The translations under genes and the position numbers were made by a program. From contig NZ_CP098455.1 of the NCBI RefSeq assembly GCF_023702635.1, positions 1,302,001 to 1,366,000 of the forward strand: a stretch of DNA of 64,000 nt, in the 5' to 3' direction. Shown one piece after another: positions 1 through 64,000 of this stretch. The notes beneath the pieces are model-generated. The model saw only the letters and a program-made list of their open reading frames with translations. It was not told the DNA's origin and ran no database searches. This DNA comes from Spongiibacter taiwanensis (GTDB taxonomy: Bacteria > Pseudomonadota > Gammaproteobacteria > Pseudomonadales > Spongiibacteraceae). Within the stretch, counting starts at the first letter, position 1; each line of letters opens with the position of its first letter.

Positions 1-468
1 TCTGGCGAAGCCCGCTTTTTTGGCGACACCGCCCGACTGACCTTTTACGGCCACGATCTTCGACTGCTGATTCCAAGCACCTTTATGAATCGCAGCGGCC
101 AGGCCATTGCCGCCATGGCCAACTTCTTCAAAATTCCCCCAGAAGCCATCCTGATCGTTCACGACGAATTGGACTTACCCCCGGGCAGCGCACGCTTCAA
201 AAAAGGCGGCGGTCACGGCGGTCACAACGGCTTGCGGGACAGCATTGCGCAACTCGGCAACAACAGTAACTTCCAACGCCTGCGCATTGGCATCGGTCAC
301 CCCGGCAGCGCAGCGCAAGTCACCAATTACGTTCTGGGCAAGCCCTCTGCCGACGACAGAGTCAGCATCGATGCCTGCATTGAGGAGGCCATTCGCTGCC
401 TTCCCGATGCCATCAAGGGCGATATGGCGAAGGCCATGAATCAACTACACAGTTATAAGCAAGGATAA
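1..468 (+). CDS. pth: Peptidyl-tRNA hydrolase (5'-truncated by window start)
   Basis: Peptidyl-tRNA hydrolase releases peptides from tRNAs that fall off stalled ribosomes. The frame is open from base 1, so the start codon lies outside the window; about 155 residues are visible of a family length near 190. The missing N-terminal part would carry the catalytic His. Visible family motifs are the substrate-binding Asn in TFMNRSG, the HDELDLPPG block with the conserved Asp, and GGHNGLRD with the second conserved Asn. The stop lies 3 nt before ychF, the usual pth-ychF pair, so the two are very probably co-transcribed. A methionine at base 85 is internal, because TFMNRSG is a core motif and not a start. 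Confidence 0.96.
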
Positions 469-471
469 GTC

Positions 472-1563
472 ATGGGTTTTAATTGCGGCATTGTTGGCCT
501 CCCCAACGTAGGCAAATCCACCCTATTTAACGCCCTGACCAAGGCGGGCATCGACGCAGAGAACTTCCCCTTCTGCACCATCGAGCCCAACTCCGGCATC
601 GTTGCGGTTCCCGACCCCCGACTCGCTGCACTGACCGCCATCGTCAAGCCGGAAAAAGTCATCCCCGCCACTATGGAGTTTGTCGATATCGCCGGCCTGG
701 TTGCCGGCGCCTCCAAGGGCGAGGGCCTGGGCAATAAGTTTTTGGCAAATATCCGCGAAACCGATGCTATCGCCCACGTGGTGCGCTGCTTTGACAACGA
801 CAATGTCATCCACGTCGCCAACAAGGTTGACCCGGCCAGCGACATCGACGTCATCAACACCGAGCTGGCCCTGGCCGACCTCGATAGCGTCGAAAAGCAG
901 CTGCAGAAAGTGGCGCGTACTGCCAAGAGCGGCGACAAAGACGCCATCGCCATGAAGGCTGTGCTAGAAAAATTGCAGACCCAGCTCGACCAGGGCAAAC
1001 CCGTACGCGGCTTGAGCCTGAATGAAGCAGAACAAAAGCTGGTCGACTCGCTGCACCTGCTGACCACCAAGCCAACCATGTACATCGCCAACGTCAACGA
1101 AGACGGCTTTGAGGATAACCCTTACCTGGACGTGGTTCGCCAGATAGCCGCCGACGAAAACGCGATTGTAGTGACCATTTGCAATAAGCTCGAATCTGAA
1201 ATCGCCGAACTGGACGACGAAGAAAAAGGCGAATTTCTGGCCGACCTGGGCATGGATGAGGCCGGCCTGGACCGCGTTATTCGCGCTGGCTACGACCTGC
1301 TGGGGCTGCAAACTTATTTCACCGCCGGAGTGAAAGAAGTGCGCGCCTGGACCATCCCCGTTGGCGCCACCGCCCCGCAAGCCGCCGGCAAAATCCACAC
1401 CGATTTTGAAAAAGGCTTTATTCGCGCCGAAGTGATCGGCTACGACGACTACGTCACCCTCAAAGGTGAACAAGGCGCCAAAGACGCCGGCAAATGGCGC
1501 CTTGAAGGCAAGGATTACATCGTCAAAGACGGCGACGTCGTCCACTTCCGCTTCAACGTCTAG
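472..1563 (+). CDS. ychF: Redox-regulated ATPase YchF (Obg-family)
   Basis: YchF/OLA1 is an Obg-family P-loop NTPase that prefers ATP and binds ribosomes; it is linked to oxidative-stress control. The 363 aa length is the family norm. The N-terminal P-loop GLPNVGKST is at residues 9-17, a DIAGLV switch block follows at about 66-71, and the G4 position reads NVNE instead of the GTP-specific NKxD, as expected for an ATP user. The last 80 or so residues form the TGS domain, ending in [19 protein letters not shown] just before the ATG provides the ribosome binding site and overlaps the end of pth, so translation is probably coupled. Confidence 0.97.
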
Positions 1564-1653
1564 CGCTGACCGAGGAGACTTGACAAGGCGCCCGTTAGCC
1601 GTGAAAATGCGCGCCTTCTCAAATTCGAGATCACCCGAAAACGAGAACACATT

Positions 1654-1730
1654 GGCAAGGTAGCTCAGTTGGTTAGAGCACAACACTCATAATGTTGGGG
1701 TCGGCGGTTCGAATCCGCCCCTTGCTACCA
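1654..1730 (+). tRNA. tRNA-Met (CAU), elongator type
   Basis: A 77-nt cloverleaf can be folded by eye: acceptor GGCAAGG pairs with CCTTGCT, the D-arm is GCTC/GAGC, the anticodon stem is CAACA/TGTTG with loop CTCATAA (anticodon CAU), and the T-arm GGCGG/CCGCC carries TTCGAAT. The CCA end is encoded. The pattern TAGCTCAGTTGGTTAGAGCA and the bases around the anticodon resemble the Escherichia coli elongator tRNA-Met more than tRNA-Ile2 (CAU) or initiator tRNA-Met, although Ile2 cannot be fully excluded without tRNAscan/TFAM scoring. Confidence 0.95.
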
Positions 1731-1773
1731 GATACCAAAAAGGCCACCCCACAAGGGTGGCCTTTTTGGTATC
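1731..1773 (+). terminator. Hairpin terminator abutting the tRNA CCA end
   Basis: A perfect 19-bp inverted repeat (1731-1749 and 1755-1773) with a 5-nt loop CACAA begins at the base after the tRNA CCA. The stem contains GGCCACCC/GGGTGGCC followed by TTTTT inside the descending arm, so it should work as an intrinsic terminator on both strands. It ends the tRNA transcript and leaves almost no 3' trailer for processing. Confidence 0.8.
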
Positions 1774-2099
1774 TGGTGGTCAGGCTCGGTGAGAACCGCC
1801 CCCGGTTCGACAAAAATGCGCCAGCATTTTTAGACGCCGCAGCAACGCGGAGGCGCCCGAAGGGGCAAAACAGGCCCTAGCCTGTTTTGATCAATCCGCC
1901 TAAAAGCAATCAGCCCGCTTCAATCACTCCACTATTGAGCAACCAGCCCCCAACTAACACCCTCCAACACCCAGCCCCAACAATTCTCCAACACAAACAT
2001 GCTTTAATTGTTAGTCACTTACTGCACTGACCTAAAGATCGTTGTAGTCTTAAGCCTTTATAAGGTCCGGCGAGACCAATGACACAAGAGGACGAGGGT
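1774..2099. other. Gene-free 326-nt interval with two strong palindromes
   Basis: No convincing protein gene. Two compact hairpins are present: 1812-1831 (8-bp arms, loop GCCA) and 1867-1888 (9-bp arms AAAACAGGC/GCCTGTTTT, loop CCTA), with GC-rich complementary patches between them (CCGC 1837-1840 with GCGG 1847-1850). This may be a dispersed intergenic repeat or the remains of a structured RNA. A 62-aa open frame crossing the tRNA and this region is rejected as a gene. From about 1890 the DNA is C/A-rich without further structure; AAGAGGACGAGGG at about 2086-2098 is the ribosome binding site of the next gene. Confidence 0.5.
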
Positions 2100-3809
2100 A
2101 TGAAGCTGTTTCTTCGCGTATGGCTGCTACTGCTGGCAGCGGTATTCTTTACGGCCTGCGGCGGAGGGGGCGGCGACGGCGACCCCACCATCGGTCCCGG
2201 AGAAGATAACGGCAGCACCGATGGCGGCTCAACCGGCGGTGACACCGGCGGCTCTGGCGATGGCTCTACCCAGCAAACGGTGGTCCGCTTTGGGTCATTC
2301 ACTAGCGGCACTTTTACCGCAGGCGCAATCGCCAGCAACAAAACCGCTCTGGAAGCGGGACAGAGCGCCACGCTGAGCGTTTCTTTCGTCGACCAAAACA
2401 CCAACCTGGTCACCGACGATGCCAGCATCCTTTTTACTTCTGCCTGTATTGCCTCAGGCCTGTCTGAAGTCACCCCCGCCATCATTAACAACACCACCGG
2501 CACCGTCAGTGTCACTTACACTGCCCGCGGTTGCAGCGGCCAGGATACAATCAGCGCCCAGACCGCGCTGGACGGCACAACCTATGGCGCCAGCGTTCAG
2601 ATTACGACCACACCGGCTCCGCTCGGCTCGATCAGCTTTGCCTCTGCCACACCTGCCATCATCGGCATCAAGGGTTCAGGTGCCATACCAGAACAGTCCG
2701 TCGTCTCTTTCTTGGTTACTGACGCAACTGGCAACCCCGTGCCCAACCAGGACGTGACCTTCACCCTTAACAACACCAGCGGTGGCATCACCTTAAGCAA
2801 TACCACCGACACCTCCAATGCCAGCGGTATTGCCAGCACCACGGTCGCCTCGGGAACCGTAGCAACTTCAGTCCGAGTTACCGCGACAGCGATCCGAGAT
2901 GCCATCACCAGCTCAGCCCAATCAAGCGCGCTGGCGATTACCACTGGCATTCCAGACCACGACAGCTTCTCCCTCAGCGCAACCACCCTCAATATTGAAG
3001 GGTATGATTACGACGGCATCACCACCACCTTGACACTGCGCGCGGCTGACCGATTCAACAACCCGGTTCCCGATGGCACCGCCATCGCTTTTCAGGCTGA
3101 AGGCGCGTCGGTGCAGGGCAGCTGCGTCACGTCAGCGGGTGCCTGCTCGGTCGAGCTGACCTCTCAACGCCCCCGCCCTGCTGACGGTCGAGTGACCGTG
3201 CTTGCCTCAGGCATTGGTGAGGAAAGTTTCACCGATAGCAACCCATCCAATGGACGCTTTGACGACGCCGAAACCTTTATCGACCTGCCCGAAGCATTCC
3301 GGGACGACAACGAAAATGGCGTTCGCGACAGCAATGAACCCTATGTCAATTTTGACGACGACGTTAATGAAACCTACGACGCCGCCAGTGGCCTCTACGA
3401 AGGCCTGCTGTGCAAAGGACCCAGCTCATGCAACCCGGACCAGACCACCGTAACTCTCAGCCAAAACATTGTGATTGTGCTGTCCGGCTCGAGCTTTTTT
3501 ATTGACACGCAGCCAGGCCTGATCGATCTGGACGGTGGCATCGTCAACGTCACCGTCAACGTCGTTGACGCGCAAGGTCAAGTGCCACCAGCGGGCAGCA
3601 TTATCGAAGTCAGCACCAGTCAGGGCTCTATTGAGGGGGATTCGTCATTTACCCAGCTGTCGACCAACGCGGCGGGACCGTCCTCCTTCTTCTTCCGCGT
3701 CAAGCCCGGCGACGAAGCGGGGAACGGGACCTTCACAGTCAAGGTCACCACGCCCAGAGGGGTTATCTCATCGGACTTTGCCGATGTAGTACAAACCGTT
3801 ACCCCTTAA
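2100..3809 (+). CDS. Surface lipoprotein with Ig-like (Big_1/invasin-type) repeats
   Basis: A 569-aa predicted lipoprotein. MKLFLRVWLLLLAAVFF is a signal peptide ending in lipobox TAC, followed by a flexible Gly/Asp/Ser/Thr linker to about residue 65. The rest is Thr/Ser/Val-rich beta protein with recurrent Ig-like patterns, such as VVSFLVTDATGNPVPNQDV and RAADRFNNPVPDGTAI, typical of bacterial Ig-like group 1 domains. Near residues 395-435 there is an acidic insert (DDNENGVRDSNEP, then NFDDDVNETYDAASG) that resembles a calcium-binding EF-hand or dockerin-like loop. The ATG at 2100 is chosen over the ATG at 2079 because it starts the signal peptide directly and has AAGAGGACGAGGG just upstream. 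The likely role is an outer-membrane-anchored structural or adhesive protein; the ligand is unknown. Confidence 0.8.
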   Translation: MKLFLRVWLLLLAAVFFTACGGGGGDGDPTIGPGEDNGSTDGGSTGGDTGGSGDGSTQQTVVRFGSFTSGTFTAGAIASNKTALEAGQSATLSVSFVDQNTNLVTDDASILFTSACIASGLSEVTPAIINNTTGTVSVTYTARGCSGQDTISAQTALDGTTYGASVQITTTPAPLGSISFASATPAIIGIKGSGAIPEQSVVSFLVTDATGNPVPNQDVTFTLNNTSGGITLSNTTDTSNASGIASTTVASGTVATSVRVTATAIRDAITSSAQSSALAITTGIPDHDSFSLSATTLNIEGYDYDGITTTLTLRAADRFNNPVPDGTAIAFQAEGASVQGSCVTSAGACSVELTSQRPRPADGRVTVLASGIGEESFTDSNPSNGRFDDAETFIDLPEAFRDDNENGVRDSNEPYVNFDDDVNETYDAASGLYEGLLCKGPSSCNPDQTTVTLSQNIVIVLSGSSFFIDTQPGLIDLDGGIVNVTVNVVDAQGQVPPAGSIIEVSTSQGSIEGDSSFTQLSTNAAGPSSFFFRVKPGDEAGNGTFTVKVTTPRGVISSDFADVVQTVTP

Positions 3810-3913
3810 ATGTAGTTGCCCCTCGCTCATGCTGGCTCCCCTTTCATCAGGAAGGCGAGTCAGCATAATTATTGCATCGCGATCCCCAACCTACCGTAAC
3901 TTCAGGACTGACC

Positions 3914-4516
3914 ATGACACGGATAACGAAAATACCCCTCCTCGGCGCTGCCTTGTCAGCCATCGCCCTTGGCGCCCACGCCAACAGTCTCGACGTCCCC
4001 CAGCACTACAACTATCTGGAAGCAGCCTATGCCTACCAGAGCACCGATTGGGGCCCCTTCGAGGAGGAGCACAACGTTACGCTGTTGGCCAGCGCCTCAA
4101 TTCACGAATATATCCACGTCCATGCCCGCTACAATAACGGCGACACGCGCCTCCCCAAAGGAAAACGCCAGGACGGCTGGCTGACCTACGGTATCGGCTT
4201 TCACTATTACCTTTCAGGCGCCACCTCGGTCTTCTTCGGCTTTGACAAGCATGAGCTCGACGGCTATGGCGGCCGACCCAGTGAAACTGACGAAGACGGC
4301 GGCGAATACAAAGTGGGTATTCGCCACGACCTCAACGATCAGTGGCGCCTGACGCTGGAAGCCGGTGAGCACGACCTGATTGTGGAAGACGACACGACCT
4401 TTATCGTCGAGGCCCTCTACCAGCCCTTCGACAGTGTTGGTTTCACCTTCCGGGTGCGCGACTACGACGAGTTGGACTTGAGCTCCTACGAGCTCGGTGT
4501 GCGCTGGAGCTTCTAA
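3914..4516 (+). CDS. Small outer-membrane beta-barrel protein
   Basis: A 200-aa protein with signal peptide MTRITKIPLLGAALSAIALG and cleavage after AHA-N. The mature part alternates aromatic and polar residues in short strands (YLEAAYAYQ, IGFHYYLSG, TSVFFGFDKHE, YKVGIRHDL, WRLTLEAGEHD, TFIVEALYQP, VGFTFRVRDYD) and ends in YELGVRWSF, the C-terminal Phe signature recognised by BamA. About eight strands fit a small OmpW/YfaZ-like barrel. ATG 3914 is preferred to an in-frame TTG at 3872, since it begins the signal peptide. The specific function is not recognisable. The next gene cmoA follows 58 nt later but is unrelated in role. Confidence 0.75.
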   Translation: MTRITKIPLLGAALSAIALGAHANSLDVPQHYNYLEAAYAYQSTDWGPFEEEHNVTLLASASIHEYIHVHARYNNGDTRLPKGKRQDGWLTYGIGFHYYLSGATSVFFGFDKHELDGYGGRPSETDEDGGEYKVGIRHDLNDQWRLTLEAGEHDLIVEDDTTFIVEALYQPFDSVGFTFRVRDYDELDLSSYELGVRWSF

Positions 4517-4537
4517 ATCCTCGCCCGCCGGGGTCTG

Positions 4538-4546
4538 TGGTAAAAT
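4538..4546 (+). promoter_or_regulatory. Possible extended -10 promoter for cmoAB
   Basis: TGGTAAAAT, an extended -10 (TGn followed by TAAAAT), lies 21 nt after the stop of the preceding gene and 28 nt before the cmoA ATG. No good -35 is visible at 17 nt upstream, which is common for extended -10 promoters. Confidence 0.4.
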
Positions 4547-4574
4547 CCCGCTCCTTTTGAGCCCGGACACCGCG

Positions 4575-5300
4575 ATGGACCACAAGCGCGACACCTACTA
4601 CGCCGACAAACACGAGCGCCTGGATCGATTTGCCTTTAACGAGCAGGTGGTCGACGTGTTTCCGGATATGATTCAACGCTCTGTCCCGGGCTATGCCACG
4701 ATCATCGCCATGACCGGCGTTATCGCCGGGCGGTACGCCCAGGCCGGCAGTCACTGTTATGACCTGGGCTGCTCGCTGGGCGCCAGTTCGCTGGCGATGG
4801 ACCGGGAACTGGCCAGCCGCGAGTTCCAAATCATCGGGGTGGACAACTCCCCTGCCATGATCGAACGCTGTCGCAGCCACATTGGCAAGGCCCAATGTGA
4901 CATCGCCTTACGCTGCGAAAGTATCGAGGACACCGATATTCGCAACGCCTCGGTGGTGGTGCTGAATTTCACCCTGCAATTTGTGCCCGCCCCCGCCCGA
5001 GACGCGCTGATTCGCAAAATCGCTGATGCCCTGCTGCCTGGCGGTGTATTGGTCCTGTCCGAAAAGATCCAGTTTGACGACCCCCACCTCCAGCAACTCA
5101 ACACCGATTTGCACCACGCCTTCAAGCGAGCCAACGGCTACAGCGAGATGGAGGTCGCCCAAAAGCGCAGCGCCCTGGAAAACGTCCTCGTCCCGGAAAC
5201 CTTGGCCAAGCACAAGCAGCGCCTTCACGGAGCGGGCTTCAGCAGCGTTGACGTGTGGTTCCAATGTTTCAACTTCGCCTCAATGGTGGCCATTAAATGA
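4575..5300 (+). CDS. cmoA: Carboxy-SAM synthase CmoA
   Basis: CmoA converts S-adenosylmethionine and prephenate to carboxy-S-adenosylmethionine, the donor used by CmoB to make 5-oxyacetyluridine (cmo5U) at tRNA position 34. The 241-aa sequence shows the class I methyltransferase motif I YDLGCSLGASS, motif II IIGVDNSPAMIERC and the typical N-terminus RDTYYADKHERLDRFAFNEQVVDVFPDMI. The start at ATG 4575 matches the family N-terminus; upstream in-frame codons belong to the intergenic region. The stop overlaps the cmoB start (ATGATG), so the two proteins are translationally coupled. Confidence 0.97.
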   Translation: MDHKRDTYYADKHERLDRFAFNEQVVDVFPDMIQRSVPGYATIIAMTGVIAGRYAQAGSHCYDLGCSLGASSLAMDRELASREFQIIGVDNSPAMIERCRSHIGKAQCDIALRCESIEDTDIRNASVVVLNFTLQFVPAPARDALIRKIADALLPGGVLVLSEKIQFDDPHLQQLNTDLHHAFKRANGYSEMEVAQKRSALENVLVPETLAKHKQRLHGAGFSSVDVWFQCFNFASMVAIK

Positions 5301-6265
5301 TGGACTACCAAACCTTTCTCCAGCATCTGGACGGAGAGGAGTTTGCCCGCTGGCGGGCCGCCCTTCCCGAGCAGATTGCCGCAGGACTGAACCCCAAACG
5401 TTACGGCGACTTGCCGCGCTGGCAATCCGCGCTGGCAGAGCTCCCCGAATTAAGGGCTGAGTCAGTCAACCTGAATCAATCCAGAGTGGGTGTGAGCGGC
5501 CCCCTAGATACCCCTGGCCAGCAGCAACTAACGGACACCCTCAAAAAACTGCACCCCTGGCGCAAAGGCCCCTTTGAATTGTTCGGCGTGCATATCGACA
5601 CCGAGTGGCGCTCAGACTGGAAGTGGGATCGCCTTGAAGACCATATCTCCCCCCTGAGCGGCCGCAAGGTCCTGGATGTGGGCTGCGGCAGCGGCTACCA
5701 CTGCTGGCGTATGCGTGGCGCCGGGGCAGATCTGGTGGTGGGCATCGACCCCACCCCCCTGTTTGTCGTGCAATATTTTGCCCTGCAAAAATACATTCAG
5801 GACTCGCGGGTGGCAGTGTTGCCGCTGGGCATCGAGCATGTGCCCGAGAACCTGCGATGTTTCGACACGGTTTTTTCCATGGGGATTCTCTACCATCGGC
5901 GCTCCCCCATTGACCACCTCTACGCCCTGCGCGATTGTCTGCGCCCGGGTGGAGAACTGGTGCTGGAAACACTGGTAATCGAAGGCGACGAGGGCGAAAT
6001 ACTGGTGCCCGAGGGGCGCTACAGCAAAATGGGCAACGTCTGGTTCATTCCCAGCCCGGCCAGCATGATGACCTGGCTGCGAAAATGCGGCTTCAAGGAG
6101 GTTAAGCTCGTCGATATCAACCAAACCTCCACGGCAGAGCAACGCAGCACTGAGTGGATGCAATTCCATTCCCTGGCGGATTTTTTGCACCCAGAGAATC
6201 CCGCGCTAACCGTTGAAGGCTATCCCGCACCGCGCCGGGCCACTTTCGTTGCCACAGCGCCCTGA
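5297..6265 (+). CDS. cmoB: tRNA 5-carboxymethoxyuridine synthase CmoB
   Basis: CmoB transfers the carboxymethyl group from carboxy-SAM to 5-hydroxyuridine-34 of tRNAs. The 322 aa length is the family norm. Motif I is KVLDVGCGSGYHCWRM, followed by DLVVGIDPTPLFVVQYFALQ, and the family block DTVFSMGILYHRRSPIDHL is intact, as is the C-terminal STEWMQFHSLADFLHP. Two adjacent ATG codons (5297 and 5300) sit on the cmoA stop; either can be used. No separate promoter is visible between cmoA and cmoB. The region after the stop becomes AT-rich. Confidence 0.97.
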   Translation: MMDYQTFLQHLDGEEFARWRAALPEQIAAGLNPKRYGDLPRWQSALAELPELRAESVNLNQSRVGVSGPLDTPGQQQLTDTLKKLHPWRKGPFELFGVHIDTEWRSDWKWDRLEDHISPLSGRKVLDVGCGSGYHCWRMRGAGADLVVGIDPTPLFVVQYFALQKYIQDSRVAVLPLGIEHVPENLRCFDTVFSMGILYHRRSPIDHLYALRDCLRPGGELVLETLVIEGDEGEILVPEGRYSKMGNVWFIPSPASMMTWLRKCGFKEVKLVDINQTSTAEQRSTEWMQFHSLADFLHPENPALTVEGYPAPRRATFVATAP

Positions 6266-6329
6266 AATTGACTTTCTGTAAAAAAACGGTCATTTTTCAT
6301 CCATATTTGCACACACCATTGAATTTATG

Positions 6330-6338
6330 TGTTAGATT
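6330..6338 (+). promoter_or_regulatory. Possible extended -10 in AT-rich island
   Basis: The stretch 6266-6360 is much more AT-rich than its surroundings and contains TGTTAGATT (TGn plus TAGATT), with TTGCAC at 6307-6312 as a poorly spaced -35 candidate (20 nt). It lies about 80 nt before the DUF1631-like gene. Confidence 0.3.
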
Positions 6339-6418
6339 AATCCCCAGATAAAAACAACTGGAACGCCGTCGACCAAGCGGCCCTCACAGACCGCAGCCGT
6401 CGGCAAGGATTGCCCAAC

Positions 6419-7843
6419 ATGCAAAAAAGCCAGCTGGACCAGCAATTACAGGAAAGCGTGACACTGTGGTTTCACCGCGCCTGTCGCCACTACACCGTTC
6501 GCCTGGCCGACAACCTTCAACGACGCGCCCAGAATCTCCCCATCGCCCAGGCTAAAAGTTTGCTGGACCAGCACCAACGGATTAATCAGCACCATCGCCG
6601 GGCACTCACGCTATTTGCCGAGCATATTCAATACCAACTGGACCAGGGTCGGCCCTACCAGGACGGCACCCACCCGCAACTGGACCGACTGGCCAAAAAC
6701 CTTCGCAGCCGCGGTGAGCTCGACGATCTCTGCCGCGCCATCTCTCCCATGAGCGTATTTGCCGGCTTTAAAGAGCTGAGCGACGCCCTGGAAATCCACG
6801 CTGACCACTACGACCAGGCCGTTACCCTGTTCAACATTCTGGTCCTGGGTGAGCTCGATAAGCTCTATGGCCAACTGATTGAGGAAGCCCCCCGGGCCGT
6901 TGTCGGCAACGAAACCCAGCAATGGATTCGCCACATTGAGTCCCAATTGGTGAACGATCAGCTCAGCGCTGAAAAGCGGGCGCTGGCGGAACGACGCCTT
7001 GGCCAGCTGCGCGGCGCCAGCGGTAACTGCGTTACCCTGACCCGCCAACAGCTGATCGCCCTTGCCGACAGCATGTTTGCCACAACAGCGCCACTGCCGG
7101 AGCTGTCAACGGGCATGAACGCCAAATTGGCGCGCCTGAAACTGCAATTGCGAGATACCGCCATTCGTGAGCAGCGGCTGTTCACCAACGCCCTGCATCC
7201 GGCCCGACGTTTATGCCGTCAACTGGTGGCCACCCTGGCCCAGTGGGACCGGGGCACCACCACCGCACGCCGCGCCCTTGAAGTCGGCGTAGAGAAGTTC
7301 ACTGCCGCACTGGAGCAACGCCCCAGCATTAGCACCAAAGAATTGCTCCGTGTCGCTGACCAGCTGGAGTTTGCCTGTCGGCACTTCAACGACGCTGTCG
7401 ACGATCAGCGCACCGAAAAACGCGCGGTCGCCAGCCAGAACAAACGCCTGGACCAACTTCGCGACAGCATTCATCAGCTTATTGAGCGCAAAACCGCCGG
7501 CCATGCCCTACCCAAAAGCGTCAAAGAGATGCTCCTCGGGCCCTGGAGTTCGGTAATGTTGTACCACTGGCTGCGCCACGGCCGCGACAGCGACGCCGCA
7601 AAACGCTGCCTGCACTTTGTCGACGATATTATTTGGTATATCACTCCCCACAGTGACTGGCGGGACCTGCGCCGCGCCAAAGGCATGGCCAGCCAAATTG
7701 AGCACGACATGCTCGAAGGCATGGCGCGTATCAATATGCCCGCCAACCTCGCAAACAACATTATCGGCGACCTGCATCAATGTCGCCTTGCCGCCCTGAC
7801 CGCCCGAGGCAATGTGAGCAGTCAGTCCGCGCCGGCGAGCTAA
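6419..7843 (+). CDS. DUF1631-like protein, short form
   Basis: A 474-aa, mostly helical, charged soluble protein with no signal peptide or membrane segment. The C-terminal third carries the pattern I associate with DUF1631: a conserved PKSVKEMLLGPWSSVMLYHWL, then FVDDIIWYITPHSDWRDLRRA and GMASQIEHDMLEGMARINMP. No enzymatic motif is evident, and the family function is not established. DUF1631 proteins I know of are about 700 aa or longer, so this is either a short subfamily or a diverged relative. ATG 6419 is chosen because CAAGGA lies 9 nt upstream; an in-frame TTG at 6410 overlaps that site. It appears to be a single-gene transcript with its own AT-rich promoter region. Confidence 0.55.
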   Translation: MQKSQLDQQLQESVTLWFHRACRHYTVRLADNLQRRAQNLPIAQAKSLLDQHQRINQHHRRALTLFAEHIQYQLDQGRPYQDGTHPQLDRLAKNLRSRGELDDLCRAISPMSVFAGFKELSDALEIHADHYDQAVTLFNILVLGELDKLYGQLIEEAPRAVVGNETQQWIRHIESQLVNDQLSAEKRALAERRLGQLRGASGNCVTLTRQQLIALADSMFATTAPLPELSTGMNAKLARLKLQLRDTAIREQRLFTNALHPARRLCRQLVATLAQWDRGTTTARRALEVGVEKFTAALEQRPSISTKELLRVADQLEFACRHFNDAVDDQRTEKRAVASQNKRLDQLRDSIHQLIERKTAGHALPKSVKEMLLGPWSSVMLYHWLRHGRDSDAAKRCLHFVDDIIWYITPHSDWRDLRRAKGMASQIEHDMLEGMARINMPANLANNIIGDLHQCRLAALTARGNVSSQSAPAS

Positions 7844-7900
7844 AGCGCCTCAGAGCGCCCCTCACCCTTCCCATCCAGGCGGGATCAGCACCCGCCTCAG

Positions 7901-7929
7901 CTGACGTTCCGCGCCGAACCCGTTATACT
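7901..7929 (+). promoter_or_regulatory. Sigma-70-type promoter for the aminotransferase
   Basis: CTGACG (7901-7906), 17-nt spacer, TATACT (7924-7929). It lies in the 190-nt interval before the aminotransferase; the start codon is about 108 nt downstream of the -10, leaving a leader of roughly 100 nt in which I see no clear riboswitch. Confidence 0.5.
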
Positions 7930-8036
7930 TTGCAGCCCCGCGCACTCGGGCCTCTGGCACATGCCCCGCCCTGGTTACGGACGGGCAAGCCGCCCCGGGT
8001 TCGCAACACCCTCAATTCAGCAACGCTCCCAAGGTG

Positions 8037-9326
8037 ATGATTTTGGAACTTAATCAAGCGTCAAATGAACAACTCCGCGACTGGGAAAAGGCCCTGACGG
8101 AAGAATACCAGCGCTACCAGGCATCCGGCCTCAACCTGGACCTGACCCGCGGTAAACCCAGCGCCGAACAGCTCTCACTTTCCGACGAGATTGTTGAAAT
8201 TCTTGGCGGTGACTTGAGCAATCAAGCCAACATTGACCTGCGCAACTATGGCGGTTTGGACGGCATTGCCGAATGCAAGGCGCTGTTTGCCCCCGTGCTT
8301 GATGTGAACACCGACGAGATTCTGATTGGCGGCAATAGCAGCCTGACCTTGATGTACTTTGCCGTATTATTTGCTCACAGCCAGGGTTTTGGCGAACTGG
8401 GTAAGAGCTGGCTCAGCGAGGGCAACACCGTCAAGTTCCTGTGCCCGGTACCTGGTTACGACCGCCACTTCAGCATCTGCGAACACCTGGGTATCGAGAT
8501 GATCCCGGTCGCGCTCAATGACGATGGCCCCGACATGGATGAGGTTGAAGCGCTGATCAAGGGCGACAGCAGCATCAAGGGCATCTGGTGTGTTCCCCGT
8601 TTTAGCAACCCCACTGGCACGGTATACAGCGATGCAGTGGTAGAGCGGATCGCCAAACTCGGCAGTATCGCCGGGAGCAATTTCCGGGTGTTCTGGGACA
8701 ATGCCTATGCCGTTCACGCCCTCACCGATAGCGCCCCTGACGTTGCCAGCCTGATGGCCAAGTGCAAACAATTTGGCACAGAAGACAGCGTCTACCTGTT
8801 TGGTTCAACCTCCAAGATCACCTATGCCGGTGCTGGCGTGGCCTTTATGGGCATGTCCAAGGCCAATCTAAAGGCCTTCAGCAAGCACCTGGGCATGACC
8901 CAGATTGGCCCGGACAAGGTCAACCAGCTGCGCCACGTTCGCCTGCTCAAAGATGCCGAGGGCCTCACCGCCCATATGCGCAAACATGCCGCCGTGCTCA
9001 AACCCCGCTTTGACATCGTGTTGCAGAATCTGGAAGCGAGCCTGGCCGGCACCGGCATGGCGGAGTGGACCGCGCCCGAGGGCGGTTACTTTATTTCCCT
9101 GAATACGCTTCCGGGGCTGGCCCAGGATGTGGTTCGCCTGGCGGCAGAAGCGGGGGTAAAACTCACACCAGCGGGCGCAACCTTCCCTTATGGCAAAGAC
9201 CCGGAAAATCGCAATATCCGTATTGCGCCCAGCGTGCCGACCCAAGAGGAAATCGACCGGGCAATGAAGGTGTTCGTCAATTGCGTGAAGCTGGCATCGG
9301 TGCGGCAAAAGCTGGCCCAAGCCTAA
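8037..9326 (+). CDS. PLP-dependent aminotransferase, aspartate aminotransferase Ic type
   Basis: A fold-type I, pyridoxal-phosphate-dependent aminotransferase of about 429 aa. It matches the subgroup Ic aspartate aminotransferases (Pfam Asp_aminotransf type, as in Corynebacterium) and not the classical AspC. Visible landmarks are LDLTRGKPSAEQL near the N-terminus, LIGGNSSLTLMYF, the substrate-side RFSNPTGT, the cofactor Asp in FWDNAYAVH, the PLP-binding Lys in GSTSKITYAG, and RIAPSVP with the carboxylate-binding Arg near the C-terminus. Predicted to interconvert aspartate or another acidic amino acid with 2-oxo acids; substrate is inferred from family only. The start is ambiguous: GTG 8034, ATG 8037 or TTG 8043; AAGGTGA at 8031-8037 would space best for the TTG. 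Confidence 0.85.
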   Translation: MILELNQASNEQLRDWEKALTEEYQRYQASGLNLDLTRGKPSAEQLSLSDEIVEILGGDLSNQANIDLRNYGGLDGIAECKALFAPVLDVNTDEILIGGNSSLTLMYFAVLFAHSQGFGELGKSWLSEGNTVKFLCPVPGYDRHFSICEHLGIEMIPVALNDDGPDMDEVEALIKGDSSIKGIWCVPRFSNPTGTVYSDAVVERIAKLGSIAGSNFRVFWDNAYAVHALTDSAPDVASLMAKCKQFGTEDSVYLFGSTSKITYAGAGVAFMGMSKANLKAFSKHLGMTQIGPDKVNQLRHVRLLKDAEGLTAHMRKHAAVLKPRFDIVLQNLEASLAGTGMAEWTAPEGGYFISLNTLPGLAQDVVRLAAEAGVKLTPAGATFPYGKDPENRNIRIAPSVPTQEEIDRAMKVFVNCVKLASVRQKLAQA

Positions 9327-9349
9327 ATCTCCACGCACCCAGCCCGCAA

Positions 9350-9385
9350 AAACAAAAAAGCCCCGAGTTCGGGGCTTTTTTGTTT
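9350..9385. terminator. Bidirectional intrinsic terminator
   Basis: A perfect inverted repeat: AAACAAAAAAG, GCCCCGA, small loop, TCGGGGC, TTTTTTGTTT. It stands between the convergent aminotransferase (+) and DUF1820 gene (-), with a T-run on each strand, so it should end both transcripts. Confidence 0.9.
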
Positions 9386-9432
9386 CGCTGGCAACGCAGG
9401 CCGCCAGACAATGTGGATTTGGCGCTAAGCGC

Positions 9433-9783
9433 TTACTCGCTGTCGGGCCCCTTGCTGACCGGCCGACCGCCTGGAATGGGAAAACTGCGAATATTGCTGC
9501 CGCCTTCCGATTCGACAATTTTACCCGCGCCTTCTTTTTCTACCTCATCAATGCGGACAATGGCGTGCATGGGGATATAACTGCGCGTAACGCCATTGAA
9601 TTCGGTCTTGAGCTTCTCCTCGCCCGGATTTACCACCAACTGGCTCTGCTCTCCGAAGACAAATTCCTCAACCTCAATAAAGCCGTACATATCACTTTGA
9701 TAGATGGCCCGGGCATACAATTCGTACACCTTGTTGTTATTGTGGAAAATCACCTTATAGATGGGGGATTTTACGATACTCAT
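9433..9783 (-). CDS. DUF1820 family protein
   Basis: A 116-aa soluble protein beginning MSIVKSPIYKVIFHNNNKVYELYARAIYQSDMYG. The block FIEVEEFVFGEQSQLVVNPGEEKLKTEF and then RSYIPMHAIVRIDEVEKEG match what I recall of DUF1820, a small conserved family of Pseudomonadales-type gammaproteobacteria with unknown function. The fold looks like mixed beta, and SYIPMHAIVRIDEV is reminiscent of small RNA-binding-like barrels, but this is speculation. The start at 9783 is preferred to longer in-frame starts because GGAGAG lies 5 nt upstream. The gene is divergent from miaB, with about 175 nt between them. Confidence 0.75.
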   Translation of the reverse strand: MSIVKSPIYKVIFHNNNKVYELYARAIYQSDMYGFIEVEEFVFGEQSQLVVNPGEEKLKTEFNGVTRSYIPMHAIVRIDEVEKEGAGKIVESEGGSNIRSFPIPGGRPVSKGPDSE

Positions 9784-9898
9784 CAACACTCTCCGGAGGG
9801 GGCTTCGCCGCGCTGCGCCCCCTGAAAATCGGGGCGCCGGATAATAGCACAAAATCCCCATCTGCACCGCAATTGTGGGTTTTAGGCGGCAACATCGG

Positions 9899-9904
9899 TA
9901 TAAT
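9899..9904 (+). promoter_or_regulatory. -10 element of miaB promoter
   Basis: A consensus TATAAT 54 nt before the miaB ATG, in the divergent miaB/DUF1820 interval. The -35 region is weak (GTGGGT or TTGTGG), so the call rests on the -10 alone. Confidence 0.45.
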
Positions 9905-9958
9905 ACGCCGCCATTTGTCCGACACTGCAAATTTGACGGAAGCGATACCAGAGCCACT

Positions 9959-11305
9959 ATGTCAGACACACCCAAAAAGCTGTACATCAAGACCCACGGT
10001 TGCCAGATGAACGAATACGACTCCGCCCGTATTCAGGATTTGCTGGGGGTGAGTCATGGCCTGGTGCCCACCGACAATCCGGAGGAGGCTGACGTCCTGC
10101 TGCTCAACACCTGCTCTATTCGGGAAAAGGCCCAGGAGAAGGTGTTCCACCAGCTTGGCCGCTGGAAAAAGCTCAAGGACAAAAACCCTAATCTGAAAAT
10201 CGGCGTGGGTGGCTGCGTAGCCAGTCAGGAAGGCGCCGATATCGGTAAGCGGGCACCCTATGTCGACGTGGTCTTTGGCCCCCAAACCCTGCACCGGGTG
10301 CCGGATATGCTGACCAGCAAAAAAGTCGATGGCCCCATTGTAGTGGACGTGACCTTCCCGGAAATCGAGAAATTCGACTCCCTGCCCGAGCCCAGCGTCG
10401 ATGGCCCCAGCGCCTTCGTTTCCATCATGGAAGGCTGCTCCAAATACTGTACCTTCTGCGTGGTGCCCTACACCCGGGGCGAGGAAGTCAGCCGCCCCTT
10501 TGACGATGTCATCGCCGAGATCGCCCAGCTGGCCGCCAAAGGCGTGCGCGAGGTCAATCTGCTGGGACAAAACGTCAACGCCTACCGGGGCGAAAATCAC
10601 GAGGGCGACATTGTCGATTTCGCCGAATTGCTCGGCTTTGTCGGCCGCATTCCCGGCATCGAGCGGATTCGCTACACCACTTCCCACCCAGTGGAATTCA
10701 GCGATGCGCTGATAGAAGCCTACGCCAACGTGCCGCAACTGGTAGACCACCTTCACCTGCCGGTACAAAGCGGCAGCGACCGCATTCTCAGCGCCATGAA
10801 GCGCGGCCACAACAACGCCGAATACCGGGCAAAAATCGACAAACTCCGGGCCATTCGCCCCAACATCAGTTTGTCATCCGATTTCATTGTCGGCTTCCCT
10901 GGCGAGACCGACGACGACTTCGAAGACACCATGACACTGATCACTGATATCGGCTTTGATCACTCTTTCAGCTTTATCTACAGCGCCCGGCCCGGCACGC
11001 CGGCCGCCCAGCTGGCCGATGACACCGCGGAAGAAGTCAAAAAGGCCCGGCTGCAACGCCTGCAACACACCATCCTTAACCAGGCCGCCCAGATCAGCCG
11101 CCAGATGGTGGGCACCGAACAGCGCATTCTGGTCACCGGTGTTTCCAAAAAGGACCCCGGCGAACTGCAGGGCCGCACCGAAAACAACCGAGTGGTGAAT
11201 TTCCGCAGCGACGATCACGCCTTGATCGGCGAGTTCGTTAACGTGGTCATCGATGACGCCCTGCCCAACTCCCTGCGCGGCAGCCTGTGCCAGCAGCGCC
11301 ATTGA
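9959..11305 (+). CDS. miaB: tRNA-2-methylthio-N6-dimethylallyladenosine synthase MiaB
   Basis: Radical-SAM methylthiotransferase that adds a methylthio group to i6A37 of tRNAs reading UNN codons. 448 aa. The N-terminal MTTase domain has three Fe-S cysteines in [27 protein letters not shown] and [10 protein letters not shown]; the radical-SAM CxxxCxxC is in [14 protein letters not shown]; the TRAM domain is C-terminal ([26 protein letters not shown]). ATG 9959 starts the usual [19 protein letters not shown]-terminus. It is the first gene of the miaB-ybeZ-ybeY-corC-lnt set. Confidence 0.98.
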
Positions 11306-11384
11306 ATTTTGAGAAATTTCCCAATAGCGTTATGCTCCCCGTTCATCCTAGACTTACGCCGCAATCCTGGCGATTGGTGATCCA

Positions 11385-12368
11385 TTGACTGCGCAAACTC
11401 AGGCAGCACAACGCATCCTGACCCTCGAGCCCAACAACAGCCAGCTTTTGGCTGACCTGTGCGGCCAGCTCGACGAACACCTCAAGCTGATCGAGCAGCG
11501 ACTGAGCGTGCGCATTGCCGCCCGGGCCAATACCTTTCAAATCAGCGGTGACGACGACGCGGTCGACGATGCTGTTCAGCTCATCAAGCAGCTGTATCTC
11601 GAAGTCCAGGGCGGCGCCCATCTCAGCCCGGAATCGGTCCACTTACACCTGCAAAAGGCCGGGCTGGAACAAATCAGCCAGGGCGACCCGGGTAACCCCG
11701 TGGTAATCCATACCAAAAAGGGCAGCATCAAGCCCCGGGGCGGGAATCAGCAGCGCTATGTGCGGGCGATTCGCGAATGCGATATCAATTTCGGCATCGG
11801 CCCTGCCGGCACCGGTAAAACCTATTTGGCAGTGGCATGCGCCGTTGAAGCCTTGCTGGGTCACGGCGTACAGCGCATCCTGCTGGTTCGCCCAGCGGTG
11901 GAAGCCGGCGAGAAGCTCGGCTTTTTGCCGGGTGATCTGGCCCAAAAAATAGACCCCTATTTGCGGCCACTGTACGACGCTCTGTATGAAATGATCGGCG
12001 TTGAAACGGTAACCAAGCTGATTGAGCGCAATGTGATTGAAATTGCGCCACTGGCATACATGCGCGGCCGCACCCTCAACGACTCCTTCATCATCCTCGA
12101 TGAGGCCCAGAACACCACCCGGGAGCAGATGAAAATGTTCCTCACCCGGATCGGCTTTGGTTCGACCGCCGTCATTACCGGCGACGCAACCCAGATCGAT
12201 TTACCCCGGGGCACGCCATCAGGCTTGCTGCATGTCATGCAGGTCTTGAAGGACATTGAGGGAATCAGCGTCAACTACTTTGAATCCCGCGATGTGGTTC
12301 GCCACCCACTGGTTCAGCGCGTGGTTGAAGCCTACGCCGCCTTCGACGAACAACATGCCCGCACCTGA
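11385..12368 (+). CDS. ybeZ: PhoH-like ATPase YbeZ
   Basis: A 327-aa PhoH-family P-loop ATPase, functionally linked to the endoribonuclease YbeY encoded next. The N-terminal 110 residues form a KH-like region ([21 protein letters not shown]), then Walker [12 protein letters not shown], Walker [12 protein letters not shown], sensor [13 protein letters not shown], ending in [14 protein letters not shown]. The only suitable start is TTG 11385, with a weak ribosome binding site (GATTGGTGA), so translation may be modest or depend on miaB readthrough. It overlaps ybeY by 14 nt. Confidence 0.95.
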
Positions 12369-12867
12369 GCCCACCCACCCCGGTCAGACGCTGGACCTGG
12401 ACCTGCAGCTGGCCTGCGCCGAGGACAATTTGCCCGCCGAGGCCGATTTTTATCGCTGGGCGCTGGCGGCTCTGCCCGCCGATCGCCCCCAGTCCGAAAT
12501 GACAATTCGCTTGGTCGACGAGGCCGAGAGCGCCGAGCTCAACAGTCAGTACCGGGGCAAAGCCGGCCCTACCAATGTGCTGTCGTTTCCAGCCGACTTG
12601 CCAGACGAGCTGGATATTCCGCTGCTGGGTGATCTGGTTATCTGTAAGCAGGTGGTCGAGCGGGAAGCCTCAGCCCAGGGCAAAGCGCTGGACCACCACT
12701 GGGCGCACATGGTGATTCACGGTACACTCCACCTGCTCGGCTACGACCATACTAACGACGCAGAGGCCGAGCAAATGGAAGGATTAGAAATTCGCCTGCT
12801 CGACCAACTGCACATTGCCAACCCCTATACCCCACTGTGTGAGGACAGCACCCAAAATCATGAGTGA
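12355..12867 (+). CDS. ybeY: Endoribonuclease YbeY
   Basis: Metal-dependent single-strand endoribonuclease used in 16S rRNA 3'-end maturation and ribosome quality control. 170 aa. The zinc-binding motif HxxxHxxxxxH is seen in [11 protein letters not shown], and the RNA-binding side has [19 protein letters not shown]. The ATG at 12355 lies within the end of ybeZ; longer in-frame starts would read through unrelated sequence. It overlaps corC by 8 nt (ATGAGTGA), so YbeZ, YbeY and CorC should be made in coupled fashion. Confidence 0.96.
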
Positions 12868-13717
12868 AGATCGATCTAGCACCGATCCAAGTGAAAAGTC
12901 TTGGATCGAAAAAATTGCCCATGCTTTTTCATCTGAACCCAAAACCCGAGAAGACCTGCTGGAAATGCTGGCCGTGGCCAAGCAGAACGAGGTTATCGAC
13001 GACGATGCGGTAAGCATTGTCGAGGGCGCCATGCATATCAGCGATATGCAGGCCCGGGAAATCATGGTGCCCCGCCCGCAAATGGTGGTGGTCAAAATCA
13101 ATCAGCCCCTCAGCGAGCTGCTGCCAATCATTGTCGACACCGGCCATTCCCGCTACCCCGTGATTGGCGACACCCTCGATGATGTGCACGGCATATTGCT
13201 CTCCAAAGACCTGCTGCCGCTGCTGTGGCAGAAAGACAAGGGCGAAGAAATCGACCTCAGCACCATCATCCGTCCCGCCACCCTGGTACCCGAGAGCAAG
13301 CGACTCAATGTGCTGCTGCGGGATTTTCGGGAGAAGCGCAACCACATGGCGGTGGTCATCGACGAGTACGGCGGCGCAGCGGGACTGATCACCATTGAGG
13401 ACATCCTCGAGCAGATCGTCGGCGACATCGAAGACGAATACGACGAGGACGACGATCTGCCCATTCGCAAGATCGCCGACAACGACTACGTGGTGCAAGC
13501 CCTCACACCCATCGAAGACTTCAACGAGTACTTCAAGGCACAGCTCAGCGATGAGGAGTTCGACACCATTGGTGGCCTGCTGCTCAAAGCCTTTGGGCAC
13601 CTGCCATCGCGCAATGAAACCACTCGCCTGGATGACTTTGAATTCAAGGTGGTGAATGCCGACAACCGGCAGATACACTTGCTGCGGATGCGCCACAACC
13701 GCCACGAGGTCAACTGA
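12860..13717 (+). CDS. corC: CBS-domain transporter-associated protein CorC/YbeX
   Basis: A 285-aa cytoplasmic protein of the HlyC/CorC family, linked to Mg2+/Co2+ homeostasis. The tandem CBS pair spans about residues 65-190, starting with [14 protein letters not shown] and including [19 protein letters not shown] and [19 protein letters not shown], followed by an acidic stretch ([11 protein letters not shown]) and a C-terminal CorC_HlyC domain ([18 protein letters not shown]). The ATG overlaps the end of ybeY. In most relatives lnt follows directly; here a 12-bp hairpin and an unrelated 523-aa gene intervene. Confidence 0.95.
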
Positions 13718-13721
13718 TCTA

Positions 13722-13750
13722 CATGAGGCAGGGCTGCCCCCTGCCTCATG
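13722..13750 (+). terminator. 12-bp hairpin after corC
   Basis: CATGAGGCAGGG (13722-13733) pairs perfectly with 13739-13750 around a 5-nt loop, starting 4 nt after the corC stop. There is no T-run, so it may be a 3'-end stabiliser or a weak terminator separating the ybeZYX block from the next gene. Confidence 0.55.
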
Positions 13751-13868
13751 CTCCCGCCGCCTCACGCTTTTCCCCACATCGTATTGCATGTACGCGTTAA
13801 TGCTGCTGAACTCCGCGTATCTGCGCGGTCTACACTGACCTGACGCCTTAGCTGACAGGGAGAACACC

Positions 13869-15440
13869 GTGGACACCGGAACAATGGACACCCTCCAACG
13901 CATCGCCAGCGGTTTTATCGAATACAGCGCGCTCAGTCTGTTGGTGGCCTTTGGCGTGGGTATCGCCTACATCGCCTACTTGTATGTCCGCGACGTTACC
14001 CAAACCCAGCATGCCGTGCGCCGCAACTACCCGGTCATCGGTCGCTTTCGCTACCTGTTTGAACATCTCGGCGAGTTTTTCCGCCAGTATTTCTTTGCCA
14101 TGGACCGGGAGGAGCTGCCCTTCAATCGGTCCCAGCGGGCCTGGGTATACCGGGCGGCCAAAAACCTCGACAACACCATTGCCTTTGGCTCCACCCGGCC
14201 ACTCAATCAGAGCAATGAAGTGCTGTTTATGAACTGTCTCTTTCCAACACTGAGTCAGGACGTCGTGCCAACCCATGCCGTTACCATCGGACAGGATTAC
14301 GCCCGCCACCCCTACACCAGCTCCGCCATTTTCCATATTTCCGGCATGAGTTACGGCGCCATATCCAAGCCCGCCATTCGTGCGCTGACGGTTGGCGCCA
14401 AAGAGGCCGGCATCTGGTTGAATACCGGGGAAGGGGGCTTATCGCCTTACCACCTGGAGGGCGGCTGCGACCTGGTATTTCAGATTGGCACCGCAAAATA
14501 CGGGGTGCGCGACAGTGAGGGGCACCTCAGCGATGAGAAGCTACGCAGCATCGCCCGCCACGAGCAAGTGCGCATGTTTGAAATCAAACTCAGTCAGGGA
14601 GCCAAGCCTGGCAAAGGCGGCATTTTGCCAGGCGGCAAAGTGACCGCAGAAGTCGCCAGCATTCGCGGTATTAAGGAGGGCAAAGACTCCATCAGCCCCA
14701 ACGGCCATACCGATATCCATAATATCGATGACTTGTTGGACATGATCGCGCGCATCCGAGAAGTCACTGGCAAGCCGGTTGGATTCAAAGTGGTGGTCGG
14801 TTTCTCCGAGTGGCTCGATGAATTGCTCGGCCGGGTTCACCAGCGCGGCCAGCAATTCGCCCCCGACTTTATCACCATCGACAGCGCCGACGGCGGCACC
14901 GGCGCCGCACCCCAGAGCCTGATGGATTACGTTGGCCTGCCGCTGCGTCGCAGCCTGCCCCTGGTGGTCGATAAGCTCAATGAATACAACCTGCGCAACC
15001 GCATCAAGGTGATCGCCTCCGGTAAAATGATCAATCCCGCCGAAGCGGCCTGGGCACTGTGTGTTGGCGCCGATTTTATTGTCAGCGCCCGGGGCTTTAT
15101 GTTTGCCCTCGGCTGCATCCAGGCCCTGCAATGCAATAAGAACACCTGCCCCACCGGGGTCACCACCCACGACCCGGAGCTGCAGCGAGGCCTGGTGCCC
15201 GCAGACAAGGCCAAGCGTGTGAAGAACTATGCCTTGAACTTAATGCACGAGGTTGGGGTGATTGCCCACTCCTGCGGGGTCAAGGAAGCCCGCTCCCTGA
15301 GCCGCAAGCACGTGTATTTGATCGATGCCCGAGGCGTACCGGAGCCGCTCACCGACCGCTACCCCGACATGCCGTCTAAACCGGAATACATTATCGCCAG
15401 CACCCGGCAGCAAACCGCCTCTGACAGCGTTACCGGCTAA
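13869..15440 (+). CDS. Membrane-anchored glutamate synthase-like FMN/Fe-S oxidoreductase
   Basis: A 523-aa protein matching the central FMN domain of glutamate synthase (GltB/Glu_synthase family) without the glutaminase or GXGXG domains. An N-terminal hydrophobic segment at about residues 20-40 (ALSLLVAFGVGIAYIAYLYV) anchors it to the membrane. FMN-side motifs are ISGMSYGAISKPAIRALT, GEGGLSPYH, SQGAKPGKGGILPG, DSADGGTGAAP and KVIASGKMINPAEAAWAL. The GCIQALQCNKNTCPTGV segment keeps the C-x5-C-x4-C pattern of the 3Fe-4S cluster. Related stand-alone proteins are often annotated as FMN-binding glutamate synthase family; their electron donor and product are not certain. GTG 13869 has GGGAGA 8 nt upstream; ATG 13884 is the alternative. 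It sits between corC and lnt, which normally adjoin. Confidence 0.85.
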   Translation: MDTGTMDTLQRIASGFIEYSALSLLVAFGVGIAYIAYLYVRDVTQTQHAVRRNYPVIGRFRYLFEHLGEFFRQYFFAMDREELPFNRSQRAWVYRAAKNLDNTIAFGSTRPLNQSNEVLFMNCLFPTLSQDVVPTHAVTIGQDYARHPYTSSAIFHISGMSYGAISKPAIRALTVGAKEAGIWLNTGEGGLSPYHLEGGCDLVFQIGTAKYGVRDSEGHLSDEKLRSIARHEQVRMFEIKLSQGAKPGKGGILPGGKVTAEVASIRGIKEGKDSISPNGHTDIHNIDDLLDMIARIREVTGKPVGFKVVVGFSEWLDELLGRVHQRGQQFAPDFITIDSADGGTGAAPQSLMDYVGLPLRRSLPLVVDKLNEYNLRNRIKVIASGKMINPAEAAWALCVGADFIVSARGFMFALGCIQALQCNKNTCPTGVTTHDPELQRGLVPADKAKRVKNYALNLMHEVGVIAHSCGVKEARSLSRKHVYLIDARGVPEPLTDRYPDMPSKPEYIIASTRQQTASDSVTG

Positions 15441-15521
15441 TGCTGGGAGCCGCGTCTTTAGTTGGCGGAGCCGCCAGACCGGCGATTAATCCATGTCACT
15501 CTGGCCTTCAGGCTGGCAGCA

Positions 15522-17057
15522 ATGCGGCCAGCCCACTACACTAAGCCACCCCATTCCCTACCCGGGTTGACTGCCTTGGTCCGTCGAATCGCTCCCTACC
15601 TGCTCGCCGCACTATCCGGCGCCCTGCTCCCACTGGCCCTCGCCCCCTTTCACCTGTGGTGGATGGCCGTCATATCACTGGGCGTGCTGGCCTATTTGCT
15701 GCGCCACGTTGCGCCCCGCCAGGGCGCCCTGCTCGGCTGGGCCCACGGCAGCGGCAGCTTTCTGGTGGGGGTCTCCTGGATTTACATTGCCATCCACGAT
15801 TTCGGCTATTACTCGGTCGGCCTGTCGGTATTGATGACAGCGGCATTCTGTATTGCCATGGGCCTGCTGCCGGGGGTCATGGGCTACGGGTATTGCCGCT
15901 GGGTCCGCGATGGTCTGGGCGGGCACGTCCTGGGCTTTGCGGCAGTCTGGTTACTGGTGGAATGGCTGCGCAGCTGGGTGCTAACGGGCTTTCCGTGGCT
16001 GTTGGCAGGCTATGCCATGATCGATACCCCAGTGGCCGGCTGGGCGCCGGTGATCGGGGTATTCGGCTTGACGTTCTGGGTCGCCCTTGCCGGCGGCGCA
16101 TTGGCCGGACTGGCAAGCCATTGGCGCCGCGGTCTGCCACCCTTCATTGCCAGCCTGGCACTCGCCGGTCTCGGTCTGTCGCTGCAGCAACAGCAGTGGA
16201 CTCAGCCCGCTGACAAAGCCCCCCTCACTGTCGGCCTGGTGCAATCAAATATTTCCCAGGACAAAAAATGGCAGGACGCCGAATTCTGGGCGACCCTGGA
16301 ATTTTACGATGTGGCGTCCCAGCCCCTGTGGGGCAGTACGGACCTGGTCATCTGGCCCGAGGCCGCCGTGCCGGCGCTGTATCACCACGCCATTCCCTAC
16401 TTCGACTACATTCGGGACCTGGCAGACAAAGCAGGCGGGGCACTGATTACCGGCGTGCCGACTCGTAACGGCGATGATTTGTATAACTCGGTGATGGTGA
16501 TCAGTGGTGGCGAGGGCATCTACAACAAACAGCGTCTGGTGCCCTTCGGCGAGTACGTTCCCCTCCGCCAGTTCATGGGCACGCTGATCAGTATTTTCGA
16601 CCTGCCCTTGTCCAGTTTCAGCCGCGGTAAGCCAGATCAACCGCACCTGGACGTGAAAGGCTGGCAACTCGCCGGTTCAATTTGCTATGAAATAGTCTAC
16701 CCCGACCTGATTGCTCGCGGAGCCGAGGGCGCTGACATCCTCTTCACTATCAGCAACGACGGCTGGTTTGGCGACTCCATCGGCCCGAGCCAGCACATGC
16801 AAATGGCGCAGATGCGGGCCCTGGAAAACGGCCGCGAACTGATTCGGGTAACCAGCACCGGCATCACCGGCCTGATTGATCACCGCGGCCAGATCACCCA
16901 CCGCCTGCCCAGTTTTACCCAAGGCACCCTGGTGGAAACCGTGCAGGCCCGGGTCGGCACCACACCCTTTACCCGTTTTGGCTCAGCGCCAATATTGATC
17001 CTGGCCGCCCTCACCGCGGCACTGGCCACCTTGACCCGCAGGCAAACTTCGCCCTGA
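15522..17057 (+). CDS. lnt: Apolipoprotein N-acyltransferase
   Basis: Lnt adds the third acyl chain to diacylated lipoproteins at the periplasmic face of the inner membrane, as required for Lol export. About 511 aa. The first 190 residues hold the expected hydrophobic segments (IAPYLLAALSGALLPLALAPF, LGVLAYLLRHV, GVSWIYIAIHDFGYYSVGLS and others), followed by a carbon-nitrogen hydrolase domain with the Glu in VIWPEAAVPA, the Lys in NKQRLVPFGEYVP and the Cys in GSICYEIVYPD. ATG 15522 is chosen; an in-frame TTG at 15462 is also open. The many lipoproteins in this window depend on this enzyme. Confidence 0.96.
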   Translation: MRPAHYTKPPHSLPGLTALVRRIAPYLLAALSGALLPLALAPFHLWWMAVISLGVLAYLLRHVAPRQGALLGWAHGSGSFLVGVSWIYIAIHDFGYYSVGLSVLMTAAFCIAMGLLPGVMGYGYCRWVRDGLGGHVLGFAAVWLLVEWLRSWVLTGFPWLLAGYAMIDTPVAGWAPVIGVFGLTFWVALAGGALAGLASHWRRGLPPFIASLALAGLGLSLQQQQWTQPADKAPLTVGLVQSNISQDKKWQDAEFWATLEFYDVASQPLWGSTDLVIWPEAAVPALYHHAIPYFDYIRDLADKAGGALITGVPTRNGDDLYNSVMVISGGEGIYNKQRLVPFGEYVPLRQFMGTLISIFDLPLSSFSRGKPDQPHLDVKGWQLAGSICYEIVYPDLIARGAEGADILFTISNDGWFGDSIGPSQHMQMAQMRALENGRELIRVTSTGITGLIDHRGQITHRLPSFTQGTLVETVQARVGTTPFTRFGSAPILILAALTAALATLTRRQTSP

Positions 17058-17077
17058 GAATTGCCCGGCCCCGGCGG

Positions 17078-17106
17078 TTATTCAGGGGCCATTTAGCTGC
17101 TAGAAT
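17078..17106 (+). promoter_or_regulatory. Sigma-70-type promoter for leuS-lptE-holA
   Basis: TTATTC (17078-17083), 17-nt spacer, TAGAAT (17101-17106), 42 nt before the leuS ATG. Spacing is ideal, and both hexamers are 4-5/6 matches to consensus. Confidence 0.55.
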
Positions 17107-17130
17107 ACCCGGCTTTCCAAATCCGCTTGA

Positions 17131-20118
<2,988 letters not shown>

Positions 20119-20119
<1 letters not shown>

Positions 20120-21138
20120 TGCGCCTGCGCCCAGAGCAACTCCCGGCGCACCTGGAAAAATCCCTCCACACCGCCTACCTGGTCACTGGTGACGAACTGT
20201 TGCTCACGCAGGAGTGCTGTGACCAGATTCGCCGCGCCTGCCGCACACAAGGAATCGACGAGCGGGAAGTGCTTGAAGTCGATCGCAGCTTCGACTGGAA
20301 TCAATTGCTCGCCGCCGGCAACAGCCTGTCGCTGTTTGCCGAGCGCAAGTTGATCGAGCTGCGCCTGGGCACCGTCAAAATGGACCAGAAAAGTTCTGCC
20401 GCCCTGCAGGAATACCTTCAGCACAGCGACGGCAGCAATATCCTGCTGGTCAGTTGCGGTCGCCTCGACAGCCGCAGCATGAACGCCAAATGGGTCAAAG
20501 CACTCGATGGCGCGGGCGCGGTGATTCAAGTGTGGCCGGTGGAGCGGCGCCAGCTGGGCCCGTGGATTGCCCAGCGTATGCAGTCCCGTGGCATGCAAGC
20601 CGATCGCGCTGCCATAGAACTGCTGGCTGACCGGGTGGAGGGCAACCTGCTGGCCGCCGACCAGGAAATCGAAAAACTCCGGGTACTGGTGGGAGAGCGC
20701 CCTATTGACGCCGACATCGTCGCCAGCGCCGTGGCCAGCAGTGCCCGCTACGACGTTTTCAAACTCATCGATGCCGCCCTGGCGGGCAACGCCGGCCACG
20801 CCCTGACCATGTTGAACTACCTCAGCGCGGAAGGCGGCGAGGAAATCCCCATGCTGGGCGCCCTGTGCCGAGAGCTGCGCACCCTTTATCAATGCGCGAC
20901 CGCCATTGAGCAGGGCAATGGCATCGAGCGAGTGCTGGACAATGCTCGGGTCTGGGACAAACGCAAAGCCCTTTATAAGCAGTGTTTGCAGCGCCACTCA
21001 AGCCAAGCACTTGGCAACCTGCTGCAATTGTCTGCACGGATCGACCCCGCCCTGAAGGGCCAAAGCGGGGAAAATGGCAAGTTGCTGCTCACCGAAATGG
21101 TGGCAATGCTGGCCGGCCGACCTTTTCTGCCAAACTGA
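20119..21138 (+). CDS. holA: DNA polymerase III delta subunit
   Basis: HolA is the delta subunit of the clamp loader; it opens the beta sliding clamp. 339 aa, the family length. The N-terminal region has the degenerate P-loop-like start AYLVTGDELLLTQECCDQIR, then LSLFAERKLIELRL, a lid region RMQSRGMQADRAAIELLADRVEGNLLAADQEIEKL and a C-terminal collar domain (LGALCRELRTLYQ and LQLSARIDPALKGQ). It overlaps the lptE stop by 1 nt. It ends the conserved part-operon; the next 330 nt hold no gene. Confidence 0.95.
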
Positions 21139-21284
21139 TTCTTCTTGGGCCGCCGCCCTTTTCACAGCGCCAACGCAACGCCCGCGGCACATCTCGTTAG
21201 CGCCGTTCCACCCGGCTGATGCCCCTCTGCGACCATTTGCCACACCGGTCATTGCCACAGCGTCGACTACACTACGCGCCCAAC

Positions 21285-21422
21285 AGGGCCTGCTAACACT
21301 TGGGCCTGTTCACACTGATTTGATTGTTCCTGCTGGCAGGTGATTTTCACTTCCCGTTAGCGGTGCGCCGCCCGGCCAGTCGGGCTGAGGCAAAAAATCC
21401 CGTTAGTGTTAACAGACCCTTA
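21285..21422. repeat. Cluster of three GGGCCTGTT-ACACT motifs
   Basis: In the 330-nt gene-free interval before the TonB-dependent receptor, a 15-16 nt motif occurs three times: GGGCCTGCTAACACT (to 21300), GGGCCTGTTCACACT (21302-21316) and, inverted, AGTGTTAACAGACCC (about 21405-21419). The first two are in direct tandem. A fourth copy (GGGCCTGTTGACACT) is at about 31056. It may be a regulator binding site or a dispersed intergenic repeat; no function is known to me. Confidence 0.5.
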
Positions 21423-21468
21423 GCAGCCCACACTGCCCCCGAATTGTTACCCAAGATCAGGATATTCC

Positions 21469-23550
21469 ATGTCGCGTTGTCACCCCCTCTTTCCGCACCG
21501 AGCACTGTGGTTCAGTCTAAGCCTGCCGCTGGCCGCTACTGCCCAAGCCGCAGACGGTCAGAAAAAAAACCTGGAAACCCTGACGGTTTACGGTCAGGAG
21601 AGCAAACTCGAACTGGAAGCGGAGCAGTCACTGACACCTGGCGGTGTCACTCTGCTCGACAGCGCCGACCTGTTCCAACGGGGCGCGGCAAATCTGGCCG
21701 ACATGCTGCGCTATGTGCCCGGCCTGTGGGTGGCCAGCGGTTCCACTGGTGACGGCAGTTACTTTTCCAGCCGCGGCTCCAACCTCGATGCCGTCAGCTA
21801 TGACGGCAATGGTGTGCGCCTGATGCAAGACGGCCTGCCCATTACGGCCGCCGACGGCAACAATCATAACCGTACCATCGACCCCCTCAGCACCCGCTAT
21901 GCCGTGGTCGCCCGGGGAGCCAATGCCATGACCTATGGCGCTGCCACCCTGGGGGGCGCCATCGACTTCATTACCCCGACTGCCCGCGACTCAGCACCAA
22001 TGGAGTTTTACTACACCGGCGGCAGCGACAACCTGCAACAGGGCCGCCTGACCGCCGGCACCGTACAGGGCCAATTCGACGGCCTGATCACCCTGGAGTC
22101 ACGCAATTGGGACGGCTATCGGGACCACCAGGAGCAAGATCGTCTCGGGGTGTACAGCAACGCCGGGTGGCAGTTCAGTGACGCGGTCAGCACCCGGGTG
22201 TACTTCCAGCAAATCAGCAATGACCAAGAGCTGCCTGGCGCCCTGACCCGTGCCCAATGGAAGGATGACCCAGAGCAGGCCAACCCCAGCAATGAAGTGG
22301 GTCATTTTCTGCTAAACGTGGACAGCTGGCGCCTGGCAAATAAAACCGTTTGGGATATCGACGAGCAAACCAGTCTGACTGCGGGCATCGCCTATGAAGA
22401 GCAGGACCTGTATCACCCAATTGTGTTCAGCCCCTTCTTCAGCCTGCTGATCGACACCAAGCAGACCAACACCGCTACTACCCTGCGGTACAACGCCCGG
22501 CGTGGCGACCATGATGTAATGGTCGGTCTTAATTACGGCGTTACCGAGGTTGAAGGCGGCAACTACAGCCACGTTGCCGGGGTGCGCACGACCCGCAGCA
22601 CGAAGGTGGATAACGACGCCGAAAGCCTGGAGCTGTTTGTCGTGGATCGCTGGAAGTTTACGCCCCAGTGGACCGCAGTCATCGGCGCTCAGTTTGTTGA
22701 CGCCACCCGAGAGATTCGCAACGAGACAGTGTCATCAGGCACCGTGCGCGATCCCAAGGGGGATTACGACAGCATTAACCCCCGCGTCGGCGTGATTTAC
22801 CAAATCAACGACGAGATCGCCCTGTTCGCCAACCTCAGCAAACTCTATGAGGCGCCAACCCTGTACGAGCTGGAAGACGACGCCCGGGGCAATCAAGAAA
22901 CCTTGAACGCCATGCAAGGCACGGTGGCCGAGATCGGCAGCCGGGGCAGCCAAAAGCTGGGCACGGCAAGCAGCTGGAACTGGGACGTCTCGCTGTACCT
23001 GGCTCACCTGGAGGACGAAATTCTGTCTCGGGACGACCCGTCCGCTCCCGGCACCAGCTTGTCAATCAATGCCGAGGATACCCTCCACGGCGGGCTGGAA
23101 GCCCTGTTCAGCGCTCGTGTTGCCCTGGGCCAGAGTGGCGTTCACAGTCTGAACCCCACACTCAACCTGACCCTGAACGAGTTTTCGTTTGACGGCGACC
23201 GGGCTTACGGCGACAACGAGTTGCCCGTCGCCCCACGGCATTTCATCAAGGGTGAGCTGCTCTACCGCCACAGTAATGGTTTCTTTGCCGGCCCGACCTT
23301 TGACATTGTCGATGAACGCTATGCCGACTTTGCCAACAACTACGTGGTTGAAGGCTACGAATTACTGGGCCTGCGGATCGGCTACAGCCGGGAAACCTGG
23401 GAAGTCTGGGGTGAGCTGCGCAATCTCACCGACAAAGACTACATTACCCAGGTCAGCGTGAAAGACAGTATCGATCCAAGCACCGACCCGGCAATTCTGA
23501 CACCGGGAGAGGGTCGCGCCTTTTACTTCGGCGTGCGCTTCCAGCTATAG
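21469..23550 (+). CDS. TonB-dependent outer-membrane receptor (FecA-like)
   Basis: A 693-aa TonB-dependent receptor. Signal peptide to about residue 27 (LPLAATAQAAD), a TonB-box-like start ETLTVYGQ, a plug domain (LADMLRYVPGLWVASGSTGD, then FSSRGSNLDAVSYDGNGV, VARGANAMTYGAATLGGAIDFITP) and a 22-strand-type barrel ending in GRAFYFGVRFQL. The plug most resembles FecA-like siderophore or ferric-citrate receptors, but it has no N-terminal signalling extension, and no FecIR-type pair adjoins. ATG 21469 is the natural start. It is followed at 136 nt by a PepSY membrane protein, a pairing common in siderophore-iron uptake with reductive release. Ligand unknown. Confidence 0.88.
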   Translation: MSRCHPLFPHRALWFSLSLPLAATAQAADGQKKNLETLTVYGQESKLELEAEQSLTPGGVTLLDSADLFQRGAANLADMLRYVPGLWVASGSTGDGSYFSSRGSNLDAVSYDGNGVRLMQDGLPITAADGNNHNRTIDPLSTRYAVVARGANAMTYGAATLGGAIDFITPTARDSAPMEFYYTGGSDNLQQGRLTAGTVQGQFDGLITLESRNWDGYRDHQEQDRLGVYSNAGWQFSDAVSTRVYFQQISNDQELPGALTRAQWKDDPEQANPSNEVGHFLLNVDSWRLANKTVWDIDEQTSLTAGIAYEEQDLYHPIVFSPFFSLLIDTKQTNTATTLRYNARRGDHDVMVGLNYGVTEVEGGNYSHVAGVRTTRSTKVDNDAESLELFVVDRWKFTPQWTAVIGAQFVDATREIRNETVSSGTVRDPKGDYDSINPRVGVIYQINDEIALFANLSKLYEAPTLYELEDDARGNQETLNAMQGTVAEIGSRGSQKLGTASSWNWDVSLYLAHLEDEILSRDDPSAPGTSLSINAEDTLHGGLEALFSARVALGQSGVHSLNPTLNLTLNEFSFDGDRAYGDNELPVAPRHFIKGELLYRHSNGFFAGPTFDIVDERYADFANNYVVEGYELLGLRIGYSRETWEVWGELRNLTDKDYITQVSVKDSIDPSTDPAILTPGEGRAFYFGVRFQL

Positions 23551-23639
23551 CCCCGTTGCAATGGAGCGCTGCCAACGCTGGGGGCAAACAGGATTTCACC
23601 ACAGATTTTCACCACTCAATTACACACTCAATTTCACTA

Positions 23640-23666
23640 GGGAGCGGCGTCAGTGACGCGGCTCCC
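23640..23666 (+). promoter_or_regulatory. 13-bp hairpin between receptor and PepSY gene
   Basis: GGGAGCGGCGTCA and TGACGCGGCTCCC form a 13-bp stem with one mismatch and a 1-nt centre (3-nt effective loop). It ends 20 nt before the next ATG and has no T-run, so it may set the ratio between the two genes by RNA stability or attenuation instead of stopping transcription fully. Confidence 0.45.
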
Positions 23667-23686
23667 TTCAGCCAAGCAGACAACCT

Positions 23687-25144
23687 ATGAGCACAGAGAC
23701 CCGCCATCAGGCGAGCCATCCGCCCGAAGCCCGCAACTCAGACCAGCCTCTGGCGCCCCTTTACCGGGCCGTGTGGCGCTGGCACTTTTTTGCGGGCATC
23801 GTTGTACTGCCCTTTTTGTTTGTTTTATCGGTCAGCGGCCTGCTGATGCTGATCAGCAAGCCCTTGGAACCCCTGCTGCTCAATGAGCTGACCACCGTGA
23901 CTGCCACCGAACCGGCCTTGCCCGCCTCTGCGCTGCTCGCCACGGTAGAAGCCGCCCACCCACACCAACAGGTGAAACTCTATCTGCCTCCAAGCAGCCC
24001 CACTGAATCAGCCCGCTTCGTGTTGGTCGCACATGGTGGCGCCGGTCATGGCGGTCACGGTGCCCCTGCCACCACTGTCTTTATCAATCCCTACTCAGGC
24101 GAAATCCTTGGCAGCCACGACCCCGCCAGCACCTTCTACGCTCAGGTCAAAACCCTTCACGGCTCGCTCATGCTGGGGAACCTCGGCGATACCCTCATCG
24201 AGGTGGTCGCCGGGCTGGCGGTGCTGATGGTCATCACCGGGCTGTATCTGGCCATCCGGGGAAAACGTCGGCAGACAAGTGCCCAAACTGCCTTTGCACA
24301 GCGTGAAAACTGGCGCCAGGCCCATCGCTGGACCGGTGTGGCCGTGGCATTGCCGCTGCTGTTCTTTCTGCTTTCTGGTATGGCCTGGACCAATGTCTGG
24401 GGAGGCAAGATGGTCCAAGGCTGGAGCGCTCTGCCCGGCACCCGCCTCGACGCGGCCCTGGCCGCCCGGGATCTGCGCTCCTCCGAACCGCCCCCCAGTA
24501 CCGAGCAGCACCAACACAGCGCCATGAACGAGAGCGGCGTGCACCAAGTGCCCTGGGTACTGGAGCAGACCCCCATGCCCAGCCCGACATCGGGCACTCC
24601 CCATGCCCCCGGACTCGACCTGGATGCCGTTAACGCAATTGCCACCGCCGAGGGACTGGAAACGTTTCGGGTGCACTTGCCCCAGGATGCCAATGGCGTA
24701 TGGACCGTGTCGGCCACCACCATCGCGGGTGATATCACCAACCCGTTGAATGAACGGGTGCTGCATCTCGACCCACATAACGGCCAGCTCATCGCGGAGC
24801 TGACCTTTGCCGACTACCCCTGGCTGGGCAAGGCAATGGCCGCATTTATCCCCACCCATCAGGGTGACCTGGGCTTATGGAACTGGTTATTGAACCTGCT
24901 GCTGGTGCTGGCGATCATCGCCCTGATGATTGCCAGTGTGGTGATGTGGTGGAAGCGCCGTCCGGCCCGGGCATATCAACTGGCGCCACCGGCAGCCACA
25001 CCGGCCCAGAGTCGAGGCGTTATCGCGGTGATGCTGGTTTTAGCAGTGTGTTTTCCCCTGTCCGGGGCAGCCATGGTCGTGGTGATACTGGTCGACACCC
25101 TGCTGATTTCCCGAGTGCCGACCCTGCGCGCACTGCTGAAATAG
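23687..25144 (+). CDS. PepSY-associated membrane protein (PiuB-like)
   Basis: A 485-aa inner-membrane protein of the PepSY_TM family. Four main membrane segments are visible: FFAGIVVLPFLFVLSVSGLL (about 34-53), VVAGLAVLMVITGLYLAI, GVAVALPLLFFLLSGMAWTN, and a C-terminal pair NWLLNLLLVLAIIALMIAS / GVIAVMLVLAVCFPLSGAAM. The HxxxG pattern RWHFFAG and LHGSLMLGNLGD and HRWTGVAVAL contain the conserved His residues suspected to bind haem or to carry electrons. A periplasmic His-rich loop HGGAGHGGHG (residues 116-125) and a second one, EQHQHSAMNESGVHQ, suggest metal binding. Family members are linked to siderophore iron release (PiuB, FoxB-like). It lies directly after the TonB-dependent receptor. 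Confidence 0.87.
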   Translation: MSTETRHQASHPPEARNSDQPLAPLYRAVWRWHFFAGIVVLPFLFVLSVSGLLMLISKPLEPLLLNELTTVTATEPALPASALLATVEAAHPHQQVKLYLPPSSPTESARFVLVAHGGAGHGGHGAPATTVFINPYSGEILGSHDPASTFYAQVKTLHGSLMLGNLGDTLIEVVAGLAVLMVITGLYLAIRGKRRQTSAQTAFAQRENWRQAHRWTGVAVALPLLFFLLSGMAWTNVWGGKMVQGWSALPGTRLDAALAARDLRSSEPPPSTEQHQHSAMNESGVHQVPWVLEQTPMPSPTSGTPHAPGLDLDAVNAIATAEGLETFRVHLPQDANGVWTVSATTIAGDITNPLNERVLHLDPHNGQLIAELTFADYPWLGKAMAAFIPTHQGDLGLWNWLLNLLLVLAIIALMIASVVMWWKRRPARAYQLAPPAATPAQSRGVIAVMLVLAVCFPLSGAAMVVVILVDTLLISRVPTLRALLK

Positions 25145-25173
25145 CGCGCTGCGGCGGCCACCCTGTCAGCCGC

Positions 25174-25208
25174 AAAACGCCCCATCCTGCGCTGCCGGTG
25201 TGGGGGCG
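25174..25208 (-). terminator. Weak terminator after thiolase (minus strand)
   Basis: On the minus strand, CGCCCC and GGGGCG (6-bp stem, 19-nt loop) are followed by TTTT, 20 nt after the thiolase stop and between convergent genes. Confidence 0.35.
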
Positions 25209-25227
25209 CTGTCAATCGAGGATACCG

Positions 25228-26355
25228 CTAGCAGACTTCGACAGCGACCGCTGTGGCCTCACCGCCGCCGATGCAGAGGCTGGCAATACCGCGCTTCAGC
25301 CCCCGAGTCTGCAGTGCATGGATCAGGGTCACCAGAATTCGAGCACCAGAGCAGCCGAGGGGGTGTCCCAGCGAGCAGGCCCCGCCGTTGACGTTGATTT
25401 TTTCCACCGGGATGCCGATCAATTTATGGGGCAGCAGCGCTACCAGAGCGAAGGCCTCGTTAATTTCGTATAAATCCACATCACCGGCCTGCCAACCCAG
25501 CTGCTTGAGCAGGTTCTCAACCGCATACACCGGGGCAACCGGAAACTGCTCCGGGGCGGCCGCAAACCGGGTGTAGCCCTTGATCTCGGCCAGGGGGGCC
25601 ATCTCGATACTGGCATCACCAACCAACAGCGCGGCACCGCCGTCAGAAATGGAACTGCTGTTGGCCGCGGTCAGCACGCCGTCGGCAGCAAAGGCCGGAC
25701 GCAATTGCCGAATCTTATCCGGCCGCGCATTGCCGGGCTGCTCGTCCTGATCAATCTCTCCAAGAGCAACAATCTCGGCGGCAAAGGCGCCACTGCGCTG
25801 GGCCGCCAGGGCCCGCTCCAAAGATAGCAACGCGTAATCGTCCAGGGCTTCACGCGTAAACTGATGCTCTGCGGCAACCTGCTCCGCCACCTGGCCCATC
25901 AATTTGCCGGAATAGGCGTCTTCCAGTCCGTCGACAAACATCGCATCGCGCACTTGTTGGTGGCCAATGCGATAGCCCTGGCGAGCCTTGTCGAGCAGAT
26001 AGGGCGCATTGGACATGCTCTCCATCCCGCCAGCCACCACCAGTCGGCTGCTGCCAGCGCGAATCTGGTCGGCAGCAGTCATCACTGCCTGCATTCCCGA
26101 ACCGCACACTTTACTCACCGTGGTACAGGGAATGTGGCTGCCCAGCCCGGCGCCGAGGGAGGCCTGACGGGCCGGGGCCTGCCCCACACCCGCCGAGATC
26201 ACGTTGCCCATCAACACCTCATCAACCTGGCCGCGCAGCGCCTCGGGGCAGGCGGCCGCAATGGCGGCGGCACCCAATGCGGGCCCGCTATGGGCGCTCA
26301 GCGCACCATTCAGGCCACCCAGGGCCGTGCGTTTGGCGGTGTAAATAAAGGGCAT
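25228..26355 (-). CDS. Acetyl-CoA C-acyltransferase (thiolase)
   Basis: A 375-aa thiolase, slightly shorter than the roughly 390-aa norm. The catalytic residues are in place: nucleophile Cys84 in VSKVCGSGMQAV, NEAFAL, His331 in LGHPLGCSGAR and Cys361 in CIGGGEATA. It could act degradatively (3-ketoacyl-CoA) or biosynthetically (acetoacetyl-CoA); the sequence alone does not decide. ATG 26355 is supported by GGAG 7-8 nt upstream, over an in-frame TTG at 26370. It follows a nitronate-monooxygenase-like gene by 46 nt in the same direction; with the divergent AraC regulator this looks like a small catabolic operon. Confidence 0.9.
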   Translation of the reverse strand: MPFIYTAKRTALGGLNGALSAHSGPALGAAAIAAACPEALRGQVDEVLMGNVISAGVGQAPARQASLGAGLGSHIPCTTVSKVCGSGMQAVMTAADQIRAGSSRLVVAGGMESMSNAPYLLDKARQGYRIGHQQVRDAMFVDGLEDAYSGKLMGQVAEQVAAEHQFTREALDDYALLSLERALAAQRSGAFAAEIVALGEIDQDEQPGNARPDKIRQLRPAFAADGVLTAANSSSISDGGAALLVGDASIEMAPLAEIKGYTRFAAAPEQFPVAPVYAVENLLKQLGWQAGDVDLYEINEAFALVALLPHKLIGIPVEKINVNGGACSLGHPLGCSGARILVTLIHALQTRGLKRGIASLCIGGGEATAVAVEVC

Positions 26356-26401
26356 GATGTTTCTCCACAACTCAGAAAAATTGAAACCTTAGCGCACGGC
26401 G

Positions 26402-27352
26402 CTAGCGCCGCCATTGGCCGCGCTGAGCAATCAACTTGTCCAGCGCGCCATCGTATTCCTGTTTGAACTGACCAATAATTTCCGCCGTCGGCTGAACCGC
26501 CTTGATGGCGCCCACCCCCTGCCCGGCAGACCAAATATCCTTCCAGGCTTTGGATTCACCACTCAGCTCCTCCTCCGCATCCATTTCTGGCGTGCTCATT
26601 TTTGCCAGATCCAGACCGGCAGCCTTGATACTCGAGCCGAGGAAGTTGGCATTTACCCCAGAAATTTTCGGGGTGTAGACGATATCGGCGGCGTCTTTCT
26701 CAACCAGCATGGCCTTGTAGCCCGGGTTGGCCAGACTTTCCTCCGCGGCAATAAAGCGGGTGCCGGCGTAAGCAAAGTCAGCACCGCATGCCTGGGCCGC
26801 CAGCACCGACTCACCGTTACTGATACAGCCCGAGGCAATAATGGTTTTGTCGGTGAGCTCCCTTAACTCGCTGATAAAAGCAAAGGGGTTGTAGGTACCC
26901 GCATGACCGCCGGCCCCGGCACACACCGCAATCAAGCCATCGACCCCGGCGTCCAGGGCCTTTTTGGCAAAGCGGGTATTGATCACATCGTGATAGACCA
27001 GGCCGCCATAGCTGTGCACCGCCTCAACCACCTCACTCGCCGCCCCCAGGGAGGTAATCACGATGGGCACCTTGTACTTCACCGTTAATGCAATATCGGC
27101 GGCAAGGCGGGGATTGGTTTTGTGGACGATCAGATTGACCGCGTAGGGTGCATCCCCCTCACCCAGCGCACTGTTGATTTCCTGCAACCACTGCTCATAG
27201 CCCTCGCTGCTACGCTGATTCAGCGCGGGGAAACTGCCAACGACTCCCGACCGACAACAGGCAATGACCAACTCGGGACCCGACACCAAAAACATCGGTG
27301 CGGCAATCAGCGGGAGAGAGAGGTTGGCAGCAATCGACTCGGGAATGGGCAT
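26402..27352 (-). CDS. Nitronate monooxygenase-family flavoprotein
   Basis: A 316-aa TIM-barrel FMN protein of the nitronate monooxygenase / 2-nitropropane dioxygenase group. Landmarks are PLIAAPMFLVSGPELVIACC at the start, SFPALNQRS, the catalytic-region GAGGHAG, IIASGCISNGESVLAAQACGADFAYAGTRF (phosphate binding) and a C-terminal helical SAGQGVGAIKAVQPTAEII. Many relatives in this class are not true nitronate oxidases and occur beside fatty-acid or steroid catabolism genes. It sits upstream of a thiolase and divergent to an AraC regulator; the 191 nt between contains the shared regulatory region. Confidence 0.87.
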   Translation of the reverse strand: MPIPESIAANLSLPLIAAPMFLVSGPELVIACCRSGVVGSFPALNQRSSEGYEQWLQEINSALGEGDAPYAVNLIVHKTNPRLAADIALTVKYKVPIVITSLGAASEVVEAVHSYGGLVYHDVINTRFAKKALDAGVDGLIAVCAGAGGHAGTYNPFAFISELRELTDKTIIASGCISNGESVLAAQACGADFAYAGTRFIAAEESLANPGYKAMLVEKDAADIVYTPKISGVNANFLGSSIKAAGLDLAKMSTPEMDAEEELSGESKAWKDIWSAGQGVGAIKAVQPTAEIIGQFKQEYDGALDKLIAQRGQWRR

Positions 27353-27543
27353 AAATAACTCCGAAAATTATTGTGTGAGAGGTTTGCAAAATGCGGGGAT
27401 CAGTGCAGGCCCAGCATCCTTGGATCAGATCACCTTTGATATTAGCAATTTTCGCCAAGCGGTAGCCGATTAGCCATGACAGGGGGCGCAATTTTCTTTG
27501 ACATTTCGTTACAATACAGACCTCATTATTCGATTGAACTTCT

Positions 27544-28611
27544 ATGCACGCCCCCACTGTCGCCATTTACTTCGTCCGCGCTGCCACCCTGCATTTGGCT
27601 GACCAGCCAGATGTCTTGCAGCACGTGTTAAGGAAGAATCATATTCCCCCAACCCTGCTGGAAAAGGAGTATGCCCGGGTCCCCGGAGAGGACTTCTCCA
27701 ACTTACTCCGCGATACCATGCTCATCACCCAGGATGAGCAGCTCGGACATGCCGCCGTTGCCCAGCCACTGGGGTCCTGGCAAACGGTGACGCAACTTAC
27801 CATCAACGCCCCCCACCTCGGTGAAGCCCTGCGCCGCTTTGCACGCTTTTACCGCCTGCTCCCCTGGGGCGTAGCAACCCGACTGGTGGAAGAGGGCAAC
27901 AATGCCAGGTTTGTGATGGAGAGCACCAGCGACAAGGTGTTTTCGAATTATCTGTACGAGTCCTTTTTGTTTTATGTCTCGCGCTACAGCAATTGGCTGA
28001 TCAACAAGCAAATTCCGCTGATCAGCGCTGGCTTCAACTTTCCACCCTCTCCCCAGCGGGCGGAATACCGCAATCTTTTCCTGACCAGTCACTTCGAATT
28101 TAACCAGCGCTGCTGTTACATTTCCTTCCCCCGTCGCTACTTGCAGGAACCCATCCGCCAGAGCCCGGACAACCTCAAGAAATTCCTCGAACACACCAAC
28201 CTGGCGATGGTAGCGCAGCACTACCGCCACAAAAATTGGCGCACCCAGGTGCAGCAGATATTGCTCAACAACCTCGCCCGCAGCCCCGGTATCGCCGAGA
28301 TTGCGAGCACGCTCAGCGTGCATCCCCATACACTTCGGGCGAGACTCCGAGACGAGGGGGTTAAGTTCCGGGAAATCAGGGATCAACTGCGCTGCGAGGT
28401 CGCCATCGACCTGTTACGTCAACAGCGCTGCACAGTGGAAGAAACCGCGAACCGACTGGGTTACTCCGAAACCAGCGCCTTTAGTCGCGCCTTCAAAAGC
28501 TGGATGGGCGTCTCGCCCTACAAATACCAGAACTACCGGGCCGAAGACGAAAGCGGGGAAGAAAACAACGCCGCCGAAGGCGAGCGCCCGGGATTCAGGC
28601 TTGCCCCATAA
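27544..28611 (+). CDS. AraC-family transcriptional regulator
   Basis: A 355-aa regulator with an N-terminal ligand-binding region of the Arabinose_bd (OruR/ArgR-like) type (about residues 20-210) and a C-terminal AraC/XylS double helix-turn-helix (about 250-335): RSPGIAEIASTLSVHPHTLR, then the second helix pair EETANRLGYSETSAFSRAFK and WMGVSPYKYQ. This architecture is common in regulators of acyl or amino-acid catabolism. It is divergent to the nitronate-monooxygenase/thiolase pair, which it probably controls. A TTGACA at 27498 lies just upstream, but no -10 is well spaced. The tail after residue 335 is charged and low-complexity. Confidence 0.88.
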   Translation: MHAPTVAIYFVRAATLHLADQPDVLQHVLRKNHIPPTLLEKEYARVPGEDFSNLLRDTMLITQDEQLGHAAVAQPLGSWQTVTQLTINAPHLGEALRRFARFYRLLPWGVATRLVEEGNNARFVMESTSDKVFSNYLYESFLFYVSRYSNWLINKQIPLISAGFNFPPSPQRAEYRNLFLTSHFEFNQRCCYISFPRRYLQEPIRQSPDNLKKFLEHTNLAMVAQHYRHKNWRTQVQQILLNNLARSPGIAEIASTLSVHPHTLRARLRDEGVKFREIRDQLRCEVAIDLLRQQRCTVEETANRLGYSETSAFSRAFKSWMGVSPYKYQNYRAEDESGEENNAAEGERPGFRLAP

Positions 28612-28619
28612 AGGCCTGC

Positions 28620-29546
28620 TCAGCTGGCTGTTGCATCGACCCGCCGAATAACATCACCGGCAGCCCGATCAGCAAAAACCACCCGGTCGCGCCCCTCATG
28701 TTTGGCTCGATACAATGCTTTGTCTGCCCGGCTTAGCACCGCCTCCGCAGACTCTCTGCCATCATAGATCGCAACACCCATGCTGGCGGTCAGTGGCGGC
28801 AGCCCCTCGGGCCACTGCTCCCGGGTACGGGCCTGAAGGTGCTCGCATAAGGTTGCGGCGCCTCGTTGACCAGTATGTCGCGCCAAAACCACAAACTCTT
28901 CGCCGCCGTAGCGGGCAGCAATATCTGACTTGCGGATCCCCGCCGTCAACAGCGCAGCGTAAGACCTCAAAACCTGGTCACCAACGTCGTGACCATAGGT
29001 ATCGTTGATCTTTTTAAAATGGTCCAGATCAATCAAAACAACAGCAAACTCCTGGGCGCAGCCGCCGACATTGCGAATTTCCTGGTTGAGATGGGTCAGC
29101 AGATAGCGACGGTTAAATATCTCTGTTAGCTCGTCAGTGATTGCCAAACGGCCCAAATTACGGGCCTCTCTGGTGGTGTGCTTGGTCGCCTTGTAAAAGG
29201 TCAATAGCAGAAAAACGAACCCGAGAATTTGTGCCACCCCCTCAAACCACAGGGTGTACACGTACTCGACTTCCACCAATTCATCGAGGGTATCCATGCT
29301 CATCGACAACAACAGAAAGGCAAAACTAATCATCGCCAAGCCATAAATATGGGGAATGCGCTGCCTCGCATTAATGACGACAAAGGTGCCGATCAGCGGC
29401 ATAAGTACTAACAGGCCCTCCAGCATGGCATTGGCGAAATGCACGTCATCCACCATGGGCGAGGTTACGAAGATCACCCCGGTAATCAGCGCAGAGACAA
29501 GGAGGGAGGGAAGCACCCAGAGGTATTTAGTGACAGCGTTCAACAT
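28620..29546 (-). CDS. Membrane-bound diguanylate cyclase (GGDEF)
   Basis: A 308-aa enzyme that makes cyclic di-GMP from GTP. The N-terminal 130 residues hold about five hydrophobic segments (LPSLLVSALITGVIFV, MLEGLLVLMPLIGTFVVI, IYGLAMISFAFLLLSM, LWFEGVAQILGFVFLLLTFY), a MASE-like sensor. The GGDEF domain begins at LAITDELTEIFNRRYL, with DLDHFKKINDTYGHDVGD and active site GGEEF at residues 214-218. An RxxD inhibitory (I-) site, RKSD, precedes it by five residues, so product inhibition is likely. ATG 29546 is selected; TTG 29570 is an alternative. It is convergent with the AraC gene, with only 8 nt between them. Confidence 0.9.
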   Translation of the reverse strand: MLNAVTKYLWVLPSLLVSALITGVIFVTSPMVDDVHFANAMLEGLLVLMPLIGTFVVINARQRIPHIYGLAMISFAFLLLSMSMDTLDELVEVEYVYTLWFEGVAQILGFVFLLLTFYKATKHTTREARNLGRLAITDELTEIFNRRYLLTHLNQEIRNVGGCAQEFAVVLIDLDHFKKINDTYGHDVGDQVLRSYAALLTAGIRKSDIAARYGGEEFVVLARHTGQRGAATLCEHLQARTREQWPEGLPPLTASMGVAIYDGRESAEAVLSRADKALYRAKHEGRDRVVFADRAAGDVIRRVDATAS

Positions 29547-29889
29547 GCTCCAAGGAGTGCTCCTCGACAAAGATGTTAGTATGTTTCATCTTTGCTACAG
29601 ATTGATGAATCCGGACCTGTTCAAACATACGTTATATACAAAGGATAGGCCAAAGAATCACCACGTTATCAGCCAGTAGGAGTGAGTTTAATAGGTAATT
29701 GACACCCGCTCGCCTTAGCGAAGGAACTTCGATACCCCACTCCCAGGGCTGTCGCCTCCGTGCCGACCAACGGCCGAAAATCCGCAAGATACGTAAAACG
29801 CCCTATACCCCCACCTGACACACTTCCGCTTAAATCGAGACTCGCGTCACACTTTCAAGACACCCCGAACTGATATGGGAGCTGACTCC
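29547..29889. other. Gene-free divergent regulatory interval
   Basis: 343 nt between the minus-strand diguanylate cyclase and the plus-strand PAS kinase. No credible protein frame. AT-rich around 29575-29700, then a C-rich region close to the kinase. Promoters for both genes must lie here, but I cannot assign clear -35/-10 pairs. GGGAG at about 29879-29883 is the ribosome binding site for the kinase ATG at 29890. Confidence 0.5.
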
Positions 29890-31056
29890 ATGACCGCCGC
29901 CAGCCCGAGTGCTTTACAGAGTACTGAGCCTCACTATCTTCGTTCGGAGCTGTACACGCTGGTTCGCGAAGATAGTCGTGTGTTCGACTTCATTCAGAGT
30001 GGCTCTCTGGACGGCATCTGGTACTGGGATATCGAAAACCCCGAGCACGAATGGATGAGCCCGCGGTTTTGGGAAACGTTGGGCTACGACCCCACCGTCA
30101 AACCGCATCTGGCGAGCGCCTGGCAGGACATTATCAATCAGGACGATCTGGCCCTTGCCCTGGAAAATTTTCAGCGGCACTGTGACGACCCCGCCCACTC
30201 CTATGATCAGATAGTTCGCTATCGCCACCGTGACGGCTCCACGGTGTGGATACGCTGCCGGGGGCTCGCCATTCGCGATGGTGCCGGACGGCCCATCCGC
30301 ATGCTGGGTGCCCATTCCGACGTTACCTCATTAAAAGAAGCCGAACTAAAACTGCAACAAAAAAACGACGAACTGCTCAAATACAGCTACGCCATAAGCC
30401 ATGATTTAAAGGGCCCCATTGGTAACGCTGCACTGGCGTTAAAAATTATCAGCGCAAAATATGGCAGCACAATGGACGCAATGAGCCAGCGTTTAATAGA
30501 CGAGCTGCAGCTTTCAATGTCTCGAATGACCGGCGTTATCGAGGAGCTGCACCGCATCGCTTCCCTTGACGAAACGCCGGATTGTACCGAGGTCGTCACC
30601 CTCTCAGATGCACTGGCAGCGGTGCAACGCGACGTAGGCAGCGAAATCGCGCAAACCCAGGCCACCATCACTCTCAACGGCGACGCCGACATTACCACCA
30701 GCAAAATTCTGTTTACCCAGGTGCTCTACAACCTGATACAAAACGCCATCAAATATCGGCGCGATGATATTGCACCGCAAATTCGGGTAACGGCGTGCAA
30801 TACCGGGGTGCACTGGCAAATCTCCATTACTGACAATGGGCTGGGTATTGCCGAAGAAAACCAGGGGCGCGTGTTCGAGTTTCTAAAACGGGTACATGGC
30901 AAACCCAATATTCCCGGCGTGGGTCTGGGACTGAGTTTCTGCAAGAAGGCCATTGAGCGGCTGGGCGGTAGTATTTCACTCACCTCCACACTCAATGAAG
31001 GTTCGGAGTTTGTGCTGAAGCTTCCTGTAAACGTCGGCCTGGCCACAGCACACTAG
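29890..31056 (+). CDS. PAS-domain sensor histidine kinase
   Basis: A 388-aa cytoplasmic sensor kinase without membrane segments. A PAS_3/PAC domain covers about residues 25-145 (SLDGIWYWDIENPEHEWMS, RYRHRDGSTVWIRCRG, MLGAHSDVTSLKEAE), then a short coiled coil, a HisKA dimerisation domain with phospho-acceptor His171 in YAISHDLKGPIGN, and an HATPase domain with N-box NLIQNAIKYR, G1 ITDNGLGI and G2 GVGLGLSFCKKA. ATG 29890 is preferred to ATG 29875, since GGGAG sits 7-8 nt before it. The kinase core is of the phytochrome-like / bacteriophytochrome type. No partner regulator is fused; the response regulators at 33.1-34.5 kb are candidates. Confidence 0.9.
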   Translation: MTAASPSALQSTEPHYLRSELYTLVREDSRVFDFIQSGSLDGIWYWDIENPEHEWMSPRFWETLGYDPTVKPHLASAWQDIINQDDLALALENFQRHCDDPAHSYDQIVRYRHRDGSTVWIRCRGLAIRDGAGRPIRMLGAHSDVTSLKEAELKLQQKNDELLKYSYAISHDLKGPIGNAALALKIISAKYGSTMDAMSQRLIDELQLSMSRMTGVIEELHRIASLDETPDCTEVVTLSDALAAVQRDVGSEIAQTQATITLNGDADITTSKILFTQVLYNLIQNAIKYRRDDIAPQIRVTACNTGVHWQISITDNGLGIAEENQGRVFEFLKRVHGKPNIPGVGLGLSFCKKAIERLGGSISLTSTLNEGSEFVLKLPVNVGLATAH

Positions 31057-31074
31057 GGCCTGTTGACACTAAAT
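31055..31074 (+). repeat. Fourth GGGCCTGTT-ACACT motif
   Basis: AGGGCCTGTTGACACTAA directly follows the stop of the PAS kinase, matching the three motifs upstream of the TonB-dependent receptor. It lies in the 121-nt gap before the second histidine kinase. Confidence 0.45.
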
Positions 31075-31177
31075 TATCGCCACACGAACTGGCGCTCCCA
31101 CAACGAGCGCCTCCCGCCCCCCAAACCTGTTACCCTGAGGGCTAGCCCGCCATTTTCGCTGATTGGAGAACCCGGAA

Positions 31178-33151
31178 TTGACCCCCTCATCTTCGCCCAA
31201 AGAGCGGCGGCCACGTATTCTCCCGCAAATTCTGATACCCACTCTGTCACTACTGCTGGTCAGCAACTTACTCATTCTCATCACCACCTACACGGTGCTG
31301 GATTCTGAACTGCGCACACGTGATGCCTCGCTCTTGTTAGGCGAAACCCGCCAGGTCGCCGATAGAATCGACACTGCCATCGAACGGCTTGAGATCGATG
31401 TTCGCCAGGCCAGCACCTTTCCCGCCGTAGAGGAAGTGGTACGCGCCGCCAATAACGGCCTCAGCACCACCGAAACACGCCTGTGGGAAAACCGCGTGGC
31501 GCAACTGTTTACCGGTATGCTCAAGGCCAACCCCGCCCTGTCACAGGCAAGACTGATTGATGCCACAGGACAGGAAGTGGTCCGGGTTGACCGCTATGGT
31601 GACAGCAAACGTATACGCCGGGTGGCGCAAGGCAATTTACAAAACAAGCAGGATCGCCCCTACTTTCAATCGGCCATGGCGATGCCCCCGGGGCAGGTGT
31701 TTTTATCAGACATCGATTTGAACCAGGAAAACAACCAAATTGTTGAGCCCCGCGAACTGGTTATCCGCGGCGCGATGCCCCTGTTCGCCGATGAAAACAG
31801 CACCCAGGCTTTTGGCATCATTATCCTGAATGTGGGGATGGACCCCATGCTCCAGTCGCTACCTCAACTGGTCGCCCCCAACCATAGTATTACTGTCGCC
31901 AATAGCCACGGGCAGTATTTGTTCCACTCCAGTCGCCCCATTGCCATCACCCACGCCGATGCCGGAGACGCCAATTTTTTCAGCGATACCCAGCGCAAGA
32001 GCCGCACGGCCCACCGCAGCGCAAGTCCAGTATTCACGCATAATGGCAAAACCATTGCCATTGTCCCGGTACAATACGGTTCGGCGCAGCATCCCCAGCA
32101 GCTGCAGGTGGCGGCAGAAGGCCAGATATCTGACTCTCTGGCAGTGCGCAATAAGGTGATCGAGCGCTCTGCGATTATTCTTGCCGGCCTGCTACTTTTT
32201 TCAGTGGCGCTGTCGGTGTACATGAGCCGTCGCATCATCCGGCCCATCGCGGACGTTACCGAGCGAATTCAGCGCGGCGAGCGCAGTCAGCTCTCTCAAG
32301 CTGTATCGCGCAGCGCCCCGCAGGAGTTTTATCAACTGGCATCGTCTCTGGATGAGGCCTATCAACAACTTACCCTGCAGCAGTCGGCATTGGAGCAAGA
32401 AGTTCACGCCCGACAAACCGCCCAGCTGTCTCTGGAAGACAAGGTGGAACAGCTGAGCCGCGCCAACCAGGAGCTCAAGCAGTTTACCTATATTGCCTCC
32501 CACGACCTGCAAGAACCGCTCAGAACCATTAGAAGCTTCATTGAACTGCTGATGCAGCATCACGCCAACGGCCTGAGCGACAATGCCCGCACCATGATGC
32601 AGTTTGTGGAGGACGCCAGCGCCCGTATGCAAACCCTGGTTAAGGATCTGCTGGACTACGGGCGCATCGGCACAAAAAGCAAGACCAAACTCCTGGATAT
32701 GAACCTGCTGGTCGCCGCGGTTCTGGAAGATTTGTCCAGCGCAATACAAGACAGTGGCGCTACCGTCACCCTGGGCAAGCTCCCTGCCCTGCAAGGCTTT
32801 GAGACCGAGCTGCGACTGTTATTCCAGAATTTGCTCTCCAACGCGCTGAAGTTTTCACGGCCGGAAGTAGCACCCGTCATTCACGTATCCGCGTCTCGGC
32901 AGGGTAGCGGGTGGCAATTTCAGGTCTGCGACAATGGCATTGGCATTGAACCCCAATACCGGGATAAGATCTTTGGCGTATTCAAACGCCTGCATGCCAA
33001 GCAAGAGTACCCAGGCACCGGCATCGGGCTCGCCCACTGCCAAAAAGTAGTAGAACTTCACCAAGGTAAAATCTGGGTGGAATCTGCCGAGCCTTGCGGC
33101 AGCTGCTTTGTATTCACCCTAAAGGAACCCCGACATGAAGACTCTCAGTAA
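31178..33151 (+). CDS. Cache-type transmembrane sensor histidine kinase
   Basis: A 657-aa membrane histidine kinase. Membrane segment 1 (ILIPTLSLLLVSNLLILITTY, about residues 19-39) is followed by a large periplasmic Cache-like sensor (about 40-330, with VLDSELRTRDASLLLGE and an RPYFQSAMAMPPGQVFLSDI block typical of double-Cache domains). Segment 2 (IERSAIILAGLLLFSVALSVYM) leads to a HAMP region (RRIIRPIADVTERIQRGE), a coiled coil, HisKA with His442 in YIASHDLQEPLRT, and HATPase with NLLSNALKFS, DNGIGIEPQYRD and GTGIGLAHCQK. TTG 31178 is selected because GGAG is 9 nt upstream. It overlaps the next response regulator by 17 nt, a coupled pair. Confidence 0.9.
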   Translation: MTPSSSPKERRPRILPQILIPTLSLLLVSNLLILITTYTVLDSELRTRDASLLLGETRQVADRIDTAIERLEIDVRQASTFPAVEEVVRAANNGLSTTETRLWENRVAQLFTGMLKANPALSQARLIDATGQEVVRVDRYGDSKRIRRVAQGNLQNKQDRPYFQSAMAMPPGQVFLSDIDLNQENNQIVEPRELVIRGAMPLFADENSTQAFGIIILNVGMDPMLQSLPQLVAPNHSITVANSHGQYLFHSSRPIAITHADAGDANFFSDTQRKSRTAHRSASPVFTHNGKTIAIVPVQYGSAQHPQQLQVAAEGQISDSLAVRNKVIERSAIILAGLLLFSVALSVYMSRRIIRPIADVTERIQRGERSQLSQAVSRSAPQEFYQLASSLDEAYQQLTLQQSALEQEVHARQTAQLSLEDKVEQLSRANQELKQFTYIASHDLQEPLRTIRSFIELLMQHHANGLSDNARTMMQFVEDASARMQTLVKDLLDYGRIGTKSKTKLLDMNLLVAAVLEDLSSAIQDSGATVTLGKLPALQGFETELRLLFQNLLSNALKFSRPEVAPVIHVSASRQGSGWQFQVCDNGIGIEPQYRDKIFGVFKRLHAKQEYPGTGIGLAHCQKVVELHQGKIWVESAEPCGSCFVFTLKEPRHEDSQ

Positions 33152-33557
33152 AGTGCTGCTGGTGGATGACGATTTGGCCACCAACTTCCTGCACCGCATG
33201 GTGATCGAGGAGCACGGTTTTGCCGAAGAGGTGGTAGAAGCCTGTGATGGTAGAGATGCATTGGAATACCTGACCACCGCTGTCGACGGCGTTTATCCAA
33301 AGCCAGACATTATATTTTTGGATATTAATATGCCGCGCATGGACGGTTGGGAATTTCTGGAGGCCTATGCCGACATCGCTGCAGAATGCAAAGCCGGAGC
33401 CGTCATTGCGATGCTGACTACCTCGCTTAATCCTGACGATCGCGAGAGAGCGGCCAGCTTTGACTGCGTTCAGCACTACGAAAATAAGCCGCTAACCGTA
33501 GAAAAAATCGACGACCTACTGCGCGATACCTTCCCTGACTGCGTCAGAGATGCATAA
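33135..33557 (+). CDS. Single-domain response regulator (Rcp1-like)
   Basis: A 140-aa receiver domain without an output domain. Acidic pocket DDD at 11-13, phospho-acceptor Asp63 in IIFLDINMPRMDG, Thr in MLTTS (about 95) and Lys118 in YENKPL. It most resembles Rcp1/CheY-like regulators that pair with phytochrome-type kinases. The start codon is within the end of the upstream kinase gene (17-nt overlap), so it is almost certainly the partner of that kinase and either passes phosphate to another protein or acts by direct binding. Confidence 0.9.
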   Translation: MKTLSKVLLVDDDLATNFLHRMVIEEHGFAEEVVEACDGRDALEYLTTAVDGVYPKPDIIFLDINMPRMDGWEFLEAYADIAAECKAGAVIAMLTTSLNPDDRERAASFDCVQHYENKPLTVEKIDDLLRDTFPDCVRDA

Positions 33558-33623
33558 GCCTTAATCCTCGTGAGCCAATACCCTATTAGCGGACGCCTCA
33601 AAATAACCTCTTAAGGGCCTGTT

Positions 33624-34547
33624 ATGACACCCAACATTGAACGGGCCACCATTCTGGTGGTGGAAGATGAACTCGCCAGTGCCACCCTGCTGTCGATACT
33701 GCTCTCCGAGCAGTATCAGGTCACCGTCGTCAATTGTGGCGAAGATGCGGTTGCCAGCGTGACCACCAACCGTCCAGATCTGATACTGCTGGACATCATG
33801 ATGCCGGGCCTGGATGGCTATGCGGTGTTAGACCGAGTGCTGGAGCTGTACCCGGAGGACCCCATCCCGGTCATATTTCTAACCGGCATTACACAAGCGG
33901 AAGCGGAAGTGCGCAGCTTAAACGGCGGCGCGGTCGATTACATCACCAAACCCTACCACCCTGACGTGGTTCAGGCGCGGGTGAATCTTCATCTTGAACT
34001 ACAGACAAAAACCCGCGCGCTGACCCAGGCTAACGAAGAACTCTCTCACCTTTCCACCATTGATGCCCTTACCGGGGCGCGCAACCGTCGCTACTTCTAC
34101 GAGTTTGCCGAGGCTGAGCAAAGCCGCGCCCTGCGCCACCAACTGCCGCTCTGCCTGGTGATGTTAGATATTGATCATTTTAAACGCATCAACGACGTTT
34201 ACGGCCATGCCACCGGCGATACCGTACTAACCACCTTTGCCAAGCACATGGGCCAGCTTATCCGCAGCGGTGACTGCCTGGCCCGCCTGGGGGGCGAAGA
34301 ATTCGCCATACTATTACCCCACACCCAGCCTGAAGAGGCACATCATCTGGCGCAGCGCTTCACCGCCCAAATAGCCAAGCTGAGTATTGAGACCCCCGAC
34401 GATACCCCCCTCTCGATCACCATCTCCTGCGGCGTAACACAGGTGCTGCCGGAAGACACTAATATTGACCAAGCCCTGAAGCGCGCCGACGACGCCATGT
34501 ACATCGCCAAGGGAGAAGGCCGCAACCGGGTGGTAACGGCGTTTTAG
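33624..34547 (+). CDS. Response regulator-diguanylate cyclase (REC-GGDEF)
   Basis: A 307-aa two-domain protein. Receiver (1-125) with Asp57 in LILLDIMMPGLDG and Lys in YITKPYHPD; linker helix TKTRALTQANEELSHLS; GGDEF domain starting STIDALTGARNRRYFYEF, with MLDIDHFKRINDVYGHATGD and active site GGEEF at about 223-227. An RSGD I-site is five residues ahead. Phosphorylation should drive dimerisation and c-di-GMP synthesis, as in PleD/WspR-type proteins. It is 66 nt after the single-domain regulator and probably belongs to the same operon. Its start overlaps a sequence similar to the intergenic motif noted at 31055, but the match includes its own ribosome binding site. Confidence 0.92.
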   Translation: MTPNIERATILVVEDELASATLLSILLSEQYQVTVVNCGEDAVASVTTNRPDLILLDIMMPGLDGYAVLDRVLELYPEDPIPVIFLTGITQAEAEVRSLNGGAVDYITKPYHPDVVQARVNLHLELQTKTRALTQANEELSHLSTIDALTGARNRRYFYEFAEAEQSRALRHQLPLCLVMLDIDHFKRINDVYGHATGDTVLTTFAKHMGQLIRSGDCLARLGGEEFAILLPHTQPEEAHHLAQRFTAQIAKLSIETPDDTPLSITISCGVTQVLPEDTNIDQALKRADDAMYIAKGEGRNRVVTAF

Positions 34548-34593
34548 CACTCCACTGGCGAGAGTGGTTTTGGGGGATACACTGCCCGCGAGG

Positions 34594-35589
34594 TTATTTC
34601 AGCAGGCTAAGATCAACCTGCTTGTCGGCATGGTAAGAAGAACGCACCATCGGTCCGCTCGCCACGCTTTTGAAGCCGAGTTCTTCGGCAATGCGGCCAA
34701 ACTCGTCGAACTCTTCCGGGGTGACAAAGCGCTCAACCGCCAGGTGATCACGGCTGGGCTGCAGGTACTGGCCCAAGGTAATCATGTCGATATCGTGGGC
34801 GCGCATATCCTTCATCACTTGCATCAGCTCTTCCGGTGTTTCCCCCAATCCGAGCATTAAGCCGGATTTGGTCAGCACATCGGGACGACGCTGTTTGTAT
34901 TTCTTGAGCAAATCCAGCGACCACTGATAATCTGAGCCGGGGCGAATTTTCTTGTACAGGCTGGGCACCGACTCCAGGTTGTGATTAAACACATCCGGCG
35001 CCTCACCCTCGAGGATATCCAGCGCCACCTCCATACGGCCACGAAAGTCGGGCACCAGGACTTCAATGCGAATACCGGGCATCCGCGCCCGGGTCTCACG
35101 AATACAGTTGGCAAAGTGCTGGGCGCCGCCATCGCGCAGGTCATCCCGGTCCACCGAGGTGATCACCACGTACTTTAGCTGCATTTCGGCAATGGCCTCG
35201 GCCAGCTCCACCGGTTCGTTTTCATCCAGGGCGTTGGGGCGGCCGTGGGCCACATCGCAGAAGGGGCAACGGCGGGTACAGATTTCGCCCATGATCATAA
35301 AGGTGGCCGTTCCGCCACTGAAGCATTCACCCAGATTGGGGCAAGCGGCTTCTTCGCACACCGAGGCCAGCTTGTGCTTGCGCAAAATACTCTTGATACG
35401 GCTGATTTCCGGGCTGGCAGGAAGCTTGGCCCGAATCCAACTGGGCTTTACCGGCAGTTCGACACTGGGAATGACCTTGACGGGAATCCGCGCCACTTTC
35501 TCGGCACCCCGGAGCTTCTCACCCTGCACAACTTTTTTTGCAGCCGGGCGAGGTGCTGAAACGGTTTTGGTGTCGGCGTCTGAACTCAT
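34594..35589 (-). CDS. lipA: Lipoyl synthase
   Basis: Radical-SAM enzyme inserting two sulfurs into octanoyl groups on lipoyl domains. 331 aa. The auxiliary cluster cysteines are in [13 protein letters not shown], the radical-SAM motif CxxxCxxC is in [13 protein letters not shown], and the C-terminal RSSY serine that ligates the auxiliary cluster is in MVRSSYHAD. The N-terminal 40 residues are basic and variable. It overlaps lipB by 4 nt (ATGA). It ends the long minus-strand operon running down from mpl, and converges on the REC-GGDEF gene with a 46-nt gap. Confidence 0.98.
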
Positions 35590-36263
35590 TGCTCTTCCTC
35601 GGCGGCGGGCAAGTCGGCACCGCCCTCCTCAATATGCTGATAACCCAGGGCACTTGCCAGCGCGGTGGCCACCCGGGTTTCTATGGTCGCCCAATCGGGC
35701 ACTTGGGTGTTGCTCTGGTGGGCAATGTCGGTCACTTCCATTCCGGCATGGCCACAGGGATTAATGCGCTGAAAGACCGCCAGATCCATATCCACATTCA
35801 GACTCAGCCCGTGAAAGCTGCACCCCCGGCGGACTCGCAAGCCCAACTGCGCAATTTTAGCACCATTAGGCAGGTACACCCCAGGGGCGTCGGGTCGCGG
35901 GTGCGCTGCAATCCCCAGCTCGGCCAACACCCTGACCAGGCTCTGTTCAATGGCGGTAACCAGGTCGCGCACGCCGATACCCCGGCGGCGCAGATCCACC
36001 AGCACATAGCCCACCAACTGCCCCGGACCGTGGTAGGTCACCTGACCTCCCCGGTCAGCCTGAACCACCGGAATATCCCCCGGCATCAGCAAATGTTCGG
36101 CTTTGCCCGCCTGACCCTGGGTAAAGACTGGGTCGTGCTCCAGCAGCCACAGTTCATCGCGGCTGCCTTCATTACGGTGGGCGGTATAGTCTTGCATGGC
36201 CTGCCAGACAGGCAGGTAGGGCTGTCGCCCGAGGCGGCGACACCAGAGGGTGGCGGGAGCCAC
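35586..36263 (-). CDS. lipB: Octanoyltransferase LipB
   Basis: LipB transfers octanoyl from acyl carrier protein to lipoyl domains, the substrate for LipA. 225 aa, of the BPL_LplA_LipB fold. Motifs are the [16 protein letters not shown] loop (here [20 protein letters not shown]), the catalytic Lys in [21 protein letters not shown], and the catalytic Cys in [10 protein letters not shown] variable, acidic C-terminal tail follows. It starts 1 nt inside the ybeD stop and overlaps lipA, so ybeD-lipB-lipA is a coupled unit. Confidence 0.97.
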
Positions 36264-36541
36264 TACAGCACCATTTTCACAACGCCGGTTTTTTTCAGAT
36301 CGGCGAAGATATCTTCCAGCTGAGGTTGGCCGGTGGCCACGATGGTGACCGTGATGGAAATAAACCGCCCCTCCCGGCTCTGCCGCTCGGTAATCAGCGC
36401 CTCATCAACCTCACCCGCATGCCGGCGCATGATCTCAATCACCCTTTCCCGCAGACCAACTCCCGTGTCACCAATCACCTTGATCGGATAGTCGCAGGGA
36501 AACTCAATCTTAGGCGGTTCTTGTTCACTCAAGGGACGCAT
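36263..36541 (-). CDS. ybeD: YbeD / DUF493 family protein
   Basis: A 92-aa ACT-like small protein of the YbeD (DUF493) family, function unresolved; it is conserved beside lipB. Core blocks are [17 protein letters not shown] and [25 protein letters not shown], close to the family pattern. ATG 36541 is preferred to an upstream in-frame start at 36592, since GAGGAC lies just before it and the family starts near here. It adjoins dacA at 8 nt and lipB at 1-nt overlap. Confidence 0.93.
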
Positions 36542-36549
36542 CCTTGTCC

Positions 36550-37710
36550 TCAGGAAAACAGGCCAACAAAGAACAGCACGATGCTGTCCCACAGGCGTTT
36601 GAAAATGCTGCCCTGTTCAACCGAATCCAGCGCCACCAAGGGCACATTAACCTGCTGCTTGCCGTCGAGATTCACCACCAGCTCGCCGTACTGGCCATCA
36701 CCGGCAATCGGTGCAACCAGGGTGTCGTCCACATTCAGCTGGGCGTCGAGCGCGTCGCTCTTGCCCCGGGGAATCGTCAGATACACATCTTCTTTCAAGC
36801 CCAGGGAGACCACATCAGAGGCGCCCTTCCACACTTTGGCCGTCGTCAGTTCAGTGCCAGCGGCGTAGAGGTGATGGGTTTCAAAATAGCGGAAGCCATA
36901 AGACAGCAGTTTCTGTGTTTCCCGCTCCCGTGCAGAGGTGCTAGAAGCCCCCATCACCACCGAAATCAGGCGCATACCGTCGCGCTTGGCTGAGGTCACC
37001 AGGCAGTAGCCCGCCTCTTCAGTGTGGCCGGTTTTCAAGCCATCGACGCTGGGATCCGTCCACAGCAGACCATTGCGATTGGATTGTTTGATGCCATTGA
37101 AGGTGAAGTCCTTCTGGCTGTACATCGCATACTCTTCGGGAAAGCCGATAATCGCCTTGGCGAGAATTGCCAGGTCCCGGGGCGAGGTGTAGTGCTCAGG
37201 GTCTGGCAGACCGTGGGAGTTCACAAAGTGACTGTTGGTCATGCCCAAGCGCGCGGCATGCTGGTTCATCATGCCGGCAAAGGCGTCTTCACTGCCGGCC
37301 AGGTGCTCGGCTACCGCCACGGTGGCATCGTTGCCAGAGGAAATGATAATACCCAAGTGGAGGTCATGCAGTTTCACCTGCTTGCCCACCTCGATCCACA
37401 TCAGCGAAGAACCGGCAAAAAGCGGATTCTGCGCCCAGGCATTTTTGCTGATGGTGACCATGTCATCATTGTTGACCTGACCCCGCTCCAGCTCATATGA
37501 CAGCACATAGCTGGTCATCAGCTTGGTCAGACTCGCCGGCGGCAGGCGCTGGTCGGCATTGTGTTCAATCAGTACCGCACCGCTATCGGCATCCATCAGC
37601 AGATAGGCGCTGGCAGCCACCGCCGGGGGAGAAGGAATAACATCGGGCTGTGCCCAGACTGGCAGCGAAGAAACCGCAACCGTGACGGCAATCAGTAATT
37701 TTTTAAGCAT
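36550..37710 (-). CDS. dacA: D-alanyl-D-alanine carboxypeptidase (PBP5/6-type)
   Basis: Periplasmic penicillin-binding protein removing the terminal D-Ala of peptidoglycan stem peptides. 386 aa. Signal peptide MLKKLLIAVTVAVSSLPVWA; SxxK in PASLTKLMTSY, SxN in IISSGNDATVA, KTG in LKTGHTEEAGYC. The C-terminal PBP5_C domain and an amphipathic anchor (FKRLWDSIVLFFVGLF) follow. ATG 37710 matches the signal peptide start; a longer frame to 37848 is open but not credible. It belongs to the rodA-mltB-rlpA-dacA block. Confidence 0.96.
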   Translation of the reverse strand: MLKKLLIAVTVAVSSLPVWAQPDVIPSPPAVAASAYLLMDADSGAVLIEHNADQRLPPASLTKLMTSYVLSYELERGQVNNDDMVTISKNAWAQNPLFAGSSLMWIEVGKQVKLHDLHLGIIISSGNDATVAVAEHLAGSEDAFAGMMNQHAARLGMTNSHFVNSHGLPDPEHYTSPRDLAILAKAIIGFPEEYAMYSQKDFTFNGIKQSNRNGLLWTDPSVDGLKTGHTEEAGYCLVTSAKRDGMRLISVVMGASSTSARERETQKLLSYGFRYFETHHLYAAGTELTTAKVWKGASDVVSLGLKEDVYLTIPRGKSDALDAQLNVDDTLVAPIAGDGQYGELVVNLDGKQQVNVPLVALDSVEQGSIFKRLWDSIVLFFVGLFS

Positions 37711-37741
37711 GACTCTCGTTCTTTGAATAGATTCTCTGGTT

Positions 37742-38617
37742 TCAGCCCTGGCGGCCCTGCTCAACCACAAGACTCGCGCCCCCGGACCAGCGCTGTAGCA
37801 CCACTTTCTTCGCCGCCTGAGCGGCCGGGTAATCTGCGAAGGGACCAATCCGCACCCGGTGCAGACCGTCTTCGCTGCTCGACGCCACGGCCACCGAGTA
37901 ACTCAACTGGCTACTCAACTGGGCCTGGAGCCGATTCGCCGAGTCCAGCTCCCGGAACGCGCCAACCTGAAGAAAATAGCTGGCGCTCGCGTCGCTGGCC
38001 GTGCGCATATTATCCGTATCGACGACTTCGATTTCCACCGTGGCGGTCCCCTTCTGGGCAAAACCCAGCTTAACCGCAGCGGCATAGGATAAATCGATAA
38101 TTCGGTCTGAATGGAACGGCCCGCGATCATTTACCCGGACGATGGCCTGGCGGCCATTGTCCAGATTGGTCACCCTGACATAGAGGGGAATCGGCAAGGT
38201 CTTGTGCGCCGCGCTCATCGAATAAAGGCTATACACCTCACCATTAGACGTCTTGCGACCGTGAAACTTAGTGCCGTACCAGGACGCCTTGCCGCGCTGA
38301 CGAAAGCCGCGGTAGTCATCAACCAAATGGTACTCTTCGCCCCCCACTGAATAGGGGCTCAGATTGCCGTCTACCTTGATAATGTCAAAGCGCGGCACCG
38401 CATCGGCAATGGTTTCGGGGTCCAGCGTGCGGGGAGGCGCACCATCCTTTAACTCATCCAGAGGTGTGTTCGGGTCGTGAAAGGGCACAACCTCTTCCAC
38501 CACCGGCTCTTTGTCTGGCGCCGTCACCGGCGACGGCGACCGGGTCTGCTGCCCGACAGGCTGGGTAGTACAGGCCGCCAGCGCCGCAAGCGCAACAGCT
38601 ACACCAATTCTCAGCAT
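37742..38617 (-). CDS. rlpA: Septal-ring lipoprotein RlpA with SPOR domain
   Basis: RlpA is a lytic transglycosylase acting on peptidoglycan strands lacking stem peptides. 291 aa. Lipobox LAAC at the end of MLRIGVAVALAALAAC; Pro/Thr-rich linker; double-psi barrel domain with RGKASWYGTKFHGRKTSNGE and IVRVNDRGPFHSDRIIDLS (catalytic Asp in NDRGPF); C-terminal SPOR domain (YFLQVGAFRELDSANRLQAQ and RVRIGPFADYPAAQAAK) for septal peptidoglycan targeting. It overlaps mltB by 1 nt (TAATG). Confidence 0.96.
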   Translation of the reverse strand: MLRIGVAVALAALAACTTQPVGQQTRSPSPVTAPDKEPVVEEVVPFHDPNTPLDELKDGAPPRTLDPETIADAVPRFDIIKVDGNLSPYSVGGEEYHLVDDYRGFRQRGKASWYGTKFHGRKTSNGEVYSLYSMSAAHKTLPIPLYVRVTNLDNGRQAIVRVNDRGPFHSDRIIDLSYAAAVKLGFAQKGTATVEIEVVDTDNMRTASDASASYFLQVGAFRELDSANRLQAQLSSQLSYSVAVASSSEDGLHRVRIGPFADYPAAQAAKKVVLQRWSGGASLVVEQGRQG

Positions 38618-39645
38618 TATTTAGCGGTCTCGGCGCCAACCCGGGCAGCAATCATCTGGCTCAGCTGATAGGCCGCCATGGCGTACATCGCACTGTGGTT
38701 GTAGCGGGTAATAACGTAAAAATTCTCCAGGCCCATCCAGAACTCATCGCCCTCATCCGCGTCCAGCCGCATTGCGGTGGCCTTCATAGCGCCCTTTACC
38801 TTGCGATGATCGGCCTTAATTCCGCCTTTCGCGAGTTCGGCCACGGTAAATTTGGGTTTTAGACCGGTGTTAAACATATCGGCGTTGTAGTTCTTCGACA
38901 GCACCACCGAGCTGACCACAGGCTCGCCGTACTTCCAGCCGTGTTTGGCGAAGTAATTGGCCACACTGCCAATGGCATCAACCGGATTGTTAACAATATC
39001 GGCCTGACCGTCGCCGTCAAAATCCACCGCGTAAGCGCGATAGCTGCTGGGAATAAACTGGCCATAGCCCATTGCCCCGGCGTAGGAGCCTTTCAATTCG
39101 TAGGGGTCAAAATGTTGCTCACGCACCATCAGCAGGTACTGCTCGAGCTGCCCCAGAAAGAATTCGCTGCGGCGGGGGAAGTCAAAGCCCAGGGTCGCCA
39201 GGGCATCCACCACCCGATAGCTGCCCTTGTTGGAGCCGTACCGGGTTTCTACCCCGATAATGGCAACAATCATCCAGGCCGGGACCTTGTAGGTTTCTTC
39301 CGCCCGAGTCAGGGCCTCGCGGTACTCATCCCAAAACTGGACTCCCTGGTTGATGCGGGATTCCTGAATAAATATTTTGCGGTAGCGCCCCCAGGTCATC
39401 ACTGACTCGGCAGGACGGGACATGGCGTCGAGGATGGACTGTTTCTTCTCGGCCTGGGTCAGCACACCCTCAACCCAAGCCCGGTCAAAGCCGTGCTTGC
39501 TGACCATTTTGTCGACAAAGCCCTGACTGAGGGCGTGGCCGGAATAATCTGCCCAGCTGACCTGGGCCGCCAACAATCCCACCGCTGCAACGGCAGCCAG
39601 TCGGGAGAAAAACGTCGCGAATAAACCGTTATTGTATTTTTTCAC
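38617..39645 (-). CDS. mltB: Membrane-bound lytic murein transglycosylase B
   Basis: MltB cleaves peptidoglycan to 1,6-anhydromuramyl products. 342 aa. The signal region (AAVAAVGLLAAQVSWA) has no clear lipobox Cys, so it may be soluble or differently anchored. Family blocks are GVETRYGSNKGSYRVVDAL (with the catalytic Glu), LDFPRRSEFFLGQLE (here GFDFPRRSEFF), SYAGAMGYGQFIPSSYRAY and DFDGDGQADIVNNPVDAIGS. It lies between rodA and rlpA, an arrangement I recall from Pseudomonas; Escherichia coli lacks it at this site. Confidence 0.94.
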   Translation of the reverse strand: MKKYNNGLFATFFSRLAAVAAVGLLAAQVSWADYSGHALSQGFVDKMVSKHGFDRAWVEGVLTQAEKKQSILDAMSRPAESVMTWGRYRKIFIQESRINQGVQFWDEYREALTRAEETYKVPAWMIVAIIGVETRYGSNKGSYRVVDALATLGFDFPRRSEFFLGQLEQYLLMVREQHFDPYELKGSYAGAMGYGQFIPSSYRAYAVDFDGDGQADIVNNPVDAIGSVANYFAKHGWKYGEPVVSSVVLSKNYNADMFNTGLKPKFTVAELAKGGIKADHRKVKGAMKATAMRLDADEGDEFWMGLENFYVITRYNHSAMYAMAAYQLSQMIAARVGAETAK

Positions 39646-39660
39646 AATGCATCCTGTAGG

Positions 39661-40803
39661 TTATTGGTGTACCAGTCGTTCGTCCGCCCGGATACTCATC
39701 AGAATACCAAATCCGACCAGCAAACTGATCAATGAGGTGCCGCCCTGACTCACCAGCGGCAGGGGAACCCCAACCACGGGCAGTAAGCCGGAGACCATCC
39801 CCATATTCACAAACACATAGACAAAAAAAGTCAGAATAATACTCCCGCCCAACAGGCGGCCAAAACACTGATTTGCCTGGGTTGCGATCCAGATTCCCCG
39901 ACTGATGATCAAACCGTATAGCAGCAGCAACAATAACACGCCCCGCAGGCCAAATTCCTCTGCCAACACGGCGATAATGAAGTCGGTGTGGCTCTCGGGC
40001 AAAAAGTCCAGGTGGGACTGGGTACCGTGCAACCAGCCTTTACCGTCAAAGCCACCTGAACCGATGGCCGTTTTCGATTGAATGATGTTCCAGCCTGCGC
40101 CGAGCTTGTCACTTTCGGGGTTAAGCAGGGTCAGCACCCGCTGGCGTTGATAATCGTGCATCACGAAATGCCACATCGGGTAGATCGACAAGGCTGCCAG
40201 GGTCAAACCGCTGAAAATAAAGGTCCAGCTGATCCCCGCCAGAAACAAAACAAACACCCCGGCGGTGGCCACCAGAATCGAGGTGCCCAGATCGGGCTGG
40301 ATCGCCACCAGCACCGACGGCACGATAATCAGCACCAAACTGACTGCCGAGTGGCGGGCGGCCGGTGGCAGCGGGTGACTGGCCAGATACCAGGCCAAGG
40401 CCATCGGCATGATCAATTTGGCCAATTCTGAGGGCTGAAAGCGAAACCCGCCAATCGACAACCAGCGCTGGGCTCCCTTGGCCCCGGTGCCGACGAACTC
40501 CACCGCCAGTAGCAGCACCAAGCACCCCACATACGCGAAGGGCGCCCAGCGCTTGAGCTGTTCCGGGTGAATTTGGGCAACCAGCACCATGACCACAAAG
40601 GCCACCGACAGAAACCGGCCCTGGCGCAATACGGCATCCATACTCTGGTCGCTGGCGCTGTACAGCACGGCCAGTCCAACCCCGCTGAGAATCATCAGCA
40701 ACAGCATCAGCGGCATATCGATGCGCAAGCGACGACTGATACTGCGCTGGCTGTGCATGCTGGTGCCGCCGCCCGGCATTTGTCGCAGAAAATCGTTACT
40801 CAT
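39661..40803 (-). CDS. rodA: Rod-shape peptidoglycan polymerase RodA
   Basis: SEDS-family glycosyltransferase polymerising lipid II in the elongasome together with PBP2. 380 aa, with about ten membrane segments (for example LMLLLMILSGVGLAVLYSA, WTFIFSGLTLAALSIY, LLLLLLYGLIISRGIWIA). The SEDS core includes GGFRFQPSELAKL, GHTDFIIAVLAEEFG (here ESHTDFIIAVLAEEFG) and GVPLPLVSQGGTS. The gene follows mrdA at 42 nt. ATG 40803 is followed by a somewhat long cytosolic N-terminus. Confidence 0.96.
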   Translation of the reverse strand: MSNDFLRQMPGGGTSMHSQRSISRRLRIDMPLMLLLMILSGVGLAVLYSASDQSMDAVLRQGRFLSVAFVVMVLVAQIHPEQLKRWAPFAYVGCLVLLLAVEFVGTGAKGAQRWLSIGGFRFQPSELAKLIMPMALAWYLASHPLPPAARHSAVSLVLIIVPSVLVAIQPDLGTSILVATAGVFVLFLAGISWTFIFSGLTLAALSIYPMWHFVMHDYQRQRVLTLLNPESDKLGAGWNIIQSKTAIGSGGFDGKGWLHGTQSHLDFLPESHTDFIIAVLAEEFGLRGVLLLLLLYGLIISRGIWIATQANQCFGRLLGGSIILTFFVYVFVNMGMVSGLLPVVGVPLPLVSQGGTSLISLLVGFGILMSIRADERLVHQ

Positions 40804-40845
40804 CGCCTCTCTCTCAGTCGCCCCTGCGGTCGCACCTGAACACGC

Positions 40846-42711
40846 TTAATCACCACTGGCGGGCAACTGCCCGTCAAAGGGCTGGGCCTGCTCGCCAAGA
40901 ATATAGGCATCCAGCACCTGGCGGGCAATCGGCCCCGCCACGCTACCGCCATGCTCACCATTTTCGACCACTACCGCCACCGCCAGCTCAGGTGCCTCGG
41001 CCGGAGCAAAGGCGACAAACAAGGCGTGATCGCGCTTGCGGGCCTCCAGAGCAGCGGAGTCATAACGCTCGCCAGCGGCGATGCCAACCACCTGCGCAGT
41101 CCCCGTTTTACTGGCAATCCGATATTTCAGATTTTGGGTCAACCCGCGAGCGGTCCCTCTGGGGCCGTGGACCACGGTCTCCATTGAGCGCGTGACCTCC
41201 TTCCAGTGTTCGGCGGTCACGTCTTCAATCTTACCCATCAATGGCGCCACAATGGATTCACCACCAACCGATGCCAACAACCTCGGCGCCCGAAGGTCAC
41301 CCTTGGACGCCAGCACGGTCGTCGCCACCGCCAACTGCAGCGGAGTGGCAAGGGTGAAGCCCTGCCCGATGCCCACATTAATTGTCTCACCGGGATACCA
41401 ATTGTGGCCGCGGGTACGCTGTTTCCACTCCCTGGACGGCAGCAGACCGGCCCGCTCGTTGGTATTGTCGATTCCGGTGACTTCACCCAGGCCAAAGCGG
41501 GCGCCGAAATCATGCAACTTGTCGATGCCGAGTTTGTGGGCCAACTCATAAAAGTAAACATCGCAGGATTCCTGTACGGCCTGCTCCAAATCCACGCGCA
41601 CGCCGTGGCCGCCCCGCTTCCAGTCGCGATAGCGACGGCTGTCGTTGGGCAGGGTGAAAAACCCCGGGTCATAGTAGGTGGTAGAGGCCGTCACGGCGCC
41701 GTAGTATAGGCCAGCCAGGCCCCAGATCGGCTTGATGGTGGACGCTGGCGGATACTGCCCTTGCAGCGCCCGATTGTACAGTGGCAGATCAGGGTCTGAG
41801 CGCAGCGCGGAATAATCCTTGGAGCTGATGCCATTCACAAACAGATTGGCGTCAAAGCTGGGCGCGCTGACCATCGCCACCACACCGCCGCTGCGCGGAT
41901 CAATGGCCACTATCGCACCGCGCCGCCCCTCCATGGCTTTGGCGGCCACCTTTTGCACCTCGGCATCCACATGCAAATGAATATCGCCCCCGGGCAGCGG
42001 GTCGTGTCGCTCCAGCACCCGCAGAATCCGGCCGTGGGCATTGGTTTCGACATTCTGGTAACCCACCGTGCCGTGGAGGATATCTTCGTAATACTTTTCC
42101 AGGCCGATCTTGCCGATGTAGTGGGTGCCGCTGTAATTGACCGGGTCGATCTCGGCCTGCTCCTGCTCATTGATTCGGCCGACGTAGCCGAGCATATGCG
42201 CAAACAGCTCACCAAAGGGGTAGTGGCGAACCAGCTGGGCATCAATCTCCACCCCCGGCAGGCGATGGCGATTGACCGAGATCACCGCAATCTCCTCCTC
42301 GGTCAGACGAAATTTCAGCGGAATCGCCTGGTAAGGCCGGCCCCGGCGATTGCGGAATTCTGCAATATCGTCATCTGTCAGTTCCACCAACTGGCCAATC
42401 TCGGCCAGAGTGGTGTCCATATCACCAACCCGCTCCCGCACCAGGTTCAGGGTATAACTGGGGATGTTCTCGGCCAGCAACACCCCGTTGCGGTCAAAGA
42501 TCAACCCACGCTTAGGCGCAATCGGCAGCAGCTGAATGCGGTTGCGGTCAGACTGGGTGATATACACCTGGTAGTCGGCTATCTGCAGCTGGGTATACCG
42601 CCCGACCAAAATACCCACCATGACCAGCACCACCAACACCGAAACCAGTATCCGGCGCCGATACACAAGGCGCTCGCGGAAGGTGTTTTTGAGGGTCAGG
42701 CGACGGGGCAT
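40846..42711 (-). CDS. mrdA: Penicillin-binding protein 2 (elongation transpeptidase)
   Basis: Class B transpeptidase of the rod complex. 621 aa. One N-terminal membrane segment (ILVSVLVVLVMVGILVGRY), a pedestal dimerisation domain, then the transpeptidase domain with SxxK in PPASTIKPIWGL, SxD in VQESCDVYFYE and KTG in ASKTGTAQVVG. It starts 1 nt within the rlmH stop (TGATG) and is followed by rodA, the universal PBP2-RodA pair. Confidence 0.97.
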   Translation of the reverse strand: MPRRLTLKNTFRERLVYRRRILVSVLVVLVMVGILVGRYTQLQIADYQVYITQSDRNRIQLLPIAPKRGLIFDRNGVLLAENIPSYTLNLVRERVGDMDTTLAEIGQLVELTDDDIAEFRNRRGRPYQAIPLKFRLTEEEIAVISVNRHRLPGVEIDAQLVRHYPFGELFAHMLGYVGRINEQEQAEIDPVNYSGTHYIGKIGLEKYYEDILHGTVGYQNVETNAHGRILRVLERHDPLPGGDIHLHVDAEVQKVAAKAMEGRRGAIVAIDPRSGGVVAMVSAPSFDANLFVNGISSKDYSALRSDPDLPLYNRALQGQYPPASTIKPIWGLAGLYYGAVTASTTYYDPGFFTLPNDSRRYRDWKRGGHGVRVDLEQAVQESCDVYFYELAHKLGIDKLHDFGARFGLGEVTGIDNTNERAGLLPSREWKQRTRGHNWYPGETINVGIGQGFTLATPLQLAVATTVLASKGDLRAPRLLASVGGESIVAPLMGKIEDVTAEHWKEVTRSMETVVHGPRGTARGLTQNLKYRIASKTGTAQVVGIAAGERYDSAALEARKRDHALFVAFAPAEAPELAVAVVVENGEHGGSVAGPIARQVLDAYILGEQAQPFDGQLPASGD

Positions 42712-43178
42712 CAGCGGTGGTAGGGGTGGTTGCTTAGAATAGTCCAGGCCCGGTAGAGCTGCTCAACAAACAGCACCCGAACGAGGGGATGGGGTAACGT
42801 CATGGCGGACAGCGACCATTTTTGGGCCGCCAAATCCACACAGCGCGGGCACAAGCCATCGGGGCCGCCCACCAGAATACTGATATTGTCACCGTCCATC
42901 AGCCAGTCATCCAGGGCGTCAGACAGCCCTTCGGTGCTGATCGCCTTGCCTTTCACATCGAGGGCAATCACCCGGTCGGCAGGGTTGATGGCCGCCAGCA
43001 TGGCCTCCCCTTCCTGGGCAATGGCGCGGTTGATATCCAGCCCTTTGCCGCGCTTGGCCAAGGGCAGTTCGCGGATCTCAAAGTTGAACTCGGGGGGCAG
43101 GCGTTTCTGATATTCCGCCACCCCGGCTTCAACCCAGGCGGGCATTTTCGTGCCCACGCAGATCAGACTAATTTTCAT
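42711..43178 (-). CDS. rlmH: 23S rRNA pseudouridine-1915 N3-methyltransferase RlmH
   Basis: SPOUT-class methyltransferase acting on the 70S ribosome at pseudouridine 1915. 155 aa, exactly the family length. The knot motifs are [11 protein letters not shown] and [23 protein letters not shown], ending in ILSNHPYHR as in Escherichia coli. It overlaps rsfS by 11 nt upstream and mrdA by 1 nt downstream. Confidence 0.98.
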
Positions 43179-43515
43179 GCTTATCGCTTTGGGCAGGCAC
43201 TTGCCAGAGACGCTCTAAATCGTAGAACTCTCTTGCCTCGGGCAACATCACATGGGCAACCACGTCACCAAAATCGACCAGAATCCAGTCGGAGGAGCGC
43301 TGCCCCTCCATGCCCAGTGGAGTGGCGCCGTGCTTCTTCGCCTCAATCCACACGTTATCAGCCAGCGATTTCACATGCCGACTCGACGTTCCGCTGCACA
43401 CCACCATGTAGTCGGTGACACCGCTCATGCCGCGCACATCGAGGGTGACAATATCCCTGCCCTTACGTTCTTCGAGGGCATCGACAATGACATCTTTCAA
43501 TTGATCAACATCCAT
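43168..43515 (-). CDS. rsfS: Ribosomal silencing factor RsfS
   Basis: RsfS (Iojap/YbeB) binds uL14 and blocks subunit joining when nutrients are short. 115 aa. Family blocks are [42 protein letters not shown], then [20 protein letters not shown] and [10 protein letters not shown]. It overlaps nadD by 1 nt (TAATG). Confidence 0.97.
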
Positions 43516-44231
43516 TAAGATTGAGTTTCCTGTTTTCCAGCACGATATAGTCCTTGCTCATTGATAATTTGTCTAACCCCCTCTGGCAGCAGATACCGCA
43601 CCGACCGCCCCTGGGCAATACGCTGACGGATATCGGTGGCGGAAATCGCCAGCTGGCAGAGCTGAACCCGCAACGCCTGCCCGCCGGGCTGAGCCAGCAA
43701 AGCCTCGGTATCATCAGCCCAGCGGCGCGCCAGAAACTGGGCGACCTCAGCATCCGGCGCCATGGGGAAATCGGGGCGCTCCATCACCACCAGATGGGCA
43801 CTGGCAAAAATACCCTGCCAGTCGTGCCAACGGTGCAGTTGGTTAAAGGCATCACTGCCAACGATAAATAATAAGGGGGCGGAGGGGCCGCACTCCCGGC
43901 GCAGTTCCGCCAGCGTATCAGCACTGTAGGAGGGGCCGCTGCGACGCATCTCCCGGCTCTCGACTGCAAGGCCAGGCTCGCCGTCGATGGCCGCCTCGAC
44001 CATGGCCAGACGCAACTCACTACTGGCACCGGGATCATCCCGCAACGGAGGCTGGTGGCTGGGCATCAAGCGCAGCTCACTCACGCCGAGCAGCTCGCGC
44101 AGCTCGACCGCCGAGCGGAGATGGCCGTGATGGATCGGGTCGAATGTGCCGCCGAGGATACCGACGCTGGGCACTCGCCCCGACGGGGAAGAAGAGGAAG
44201 TCACCGGCCCGCTACTGACGGATGTGGCCAT
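43515..44231 (-). CDS. nadD: Nicotinate-mononucleotide adenylyltransferase
   Basis: NadD forms nicotinate adenine dinucleotide in NAD synthesis. 238 aa. Nucleotidyltransferase motif [15 protein letters not shown] (HxGH), [12 protein letters not shown], and [19 protein letters not shown] (the ISxTxIR motif). The N-terminal 22 residues are Ser-rich and unlike the family; the true start could be a little later. The ATG at 44231 lies 20 nt inside the end of proA, with a weak ribosome binding site, which suggests coupled translation. Confidence 0.95.
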
Positions 44232-45468
44232 CGCCCAGCACGATATATTTCTGCGATGTCAGGCCTTCCAGGCCCACCGGCCCTCGGGCGTGGATCTTGT
44301 CCGTGGAGATACCGATTTCTGCACCCAAACCATATTCAAAACCGTCGGCGAAACGGGTTGAGGCATTAATCATCACCGAGCTGGAATCGACTTCCCGCAG
44401 GAAACGCCGACCCCGACTGTAATTCTCAGTGACAATTGACTCAGTATGACCGGAGCTGAACTGGGCAATATGCGCCATCGCCTCATCCAGCCCGGCAACC
44501 ACCCGGATGGACAAGATGGGCGCCAGGTACTCGGTCGCCCAATCATCATCGGTGGCCTCCACCGCACCCATCAGAATCTGCCGAGTGCGGGGGCAGCCCC
44601 GCAATTCCACACCCTTTTCCTGGAGCTGCTCGGCGATCGCCGGCAGTAACTCCTCAGCGCGGCTCTCGGCCACCAGCAGGGTTTCCATGGTGTTGCAGGT
44701 GCCGTAACGCTGGGTTTTCGCATTGACCGCGATGGCCAGGGCCTTATCGGTGTCCGCCTCGTCATCGAGGTAAACATGGCAAATACCGTCGAGGTGCTTG
44801 ATTACCGTCACCGTGGCATCCCGGGCAATTCGCTCGATCAGACCCTTGCCGCCACGGGGCACTACCACATCCACGTACTCGGGCATGGTGATCAATTCAC
44901 CGACCGCCGCCCGGTCAGTGGTTTCCAGCACCTGCACCACGTTTTCAGGAAGGCCCGCCGCCGCCAGGCCGGTGCGGATACAGGCCGCCAGCGCCTGGTT
45001 GGAATGAATGGCCTCCGAGCCTCCGCGCAGAATCGCGGCATTGCCAGACTTGAGACACAGGCTGGCCGCTTCGATGGTCACATTGGGGCGACTCTCGTAA
45101 ATGATACCCACCACACCGAGGGGCACCCGCATGCGCCCCACTTGAATACCACTGGGACGGTAGTTGAGATCGCTGATCGCACCCACCGGATCGGCCAGGG
45201 CGGCCACCTGATGCAGCCCCTCAATCATGCCGTCGATGGTGGCAGGGCTGATGGTAAGACGATCAAGCAGGGCCGCTTCGAGGCCGGAGGCGCGACCGGC
45301 AGCCAGGTCTTTTTCGTTGGCGCTGAGAATGGCTTCCTGACTGGCTTTGATGGCCGTGGCGATGGCCAACAATGCCCGATTTTTCACCCCGGTGTCGGCG
45401 GCGGCAATGTGGCGACCCGCCGCCCGGGCGGCCTGCCCCACCTCAGCCATGTACTGCGTAATATCCAT
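44212..45468 (-). CDS. proA: Gamma-glutamyl phosphate reductase
   Basis: ProA reduces gamma-glutamyl phosphate to the semialdehyde in proline synthesis. 418 aa, the family norm. Motifs are [49 protein letters not shown] (as [14 protein letters not shown]), the catalytic Cys in [13 protein letters not shown], and SIVTEN with HTE. ATG 45468 is chosen because it begins the usual MDITQYM N-terminus. It precedes nadD with an overlap, as in other Pseudomonadales-type clusters; proB is elsewhere. Confidence 0.97.
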
Positions 45469-45553
45469 GATCGGTAAAACCCTAAAACCTGCTGCGAAAA
45501 AGGCGCATAGTATACCGGAATGCCCCGGCACTCACTATCGACGGGCCCCGCCG

Positions 45554-46147
45554 CTAGCGGGCCATGTGATCAAGGGCTTCCTGAAGTGCATTGAGGCGGA
45601 CGACAGGATCGTCAATCGCCAGCAGCTGCTGGGCGACATAGGGGTCAATGGGCAGCATTTGCGCCAGCCGGTTGGCCAGTAGACCGGCATCGTCGACCTC
45701 CAGTGACATGCCCAAACGCTGAATATGAGGGTGCTCGCCCAGCTGCTGCAGCAGACGCTGCAACTCCTGGCTGCGCTCGGGTAGCGGCGCAATGGGTTCG
45801 TCGGCTAACCATTCCACCTCGGCCATGTAAACGCCGCCGGCATCCTGACTGAGAGAGCCGATCCGAAAGCGCCGCCCCCCTTCAATCACAATACCGAGCA
45901 AGCCATCGGGCTGCTGATTCCAATCGACGATATTCGCTTCGGTGCCCACCTCACCCAACTCCGGCAGGCTGGCACCGTCTTCCAGCACTTCGCTACCGCC
46001 CTGTTCGAGCCAGGCGATACCGAAACTCTGCTGTTGGCGCAGACTGTTTCTTACCAGGTCCAGGTAGCGGCGCTCGAAAATCCGCAGCGCCATACGCCCG
46101 CCCGGGAACAACACGCTGCGCAACGGAAATAACGGATACAGTGACAT
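45554..46147 (-). CDS. LON substrate-binding-domain protein
   Basis: A 197-aa protein consisting of the N-terminal substrate-binding (LON/PUA-like) domain of Lon protease without ATPase or protease parts. It starts MSLYPLFPLRSVLFPGGRMALRIFERRYLDL, the signature of the family, and includes FGIAWLEQGGSEV and GTEANIVDW. Stand-alone LON-domain proteins are widespread in proteobacteria; their role is not settled. The gene starts 3 nt after the RND exporter stop and is followed 85 nt later by proA, all in one direction. Confidence 0.88.
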   Translation of the reverse strand: MSLYPLFPLRSVLFPGGRMALRIFERRYLDLVRNSLRQQQSFGIAWLEQGGSEVLEDGASLPELGEVGTEANIVDWNQQPDGLLGIVIEGGRRFRIGSLSQDAGGVYMAEVEWLADEPIAPLPERSQELQRLLQQLGEHPHIQRLGMSLEVDDAGLLANRLAQMLPIDPYVAQQLLAIDDPVVRLNALQEALDHMAR

Positions 46148-46150
46148 GGC

Positions 46151-48781
46151 TCAGCCCTGTTGCCCCTGGCTGCCCTCGGGCCCCAGCGGCTTGATCAACA
46201 GAATTAACTTGGGCAACAGCAGCATGGCGCCCAGCAGCGCCGCCACCATTGCCAGGCTGGTTAGCAAGCCGAAATAAATACTCGGTTTGAAGTTGGACAA
46301 CGACAGCATGGAGAAACCAAACACAATAATCACCGAGGTGTAGTACATCGCCTTGCCGATGCTGCCGTGGCAGCGATACATGGCCGCGAGGTAATTGCGA
46401 TCGGTGACAAACTCACTCTTGAAGCGGTGCACGTAGTGAATCGTGTCATCCACCCCGATACCCACCGTAATTGCGGCAATGGTAATGGTCATCATATCCA
46501 GCGGAATACCGGCAAGCCCCATGCCGCCGAGCACCGCGCCAGCGGCGAGCAGGTTGGGTGTCAGTGCAATCAACGCCAGACTCAACGAGCGGAACAGCAC
46601 CACAAACATGCCCAGTATGGCGACAAACACGGCGCTCAAGGTCATGATCTGGGAGGTGAACAGGCTTTGCAGCATGTTGTTATACAGCACCAGCATGCCG
46701 GTCAGGTGCACCTGATCCTCGGAAAAATTCAGCTCTTCAACCAGGTAGCGTTTAATTTCGGTCAGCAATTCCTGGCGATGCAGTGAGCGACTGGTTTCCT
46801 TGACCCGCACGCTGATCCGAACCTGGTCTTCCTCCGCCGAATAATAGGGGTCGACCAGCACCGACGAGAGCGTTTCGGGCAAGGCCCGGGCCGCCAGGGC
46901 CAGCTGCAGGTCGTCGACGCTGCCCATCACCATTTCCATTAATTCATAGAAGGTGGCCAGCGACAGCACCTTACCGGTCTCTTCCAGGCTGTCGACGTAG
47001 TTGTGCACCTCGGCCACCCGACGCAGTCCGGCAACTTTGAACCACTTGCCGCTTGGCGCAGCGCTTTGGCCGCCACCAAAATCATCAGAGAAATCGCTGT
47101 CGAAATCATTGCTGAAATCGCCATTGAAATCTCCGCCAAAATCGTCAGAGAAATCGCTGGCTTCGTCGCCGCCAAAGGCCGCGTCGAATTCATCATCCAC
47201 GGCGCTCGTATCAGCAGTGCCATCATCAGCCGAGGCACTTGCCGGCCCCATCTCCTCCGGCGGGAATACCGGCAGATCAATAATAATGTCCAGCGGAATG
47301 GTGCCACCAAGCTCGGCGTCAATGGTTTCCATGCCCTGATAAATTTCGGTGTCTTCGTGGAAGTAGTCGATAAAGCGGTTTTCTACTTTCAGCGTGCTGA
47401 TACCCCACACACTGACCACCAACATCGCCGCCGACACCGCCAGAATGATCCCGCCATAATGCTCAGTGGCCGCCGCAAAATAGCGGGTAAAGCCGCTTTT
47501 TGCCTCACCGCCCCCTTTCTCCTCTTTGGGCTTAAGCAGCATCAGCGCGCAGGGCAGAAAGACGAATGTCATGACCAGGGCAACGGTGACCCCCATGCTC
47601 ATCATCCAGCCAAAATCGATGACCGGGCGGATACCGCTGACCACCAGCGAGGCGAAAGCCACCAGGGTCGTCAGCGAGGTATACACACAGGGTTTGGCCA
47701 TGAGCGCCGCGGTCCGGGAGACCCGCTCCATCTGATTCAGGCCCGGGTCTCCGGCAGCGATCTCCCGGTAGCGGACCACAATATGAATGGTGATCGACAG
47801 GGTAATGATCAACAGCAGGGCAACAAAATTGGCCGAGATCACCGTCAGCTTCCAATCAAGAAAACTGAGCAGGCCCAGCATAAACACCGCGGTTAGCAGG
47901 CAGTTGGCCACCGGCAGAACGATCCAGCGAAAACTGCGAAAAATCACCGCCAGCAGCAGCACAATAAACAGCAGAATGCCGGTGCCAAACACCCGTAAGT
48001 CGGCTTTGACAAAGTCGATCATGTCCACCGCGATCATCGGCACCCCGCCGAGGAACACCCGGGCATCGTCTTTGTAATCGGCCAGAATCGCCCTAGCCTT
48101 GGCCACCAGATCTGCCTGGCGCTCGTGGGCCTCGGCGACATAATCAGAGAATGCCGTTTCCAGATCGCGCAGCTCTGCGGCCTCAGCCTCGCTCAACGCC
48201 CCCTGGTTAGCCTTGGCGCGCAGGTCATCCCGGGCATTGAGCAGCGCAAAATACTTTTCATCCCGCTCCAGATTCACCTGAATGGCGGTGGTAGTGTTGT
48301 CCACACTGGTCAGCAACGACCGGTAAATCGGGCTGGTCGACAGCTCTTCGCGTACCAACGCCTTATCAATATCCGGGTCGGTCAACCGGGGAATCTCCCC
48401 AGAGGTCACCTGCGACAAACCAATGGGCGGGCTCTCCAGCAAGGGAATATCGAGAATGGAGTTAACCCCGGACACCCGTGGCAGCCCGGCGAGTCGGTCG
48501 CGCAGCTCCTTGAGCATGGCCAGATTTTCGTCGCTGTAGAGGTCGCCCTTGGGCTGCACCGTCACCAGCAAAAAGTCCTCGGTTTCATACCGCTTGCTGA
48601 TCTCCCGGTAATACTCCAGGGACTTGTCTCCCTCGAGCACCAGGGCGTCGGCGGACGCATCCATTTTCAGGCTCGGCACATAAGACCCGAGAAAGCCAAC
48701 CAGAAGTAACAGCAACACCATCACCACTGGCGCTTTGGCCAATATCCAGCGCTGGTAAAGGGAAGCCAAGGCTGCGCTCAT
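46151..48781 (-). CDS. RND/MMPL-superfamily exporter
   Basis: An 876-aa inner-membrane transporter of the RND superfamily (MMPL type; sterol-sensing-domain-like). Twelve membrane segments in two halves are visible, with the first at VVMVLLLLLVGFLGSYV. Each half has one large periplasmic loop. The sequences VFGTGILLFIVLLLAVIFRSF and MTITIAAITVGIGVDDTIHYVHRF are characteristic. The second periplasmic loop carries an acidic Asp/Phe/Gly repeat at about residues 540-570, described separately. Family members export lipids, hopanoids or siderophore-like compounds, and the substrate here is unknown. No periplasmic adaptor or outer-membrane factor adjoins, which supports the stand-alone MMPL type. It lies 25 nt after ubiX and 3 nt before the LON-domain gene. 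Confidence 0.92.
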   Translation of the reverse strand: MSAALASLYQRWILAKAPVVMVLLLLLVGFLGSYVPSLKMDASADALVLEGDKSLEYYREISKRYETEDFLLVTVQPKGDLYSDENLAMLKELRDRLAGLPRVSGVNSILDIPLLESPPIGLSQVTSGEIPRLTDPDIDKALVREELSTSPIYRSLLTSVDNTTTAIQVNLERDEKYFALLNARDDLRAKANQGALSEAEAAELRDLETAFSDYVAEAHERQADLVAKARAILADYKDDARVFLGGVPMIAVDMIDFVKADLRVFGTGILLFIVLLLAVIFRSFRWIVLPVANCLLTAVFMLGLLSFLDWKLTVISANFVALLLIITLSITIHIVVRYREIAAGDPGLNQMERVSRTAALMAKPCVYTSLTTLVAFASLVVSGIRPVIDFGWMMSMGVTVALVMTFVFLPCALMLLKPKEEKGGGEAKSGFTRYFAAATEHYGGIILAVSAAMLVVSVWGISTLKVENRFIDYFHEDTEIYQGMETIDAELGGTIPLDIIIDLPVFPPEEMGPASASADDGTADTSAVDDEFDAAFGGDEASDFSDDFGGDFNGDFSNDFDSDFSDDFGGGQSAAPSGKWFKVAGLRRVAEVHNYVDSLEETGKVLSLATFYELMEMVMGSVDDLQLALAARALPETLSSVLVDPYYSAEEDQVRISVRVKETSRSLHRQELLTEIKRYLVEELNFSEDQVHLTGMLVLYNNMLQSLFTSQIMTLSAVFVAILGMFVVLFRSLSLALIALTPNLLAAGAVLGGMGLAGIPLDMMTITIAAITVGIGVDDTIHYVHRFKSEFVTDRNYLAAMYRCHGSIGKAMYYTSVIIVFGFSMLSLSNFKPSIYFGLLTSLAMVAALLGAMLLLPKLILLIKPLGPEGSQGQQG
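47072..47158 (-). repeat. Asp/Phe/Gly repeat region in exporter gene
   Basis: Degenerate tandem codons encoding units such as SDFSDDFGGDF, NGDFSNDF and DSDFSDDFGGG at about residues 542-570. Two 26-nt near-identical copies (about 47071-47098 and 47133-47158 on the plus strand) suggest repeat expansion by slippage or unequal exchange. Confidence 0.75.
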
Positions 48782-48806
48782 GCAGAATTCCTTTTGTAGA
48801 TTTTAT

Positions 48807-49412
48807 TCAGGAAGGCTCGCCCCAACGGGCGACCAACGATTGCTCAATGCCCAGATGATCGAGTATCCGGGCAACCACAAAATCGACCAGATCCGCGACC
48901 GTTTGGGGGTTTCGGTAAAAGCCGGGCGACGCCGGCATAATGGTGACACCCATCTGACTCAGGCTGAGCATATGCTGCAAATGCAAGGTCGACAGCGGCA
49001 TCTCCCGGGTCACCAGAATGAGCTGACGACGCTCTTTGAGCACCACGTCGGCGGCCCGTTCAATCAAATTATTGCTGGCACCGCAGGCAATCGCCGACAA
49101 GGTGCCAGTGCTGGCGGGACACACCACCATTCGCGACGGCGCGCCGCTGCCCGAGGCCACCGGCGCCATCCAGTCTTCCCGGCCATGAACCTGCAGCAGC
49201 GCAGGGTCGCAGTCAAAGTGGGAACACAGGGTTTGGCGAAGGGCTTCTGGCTTGGGCGGCAGCTGCAGCTCCGTCTCGGTCGCCACCACCAGCAGTGCCG
49301 CTTTGGAAATCATAAAGTGCACCGGGCACCCCGCCTGCAGCAGGCACTCCAGCAAGCGCAGCCCATATTGGGCGCCAGACGCGCCAGTCATGGCCAGCGT
49401 TACCGGTGTCAC
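48807..49412 (-). CDS. ubiX: Flavin prenyltransferase UbiX
   Basis: UbiX makes prenylated FMN, the cofactor for the decarboxylase UbiD in ubiquinone synthesis. 201 aa. Motifs are [60 protein letters not shown] and [12 protein letters not shown]. The start is GTG 49412, since the family begins a few residues before the TGASG loop; it overlaps the mpl stop as GTGA. Coupled to mpl. Confidence 0.96.
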
Positions 49413-50794
49413 GCGGAGGCCTCCCAGCGCTGACGCAAGGCTGCGAGCAGGCGCTGGTGCACGCCGTCAAAGCCGCCATTACTCATAATGACCAAGTGAT
49501 CCCCCGCCGCCAATTCATCCACTAACCCGGCAATGGTGGCATTCAGGTCGGTACTCAATTCCGCCGCCACCGGGCTATCAGCAATGACCTGATCCAAGGA
49601 CCAGTCCAGGCCGGGAGGCTGGTACCAGATTGCCTGATCCGCCGCTGCCACCGAAGCTGCCAGGCGATCCTGATAAATACCCATACGCATGGTGTTGGAG
49701 CGCGGTTCAATCAGGGCAATGATTCGCCCCGCCACCCGGCCACGCAGGCCTTCAAGGGTGGTCGCAATCGCCGTGGGGTGATGGGCAAAGTCATCATAAA
49801 CGGCAATACCGGCGACGGTTGCCAACAACTCCATCCGTCGCTTAACACCCTGAAAGGCATTCAGGGCGTCAATGCCCAGGGTGGGCAACACGCCAACATG
49901 ATGGGCCGCCGCCAGGGCGCCCAAAGCGTTGTGCAGATTGTGCTCGCCGCTGTGTTGCCATTTCACCTCGCCCTGCAGTTCCCCCTGGTGGAACACCTGA
50001 AAATGGGAGAAGTCCGCCGTCAATGGCTGCCCCTGCCATTCCGCCGCCTCGTCGCCCTGGGGCGCGGCGGCAATGCGCTGCACGTCACTCCAGCAGCCTT
50101 TGTCCAAGACTTCCTGCAGCGGCGCACAATCCTGGGGAACCAGAATTCGCCCGCCGGAGGGAATGGTTCTGACCAAGTGATGAAATTGACGCTGGATGGC
50201 CGCCAGGTCGTCAAAAATATCGGCGTGATCAAACTCGAGATTATTGAGAATGGCAGTGCGCGGACGGTAGTGGACAAACTTGGAACGCTTGTCAAAAAAA
50301 GCACTGTCGTATTCGTCAGCTTCAATCACGAAAAAGTCCGAGCCGCCCAAGCGCGCAGACTGACCAAAATCAGCAGGCACACCGCCAATCAAAAAGCCGG
50401 GCTCATAGCCGTTGTGCTCAAGAATCCACGCCAGCATGGAGGTGGTGGTGGTCTTACCATGGGTGCCGGCACAGGCCAGCACCCAACGGTCTTGCAGCAC
50501 TTGCTCGCACAGCCACTGAGGGCCAGAGGTGTAGCGCAGCCCCCGGTCAAGCATGTATTCCACACAGGGGTTACCGCGACTCATGGCATTGCCGACTATC
50601 ACCAGGTCCGGTGCGGGGTCGAGATGGGCAGGGTCATAGCCCTCCATCAGACCAATGCCCTGGGCTTCGAGCTGGGTGCTCATCGGCGGGTACACATTGG
50701 CATCGGAGCCGGTCACTTTGTGCCCTAACTCCCGGGCCAAAATGGCGAGACCACCCATAAAGGTGCCGCATATCCCCAAAATATGAAGGTGCAT
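49409..50794 (-). CDS. mpl: UDP-MurNAc:tripeptide ligase Mpl (murein recycling)
   Basis: Mpl joins the recycled tripeptide L-Ala-gamma-D-Glu-meso-DAP to UDP-MurNAc. 461 aa from ATG 50794, the usual [17 protein letters not shown] start. Mur-ligase motifs are the Rossmann start, [19 protein letters not shown] (P-loop), [16 protein letters not shown], and [19 protein letters not shown]. An in-frame GTG at 50809 is inside a terminator stem and is rejected. There is no ribosome binding site in the 14 nt between that terminator and the ATG; see the finding on this junction. Confidence 0.96.
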
Positions 50795-50799
50795 AAATG

Positions 50800-50828
50800 A
50801 AAAAGCCACACAGTTTTAACTGTGTGGC
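50800..50828 (-). terminator. Intrinsic terminator of the porin gene, abutting mpl
   Basis: On the minus strand GCCACACAGTT and AACTGTGTGGC form a perfect 11-bp stem with an AA centre (4-6 nt effective loop) followed by TTTTT. It is 74 nt after the porin stop and ends 6 nt before the mpl ATG, so it must sit in the mpl leader. Confidence 0.85.
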
Positions 50829-50901
50829 ATGTTATCACCGCCGTTGTGCTATCTCTATGGACAAAACCGCGCGATCGTCACAACAGCGTTGGGCGCGGTC
50901 G

Positions 50902-52128
50902 TTAGAAGCTCAGGCCCACCCACAACCACAGTTTGTCGGTGTCAACGGCATATTCATCGGCTGAGTAAGCGGAGTACTTGATACCCGCATTATAGATACC
51001 GAACTTCTTGCTGTAGACCAGATCGATTTCGTCACCATAGGCATCGGGACCAGTGCTGTCATCGTCAGCGCTAAAGTCGTGATAAACCACGGCCCAGCTA
51101 CCGCCAGCGAGACTACCACCAATAGAAAGATAGGTATCGACGAGACCGCCATCTGGGGAGTTTGAAGGCTCTGTCGGAACGATGAACATATCTGCCCAAC
51201 CGTTAAACTTGTGCAACGTGGCCAAGGGCGTGCCGAAACCATACATACCGTCGTCTGAGCCCAACACTTCATACCCCAATTTAACGGTAATACCGGAGAC
51301 CGCCACACCGCCTTCCAACATCATATAGTCAGCATCGTACTCAGTACTGCCCGATTCAAAGGTTTGGGTAGCGAATTCAGCCGCATAGAGAAACTTCACG
51401 TCGCCGCCAGCTGACCCAGTGAAGCTGGCACCGTAAGTATCCAGAGTGGCATCGTTACCGGTGAAGTCATTCTCCAACATGTAGGAATATCCCACCAGGG
51501 TACCTACAGGCGTGGTGTAAGCCACGTTGATAAAATGATCTTTGGAATCCTGATCTGCTGCCTCGGCAAAAATACGATTGCGCTGAGTGATGTAGGCGTA
51601 GTTGATCGCCAGCTCTTTGGTCGGAGTGACCGCCAGAGTCAAACCATCAAAGGTTTGGCGATCCTGGCGCCAGCCCACATGACCAACAAAGCGGTGGCCA
51701 TCATAGGTCAACACCTGACGACCAAATTTAGCCGTTACGATGCCGTTTTTGTACTGAATGAAGCCCTGATCCAGCTCTGTTGTTTCTGGATCGGCGATAA
51801 CGGAGTACTCACCGGTGTTAAAGCCAGTGGGCGGCACCGAGTAGGCGTCGCCACCAGCAACGATGCGGCTGTCTTCTACTTCTATCGTGGCAGAAAAGCC
51901 CTCCACACTGCCCGTGGTGTAGCCAATCATCGTACGCAGCGTCAGCGCTTCGGCCTCATCCACAGCATCGGTATCCTGATCAACCGTTTCGTAACGCAGA
52001 CGAAGATCACCATAGGCCTTGCCACCGGTAATGGCATCGGCAATGGCATCAGCCATCAGGTTGGAGCTGGACATTGCCGCCAGGGCAACGCAGGACGCTG
52101 AAATCAATTTTGTGGGTAACTTACTCAT
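50902..52128 (-). CDS. Outer-membrane porin-like protein
   Basis: A 408-aa beta-barrel protein. Signal peptide MSKLPTKLISASCVALAAMSSSNLMA; mature start near DAIADAITGGKAYGDLRLRYETVDQ. Repeated amphipathic strands (ALTLRTMIGYTTG, AKFGRQVLTYDGHRFVGHVG, LTLAVTPTKELAINYAYI, VKFLYAAEFATQ, YNAGIKYSAYSAD) end with LWLWVGLSF, a BamA-recognised C-terminal Phe. It most resembles the AlgE/alginate-export-like or general diffusion porins of marine gammaproteobacteria; substrate not predictable. A strong terminator follows, and a long AT-rich control region precedes it, so it is probably regulated independently. Confidence 0.82.
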   Translation of the reverse strand: MSKLPTKLISASCVALAAMSSSNLMADAIADAITGGKAYGDLRLRYETVDQDTDAVDEAEALTLRTMIGYTTGSVEGFSATIEVEDSRIVAGGDAYSVPPTGFNTGEYSVIADPETTELDQGFIQYKNGIVTAKFGRQVLTYDGHRFVGHVGWRQDRQTFDGLTLAVTPTKELAINYAYITQRNRIFAEAADQDSKDHFINVAYTTPVGTLVGYSYMLENDFTGNDATLDTYGASFTGSAGGDVKFLYAAEFATQTFESGSTEYDADYMMLEGGVAVSGITVKLGYEVLGSDDGMYGFGTPLATLHKFNGWADMFIVPTEPSNSPDGGLVDTYLSIGGSLAGGSWAVVYHDFSADDDSTGPDAYGDEIDLVYSKKFGIYNAGIKYSAYSADEYAVDTDKLWLWVGLSF

Positions 52129-52524
52129 TGGAAACCTCTCCTAAATACCATCGATCAATAAAAAAATAGGTGTCGTGCTTTCATTTACTTCACGTTCTCG
52201 CGAGCCCTTGCCACCGCTCGACCCAAGTACCGCATAAGGCCCTAACGAACCGCTTCGGCACCGCGGGCTCCCCCAAGAGCGAGCCACTCACTCAAACCAT
52301 GCAGAAATGCAAGCTATTGAATTACTTGTACAAAAAGGCAGAAACACACCCAAAAACATCCGCAGCAGGTAGTCGACCTGCCATCGCTTCTCTCTTTTTG
52401 CCGCCACAACAGCTTGAACGAGGCCGGTCTCCAACGACCCATTCGAGCGGTATTCAGCAAACGCTATGCCAGCGCTGAAACTTGCCTTTAACAATCGCGA
52501 TCACCACCAAACATGCACACAAAA

Positions 52525-52548
52525 TGCATTAATAATTTAATTAATGCA
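52525..52548. promoter_or_regulatory. AT-rich 9-bp palindrome, possible operator
   Basis: TGCATTAAT and ATTAATGCA are perfect inverted 9-mers with a 6-nt AATTTA-like spacer, followed by GAAAATGCAT. The symmetry and half-site length suit a dimeric regulator. It is about 400 nt upstream of the porin start. Confidence 0.4.
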
Positions 52549-52754
52549 CTGAAAATGCATGTATTTAGGCCATGCCGTTTTCGTCACTCAATTGACTCGG
52601 TTTTCGTTACAGGTGGTTTTTCGCACCAGAATGATGCGAACGCGAAATAAGCACTGACAATGAGTGCACCAAAACAGATATATCAGGAGGGAAGACACCA
52701 GTGATCACATCACGCCGTCGGCCGGCGCAATATCATCTTGTCGTCATAAAGAAT

Positions 52755-52807
52755 AAAAAAGCTCGACCCCCGAAGCGATGGGTGAAGGCGAGGATGGGGG
52801 CCGAGCT
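52755..52807 (-). terminator. Terminator of the cupredoxin-containing operon
   Basis: On the minus strand AGCTCGGCCCCC (52807-52796) pairs with GGGGGTCGAGCT (52771-52760; one G-U pair), 24-nt loop, then TTTTTT. It lies 27 nt after the cupredoxin stop and marks the 3' end of the 11-kb envelope-machine operon. Confidence 0.8.
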
Positions 52808-52833
52808 ATCTAACTGACATTGTGGGAAGGGGG

Positions 52834-53199
52834 CTACTGAACAATGACCTTGCCCGACATTTTGTCGCCGTGAATAGCGCACAGGTAGTCGTAGCTGCCG
52901 GGCGTTGTAAATTGCTTGCTGTACTGAGCATCGTGACGAAGGCGCGGGCTGGTGCTATCGGTAAACTGAATCTTGTGATTGGACCCGTCCTGGTTAATCC
53001 AGGTGACGGTTTGCCCCGCCCGAATCGTGATTTCAACCGGCTCAAATCGCATAAAATCGACAATTCGGACAACTTGTTGATCACTGTCCGCTCCGGAATC
53101 CGGCGCGACTGGCGGCTCAGCGGCAGACGACCACAGCGGCACCAGCATGCAGATCAATGGCAGAAGGCGAGGAGGAAGCAAGGTCTTAGCAAGGGTCAT
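52834..53199 (-). CDS. Exported cupredoxin (plastocyanin-like)
   Basis: A 121-aa periplasmic type 1 copper protein. Signal peptide to about residue 27 (LLPLICMLVPLWSSAA); the domain begins near VVRIVDFMRFEPVEITIRAG. Predicted copper ligands are His75 (SNHKI), Cys107, His110 and Met114 in YLCAIHGDKM, the CxxHxxxM spacing of plastocyanin/amicyanin-like proteins. ATG 53199 is selected because CGGAG precedes it; a GTG at 53205 is the alternative. It is the last gene of the operon, 18 nt after the TonB-like gene, and is followed by a strong terminator. It likely carries electrons for the periplasmic flavin/haem proteins encoded upstream, though the partners are inferred. Confidence 0.9.
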   Translation of the reverse strand: MTLAKTLLPPRLLPLICMLVPLWSSAAEPPVAPDSGADSDQQVVRIVDFMRFEPVEITIRAGQTVTWINQDGSNHKIQFTDSTSPRLRHDAQYSKQFTTPGSYDYLCAIHGDKMSGKVIVQ

Positions 53200-53217
53200 A
53201 GGCACTCCGTAGGGTGT

Positions 53218-54255
53218 TTATGAAGGAATAAACGTGATGGGGTAGGCCGAGTAGGTAAACACCGGCACATTCTTACTCTCAAAACGCAGGCCCCGGACTT
53301 GCTCCAATAATTGCGCCAGCACCTGGGGGTCGCGAATACTCGATGACACGATCCGGCAGTCAGTCACCTGCCCCCGGGGGGACACGGTCAGACTAACCAC
53401 CACCGCGCCACCGCCGGGCAACCCACCATCACGGGTTGCCCGGCGAAACAGGGCGAAAAAGGCCAACTTTTGCGCCTCGAAGGCGAGCTGAATTTCTTCC
53501 AGGGTACGCCCGGGCAAGGACGAGGCGGCGCCGCGATCCGCCACATTCACCGCCGCAGACAAACCTTGCCCCGGGACGCGCTCCTCGCGGCGGACCGGTG
53601 ACTCCAGCTGCCCCAGCGCCTTGCCGACCAGCGCGCCCGCCTCTGCAACCACGTCACCACTGCCCCGGTACATAGACGGGGGCGATCCACCGCTGTCTGG
53701 ATCGGTAGCCTTCGCTGGGGCAGCCCCGCTGCTAGCCAACTCACCCACCCGTGGCAAGGCACTGCCGTGCAAGGCCCTGAGCTCAGACTTCAATGCCAGT
53801 AGGCCCGCCGTTCCTGGCGCCGAATCACGGTGTTGGGCAGCCTCCGGCCTGCTTGGTGGAGAGGCCGCTGCGGCATTGCCGGGAGCGATTTGCGAGCCAG
53901 GCTCAGGCCGGGCAGCCGGTGCTGCGGATGCTGCAGGCTTCGGCGGCGCCTTGGGCATCCTGACTTGTGACATCCTGACTTGTGACATCCTGACTTGGGA
54001 CATAGCGGCTTGGGTCATGACGGCTTGGGGCTTCACCTCGGCAGGGGCTGTCACCAAGGACAAGGCAAGGGGCGGAGGAGCTTCCGCTACATTCTGGCGG
54101 GCCACGGGCAGGGGCGGCAGGCGCTGAGCCCAATAAGCCAACCCGGTGGCCAGCAGGACCAGCAGCAAGAGCCAGCTGCGGAAAGCCCGATCCCCCCGGG
54201 CTTGCAAATGCCAGGGGTCACCACCAAATCGCCCCCAATAAACGGCCTCGCTCAT
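53218..54255 (-). CDS. TonB/PglI-like energy transducer
   Basis: A 345-aa protein with one N-terminal membrane segment (WLLLLVLLATGLAYWA, about residues 28-43), a long Pro/Ala-rich periplasmic linker and a C-terminal TonB-like domain of the AgmX/PglI type: GGGAVVVSLTVSPRGQVTDC, then VLAQLLEQVRGLRFESK and TYSAYPITFIPS. The linker carries a pentapeptide repeat (MSQVR). It overlaps the second ExbD by 4 nt, and these two with ExbB would form the inner-membrane motor. It differs from classical TonB by its layout and partners. Predicted to carry force from the motor to outer-membrane or periplasmic TPR proteins. Confidence 0.8.
   Translation of the reverse strand: MSEAVYWGRFGGDPWHLQARGDRAFRSWLLLLVLLATGLAYWAQRLPPLPVARQNVAEAPPPLALSLVTAPAEVKPQAVMTQAAMSQVRMSQVRMSQVRMPKAPPKPAASAAPAARPEPGSQIAPGNAAAASPPSRPEAAQHRDSAPGTAGLLALKSELRALHGSALPRVGELASSGAAPAKATDPDSGGSPPSMYRGSGDVVAEAGALVGKALGQLESPVRREERVPGQGLSAAVNVADRGAASSLPGRTLEEIQLAFEAQKLAFFALFRRATRDGGLPGGGAVVVSLTVSPRGQVTDCRIVSSSIRDPQVLAQLLEQVRGLRFESKNVPVFTYSAYPITFIPS
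53956..54030 (-). repeat. Five tandem 15-bp units in the TonB-like gene
   Basis: Three near-perfect copies of CATCCTGACTTGTGA (plus strand; 53956-54000), followed by two degenerate ones (54001-54030). They encode M-S/T-Q-V/A-R/A pentapeptides in the periplasmic linker. The unit keeps the reading frame. Confidence 0.9.
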
Positions 54256-54743
54256 CCCTGGCTCCCCGGCGACTCCACCGCCAGCAAAACCCCGGCAACC
54301 CCTGCCTCGGCGCAGCTGGCCAAAATTCGCTTCAACAACCCATAGGGGATTTCCCGATCCGCCACAATATTCCAGGTTTGGGCCACCCCCGCGCCTTCTG
54401 CAGAAGCGTCCGTCCCCGACAAGGCCGCAACCAACGCGGGAATGGCGGCGTCACTCCCCGCCTCCTCCCTGTCCAGAGCCTGCCTGGTTATCAGAGGCTG
54501 GTCATCCACCAGAATCCAATCCCGCCCGACGGCCAACACCCGCTTCCGCTCGGGAGGCCTCGAGGCTTCTGCCCTCGGCAAAGTGATATCTTGATACCGG
54601 GGTATCACCTCCACCACCAATGCGTTCACCAACAAATAGAAAACCAGAATGGCGAAGATATCGATCAGCGACACCACATTGATCTCGCCTTGGTCGGGCC
54701 GGTTGCGGGCACGCCGCCCCTTACGTGTTGTCAATGCGGCCAT
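54252..54743 (-). CDS. ExbD/TolR-family protein (second)
   Basis: A 163-aa inner-membrane motor subunit. Short cytosolic N-terminus rich in Arg/Lys, one membrane segment NVVSLIDIFAILVFYLLVNAL with the proton-carrying Asp28, and a periplasmic ExbD fold ending in KRILASCAEAGVAGVLLAV. It overlaps the first ExbD by 1 nt (TAATG) and the TonB-like gene by 4 nt. It differs in sequence from the first ExbD, so the pair is likely to be a heteromeric stator or rotor part, as in AglQ/AglS of Myxococcus. Confidence 0.88.
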   Translation of the reverse strand: MAALTTRKGRRARNRPDQGEINVVSLIDIFAILVFYLLVNALVVEVIPRYQDITLPRAEASRPPERKRVLAVGRDWILVDDQPLITRQALDREEAGSDAAIPALVAALSGTDASAEGAGVAQTWNIVADREIPYGLLKRILASCAEAGVAGVLLAVESPGSQG

Positions 54744-55294
54744 TAATCGCCTCCCCCGCTCGCTTGTGCAGGCAACCCGGCGAGGGCGATCGCCGGAAAC
54801 AGAGCGCCGCCACCCGGCGTTGGAGCGCGCAAGAGCGCCATCAATGCCACAACATCGGCATATTTCACCCGGTCAGCTACCGCCAGCGTGGCTCGATTCA
54901 AATCCGGATGCCGCGCTTTCAACTCCTCCAGCAAAGCGCGTAATTGCGCCTTGAGCAGCGCGTCTTCTCCCAGGTCAACCTCGCTTGGCCGAGAAAGGCG
55001 GTGCGACCCACTGCCGTCGTCTACCACCACTGAGGTCGCGTCCAAGCGCAACTCCAATATCGGCAGCTCGGGCTGTGCTTGCGCCTCATCCCGTTCGCCA
55101 ACCCCGGCAAGTTGCGCTGGTATCGTTTGTACTTTGGCGGCAGTGATCGAGGCGCCAGAGAGCAAAAAGAACACAAGCACCGCAAACACATCTATCAGCG
55201 AAACGATATTGAGGTGGGGTCGCGCCCACGGGGTCGCACCGCGTCCCCGCCGTCGTCCGCTGCCTTTTTCGCCTCCCCGCAGACCAACCACCAC
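54743..55294 (-). CDS. ExbD/TolR-family protein (first)
   Basis: A 183-aa motor subunit. Basic N-terminus, membrane segment HLNIVSLIDVFAVLVFFLLS with the conserved Asp35, and a periplasmic domain with LELRLDATSVVVDDG and LRALLEELKARHPDLNRATL plus RVKYADVVALMALL, the ExbD/TolR fold. The start appears to be GTG 55294 with AGGA about 6 nt upstream; GTG 55291 is equally possible. It is 8 nt after ExbB and overlaps the second ExbD by 1 nt. Confidence 0.88.
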   Translation of the reverse strand: MVVGLRGGEKGSGRRRGRGATPWARPHLNIVSLIDVFAVLVFFLLSGASITAAKVQTIPAQLAGVGERDEAQAQPELPILELRLDATSVVVDDGSGSHRLSRPSEVDLGEDALLKAQLRALLEELKARHPDLNRATLAVADRVKYADVVALMALLRAPTPGGGALFPAIALAGLPAQASGGGD

Positions 55295-55302
55295 TTCAAG
55301 TC

Positions 55303-55950
55303 CTAAGCCGCGACCACTGCGGCCGGGCGCCGCAGCCAGCGAACGAAGCGAGCACTGGCGTTTTCCATGGCATCAATCAGGCTGAGGGTCTGATTTTGCA
55401 GATAGGCATGCAGCAGCAGCGCCGGTATCGCCACCATCAAGCCAAAGGCGGTACAGCTCATTGCCTCAGAGATACCGGCTGACAGCAGATTCGCCTTTTC
55501 CATCGGGTCGGCGTTACCCAGCGCACCGAAGGCACCAATCAGCCCGAACACCGTGCCCAGCAATCCCAGCAGCGTCGCCACATTTGAGAATGTCGCGAGA
55601 TAGGAAGTGCGCCGCTCCACCCCCGGAAGAATTTCAAATAGCTGTTGCTCGGCCACGGTTTCCATATCGCTGAAATGCCCAGAGCTGCGGGACTGCTGCA
55701 GCGTGCCTAACAGCACCACCGCGATGGTGGCCCGGGAGCTTTTCAGCAACTGCTCTGCCTCGCCGAGGTTGGCCCCTTTCAGCAAAGGCTCCAGCTTTTT
55801 CCAGAGGCAGCGATTGCGATGAAGAGACACCGTCAGAAATACAAAGCGCTCCAGCGCAATTGCCAAGGTCAGTATCAACACCGCCGCAATGGGGTACATA
55901 AACAGCCCACCCTCATTAAAAAAAGTTGCCGCTCGCACTGTGAGCTCCAT
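55303..55950 (-). CDS. ExbB/TolQ/MotA-family proton channel
   Basis: A 215-aa inner-membrane protein with three hydrophobic segments: GLFMYPIAAVLILTLAIALERFVFL (about 15-40), NVATLLGLLGTVFGLIGAFGAL (about 128-150) and ISEAMSCTAFGLMVAIPALLLHAYL (about 167-190). The family block YLATFSNVATLLGLLGTVFGLIGAF and SEAM-TAFGLMVAIPA are intact, including the polar Thr residues that face the ExbD Asp. ATG 55950 is preferred to the longer frame. It is the only ExbB in the cluster, followed by two ExbDs. Confidence 0.93.
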   Translation of the reverse strand: MELTVRAATFFNEGGLFMYPIAAVLILTLAIALERFVFLTVSLHRNRCLWKKLEPLLKGANLGEAEQLLKSSRATIAVVLLGTLQQSRSSGHFSDMETVAEQQLFEILPGVERRTSYLATFSNVATLLGLLGTVFGLIGAFGALGNADPMEKANLLSAGISEAMSCTAFGLMVAIPALLLHAYLQNQTLSLIDAMENASARFVRWLRRPAAVVAA

Positions 55951-55989
55951 TCCCCTACGCCTCCCCTCGATCAATAAACATGGTGCCAA

Positions 55990-56274
55990 CTACCAGTTGT
56001 TCCGCTGCAACCGCCAGCGGCGATAGGCCTGCTGGGCTTCATACCACTCGACGTAGCGCTGAAAACTTTGCGGGTCCAGCACCTCGGGCTTGCCGGCCAA
56101 CAACCGGGGAGGTCGATCAACATCACTGCCCTCTCCGCTCTGCCAAGGCATAAGAAAGAGCCCGGCCGCCGACTCATTGTCGCCATAAATCCGTGTGGCC
56201 AAACTGACCTCCTCCACCGCCGCGCCCGACAGCGGCCACAGCAATAACAGCGCACTCAAATACCGTCGTTTCAT
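55990..56274 (-). CDS. Small exported protein, unknown (GltF-position)
   Basis: A 94-aa protein with signal peptide MKRRYLSALLLLWPLSGAA and a mature part of about 75 residues: EEVSLATRIYGDNESAAGLFLMPWQ, then RPPRLLAGKPEVLDPQSF and YVEWYEAQQAYRRWRLQRNNW. I do not recognise a family. The ATG overlaps the preceding TPR lipoprotein stop (ATGA), so it is clearly part of the operon and co-translated. Its aromatic/Arg-rich C-terminus suggests protein contact. By position it could correspond to a small accessory factor such as GltF of Agl-Glt systems, but the sequence gives no direct support. Confidence 0.65.
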   Translation of the reverse strand: MKRRYLSALLLLWPLSGAAVEEVSLATRIYGDNESAAGLFLMPWQSGEGSDVDRPPRLLAGKPEVLDPQSFQRYVEWYEAQQAYRRWRLQRNNW

Positions 56275-56861
56275 TTGCGTACTACCTTGTAGTGGGTTTT
56301 TGAATCTGCATTTTCCAAGTCGAGAATCCACGCAGCGACCAGCAAGTCCTCGCCGCCGCTGAGTTGCTGGTAGCGGCGATAATGCCGCAACGCCGAAGCC
56401 GGTTGATGAAGGGCTTTGTCGTAGAGCACTGCCAGATTCAAATGGGCCTCAGCATAGGCCGGGCGCAGCGCCAGAGCCTGTTGGTAGAGGCCCAGCGCCG
56501 CGGTCACCTCCCCCCGTTGATAACGCAGCGTCGCCAAGGCTGCGGTGGCCACCGCATTGCTGGGGTTGGCTTTTAACGCCGCGGCAAGCAGGCCCTCCGC
56601 CAATGAATGATCGCCCCGCCCGGCGGCAAGAATGCCCAGATTGGTCCAGGGGCCTGAATAGTGAGGATAACGCTGGGCGAGAGACCTAAAGGCAGCTTCG
56701 GCGGCGGCGAGCTCTCCCTGATCCATCAAGCCCAGCGCCCGCGCAAAGGCAGCCTTTGGCATCGCCTCGGGCGCCGGACGCCCCCGGTCACCACCGGGGC
56801 CACTGGCGCAACCAACTGCGAGCAACACCAGCAACACGGCCAGAAACCTAGCGCAAATCAT
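56271..56861 (-). CDS. TPR-repeat lipoprotein (small)
   Basis: A 196-aa lipoprotein: signal peptide MICARFLAVLLVLLAVGC with lipobox AVGC, then about four tetratricopeptide repeats (AAFARALGLMDQGELAAAEAAF, YSGPWTNLGILAAGRGDHSLAE, AVATAALATLRYQRGEVTAALG, AEAHLNLAVLYDKALHQPASA). The TPR superhelix probably scaffolds periplasmic contacts. ATG 56861 has GGGAG 6 nt upstream and overlaps the stop of the large TPR gene by 14 nt. It resembles the AglT/GltE class of small TPR lipoproteins in gliding-motor gene sets. Confidence 0.85.
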   Translation of the reverse strand: MICARFLAVLLVLLAVGCASGPGGDRGRPAPEAMPKAAFARALGLMDQGELAAAEAAFRSLAQRYPHYSGPWTNLGILAAGRGDHSLAEGLLAAALKANPSNAVATAALATLRYQRGEVTAALGLYQQALALRPAYAEAHLNLAVLYDKALHQPASALRHYRRYQQLSGGEDLLVAAWILDLENADSKTHYKVVRK

Positions 56862-59712
56862 CGTAGCTCCCCGCCAGGCGCACCTGCTTGGCATAGCGGC
56901 CGGGCAACATCACCTCGAGCGCGGCAAGACTTTGTTGCAGCGCGTCATTCCACAACCCCTGACGGACATGCCCCAAGTTGTGTTCAAAGGCAGAAATTGC
57001 CCTCTCTTCAAAGGGGGAGGCCTCTTGCTCAAGCAATTGCAGATATTCCCCCAACACCTCCCCCGTCAGATCGGAGGGACGCTGGGACGCGAGAATGGCA
57101 TGGGCGAAATCCCGATACAGCAAGCCGAGCTCATTCAGGGCAATACTGGATACGTCCGCATAACCATACTCCGCCGCGCGATGAAAACCCTGGGCAGCCT
57201 GCTCCAGCAGCCGTCCCTTGGTTGCCAGCGACGTGGCCAGGGGCGCTACCAGAGCAATCTGGCGACCCCGGCTGGCGACCTCCTGGGCCAGCTGCAAATG
57301 GGCCTGGGCGGCAATCAGTCGACTGGTGTCCGGCGACCCGGTCCCGATCTCATCCGCCGCAACAATCTCTTTGAGATACCGCTGTCGCTCAGAACTATGT
57401 GGGGGTAACAGCCCGACAACATGCCAACGAACGCGTTGAGCCGCCTCTGCGTCGGGGCGGCCGGTCTCCAAATATCGGCGGTAATCAACAAGGGCCTGAC
57501 CGGGCTGACCGGCCCGCTGGAACCATTGGGCCGCTTGCAAGCGCGCACTCTCCCGATCAACCAGTTGCTGGCTCGTGTTGGCAGCCAGGCGGCGATATGC
57601 CTGCGCTGCCGCACCGGGCTTGCCCATCTTGCTATAGCCCCGTGCTAGCATCACATCTACCTCGGCTAGCTTTCTCTCTTCCGGAAACTGCTCGACCAAC
57701 ACTTCAAGCCAGTGGAGACTCGCCGGCCATTGCCCCAATTGATCGCGTAACACCGCAGCGTCGAACAAGGCCCGCTGCTTTACGCTAGCTGAGAGGGGTA
57801 GTGCCAGCATCGACTCCAGCGCCGTCGCTGCCGGTTCAAGTTGGCCTGCGTCACGCAAGGTATCTACCCGTTGATAAACGATGATCGCCAACCGGGAGAC
57901 CACGCCGGAGCGATCCTTACCAGCCAGCTCCGAGCCCGCCAGCAAGTTCCGAAACAGGGGCTCGGCTTCACGGTAACGACCCAGTTGAAACAACGCGTCA
58001 GCCTTCAATAGTTGGCCTTGATAATGCTGTCGCGGACTCAGGGGGACAGCGCCCTGTTCAACTTCGCTCACCAGGGCAAGCACCCCGGGGAAATCTCCAG
58101 ATTCAAACAGCAAGCCCGCCGCCTGCAGCAGCGCAATACCGCCCTCCTCTCGCCGGGGATAGGCGGCAACAAAGCGCTGACTCAGAGCTGCCAACCGCTG
58201 GACCGCCACTCGCCGCACCGGGGCCGGGCTCGCTACCAGCGCATCAAGCGCCTGCAATTGGGACTGGATCGCCGCTAGACCGGCATCACCCTTGTTGGCA
58301 TAGGGCGTATCACTATAAGCAAGCAACTCGTATTCGACAGCGGCAAGTTTAAAGCGGCCGCCATCATAGTAGGTCTCGGCGAGGGCCCGGCGAACATCGC
58401 CCCTGGCCTCACTGCCAGGAAAGCGGGCCAGCCAGCGCTGATACATCGCGGTAGCAACGTCAAGGGTCCCGGTCCGCCCCTGACGGAATTGCTGGTGATG
58501 ATAGCCAGCAACATCGAGCATATAGGCCATTAAAACCGACACCTCCACACCCGGCGCCAATACCACCGGTTGCGCCGGCGCAGCAGCAGGAAGCAGGGGA
58601 TTGCCGGGATCATAGCGTTGAATAAAGACCGCTTTCTGGGCGGTCGCCTGGGCCATCAAACCTCCATTCAGGTAGGCGCCAATGGCCTGGCGGTGAAAGG
58701 CAGGCGCGGCAGGCGAATCAGGTCGCGATGCCGCATAGTGCAGCGCCACGAGAGCGGCATCGGTTATCCGCTGGGTTTCCAGCAAGCGCTCGACCAGGCG
58801 CTGGTAGATTGTCAGCGCAATCGCCTGATCGCCCTCAGGGGGTAGGAAAATATCCAGTTGTGCCCTGTCGCTGGCTGCCAGGCACAGCACCGCCAAACGC
58901 GTGGCATCCTCAACAGTTCCCTGACGGTTGTCCGTCGCCAGGTAGGGGGGCAGACCGGGAGAAGGGTCGCTGATGACCGGCTGCGACAACAGAACCGCAT
59001 TAAGGTCTACCAAGGCCTGTGAAAACTGATCCAACTGATAGCGAGCCCAAGCGCGTTTGTAGTGCCCGTAAATGCGGTAATCCTGACCCGCCGAGGGCAG
59101 GGCAAGAAGTGCACTGTAAGCGCGCTCTGCAGCCGCGAAATTCTTCAATCTCAACCACATTTCTGCTGCCCGAAACTGGGCTTTCACGGCGAGCGGGCTA
59201 TCGGGATAATCGGCGGCAAGTTGCTCCAGGCTGGCAATCGCCGCGCTGTCATCACCCTGCATCGCCTCCGCCCGGGCCCGCTGATAAAGCACTTGAGTGC
59301 GGCTGGGGTAGTGAGGGAAAGCCGCCAGTAAACGCTGGTAATTGGCCAGGGCCGGCTGCAACTGATCCGGCCCAAGTAAACCCGAGGCCACCGCGTCTAC
59401 CCGCAGGTCTGCGGCCCGCCGCAGGGCTTCTGCTTGCACTTCACTCCTGGCGGCCATCCCCGCAATCTGGTCATAGTGCTCAAGGGCGCTGCGCAAGGCC
59501 GCGGCATCGTCGCCCTCCTCGGCAAGGGAGCTTGGAGCGAGAGAGATTCCCAGGCGCTCCGGACGCTGGCCGTTTCCGCCAATTAACTCCCCAACCGTTT
59601 GTAATTGCGGCGACGTGCCTGCGCTCTGACAAGCCACCAACGCCGTAACGAGAGGCAGCGCCAACAGCATCGGCGCCACACTGCCCTGGCCCGCTGCGGC
59701 GGGGCTTCTCAC
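56848..59712 (-). CDS. Large TPR-repeat outer-membrane lipoprotein
   Basis: A 954-aa lipoprotein. Signal peptide MLLALPLVTALVAC with lipobox LVAC (about residues 15-28), followed by many TPR/Sel1-like helical repeats throughout (for example QALVDLNAVLL, AAERAYSALLALP, GRYREAEPLFRNLLAGSEL, GQLEPAATALESMLALP, GKPGAAAQAYRRLAANTSQ, ALNELGLLYRDFAHAILAS). No enzymatic motif. The GTG start at 59712 overlaps the upstream stop (GTGA). Size and repeat style are like GltD/AgnB-type scaffolds. It probably sits under the outer membrane and contacts the TonB-like rod. Confidence 0.82.
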   Translation of the reverse strand: MRSPAAAGQGSVAPMLLALPLVTALVACQSAGTSPQLQTVGELIGGNGQRPERLGISLAPSSLAEEGDDAAALRSALEHYDQIAGMAARSEVQAEALRRAADLRVDAVASGLLGPDQLQPALANYQRLLAAFPHYPSRTQVLYQRARAEAMQGDDSAAIASLEQLAADYPDSPLAVKAQFRAAEMWLRLKNFAAAERAYSALLALPSAGQDYRIYGHYKRAWARYQLDQFSQALVDLNAVLLSQPVISDPSPGLPPYLATDNRQGTVEDATRLAVLCLAASDRAQLDIFLPPEGDQAIALTIYQRLVERLLETQRITDAALVALHYAASRPDSPAAPAFHRQAIGAYLNGGLMAQATAQKAVFIQRYDPGNPLLPAAAPAQPVVLAPGVEVSVLMAYMLDVAGYHHQQFRQGRTGTLDVATAMYQRWLARFPGSEARGDVRRALAETYYDGGRFKLAAVEYELLAYSDTPYANKGDAGLAAIQSQLQALDALVASPAPVRRVAVQRLAALSQRFVAAYPRREEGGIALLQAAGLLFESGDFPGVLALVSEVEQGAVPLSPRQHYQGQLLKADALFQLGRYREAEPLFRNLLAGSELAGKDRSGVVSRLAIIVYQRVDTLRDAGQLEPAATALESMLALPLSASVKQRALFDAAVLRDQLGQWPASLHWLEVLVEQFPEERKLAEVDVMLARGYSKMGKPGAAAQAYRRLAANTSQQLVDRESARLQAAQWFQRAGQPGQALVDYRRYLETGRPDAEAAQRVRWHVVGLLPPHSSERQRYLKEIVAADEIGTGSPDTSRLIAAQAHLQLAQEVASRGRQIALVAPLATSLATKGRLLEQAAQGFHRAAEYGYADVSSIALNELGLLYRDFAHAILASQRPSDLTGEVLGEYLQLLEQEASPFEERAISAFEHNLGHVRQGLWNDALQQSLAALEVMLPGRYAKQVRLAGSYDDLR

Positions 59713-61508
59713 AGCACCACCTCGCTGAAATTCCCGAAGCGCTTTTCAGCCAGCCGGGCTAGGGCAAAATGGGCCTCCGCCAGATAGGCCTCGGTACGCG
59801 CCAACTCCCTTTGCAAATACCCTAGCGCCGCATTCTCTGCCAGGCCGGCTTGCGCTTCAAAACGGCCATCCAACTCCACCAGCAGCCGGTCAATCTCGCC
59901 GACCAGCGGATCGGAAACATCAGCAGTCAATGCCAGCCGGGCCTGGCTGCGACGCAGCATCAGCACCTTTTTGGTATCAATCAGATTGCGCAGTTTATCT
60001 GCCGCAACCAAAAAATCCGGCGCCTCCAGCATTCGCACGATATAGGCCTCTGGCGCCGCCTCATCAACACCGCACAACCACTGCCCCCAGCCGCTGTCGC
60101 TGCGCACTAACAACGCGTGGAGCTCTTCCGTCATTTTGCCCTGCTCCACGCGCTCAATTGACTGGCGCAGTGCCAATACGGTTTCACGCAATTGCCTTCC
60201 CGCCTGGTGATAGCGCTTCAACGCCTGCTCGGCAGCGCCCAAGTGCAGCAGGGTATAGGGCACGATCAACATCGCTTCCTGAACAGCTGGGTCGTAGGGA
60301 TCACCGGCCACCAGCTCCATCCAGGGGGCCATAGCCTCAATAACTTCACCCCGCTTGCGGGCGGGCACCACCGCCCAGGCATTTCGAAAGGGAGATTGGC
60401 GCCGAGCCCAGGCGATAAAATCTTCGGAATCAGACCACATAAAGCCCGCTTGGGGACTGCCGTTGTAGGGATTTTCGGTCAGCCCGGCACCGGCATCATC
60501 AACCGGGTTCAACATTGCCCAGCCCAACCCGATCAACGCCTGACTGGCATAGGGGCCATGTCGCCGCACTTCACTGTAATAGTCTGCGGCTTTGCGGTGA
60601 TCACCCCGGTCAAGAAAGTACGACCCGAGCAGCAAGTGCCCTTGATCACGCAGAATGCGCTGCCCCTCGTCAGCTACCTCTGCACGCAAGAGTTGCTCGA
60701 GCGGCTCAGACCGCCCCTGGGAGAGGGACGCCAACGCGCCGTTGAATTGGTCAAACCATGCTTCATCAGCGGGGACCTGGGGCGCGATCCCAGTGTCGCG
60801 CTCAAGCCCGACATACGCCGCATCGGACAGATAGGCAAAGCGCCGGCCGGAGGCCTGCCAAAAATGGGCGGAATCAGCCCAGTGGGCATTGCCCGTGACG
60901 CTGACCACCTTGACCTCGGTCTTGTAGAACAAGCCAAATTGGCTGTCATCTTCCAAGACCACTGCGACGTCCTGCTGCCCCTCGAGAACATCCACATAGG
61001 CGTCCACTCGAACGGGAATCCGCTCCTGACCGCCTCGCCCTGCCACCCCGACCAGCGTTGCACGAATACGATGACGACCCGGCGACAGCGACAATACCGC
61101 AATATGATGGCGTGCTGATTGGTTAAGGGCATCGGTTTCGAACAGACTGTAGTTGTATGACAGAGGCGACGAGGATTCATCTACCAGAATGGACACAGAC
61201 TGCAGATCCAGCTTTGCAGCCCGGTCGGCCACCAGTAAATTAACCAGGCCCAGATCGCGAATTTCCGTTTCCAGCGCTTGCCGCACCGCCTTGTCCACCT
61301 GCAGCGCCCGAGCTTCCAGGTCACCGTCACCCACAGCGCCGCGTTCATCCACAGGATCACTCAACGCCACACTCACACTCAGCCATGCCAGCAGCAACAT
61401 CGCAGCAAAAGGCAGCACTCGCTCCATCAGCACGATTCCGAGCAGGCCGCTCATGGCAACCGCACTATTCCGCCGGCGGCCAGGCAGTCCTTCATCCTTT
61501 GATTTCAT
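59709..61508 (-). CDS. TPR-like envelope protein (599 aa), unknown family
   Basis: A 599-aa protein with an N-terminal hydrophobic segment (LLGIVLMERVLPFAAMLLLAWLSVSVAL, about residues 21-48), probably a signal anchor or signal peptide, and a periplasmic part. A beta-rich section (about 60-210; SVSILVDESSSPLSYNYSLFE, HRIRATLVGVAGRGG) is followed by helical TPR-like units (GHLLLGSYFLDRGDHRKAADYYSEV, ASQALIGLGWAMLN, LHLGAAEQALKRYHQAGRQL). A C-terminal coiled-coil-like region runs to ALARLAEKRFGNFSEVVL. ATG 61508 has GAGGAGG 6 nt upstream, a strong site, suggesting this gene begins its own ribosome-loading point within the operon. It opens the motor part of the cluster, 81 nt after the PepSY gene. 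Confidence 0.75.
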   Translation of the reverse strand: MKSKDEGLPGRRRNSAVAMSGLLGIVLMERVLPFAAMLLLAWLSVSVALSDPVDERGAVGDGDLEARALQVDKAVRQALETEIRDLGLVNLLVADRAAKLDLQSVSILVDESSSPLSYNYSLFETDALNQSARHHIAVLSLSPGRHRIRATLVGVAGRGGQERIPVRVDAYVDVLEGQQDVAVVLEDDSQFGLFYKTEVKVVSVTGNAHWADSAHFWQASGRRFAYLSDAAYVGLERDTGIAPQVPADEAWFDQFNGALASLSQGRSEPLEQLLRAEVADEGQRILRDQGHLLLGSYFLDRGDHRKAADYYSEVRRHGPYASQALIGLGWAMLNPVDDAGAGLTENPYNGSPQAGFMWSDSEDFIAWARRQSPFRNAWAVVPARKRGEVIEAMAPWMELVAGDPYDPAVQEAMLIVPYTLLHLGAAEQALKRYHQAGRQLRETVLALRQSIERVEQGKMTEELHALLVRSDSGWGQWLCGVDEAAPEAYIVRMLEAPDFLVAADKLRNLIDTKKVLMLRRSQARLALTADVSDPLVGEIDRLLVELDGRFEAQAGLAENAALGYLQRELARTEAYLAEAHFALARLAEKRFGNFSEVVL

Positions 61509-61589
61509 TGGCAACCTCCTCAAGTCGTGACAGAGCGATCCAACCGCGCCGCTTAGGATTAAACAAACGCGCTGCCTCAGCCGCATATT

Positions 61590-62486
61590 TCATTTCCGGC
61601 GGCGCCGATTACTGCGCCACATCATCCAAATGCCGCTGATTGACAGCCATACACACAGAATGCCAACGGTGTTAATCACCCATGGCCCAAATCGGCCAAA
61701 AAAGCGGCCACTGTGCATATCAATCAGCAGCTGTTCCAATGCCACCGTTGGCCGCGCAAAGGGCAAAACCTTGGCTTTGATCTCCTCACTCAAATCGGTC
61801 AACACAGACCATTGCACATCGACATCCGAGTCAAGGGCCTCCCAAACCATGCCGTCGCCGGTGGCATAACTGCTTTCGCCCTTTACCACAACACGTTGAC
61901 CGCTTGCGCTCGTGGCGGGCAACACGCCAATCTGGTTGATTGCAGCCACCGGCAACATATAGTCGCTGATCTCATCAATCACACTTCCCTTCGCATCCAC
62001 CAGCGTGAGCTTGTCTTTGGTCGCAACAAAAATCTGCGCCGACGCATCTTCGCCCAGGGCAGAAAAGCCAACTGGCGAGGGAATGTGTCGATCCAGCAAA
62101 TGCCCATCCACCACCGTATTCTCAGTGGTATTGACCAACCAGTGGCTGGCATTCACATACCCCGTCTCTGGCGCCCGGGGATACAGCCCGTACATTGACA
62201 TAACGGCGGCCGACTTGACCCGCAGCGCGTCCAGGCCCCAGGACGCACTTTGGTTCAGCAGCACACCACTAATTCCGAGCCAGGCCATGAACAGAAAGGC
62301 GAACAAGCCGGCCCGCTGGTGCCACTGTCGAAGCACCATCGTCAGGTTTTTCTTTGCGCCGCCGGGCTTCGACGACGACCCTACCGCCCGCAGCTTAGGC
62401 ACCTTTTTCAATAAGGCTTTGCGCATGACCGTTTGCCCGAGTACAACTTTGTCTTTGCCAGCGTCTGCAATGTCTATATCAGCCAT
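61590..62486 (-). CDS. PepSY-associated membrane protein (second)
   Basis: A 298-aa inner-membrane protein with two main membrane segments: AGLFAFLFMAWLGISGVLLN (about 59-78) and PWVINTVGILCVWLSISGIWMMW near the C-terminus. The conserved His of QWHQRAGLFAF and the IDMHSGRFFGRFGPW box match PepSY_TM proteins; the periplasmic loop between is about 180 aa. Family members often transfer electrons between membrane and periplasmic flavoproteins. It stands directly after the FMN-binding gene (29 nt) and shares its direction, so a role as the membrane redox partner is likely. GAGG 7 nt upstream supports ATG 62486. Confidence 0.88.
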   Translation of the reverse strand: MADIDIADAGKDKVVLGQTVMRKALLKKVPKLRAVGSSSKPGGAKKNLTMVLRQWHQRAGLFAFLFMAWLGISGVLLNQSASWGLDALRVKSAAVMSMYGLYPRAPETGYVNASHWLVNTTENTVVDGHLLDRHIPSPVGFSALGEDASAQIFVATKDKLTLVDAKGSVIDEISDYMLPVAAINQIGVLPATSASGQRVVVKGESSYATGDGMVWEALDSDVDVQWSVLTDLSEEIKAKVLPFARPTVALEQLLIDMHSGRFFGRFGPWVINTVGILCVWLSISGIWMMWRSNRRRRK

Positions 62487-62515
62487 AAAAGAACCTCACT
62501 CTCATCGTTATTTTT

Positions 62516-63055
62516 TCACTGAATCAGACTGTCAAACACGATAGCCGTCCACGCCATTCGCTCCATCATCTGAACCGAAAGGGTTGCACCGGTGATATTG
62601 TCCACCTCGACATCAAGTCCTGATGGCGTCGCCTTGGCACCGTACAATTGCTGGAGAAACGACGGTTCAGCCACCTGCTCACCACGAGACTCTCTGTAGA
62701 TAAGCACCTTTGCCACTTCCACACTCTGATTACTGATCACAAATCCGCAGGTTGTTGGCACGTAGCCCTCCTTGCCAATATCGTCGAAGATCCACACACT
62801 TCTGTCGCCGTCCTGCCAGTAACGGAGCCGTTGCTGGGGAAAATTTCGCTTGAATGCCTGGGCTACTTTCCCCTGGTCGCTCGCAGATAACTCCAACACC
62901 TTTGGTGCCGGCACCTGGCCATTGAAGACCTCTTTTAGAAACACCTCCGGGGTTTGAAAGGTTTTGTAAAGTTCAAAGGCTTGAGCAGCGCCGCTAGACC
63001 ACATCAACATCGCTGCCAGTACCGCAAATAATCCTCGCGTAATATCGCCACACAT
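62516..63055 (-). CDS. Exported FMN-binding protein with covalent flavinylation motif
   Basis: A 179-aa protein with signal peptide (GLFAVLAAMLMWSSGAAQA, to about residue 26) and an FMN-binding domain. The flavinylation motif DxxTGAT occurs as DNITGAT at residues 152-158, with Thr158 the predicted covalent FMN site, followed by SVQMMERM. An ApbE-type transferase is required and is not in this window. The fold is like NqrC/RnfG and related extracytosolic electron carriers, but there is no membrane anchor beyond the signal peptide. It begins the PepSY-motor block; a 195-nt gap separates it from the haemoglobin gene. Confidence 0.9.
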   Translation of the reverse strand: MCGDITRGLFAVLAAMLMWSSGAAQAFELYKTFQTPEVFLKEVFNGQVPAPKVLELSASDQGKVAQAFKRNFPQQRLRYWQDGDRSVWIFDDIGKEGYVPTTCGFVISNQSVEVAKVLIYRESRGEQVAEPSFLQQLYGAKATPSGLDVEVDNITGATLSVQMMERMAWTAIVFDSLIQ

Positions 63056-63193
63056 TTTCCCCGCCTCGCTATATTTGTCGCTGCTGCTCTTGCGCCAGCC
63101 TGCTACCGCTATATCACTTGACAACATATCAACCACTACCTGTCTAAATCGTTTCTGAAAGGTTCGAGAATCGGCGCCGTGCTGAGATCTTCA

Positions 63194-63246
63194 CTGGCTT
63201 TGCAGTACACGCAGCGCGGGCAAACTGCAGAGCCAGCGAGAACCGC
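63194..63246 (-). promoter_or_regulatory. 12-bp imperfect inverted repeat in leader
   Basis: CTGGCTCTGCAG and CTGCAAAGCCAG (minus strand) form a 12-bp stem with one mismatch and a long loop, in the 195-nt gap between the haemoglobin stop and the FMN-binding start. It has no T-run, so it could be an attenuator, an RNA-processing site or an operator. It is the only sizeable gap within the operon. Confidence 0.4.
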
Positions 63247-63250
63247 CCTA

Positions 63251-63712
63251 CTAGCGCGTCACAATCACCCGCTCGTATGGTGCCAGCGCGGCAATCAGCT
63301 GATTGCAGGCTTCATAAGTAACCTCAACGCGCTCACAAGCCTTATAGGCCGCCTCAACCACGGCGTTAAACTGGGTAACAGTGATACCAAGATCAGCATG
63401 AGCAGCTGCCATACTTGCCCCCTGATATTGCACATCACCACCGAGCACCAGTTGCTCCAGCTGGGTATTGAGAAATATCTGCCGCTCAACGTTGCCAAAC
63501 TCGCGGAAGATATGGTTTATGCGGTTATCCAACATGATGTAGTAGAAAAGACTCTCTACCCAGTTGCGGATACCCTCTTTCCCGCCCCACTGCTCCAGTG
63601 CATCGTCATCCAGCGGCGGCAGGGTTTTTGTTTTCCCGGTCTGTGCCTGCAAGGGCATGGCGCAGGCAAACATCAGGGAAATAAACATTAGATACTTAGC
63701 AAATGTCTTCAT
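63251..63712 (-). CDS. Exported group 1 truncated haemoglobin
   Basis: A 153-aa protein with a clear signal peptide (MKTFAKYLMFISLMFACAMPLQA, cleavage before QTG), which is unusual because truncated haemoglobins are normally cytosolic. Family blocks are LEQWGGKEGIRNWVESLFYY, RINHIFREF (CD1-region Phe), FLNTQLEQLVLGG and AAHADLGIT with the proximal haem ligand His105. The distal B10 position aligns with Leu55/Phe56, not the common Tyr, so ligand stabilisation may differ. Cys126 and Cys136 could form a disulfide in the periplasm. ATG 63712 has GAGGA 7 nt upstream. It lies in the cluster with periplasmic flavin and copper proteins. Confidence 0.9.
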   Translation of the reverse strand: MKTFAKYLMFISLMFACAMPLQAQTGKTKTLPPLDDDALEQWGGKEGIRNWVESLFYYIMLDNRINHIFREFGNVERQIFLNTQLEQLVLGGDVQYQGASMAAAHADLGITVTQFNAVVEAAYKACERVEVTYEACNQLIAALAPYERVIVTR

Positions 63713-63743
63713 TGTGTATTCCTCAAGTCGTCCTGGTTGCCAG

Positions 63744-64000
63744 TTAGTAGCTCGCCTGCAATGACAGATAGAAGCCATGCTGGTCCGGAGTGATGGTGAT
63801 ATCACCGAGCCAGGCGTAGGCGAAGGTCATCGACAGGTTCTTATTGGGGAAGTAAGCAACGAAGGCATCAAACCAGTCACTTTCGTTTTGGGTGAGCGTG
63901 CCCGATAGATTTCCGAGCCCCAAGCCCTCGAGGGTCGGTTGTAGTTCGGTGACGTCAATTCCCCCTAGCTCGACGCTTTCTCCGCTGAGATTATCCCCGT
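63744..64000 (-). CDS. C-terminal part of an outer-membrane barrel protein (window-truncated)
   Basis: The last 85 residues of a protein whose 5' part is beyond the window end. The visible part has NESDWFDAFVAYFPNKNLSM, then TFAYAWLGDITITPDQHGFY and ends LSLQASY, a C-terminal aromatic signature of outer-membrane barrels. A PNKNLS-type start of strands and YLSLQ end recall DUF3034 proteins, but I hold this loosely. It is 31 nt upstream of the haemoglobin gene in the same direction, so it probably belongs to the same operon. Confidence 0.65.
   Translation of the reverse strand, partial: GDNLSGESVELGGIDVTELQPTLEGLGLGNLSGTLTQNESDWFDAFVAYFPNKNLSMTFAYAWLGDITITPDQHGFYLSLQASY

Follow-up and report, generated by a model that had tools for sequence, protein, structure and literature searches.

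What brings genes for exported haem, flavin and copper proteins into the same locus as those of an envelope motor, and do the two sets act together? We addressed this question in a 64,000-nucleotide stretch of the chromosome of Spongiibacter taiwanensis, a marine bacterium (the window, whose numbering we use throughout). Two modules join at the locus: a redox unit, made up of a DUF3034 protein, an exported group 1 truncated haemoglobin, an FMN_bind protein, a PepSY protein and a cupredoxin, and a Glt-like complex of three TPR proteins, a small protein, ExbB, two ExbD proteins and a TonB-like protein.

Thirteen genes on one strand end at a strong terminator

From the DUF3034 gene to the cupredoxin gene, the window holds 13 genes, all on the minus strand, and family searches confirmed each gene that an earlier, sequence-only reading had named there, as well as their common direction. 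Spacing is operon-like: 29 nt separate FMN_bind from PepSY, 81 nt separate PepSY from the first TPR gene (counted to its Shine-Dalgarno start), the motor genes overlap or lie <40 nt apart throughout, and 18 nt separate the TonB gene from the cupredoxin gene. The widest intergenic gap, between haemoglobin and FMN_bind, measures 114–195 nt depending on the start chosen. The intrinsic terminator reported to end the set (52755–52807, minus strand) combines a 12-bp stem with a T run and folds at -24.5 kcal/mol (z -3.5); it is absent from our pattern-scan list, probably because that scan permits only loops of 3–8 nt. From this layout we infer that the whole set forms one transcript.

Cofactor sites of the redox unit are near-invariant

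The DUF3034 gene (63744..64000, a portion that matches Pfam PF11231 at E=2e-15) had been read as truncated; it is cut by the window end and is complete in the genome, with an open frame to about 64862 (L002:14744-15862) and a full-length family match. Its family suggests an outer-membrane location. The adjoining haemoglobin (63251..63712), with a signal peptide recognized by eye, matches Bac_globin slightly below the Pfam cut-off of 21 (19.9 bits, E=8.7e-4). A genus-level profile searched against the PDB retrieved group 1 truncated haemoglobins (best 3aq7, E=7.8e-9; HbN 1idr, E=8e-5), and the proximal His, as expected of this group, occurs in 42/42 alignment rows (in this and the following ligand counts the unit is the alignment row, four genomes being represented twice). 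Tyr B10 and Gln E11 mark the O2-stabilizing HbN type. Here Phe aligns with Tyr B10 of 3aq5 and Asn with the second Gln of the E helix, each in 42/42 rows, which makes the distal pocket not of HbN type.

The exported FMN_bind protein (62516..63055; alternative starts 63130 or 63136) scores below the Pfam cut-off of 22 (19.2 bits, E=0.002) and carries the flavinylation motif D-x-x-T-G-A-T; G-A-T with the presumed flavin-carrying Thr is found in all 40 rows with letters at the site. The PepSY_TM protein (61590..62486), with two hydrophobic spans, matches PepSY_TM (E=4e-12) and PepSY_TM_like_2 (E=4e-6), both above cut-off. His56 and His258 are invariant (41/41 rows), and the C-terminal His/TM stretch aligns to structure 7ABW (E=0.036). 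The last gene (52834..53199; PF00127, E=5e-11) encodes a cupredoxin whose type 1 copper ligands are conserved as His in 43/43 and Cys/His/Met in 42/42 rows. In four genomes (G023, G171, G123, G232) cupredoxin directly follows PepSY; in relatives it belongs to the redox unit. A periplasmic electron path through haem, FMN and copper had been proposed at this locus: its cofactor sites are near-invariant across rows, and the electron flow itself we only infer.

The motor has the gene content of the Agl/Glt type

The three TPR proteins head the second module. The GltC-like protein (59709..61508; open frame from 61586) and the 954-aa GltD-like lipoprotein (56848..59712; lipobox by pattern) match no GltC or GltD profile and are named by position and size. 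The GltE-like protein (56271..56861; open frame from 56894), a lipoprotein by eye, matches NCBIfam GltE NF033758 below cut-off (E=2.6e-9, third among TPR models). A small exported protein (55990..56274), found at the same place in relatives, has no Pfam or NCBIfam match. There follow an ExbB/TolQ/AglR-type subunit (55303..55950, open frame from 55989; PF01618 [MotA_ExbB], E=4e-25) and two ExbD subunits, of AglQ type (54743..55294; PF02472, E=7e-13) and AglS type (54252..54743; PF02472, E=3e-13), both of which keep the transmembrane Asp as judged by eye. The GltG-like protein (53218..54255) has a TonB/AgmX-PglI-type C-terminal domain. It matches NF033768 AgmX/PglI at E=3.1e-8 (33.6 bits, cut-off 40), just reaches the tonB_Cterm cut-off of 27.1 (27.1 bits, E=4e-6) and matches Pfam TonB_C weakly, below cut-off (E=0.001).

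A gammaproteobacterial Agl/Glt "core complex" has been described with function unknown (Luciano et al. 2011, PMC3169522); according to the text of that paper, non-deltaproteobacteria cluster genes of the GltC, GltD, GltE, GltG, AglR, AglQ and AglS types with one additional gene. The window and its relatives carry this gene content in one region, a comparison made at the level of gene content with that text, where the additional gene is given no size. The small exported protein is probably the product of this additional gene. Likeness to the Myxococcus proteins is likewise one of NCBIfam profile scores (those of Glt families under cut-off) and gene content rather than of direct alignment. In Myxococcus xanthus, the text of PMC3858216 describes a motor shareable between paralogous transducers, with Nfs borrowing AglRQS, and machines that carry polysaccharides, Agl-Nfs distributing spore coat polymer. 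Unlike these systems, the one studied here has a dedicated redox unit.

The motor had been called TonB-like. It shares its superfamily with the ExbB-ExbD-TonB motors that serve TonB-dependent receptors but differs in having two different ExbD proteins, three TPR proteins and an AgmX/PglI-like C-terminus, and no such receptor was found among the scanned operon proteins, in which DUF3034 is the sole outer-membrane family. We accordingly set aside a TonB-style uptake system as unsupported by this receptor-free, Agl/Glt-type gene content.

The modules occur together across the family, in varying order

Among 21 genomes of the window's family, 12 have both modules, nine have neither and none has one alone, in a count that leaves out weak FMN_bind paralogues. 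Traced over 20 genomes on the tree built from a neighbouring gene, the joint state of the modules changed at least three times (four by parsimony). Gene order varies among relatives: the nested arrangement is confined to the window genome and G192 (2/12), while the modules stand in tandem in six genomes and occupy separate loci in four. The single operon is therefore a local arrangement and is not conserved. Linkage in other genomes, whose absence had been named beforehand as the refuting result, was nevertheless found; the two sets are conserved as partners, not as one operon. GltD matches occur in 87/244 genomes of the window's order, and at 15/15 Glt-like loci from its other families redox neighbours are absent. 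The window genome has one ApbE, away from the cluster.

A second order links the redox unit to its own Glt copy

Redox FMN_bind occurs in 41 of 85 genomes of a second order, all 41 with a GltD match (a fragment only in G277). Because 66/85 genomes have GltD anyway, this co-occurrence says little, and linkage is the evidence there: GltD lies within 15 kb of redox FMN_bind in 30/41, the other 11 having the two on different contigs. We fetched 25 linked loci. All contain the four Glt-type genes and 24 the five redox genes, the remaining locus (L196) beginning at FMN_bind at a contig end; the modules share a strand in 13 and are opposed in 12. ApbE is present in 15/25 clusters (Pfam check on one), and 7/8 of the cupredoxin proteins scanned also contain an OmpA domain, a fusion that would tether the cupredoxin to the peptidoglycan.

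The redox-linked Glt set lacks its own ExbB/ExbD in 19/25 loci, and a second, complete, redox-free Glt copy was present in 14/14 cases checked; redox genomes average 1.98 GltD matches, versus 1.16 in the 25 others with GltD. A redox-linked set without motor genes probably borrows the motor of the other copy.

In a 65-row GltD tree, one branch separates 36 redox-associated rows from 29 others. This single split disappeared once we added 10 GltD rows whose genomes lack redox FMN_bind, leaving two changes between the redox-associated and the other 29 rows, or six with the new rows counted (shuffled mean, 25). In the enlarged tree the redox-free second copies nest among redox-linked rows, L193 departing from them. 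Four added rows (G274, G285, G293, G328) group with redox-associated rows and are possible exceptions; the first three lie on contigs of 5.7–16 kb and the fourth on one of 176 kb. The deep GltD tree is unstable.

Two pairings within the redox unit also occur in simpler loci

In PepSY-like flavinylation systems, as described in the texts of PMC8238504 (eLife 2021) and PMC11334425 (mSystems 2024), FMN_bind adjoins a PepSY membrane protein, often with ApbE in the cluster. The redox unit has the same clustering (PF03929/PF16357 with FMN_bind or ApbE), and covalent FMN is predicted. DUF3034, truncated haemoglobin, cupredoxin and the Glt-like machine are additions here; no words beginning with globin, cupredoxin or ExbB occur in the main texts of the two papers. 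A porin-FMN_bind-PepSY cassette of the class has the same FMN_bind-PepSY pair: its FMN_bind occurs in 73/369 genomes, the window's included (E<=1e-30). Of 29 other loci inspected, 28 have PepSY no more than 1.5 kb away (one weak, at a contig end), and none has a truncated haemoglobin or DUF3034 gene at that distance. DUF3034 and truncated haemoglobin form a pair of their own in the window's order, adjacent in 16/16 loci outside the genus, where nothing matched FMN_bind, PepSY, cupredoxin or Glt. Several of these loci have a large upstream gene, dCache-GGDEF-EAL in the two scanned.

Discussion

That redox and motor sets are kept together in two bacterial orders suggests one joint system. We favour, with a probability of roughly 0.6, two modules acting together: an Agl/Glt-type trans-envelope machine and an envelope electron-transfer unit. 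Sequence comparison shows the gene content, its conserved linkage and co-inheritance, the conservation of ligands and the second, redox-free Glt set of the other order; contact between modules, the order of electron carriers and the moving or positioning of redox proteins by the motor are putative. The machine would consist of a proton-driven ExbB-ExbD-ExbD motor and a GltG-like TonB protein, with GltC/D/E-like TPR proteins able to span the peptidoglycan to the outer membrane. PepSY would move electrons across the inner membrane via b-type haem to the FMN bound covalently to the FMN_bind protein, from which the exported truncated haemoglobin and/or cupredoxin, beside the DUF3034 protein, would receive them. 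The motor would move or position these redox proteins, and the probable purpose is outer-membrane reductive chemistry, either in metal handling or with O2/NO. Most redox-linked Glt sets of the second order would use the other copy's motor, much as Nfs uses AglRQS in Myxococcus.

Two independent systems might instead have met in a chromosomal hotspot, by chance or island transfer and without joint work. In the family, several copies do occupy a variable site that also contains NarK, PP2C-kinase, AlgE-like, Mpl, UbiX and MMPL genes; in five genomes that lack the modules (L205, L207–L210) these genes are direct neighbours. The Glt-like complex occurring without redox neighbours and the differing gene order among relatives fit such a history. 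We consider it improbable nonetheless: the four family genomes with separate loci keep both modules, the pairing recurs in the second order in both relative orientations and at loci without PP2C-kinase, Mpl or UbiX matches (0/25), and the 65-row tree splits GltD by redox association, if more weakly once enlarged. Similarly improbable is a role of the redox unit in modifying or cross-linking some surface polymer that the Glt-like machine transports in the way Agl-Nfs distributes spore coat polymer. The polysaccharide cargo of the known machines and the cupredoxin-OmpA fusion speak for it, against which no polymer synthesis genes were recognized among the identified neighbours, a minority of neighbouring genes.

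Two other readings are somewhat less doubtful. A periplasmic ferric or cupric reductase, with the motor energizing passage of a metal or metallophore, develops the sequence-only reading's idea and draws on the tie between PepSY/FMN systems and iron reduction in the text of PMC8238504, on presumed bacterioferritin/monothiol glutaredoxin genes (by eye) near porin-FMN_bind-PepSY in 3/7 loci, two of them in the window's genus, and on the cupredoxin in the unit. It is countered by the lack of a TonB-dependent receptor among the scanned operon proteins and by a TonB-like C-terminus with a lower E-value for AgmX/PglI than for TonB (neither decisive), and it leaves the truncated haemoglobin unexplained; energized uptake or export through the DUF3034 protein, as originally worded, is not supported. 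About equally doubtful is NO or O2 chemistry by a flavohaemoglobin split between periplasmic proteins, in which PepSY and FMN would reduce the haemoglobin and the Glt-like complex would only place it. Haemoglobin, FMN_bind and PepSY do stay together in 24/25 fetched loci (the 25th cut by its contig). Nitrate genes (NarK, NirB and NirD-like) adjoin the unit in the window genome, and 5/25 linked loci have a NarK or NirB match (L171–L173, L182, L183; one weak). The distal pocket, however, is not that of an HbN-type NO dioxygenase, and NarK also flanks the empty site where a genome lacks the modules.

Within the favoured reading of two cooperating modules, we propose more tentatively, at somewhat under even odds, a third functional branch of Agl/Glt machines beside gliding and spore coat assembly: a Glt paralogue for an electron chain (PepSY haem, covalent FMN, truncated haemoglobin and peptidoglycan-tethered cupredoxin), in which PMF-driven movement would deliver or gate outer-membrane redox chemistry. 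The Zhongshania group would power this paralogue with a motor of its own, the second order mostly with a borrowed one.

Read as a redox-dedicated branch of Agl/Glt-type machines with a putative function, the locus offers, in its conserved and co-inherited redox partner, a handle on what one branch of the Agl/Glt core complex may do. Loss of the flavinylated periplasmic protein, the haem globin or the copper protein should then copy the loss of the Glt-like genes, and the natural clusters that have a transducer but no adjacent motor genes provide a test of motor sharing outside Myxococcus.

Two gene modules lie in one row in S. taiwanensis

On the minus strand of the window, a row of genes running from 64000 to 52834 opens with those for a DUF3034 outer-membrane protein, an exported truncated haemoglobin, an exported FMN_bind protein and a PepSY membrane protein. 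It continues with three TPR proteins (open frames of 625, 954 and 207 aa), a small exported protein, ExbB, two ExbD proteins and a TonB-like protein, which we refer to as the Glt-like set, and it closes with a cupredoxin. From FMN_bind to cupredoxin, neighboring genes overlap or are separated by no more than 81 nt, and the fold computed for the terminator at the end of the row (52755-52807) is strong, in agreement with the sequence-only reading of this DNA. That reading had also taken the outer-membrane protein at the start of the row to be truncated; we ruled this out, as the DUF3034 gene is cut only by the end of the window and is complete in the genome (3.71 Mb, single contig). Between the haemoglobin and FMN_bind genes, a hairpin lacking a T run is present (window:63120-63255), each arm having about 13 paired bases. 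The stretch as a whole folds no better than shuffled sequences, and we rejected an RNA element at this site; a search of window positions 50000-64000 against Rfam gave no match. Nitrate assimilation genes (NarK, NirB, NirD-like) adjoin the cluster in this genome (L002:16233-19452, L003:4857-7767).

The motor genes match the Agl/Glt core complex in content

According to the portions of Luciano et al. (2011, PMC3169522) considered here, the core complex, whose function is given as unknown, comprises gltC, gltD, gltE, gltG, aglR, aglQ and aglS, joined in non-deltaproteobacteria by one additional gene. The Glt-like set of the window has the same gene content. Profile matches alone do not prove membership. 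The TonB-like protein scored E=3e-8 against the AgmX/PglI C-terminal domain model (33.6 bits, below the cut-off of 40) and E=4e-6 against tonB_Cterm (27.1 bits, equal to the cut-off of 27.1), and the 207-aa TPR lipoprotein matched GltE at E=2.6e-9, below cut-off and with two other TPR models scoring ahead. The proposal that the TonB-like motor belongs to a receptor-type uptake system was rejected; scans of the operon proteins and their profile scores argue against a TonB-dependent receptor system, and the gene content is that of the Agl/Glt core complex.

Loci fetched from the order's other families contained the same set in 15/15 cases, although the small gene or one ExbD sometimes went undetected, and no redox genes were recognized beside it in these 15 neighborhoods. 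Across the order, 87 of 244 genomes hold a match to the 954-aa GltD-like protein. Co-occurrence of DUF3034 with GltD exceeded expectation (30 versus 18 expected among the 244 genomes, p=1.5e-4 ignoring descent), using 84 of the 87 GltD genomes after dropping three with E above 1e-5. ApbE-like genes lie near Glt-like clusters that gave no redox matches in two genomes of the order (L039:17105-18109, L040:4850-5887).

The modules are co-inherited within the family

Strong matches to FMN_bind and GltD coincide exactly among the 21 genomes of the family: 12 have both and 9 have neither (2x2 table, p=3.4e-6, descent ignored). Only FMN_bind matches with E<1e-80 were counted, those above this limit being treated as paralogues. 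On a tree of the neighboring MMPL protein, which covers 20 of the 21 genomes (G245 is absent), parsimony requires 4 changes of the joint state, and the well-supported branches require at least 3. The modules are adjacent in 8 of the 12 genomes, nested in 2 and in tandem in 6. They occupy separate loci in the other 4 (G023, G246, G248, G254), where a single deletion or insertion therefore cannot explain their joint presence.

The idea that redox and motor genes form one operon fits the window genome and its relative G192, in which the motor genes are nested inside the redox unit, between PepSY and cupredoxin, but not the remaining family genomes with both modules, where these are in tandem or separate. 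Relatives with the motor at another locus or beside the redox genes have the five redox genes contiguous. In genomes that keep the modules apart, cupredoxin directly follows PepSY, which rules it out as a member of the motor set. A chromosomal hotspot carries NarK, PP2C-kinase, AlgE-like, Mpl, UbiX and MMPL genes in one row, and five genomes lacking both modules (loci L205, L207-L210) have this row without either.

Linkage extends to a second order

Among 85 genomes of a second bacterial order, 41 encode the redox FMN_bind protein, counting matches of about E=1e-49 or better and taking weaker ones as paralogues; two weaker matches that we examined (L271, L272) lie within a general porin cassette. 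GltD is matched in each of the 41, though only by a fragment in G277, and GltD matches of E above 1e-14 were dropped from the counts. The two genes are at most 15 kb apart in 30 of the 41, which, with the pattern in the family, supports conserved linkage of redox and motor genes. In the remaining 11 they fall on different contigs; FMN_bind is less than 5 kb from the contig start in 8 of these, so linkage cannot be judged there.

We fetched 25 loci from the 30 linked genomes. Four Glt-type genes are present in every one and all five redox genes in 24, the exception, L196, beginning at FMN_bind at a contig end. Redox and Glt genes share a strand in 13 loci and are on opposite strands in 12, and the linkage is therefore not one frozen operon. 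L188 reproduces the order of the window (DUF3034, haemoglobin, FMN_bind, PepSY, GltC, GltD, GltE, small gene), with cupredoxin upstream and no ExbB after the small gene. ApbE, a flavin transferase, is encoded in 15/25 loci (Pfam-confirmed in one). NarK or NirB matches occur in 5/25 (L171-L173, L182, L183; weak in L172).

ExbB and ExbD are present in only 6/25 loci, and one further locus has the TonB-like gene alone. Most redox genomes of this order carry two Glt copies. Second Glt loci, fetched for 14 of the 19 clusters without ExbB and ExbD, contain an ExbB-ExbD-ExbD-TonB set in 14/14 cases, and we found no redox matches in these 14 loci. A motor-less, redox-linked Glt cluster accompanied by a complete second copy resembles the Agl-Glt/Nfs systems of Myxococcus, in which, by the account in the part of PMC3858216 considered here, one motor serves two paralogous transducers.

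In 7 of 8 second-order proteins scanned (L171, L175, L178, L187, L194, L195, L198), cupredoxin is C-terminal to a fused OmpA-family domain, and four of the scanned fusions have N-terminal beta-barrel matches below cut-off. The OmpA-cupredoxin fusion also occurs in L105 and L112.

GltD copies cluster by redox association

A 65-row GltD tree separates 36 redox-associated from 29 redox-free rows across one branch (SH-aLRT 99). A 75-row tree adds 10 rows whose genomes lack the redox FMN_bind; both trees left out translations shorter than 600 aa, matches below 100 bits and loci fetched twice. In the larger tree the redox label requires 2 changes within the original 65 rows and 6 with the new rows, against a shuffled mean of 25. 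Redox-free copies from the second order nest among redox-linked rows, L193 leaves the redox-linked rows, and 4/10 added rows group with redox-associated ones. Three of these four are on contigs of 5.7-16 kb, and the redox genes of their genomes may be missing from the assembly. The fourth comes from G328, where the contig measures 176 kb, and we regard it as a genuine candidate exception to the association, with a very long branch and a placement flagged as unsure. A single clean redox clade is thus weakened. Because the 75-row tree breaks the split of the 65-row tree, we claim from these alignments that GltD copies cluster by redox association, a single clade not being proven.

The redox unit retains its cofactor ligands and looks composite

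Cofactor sites were followed in alignments of 41-43 rows, with four genomes entered twice. The proximal His of the haemoglobin is kept in 42/42 rows, PepSY His56 and His258 in 41/41, the Thr for FMN in FMN_bind in 40/40, and, in cupredoxin, a copper His in 43/43 and the Cys, His and Met in 42/42. The distal pocket of the haemoglobin is unlike that of HbN: Phe stands in 42/42 rows at the position of Tyr in the solved structure 3aq5, which we take to be B10, and two positions that we likewise assign to the E helix have Gln and Asn, each in 42/42. The cupredoxin of the window genome (52834-53199) is a single-domain protein, whereas the relatives examined have one with two domains (L034:17141-17866, L084:4857-5684).

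The FMN_bind-PepSY pair is widespread: across the class, 73/369 genomes have FMN_bind (E<=1e-30), with PepSY beside it in 28/29 loci examined. DUF3034 adjoins truncated haemoglobin in 16/16 loci examined outside the genus (L088-L103). Because each pair is a cassette in its own right, the redox unit looks, from gene order, to have been assembled from two existing pairs plus cupredoxin. In the general cassette (L261-L272), FMN_bind and PepSY accompany a porin-like protein of the outer membrane; genes that by eye resemble bacterioferritin or monothiol glutaredoxin genes lie near it in 3/7 loci inspected. Immediately upstream of the DUF3034-haemoglobin pair, 8/10 loci inspected have a gene of 773-817 aa, a dCache-GGDEF-EAL protein in the two scanned (L093:8403-10718, L096:8650-11001), and this combination appears to be a distinct cassette linking haem and cyclic-di-GMP.

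Discussion

This arrangement has two known parents: PepSY flavinylation systems, described in the portions of PMC8238504 and PMC11334425 considered here, and the Agl/Glt core complex. Among the matches listed from open PubMed Central, supplementary gene lists excluded, we found no paper describing a Glt-like complex together with the redox unit. The part of PMC8238504 considered terms PF03544, present in 231 PepSY clusters, a TonB receptor; Pfam's own name is TonB C-terminus, and some of these clusters may hold a transducer like that of the window.

Judging from their families, PepSY would carry electrons across the inner membrane via haem, ApbE would attach FMN to the FMN_bind protein, and the haemoglobin and cupredoxin would be partners at the far end of the chain. 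The Glt-like proteins would bridge to the outer membrane, powered by the ExbB/ExbD proton motor. Our main inference is that the motor would move the redox unit, or set its position, to allow reductive chemistry at the outer membrane. For the substrate, metal handling and NO/O2 chemistry have roughly the same likelihood, and polymer modification is less likely.
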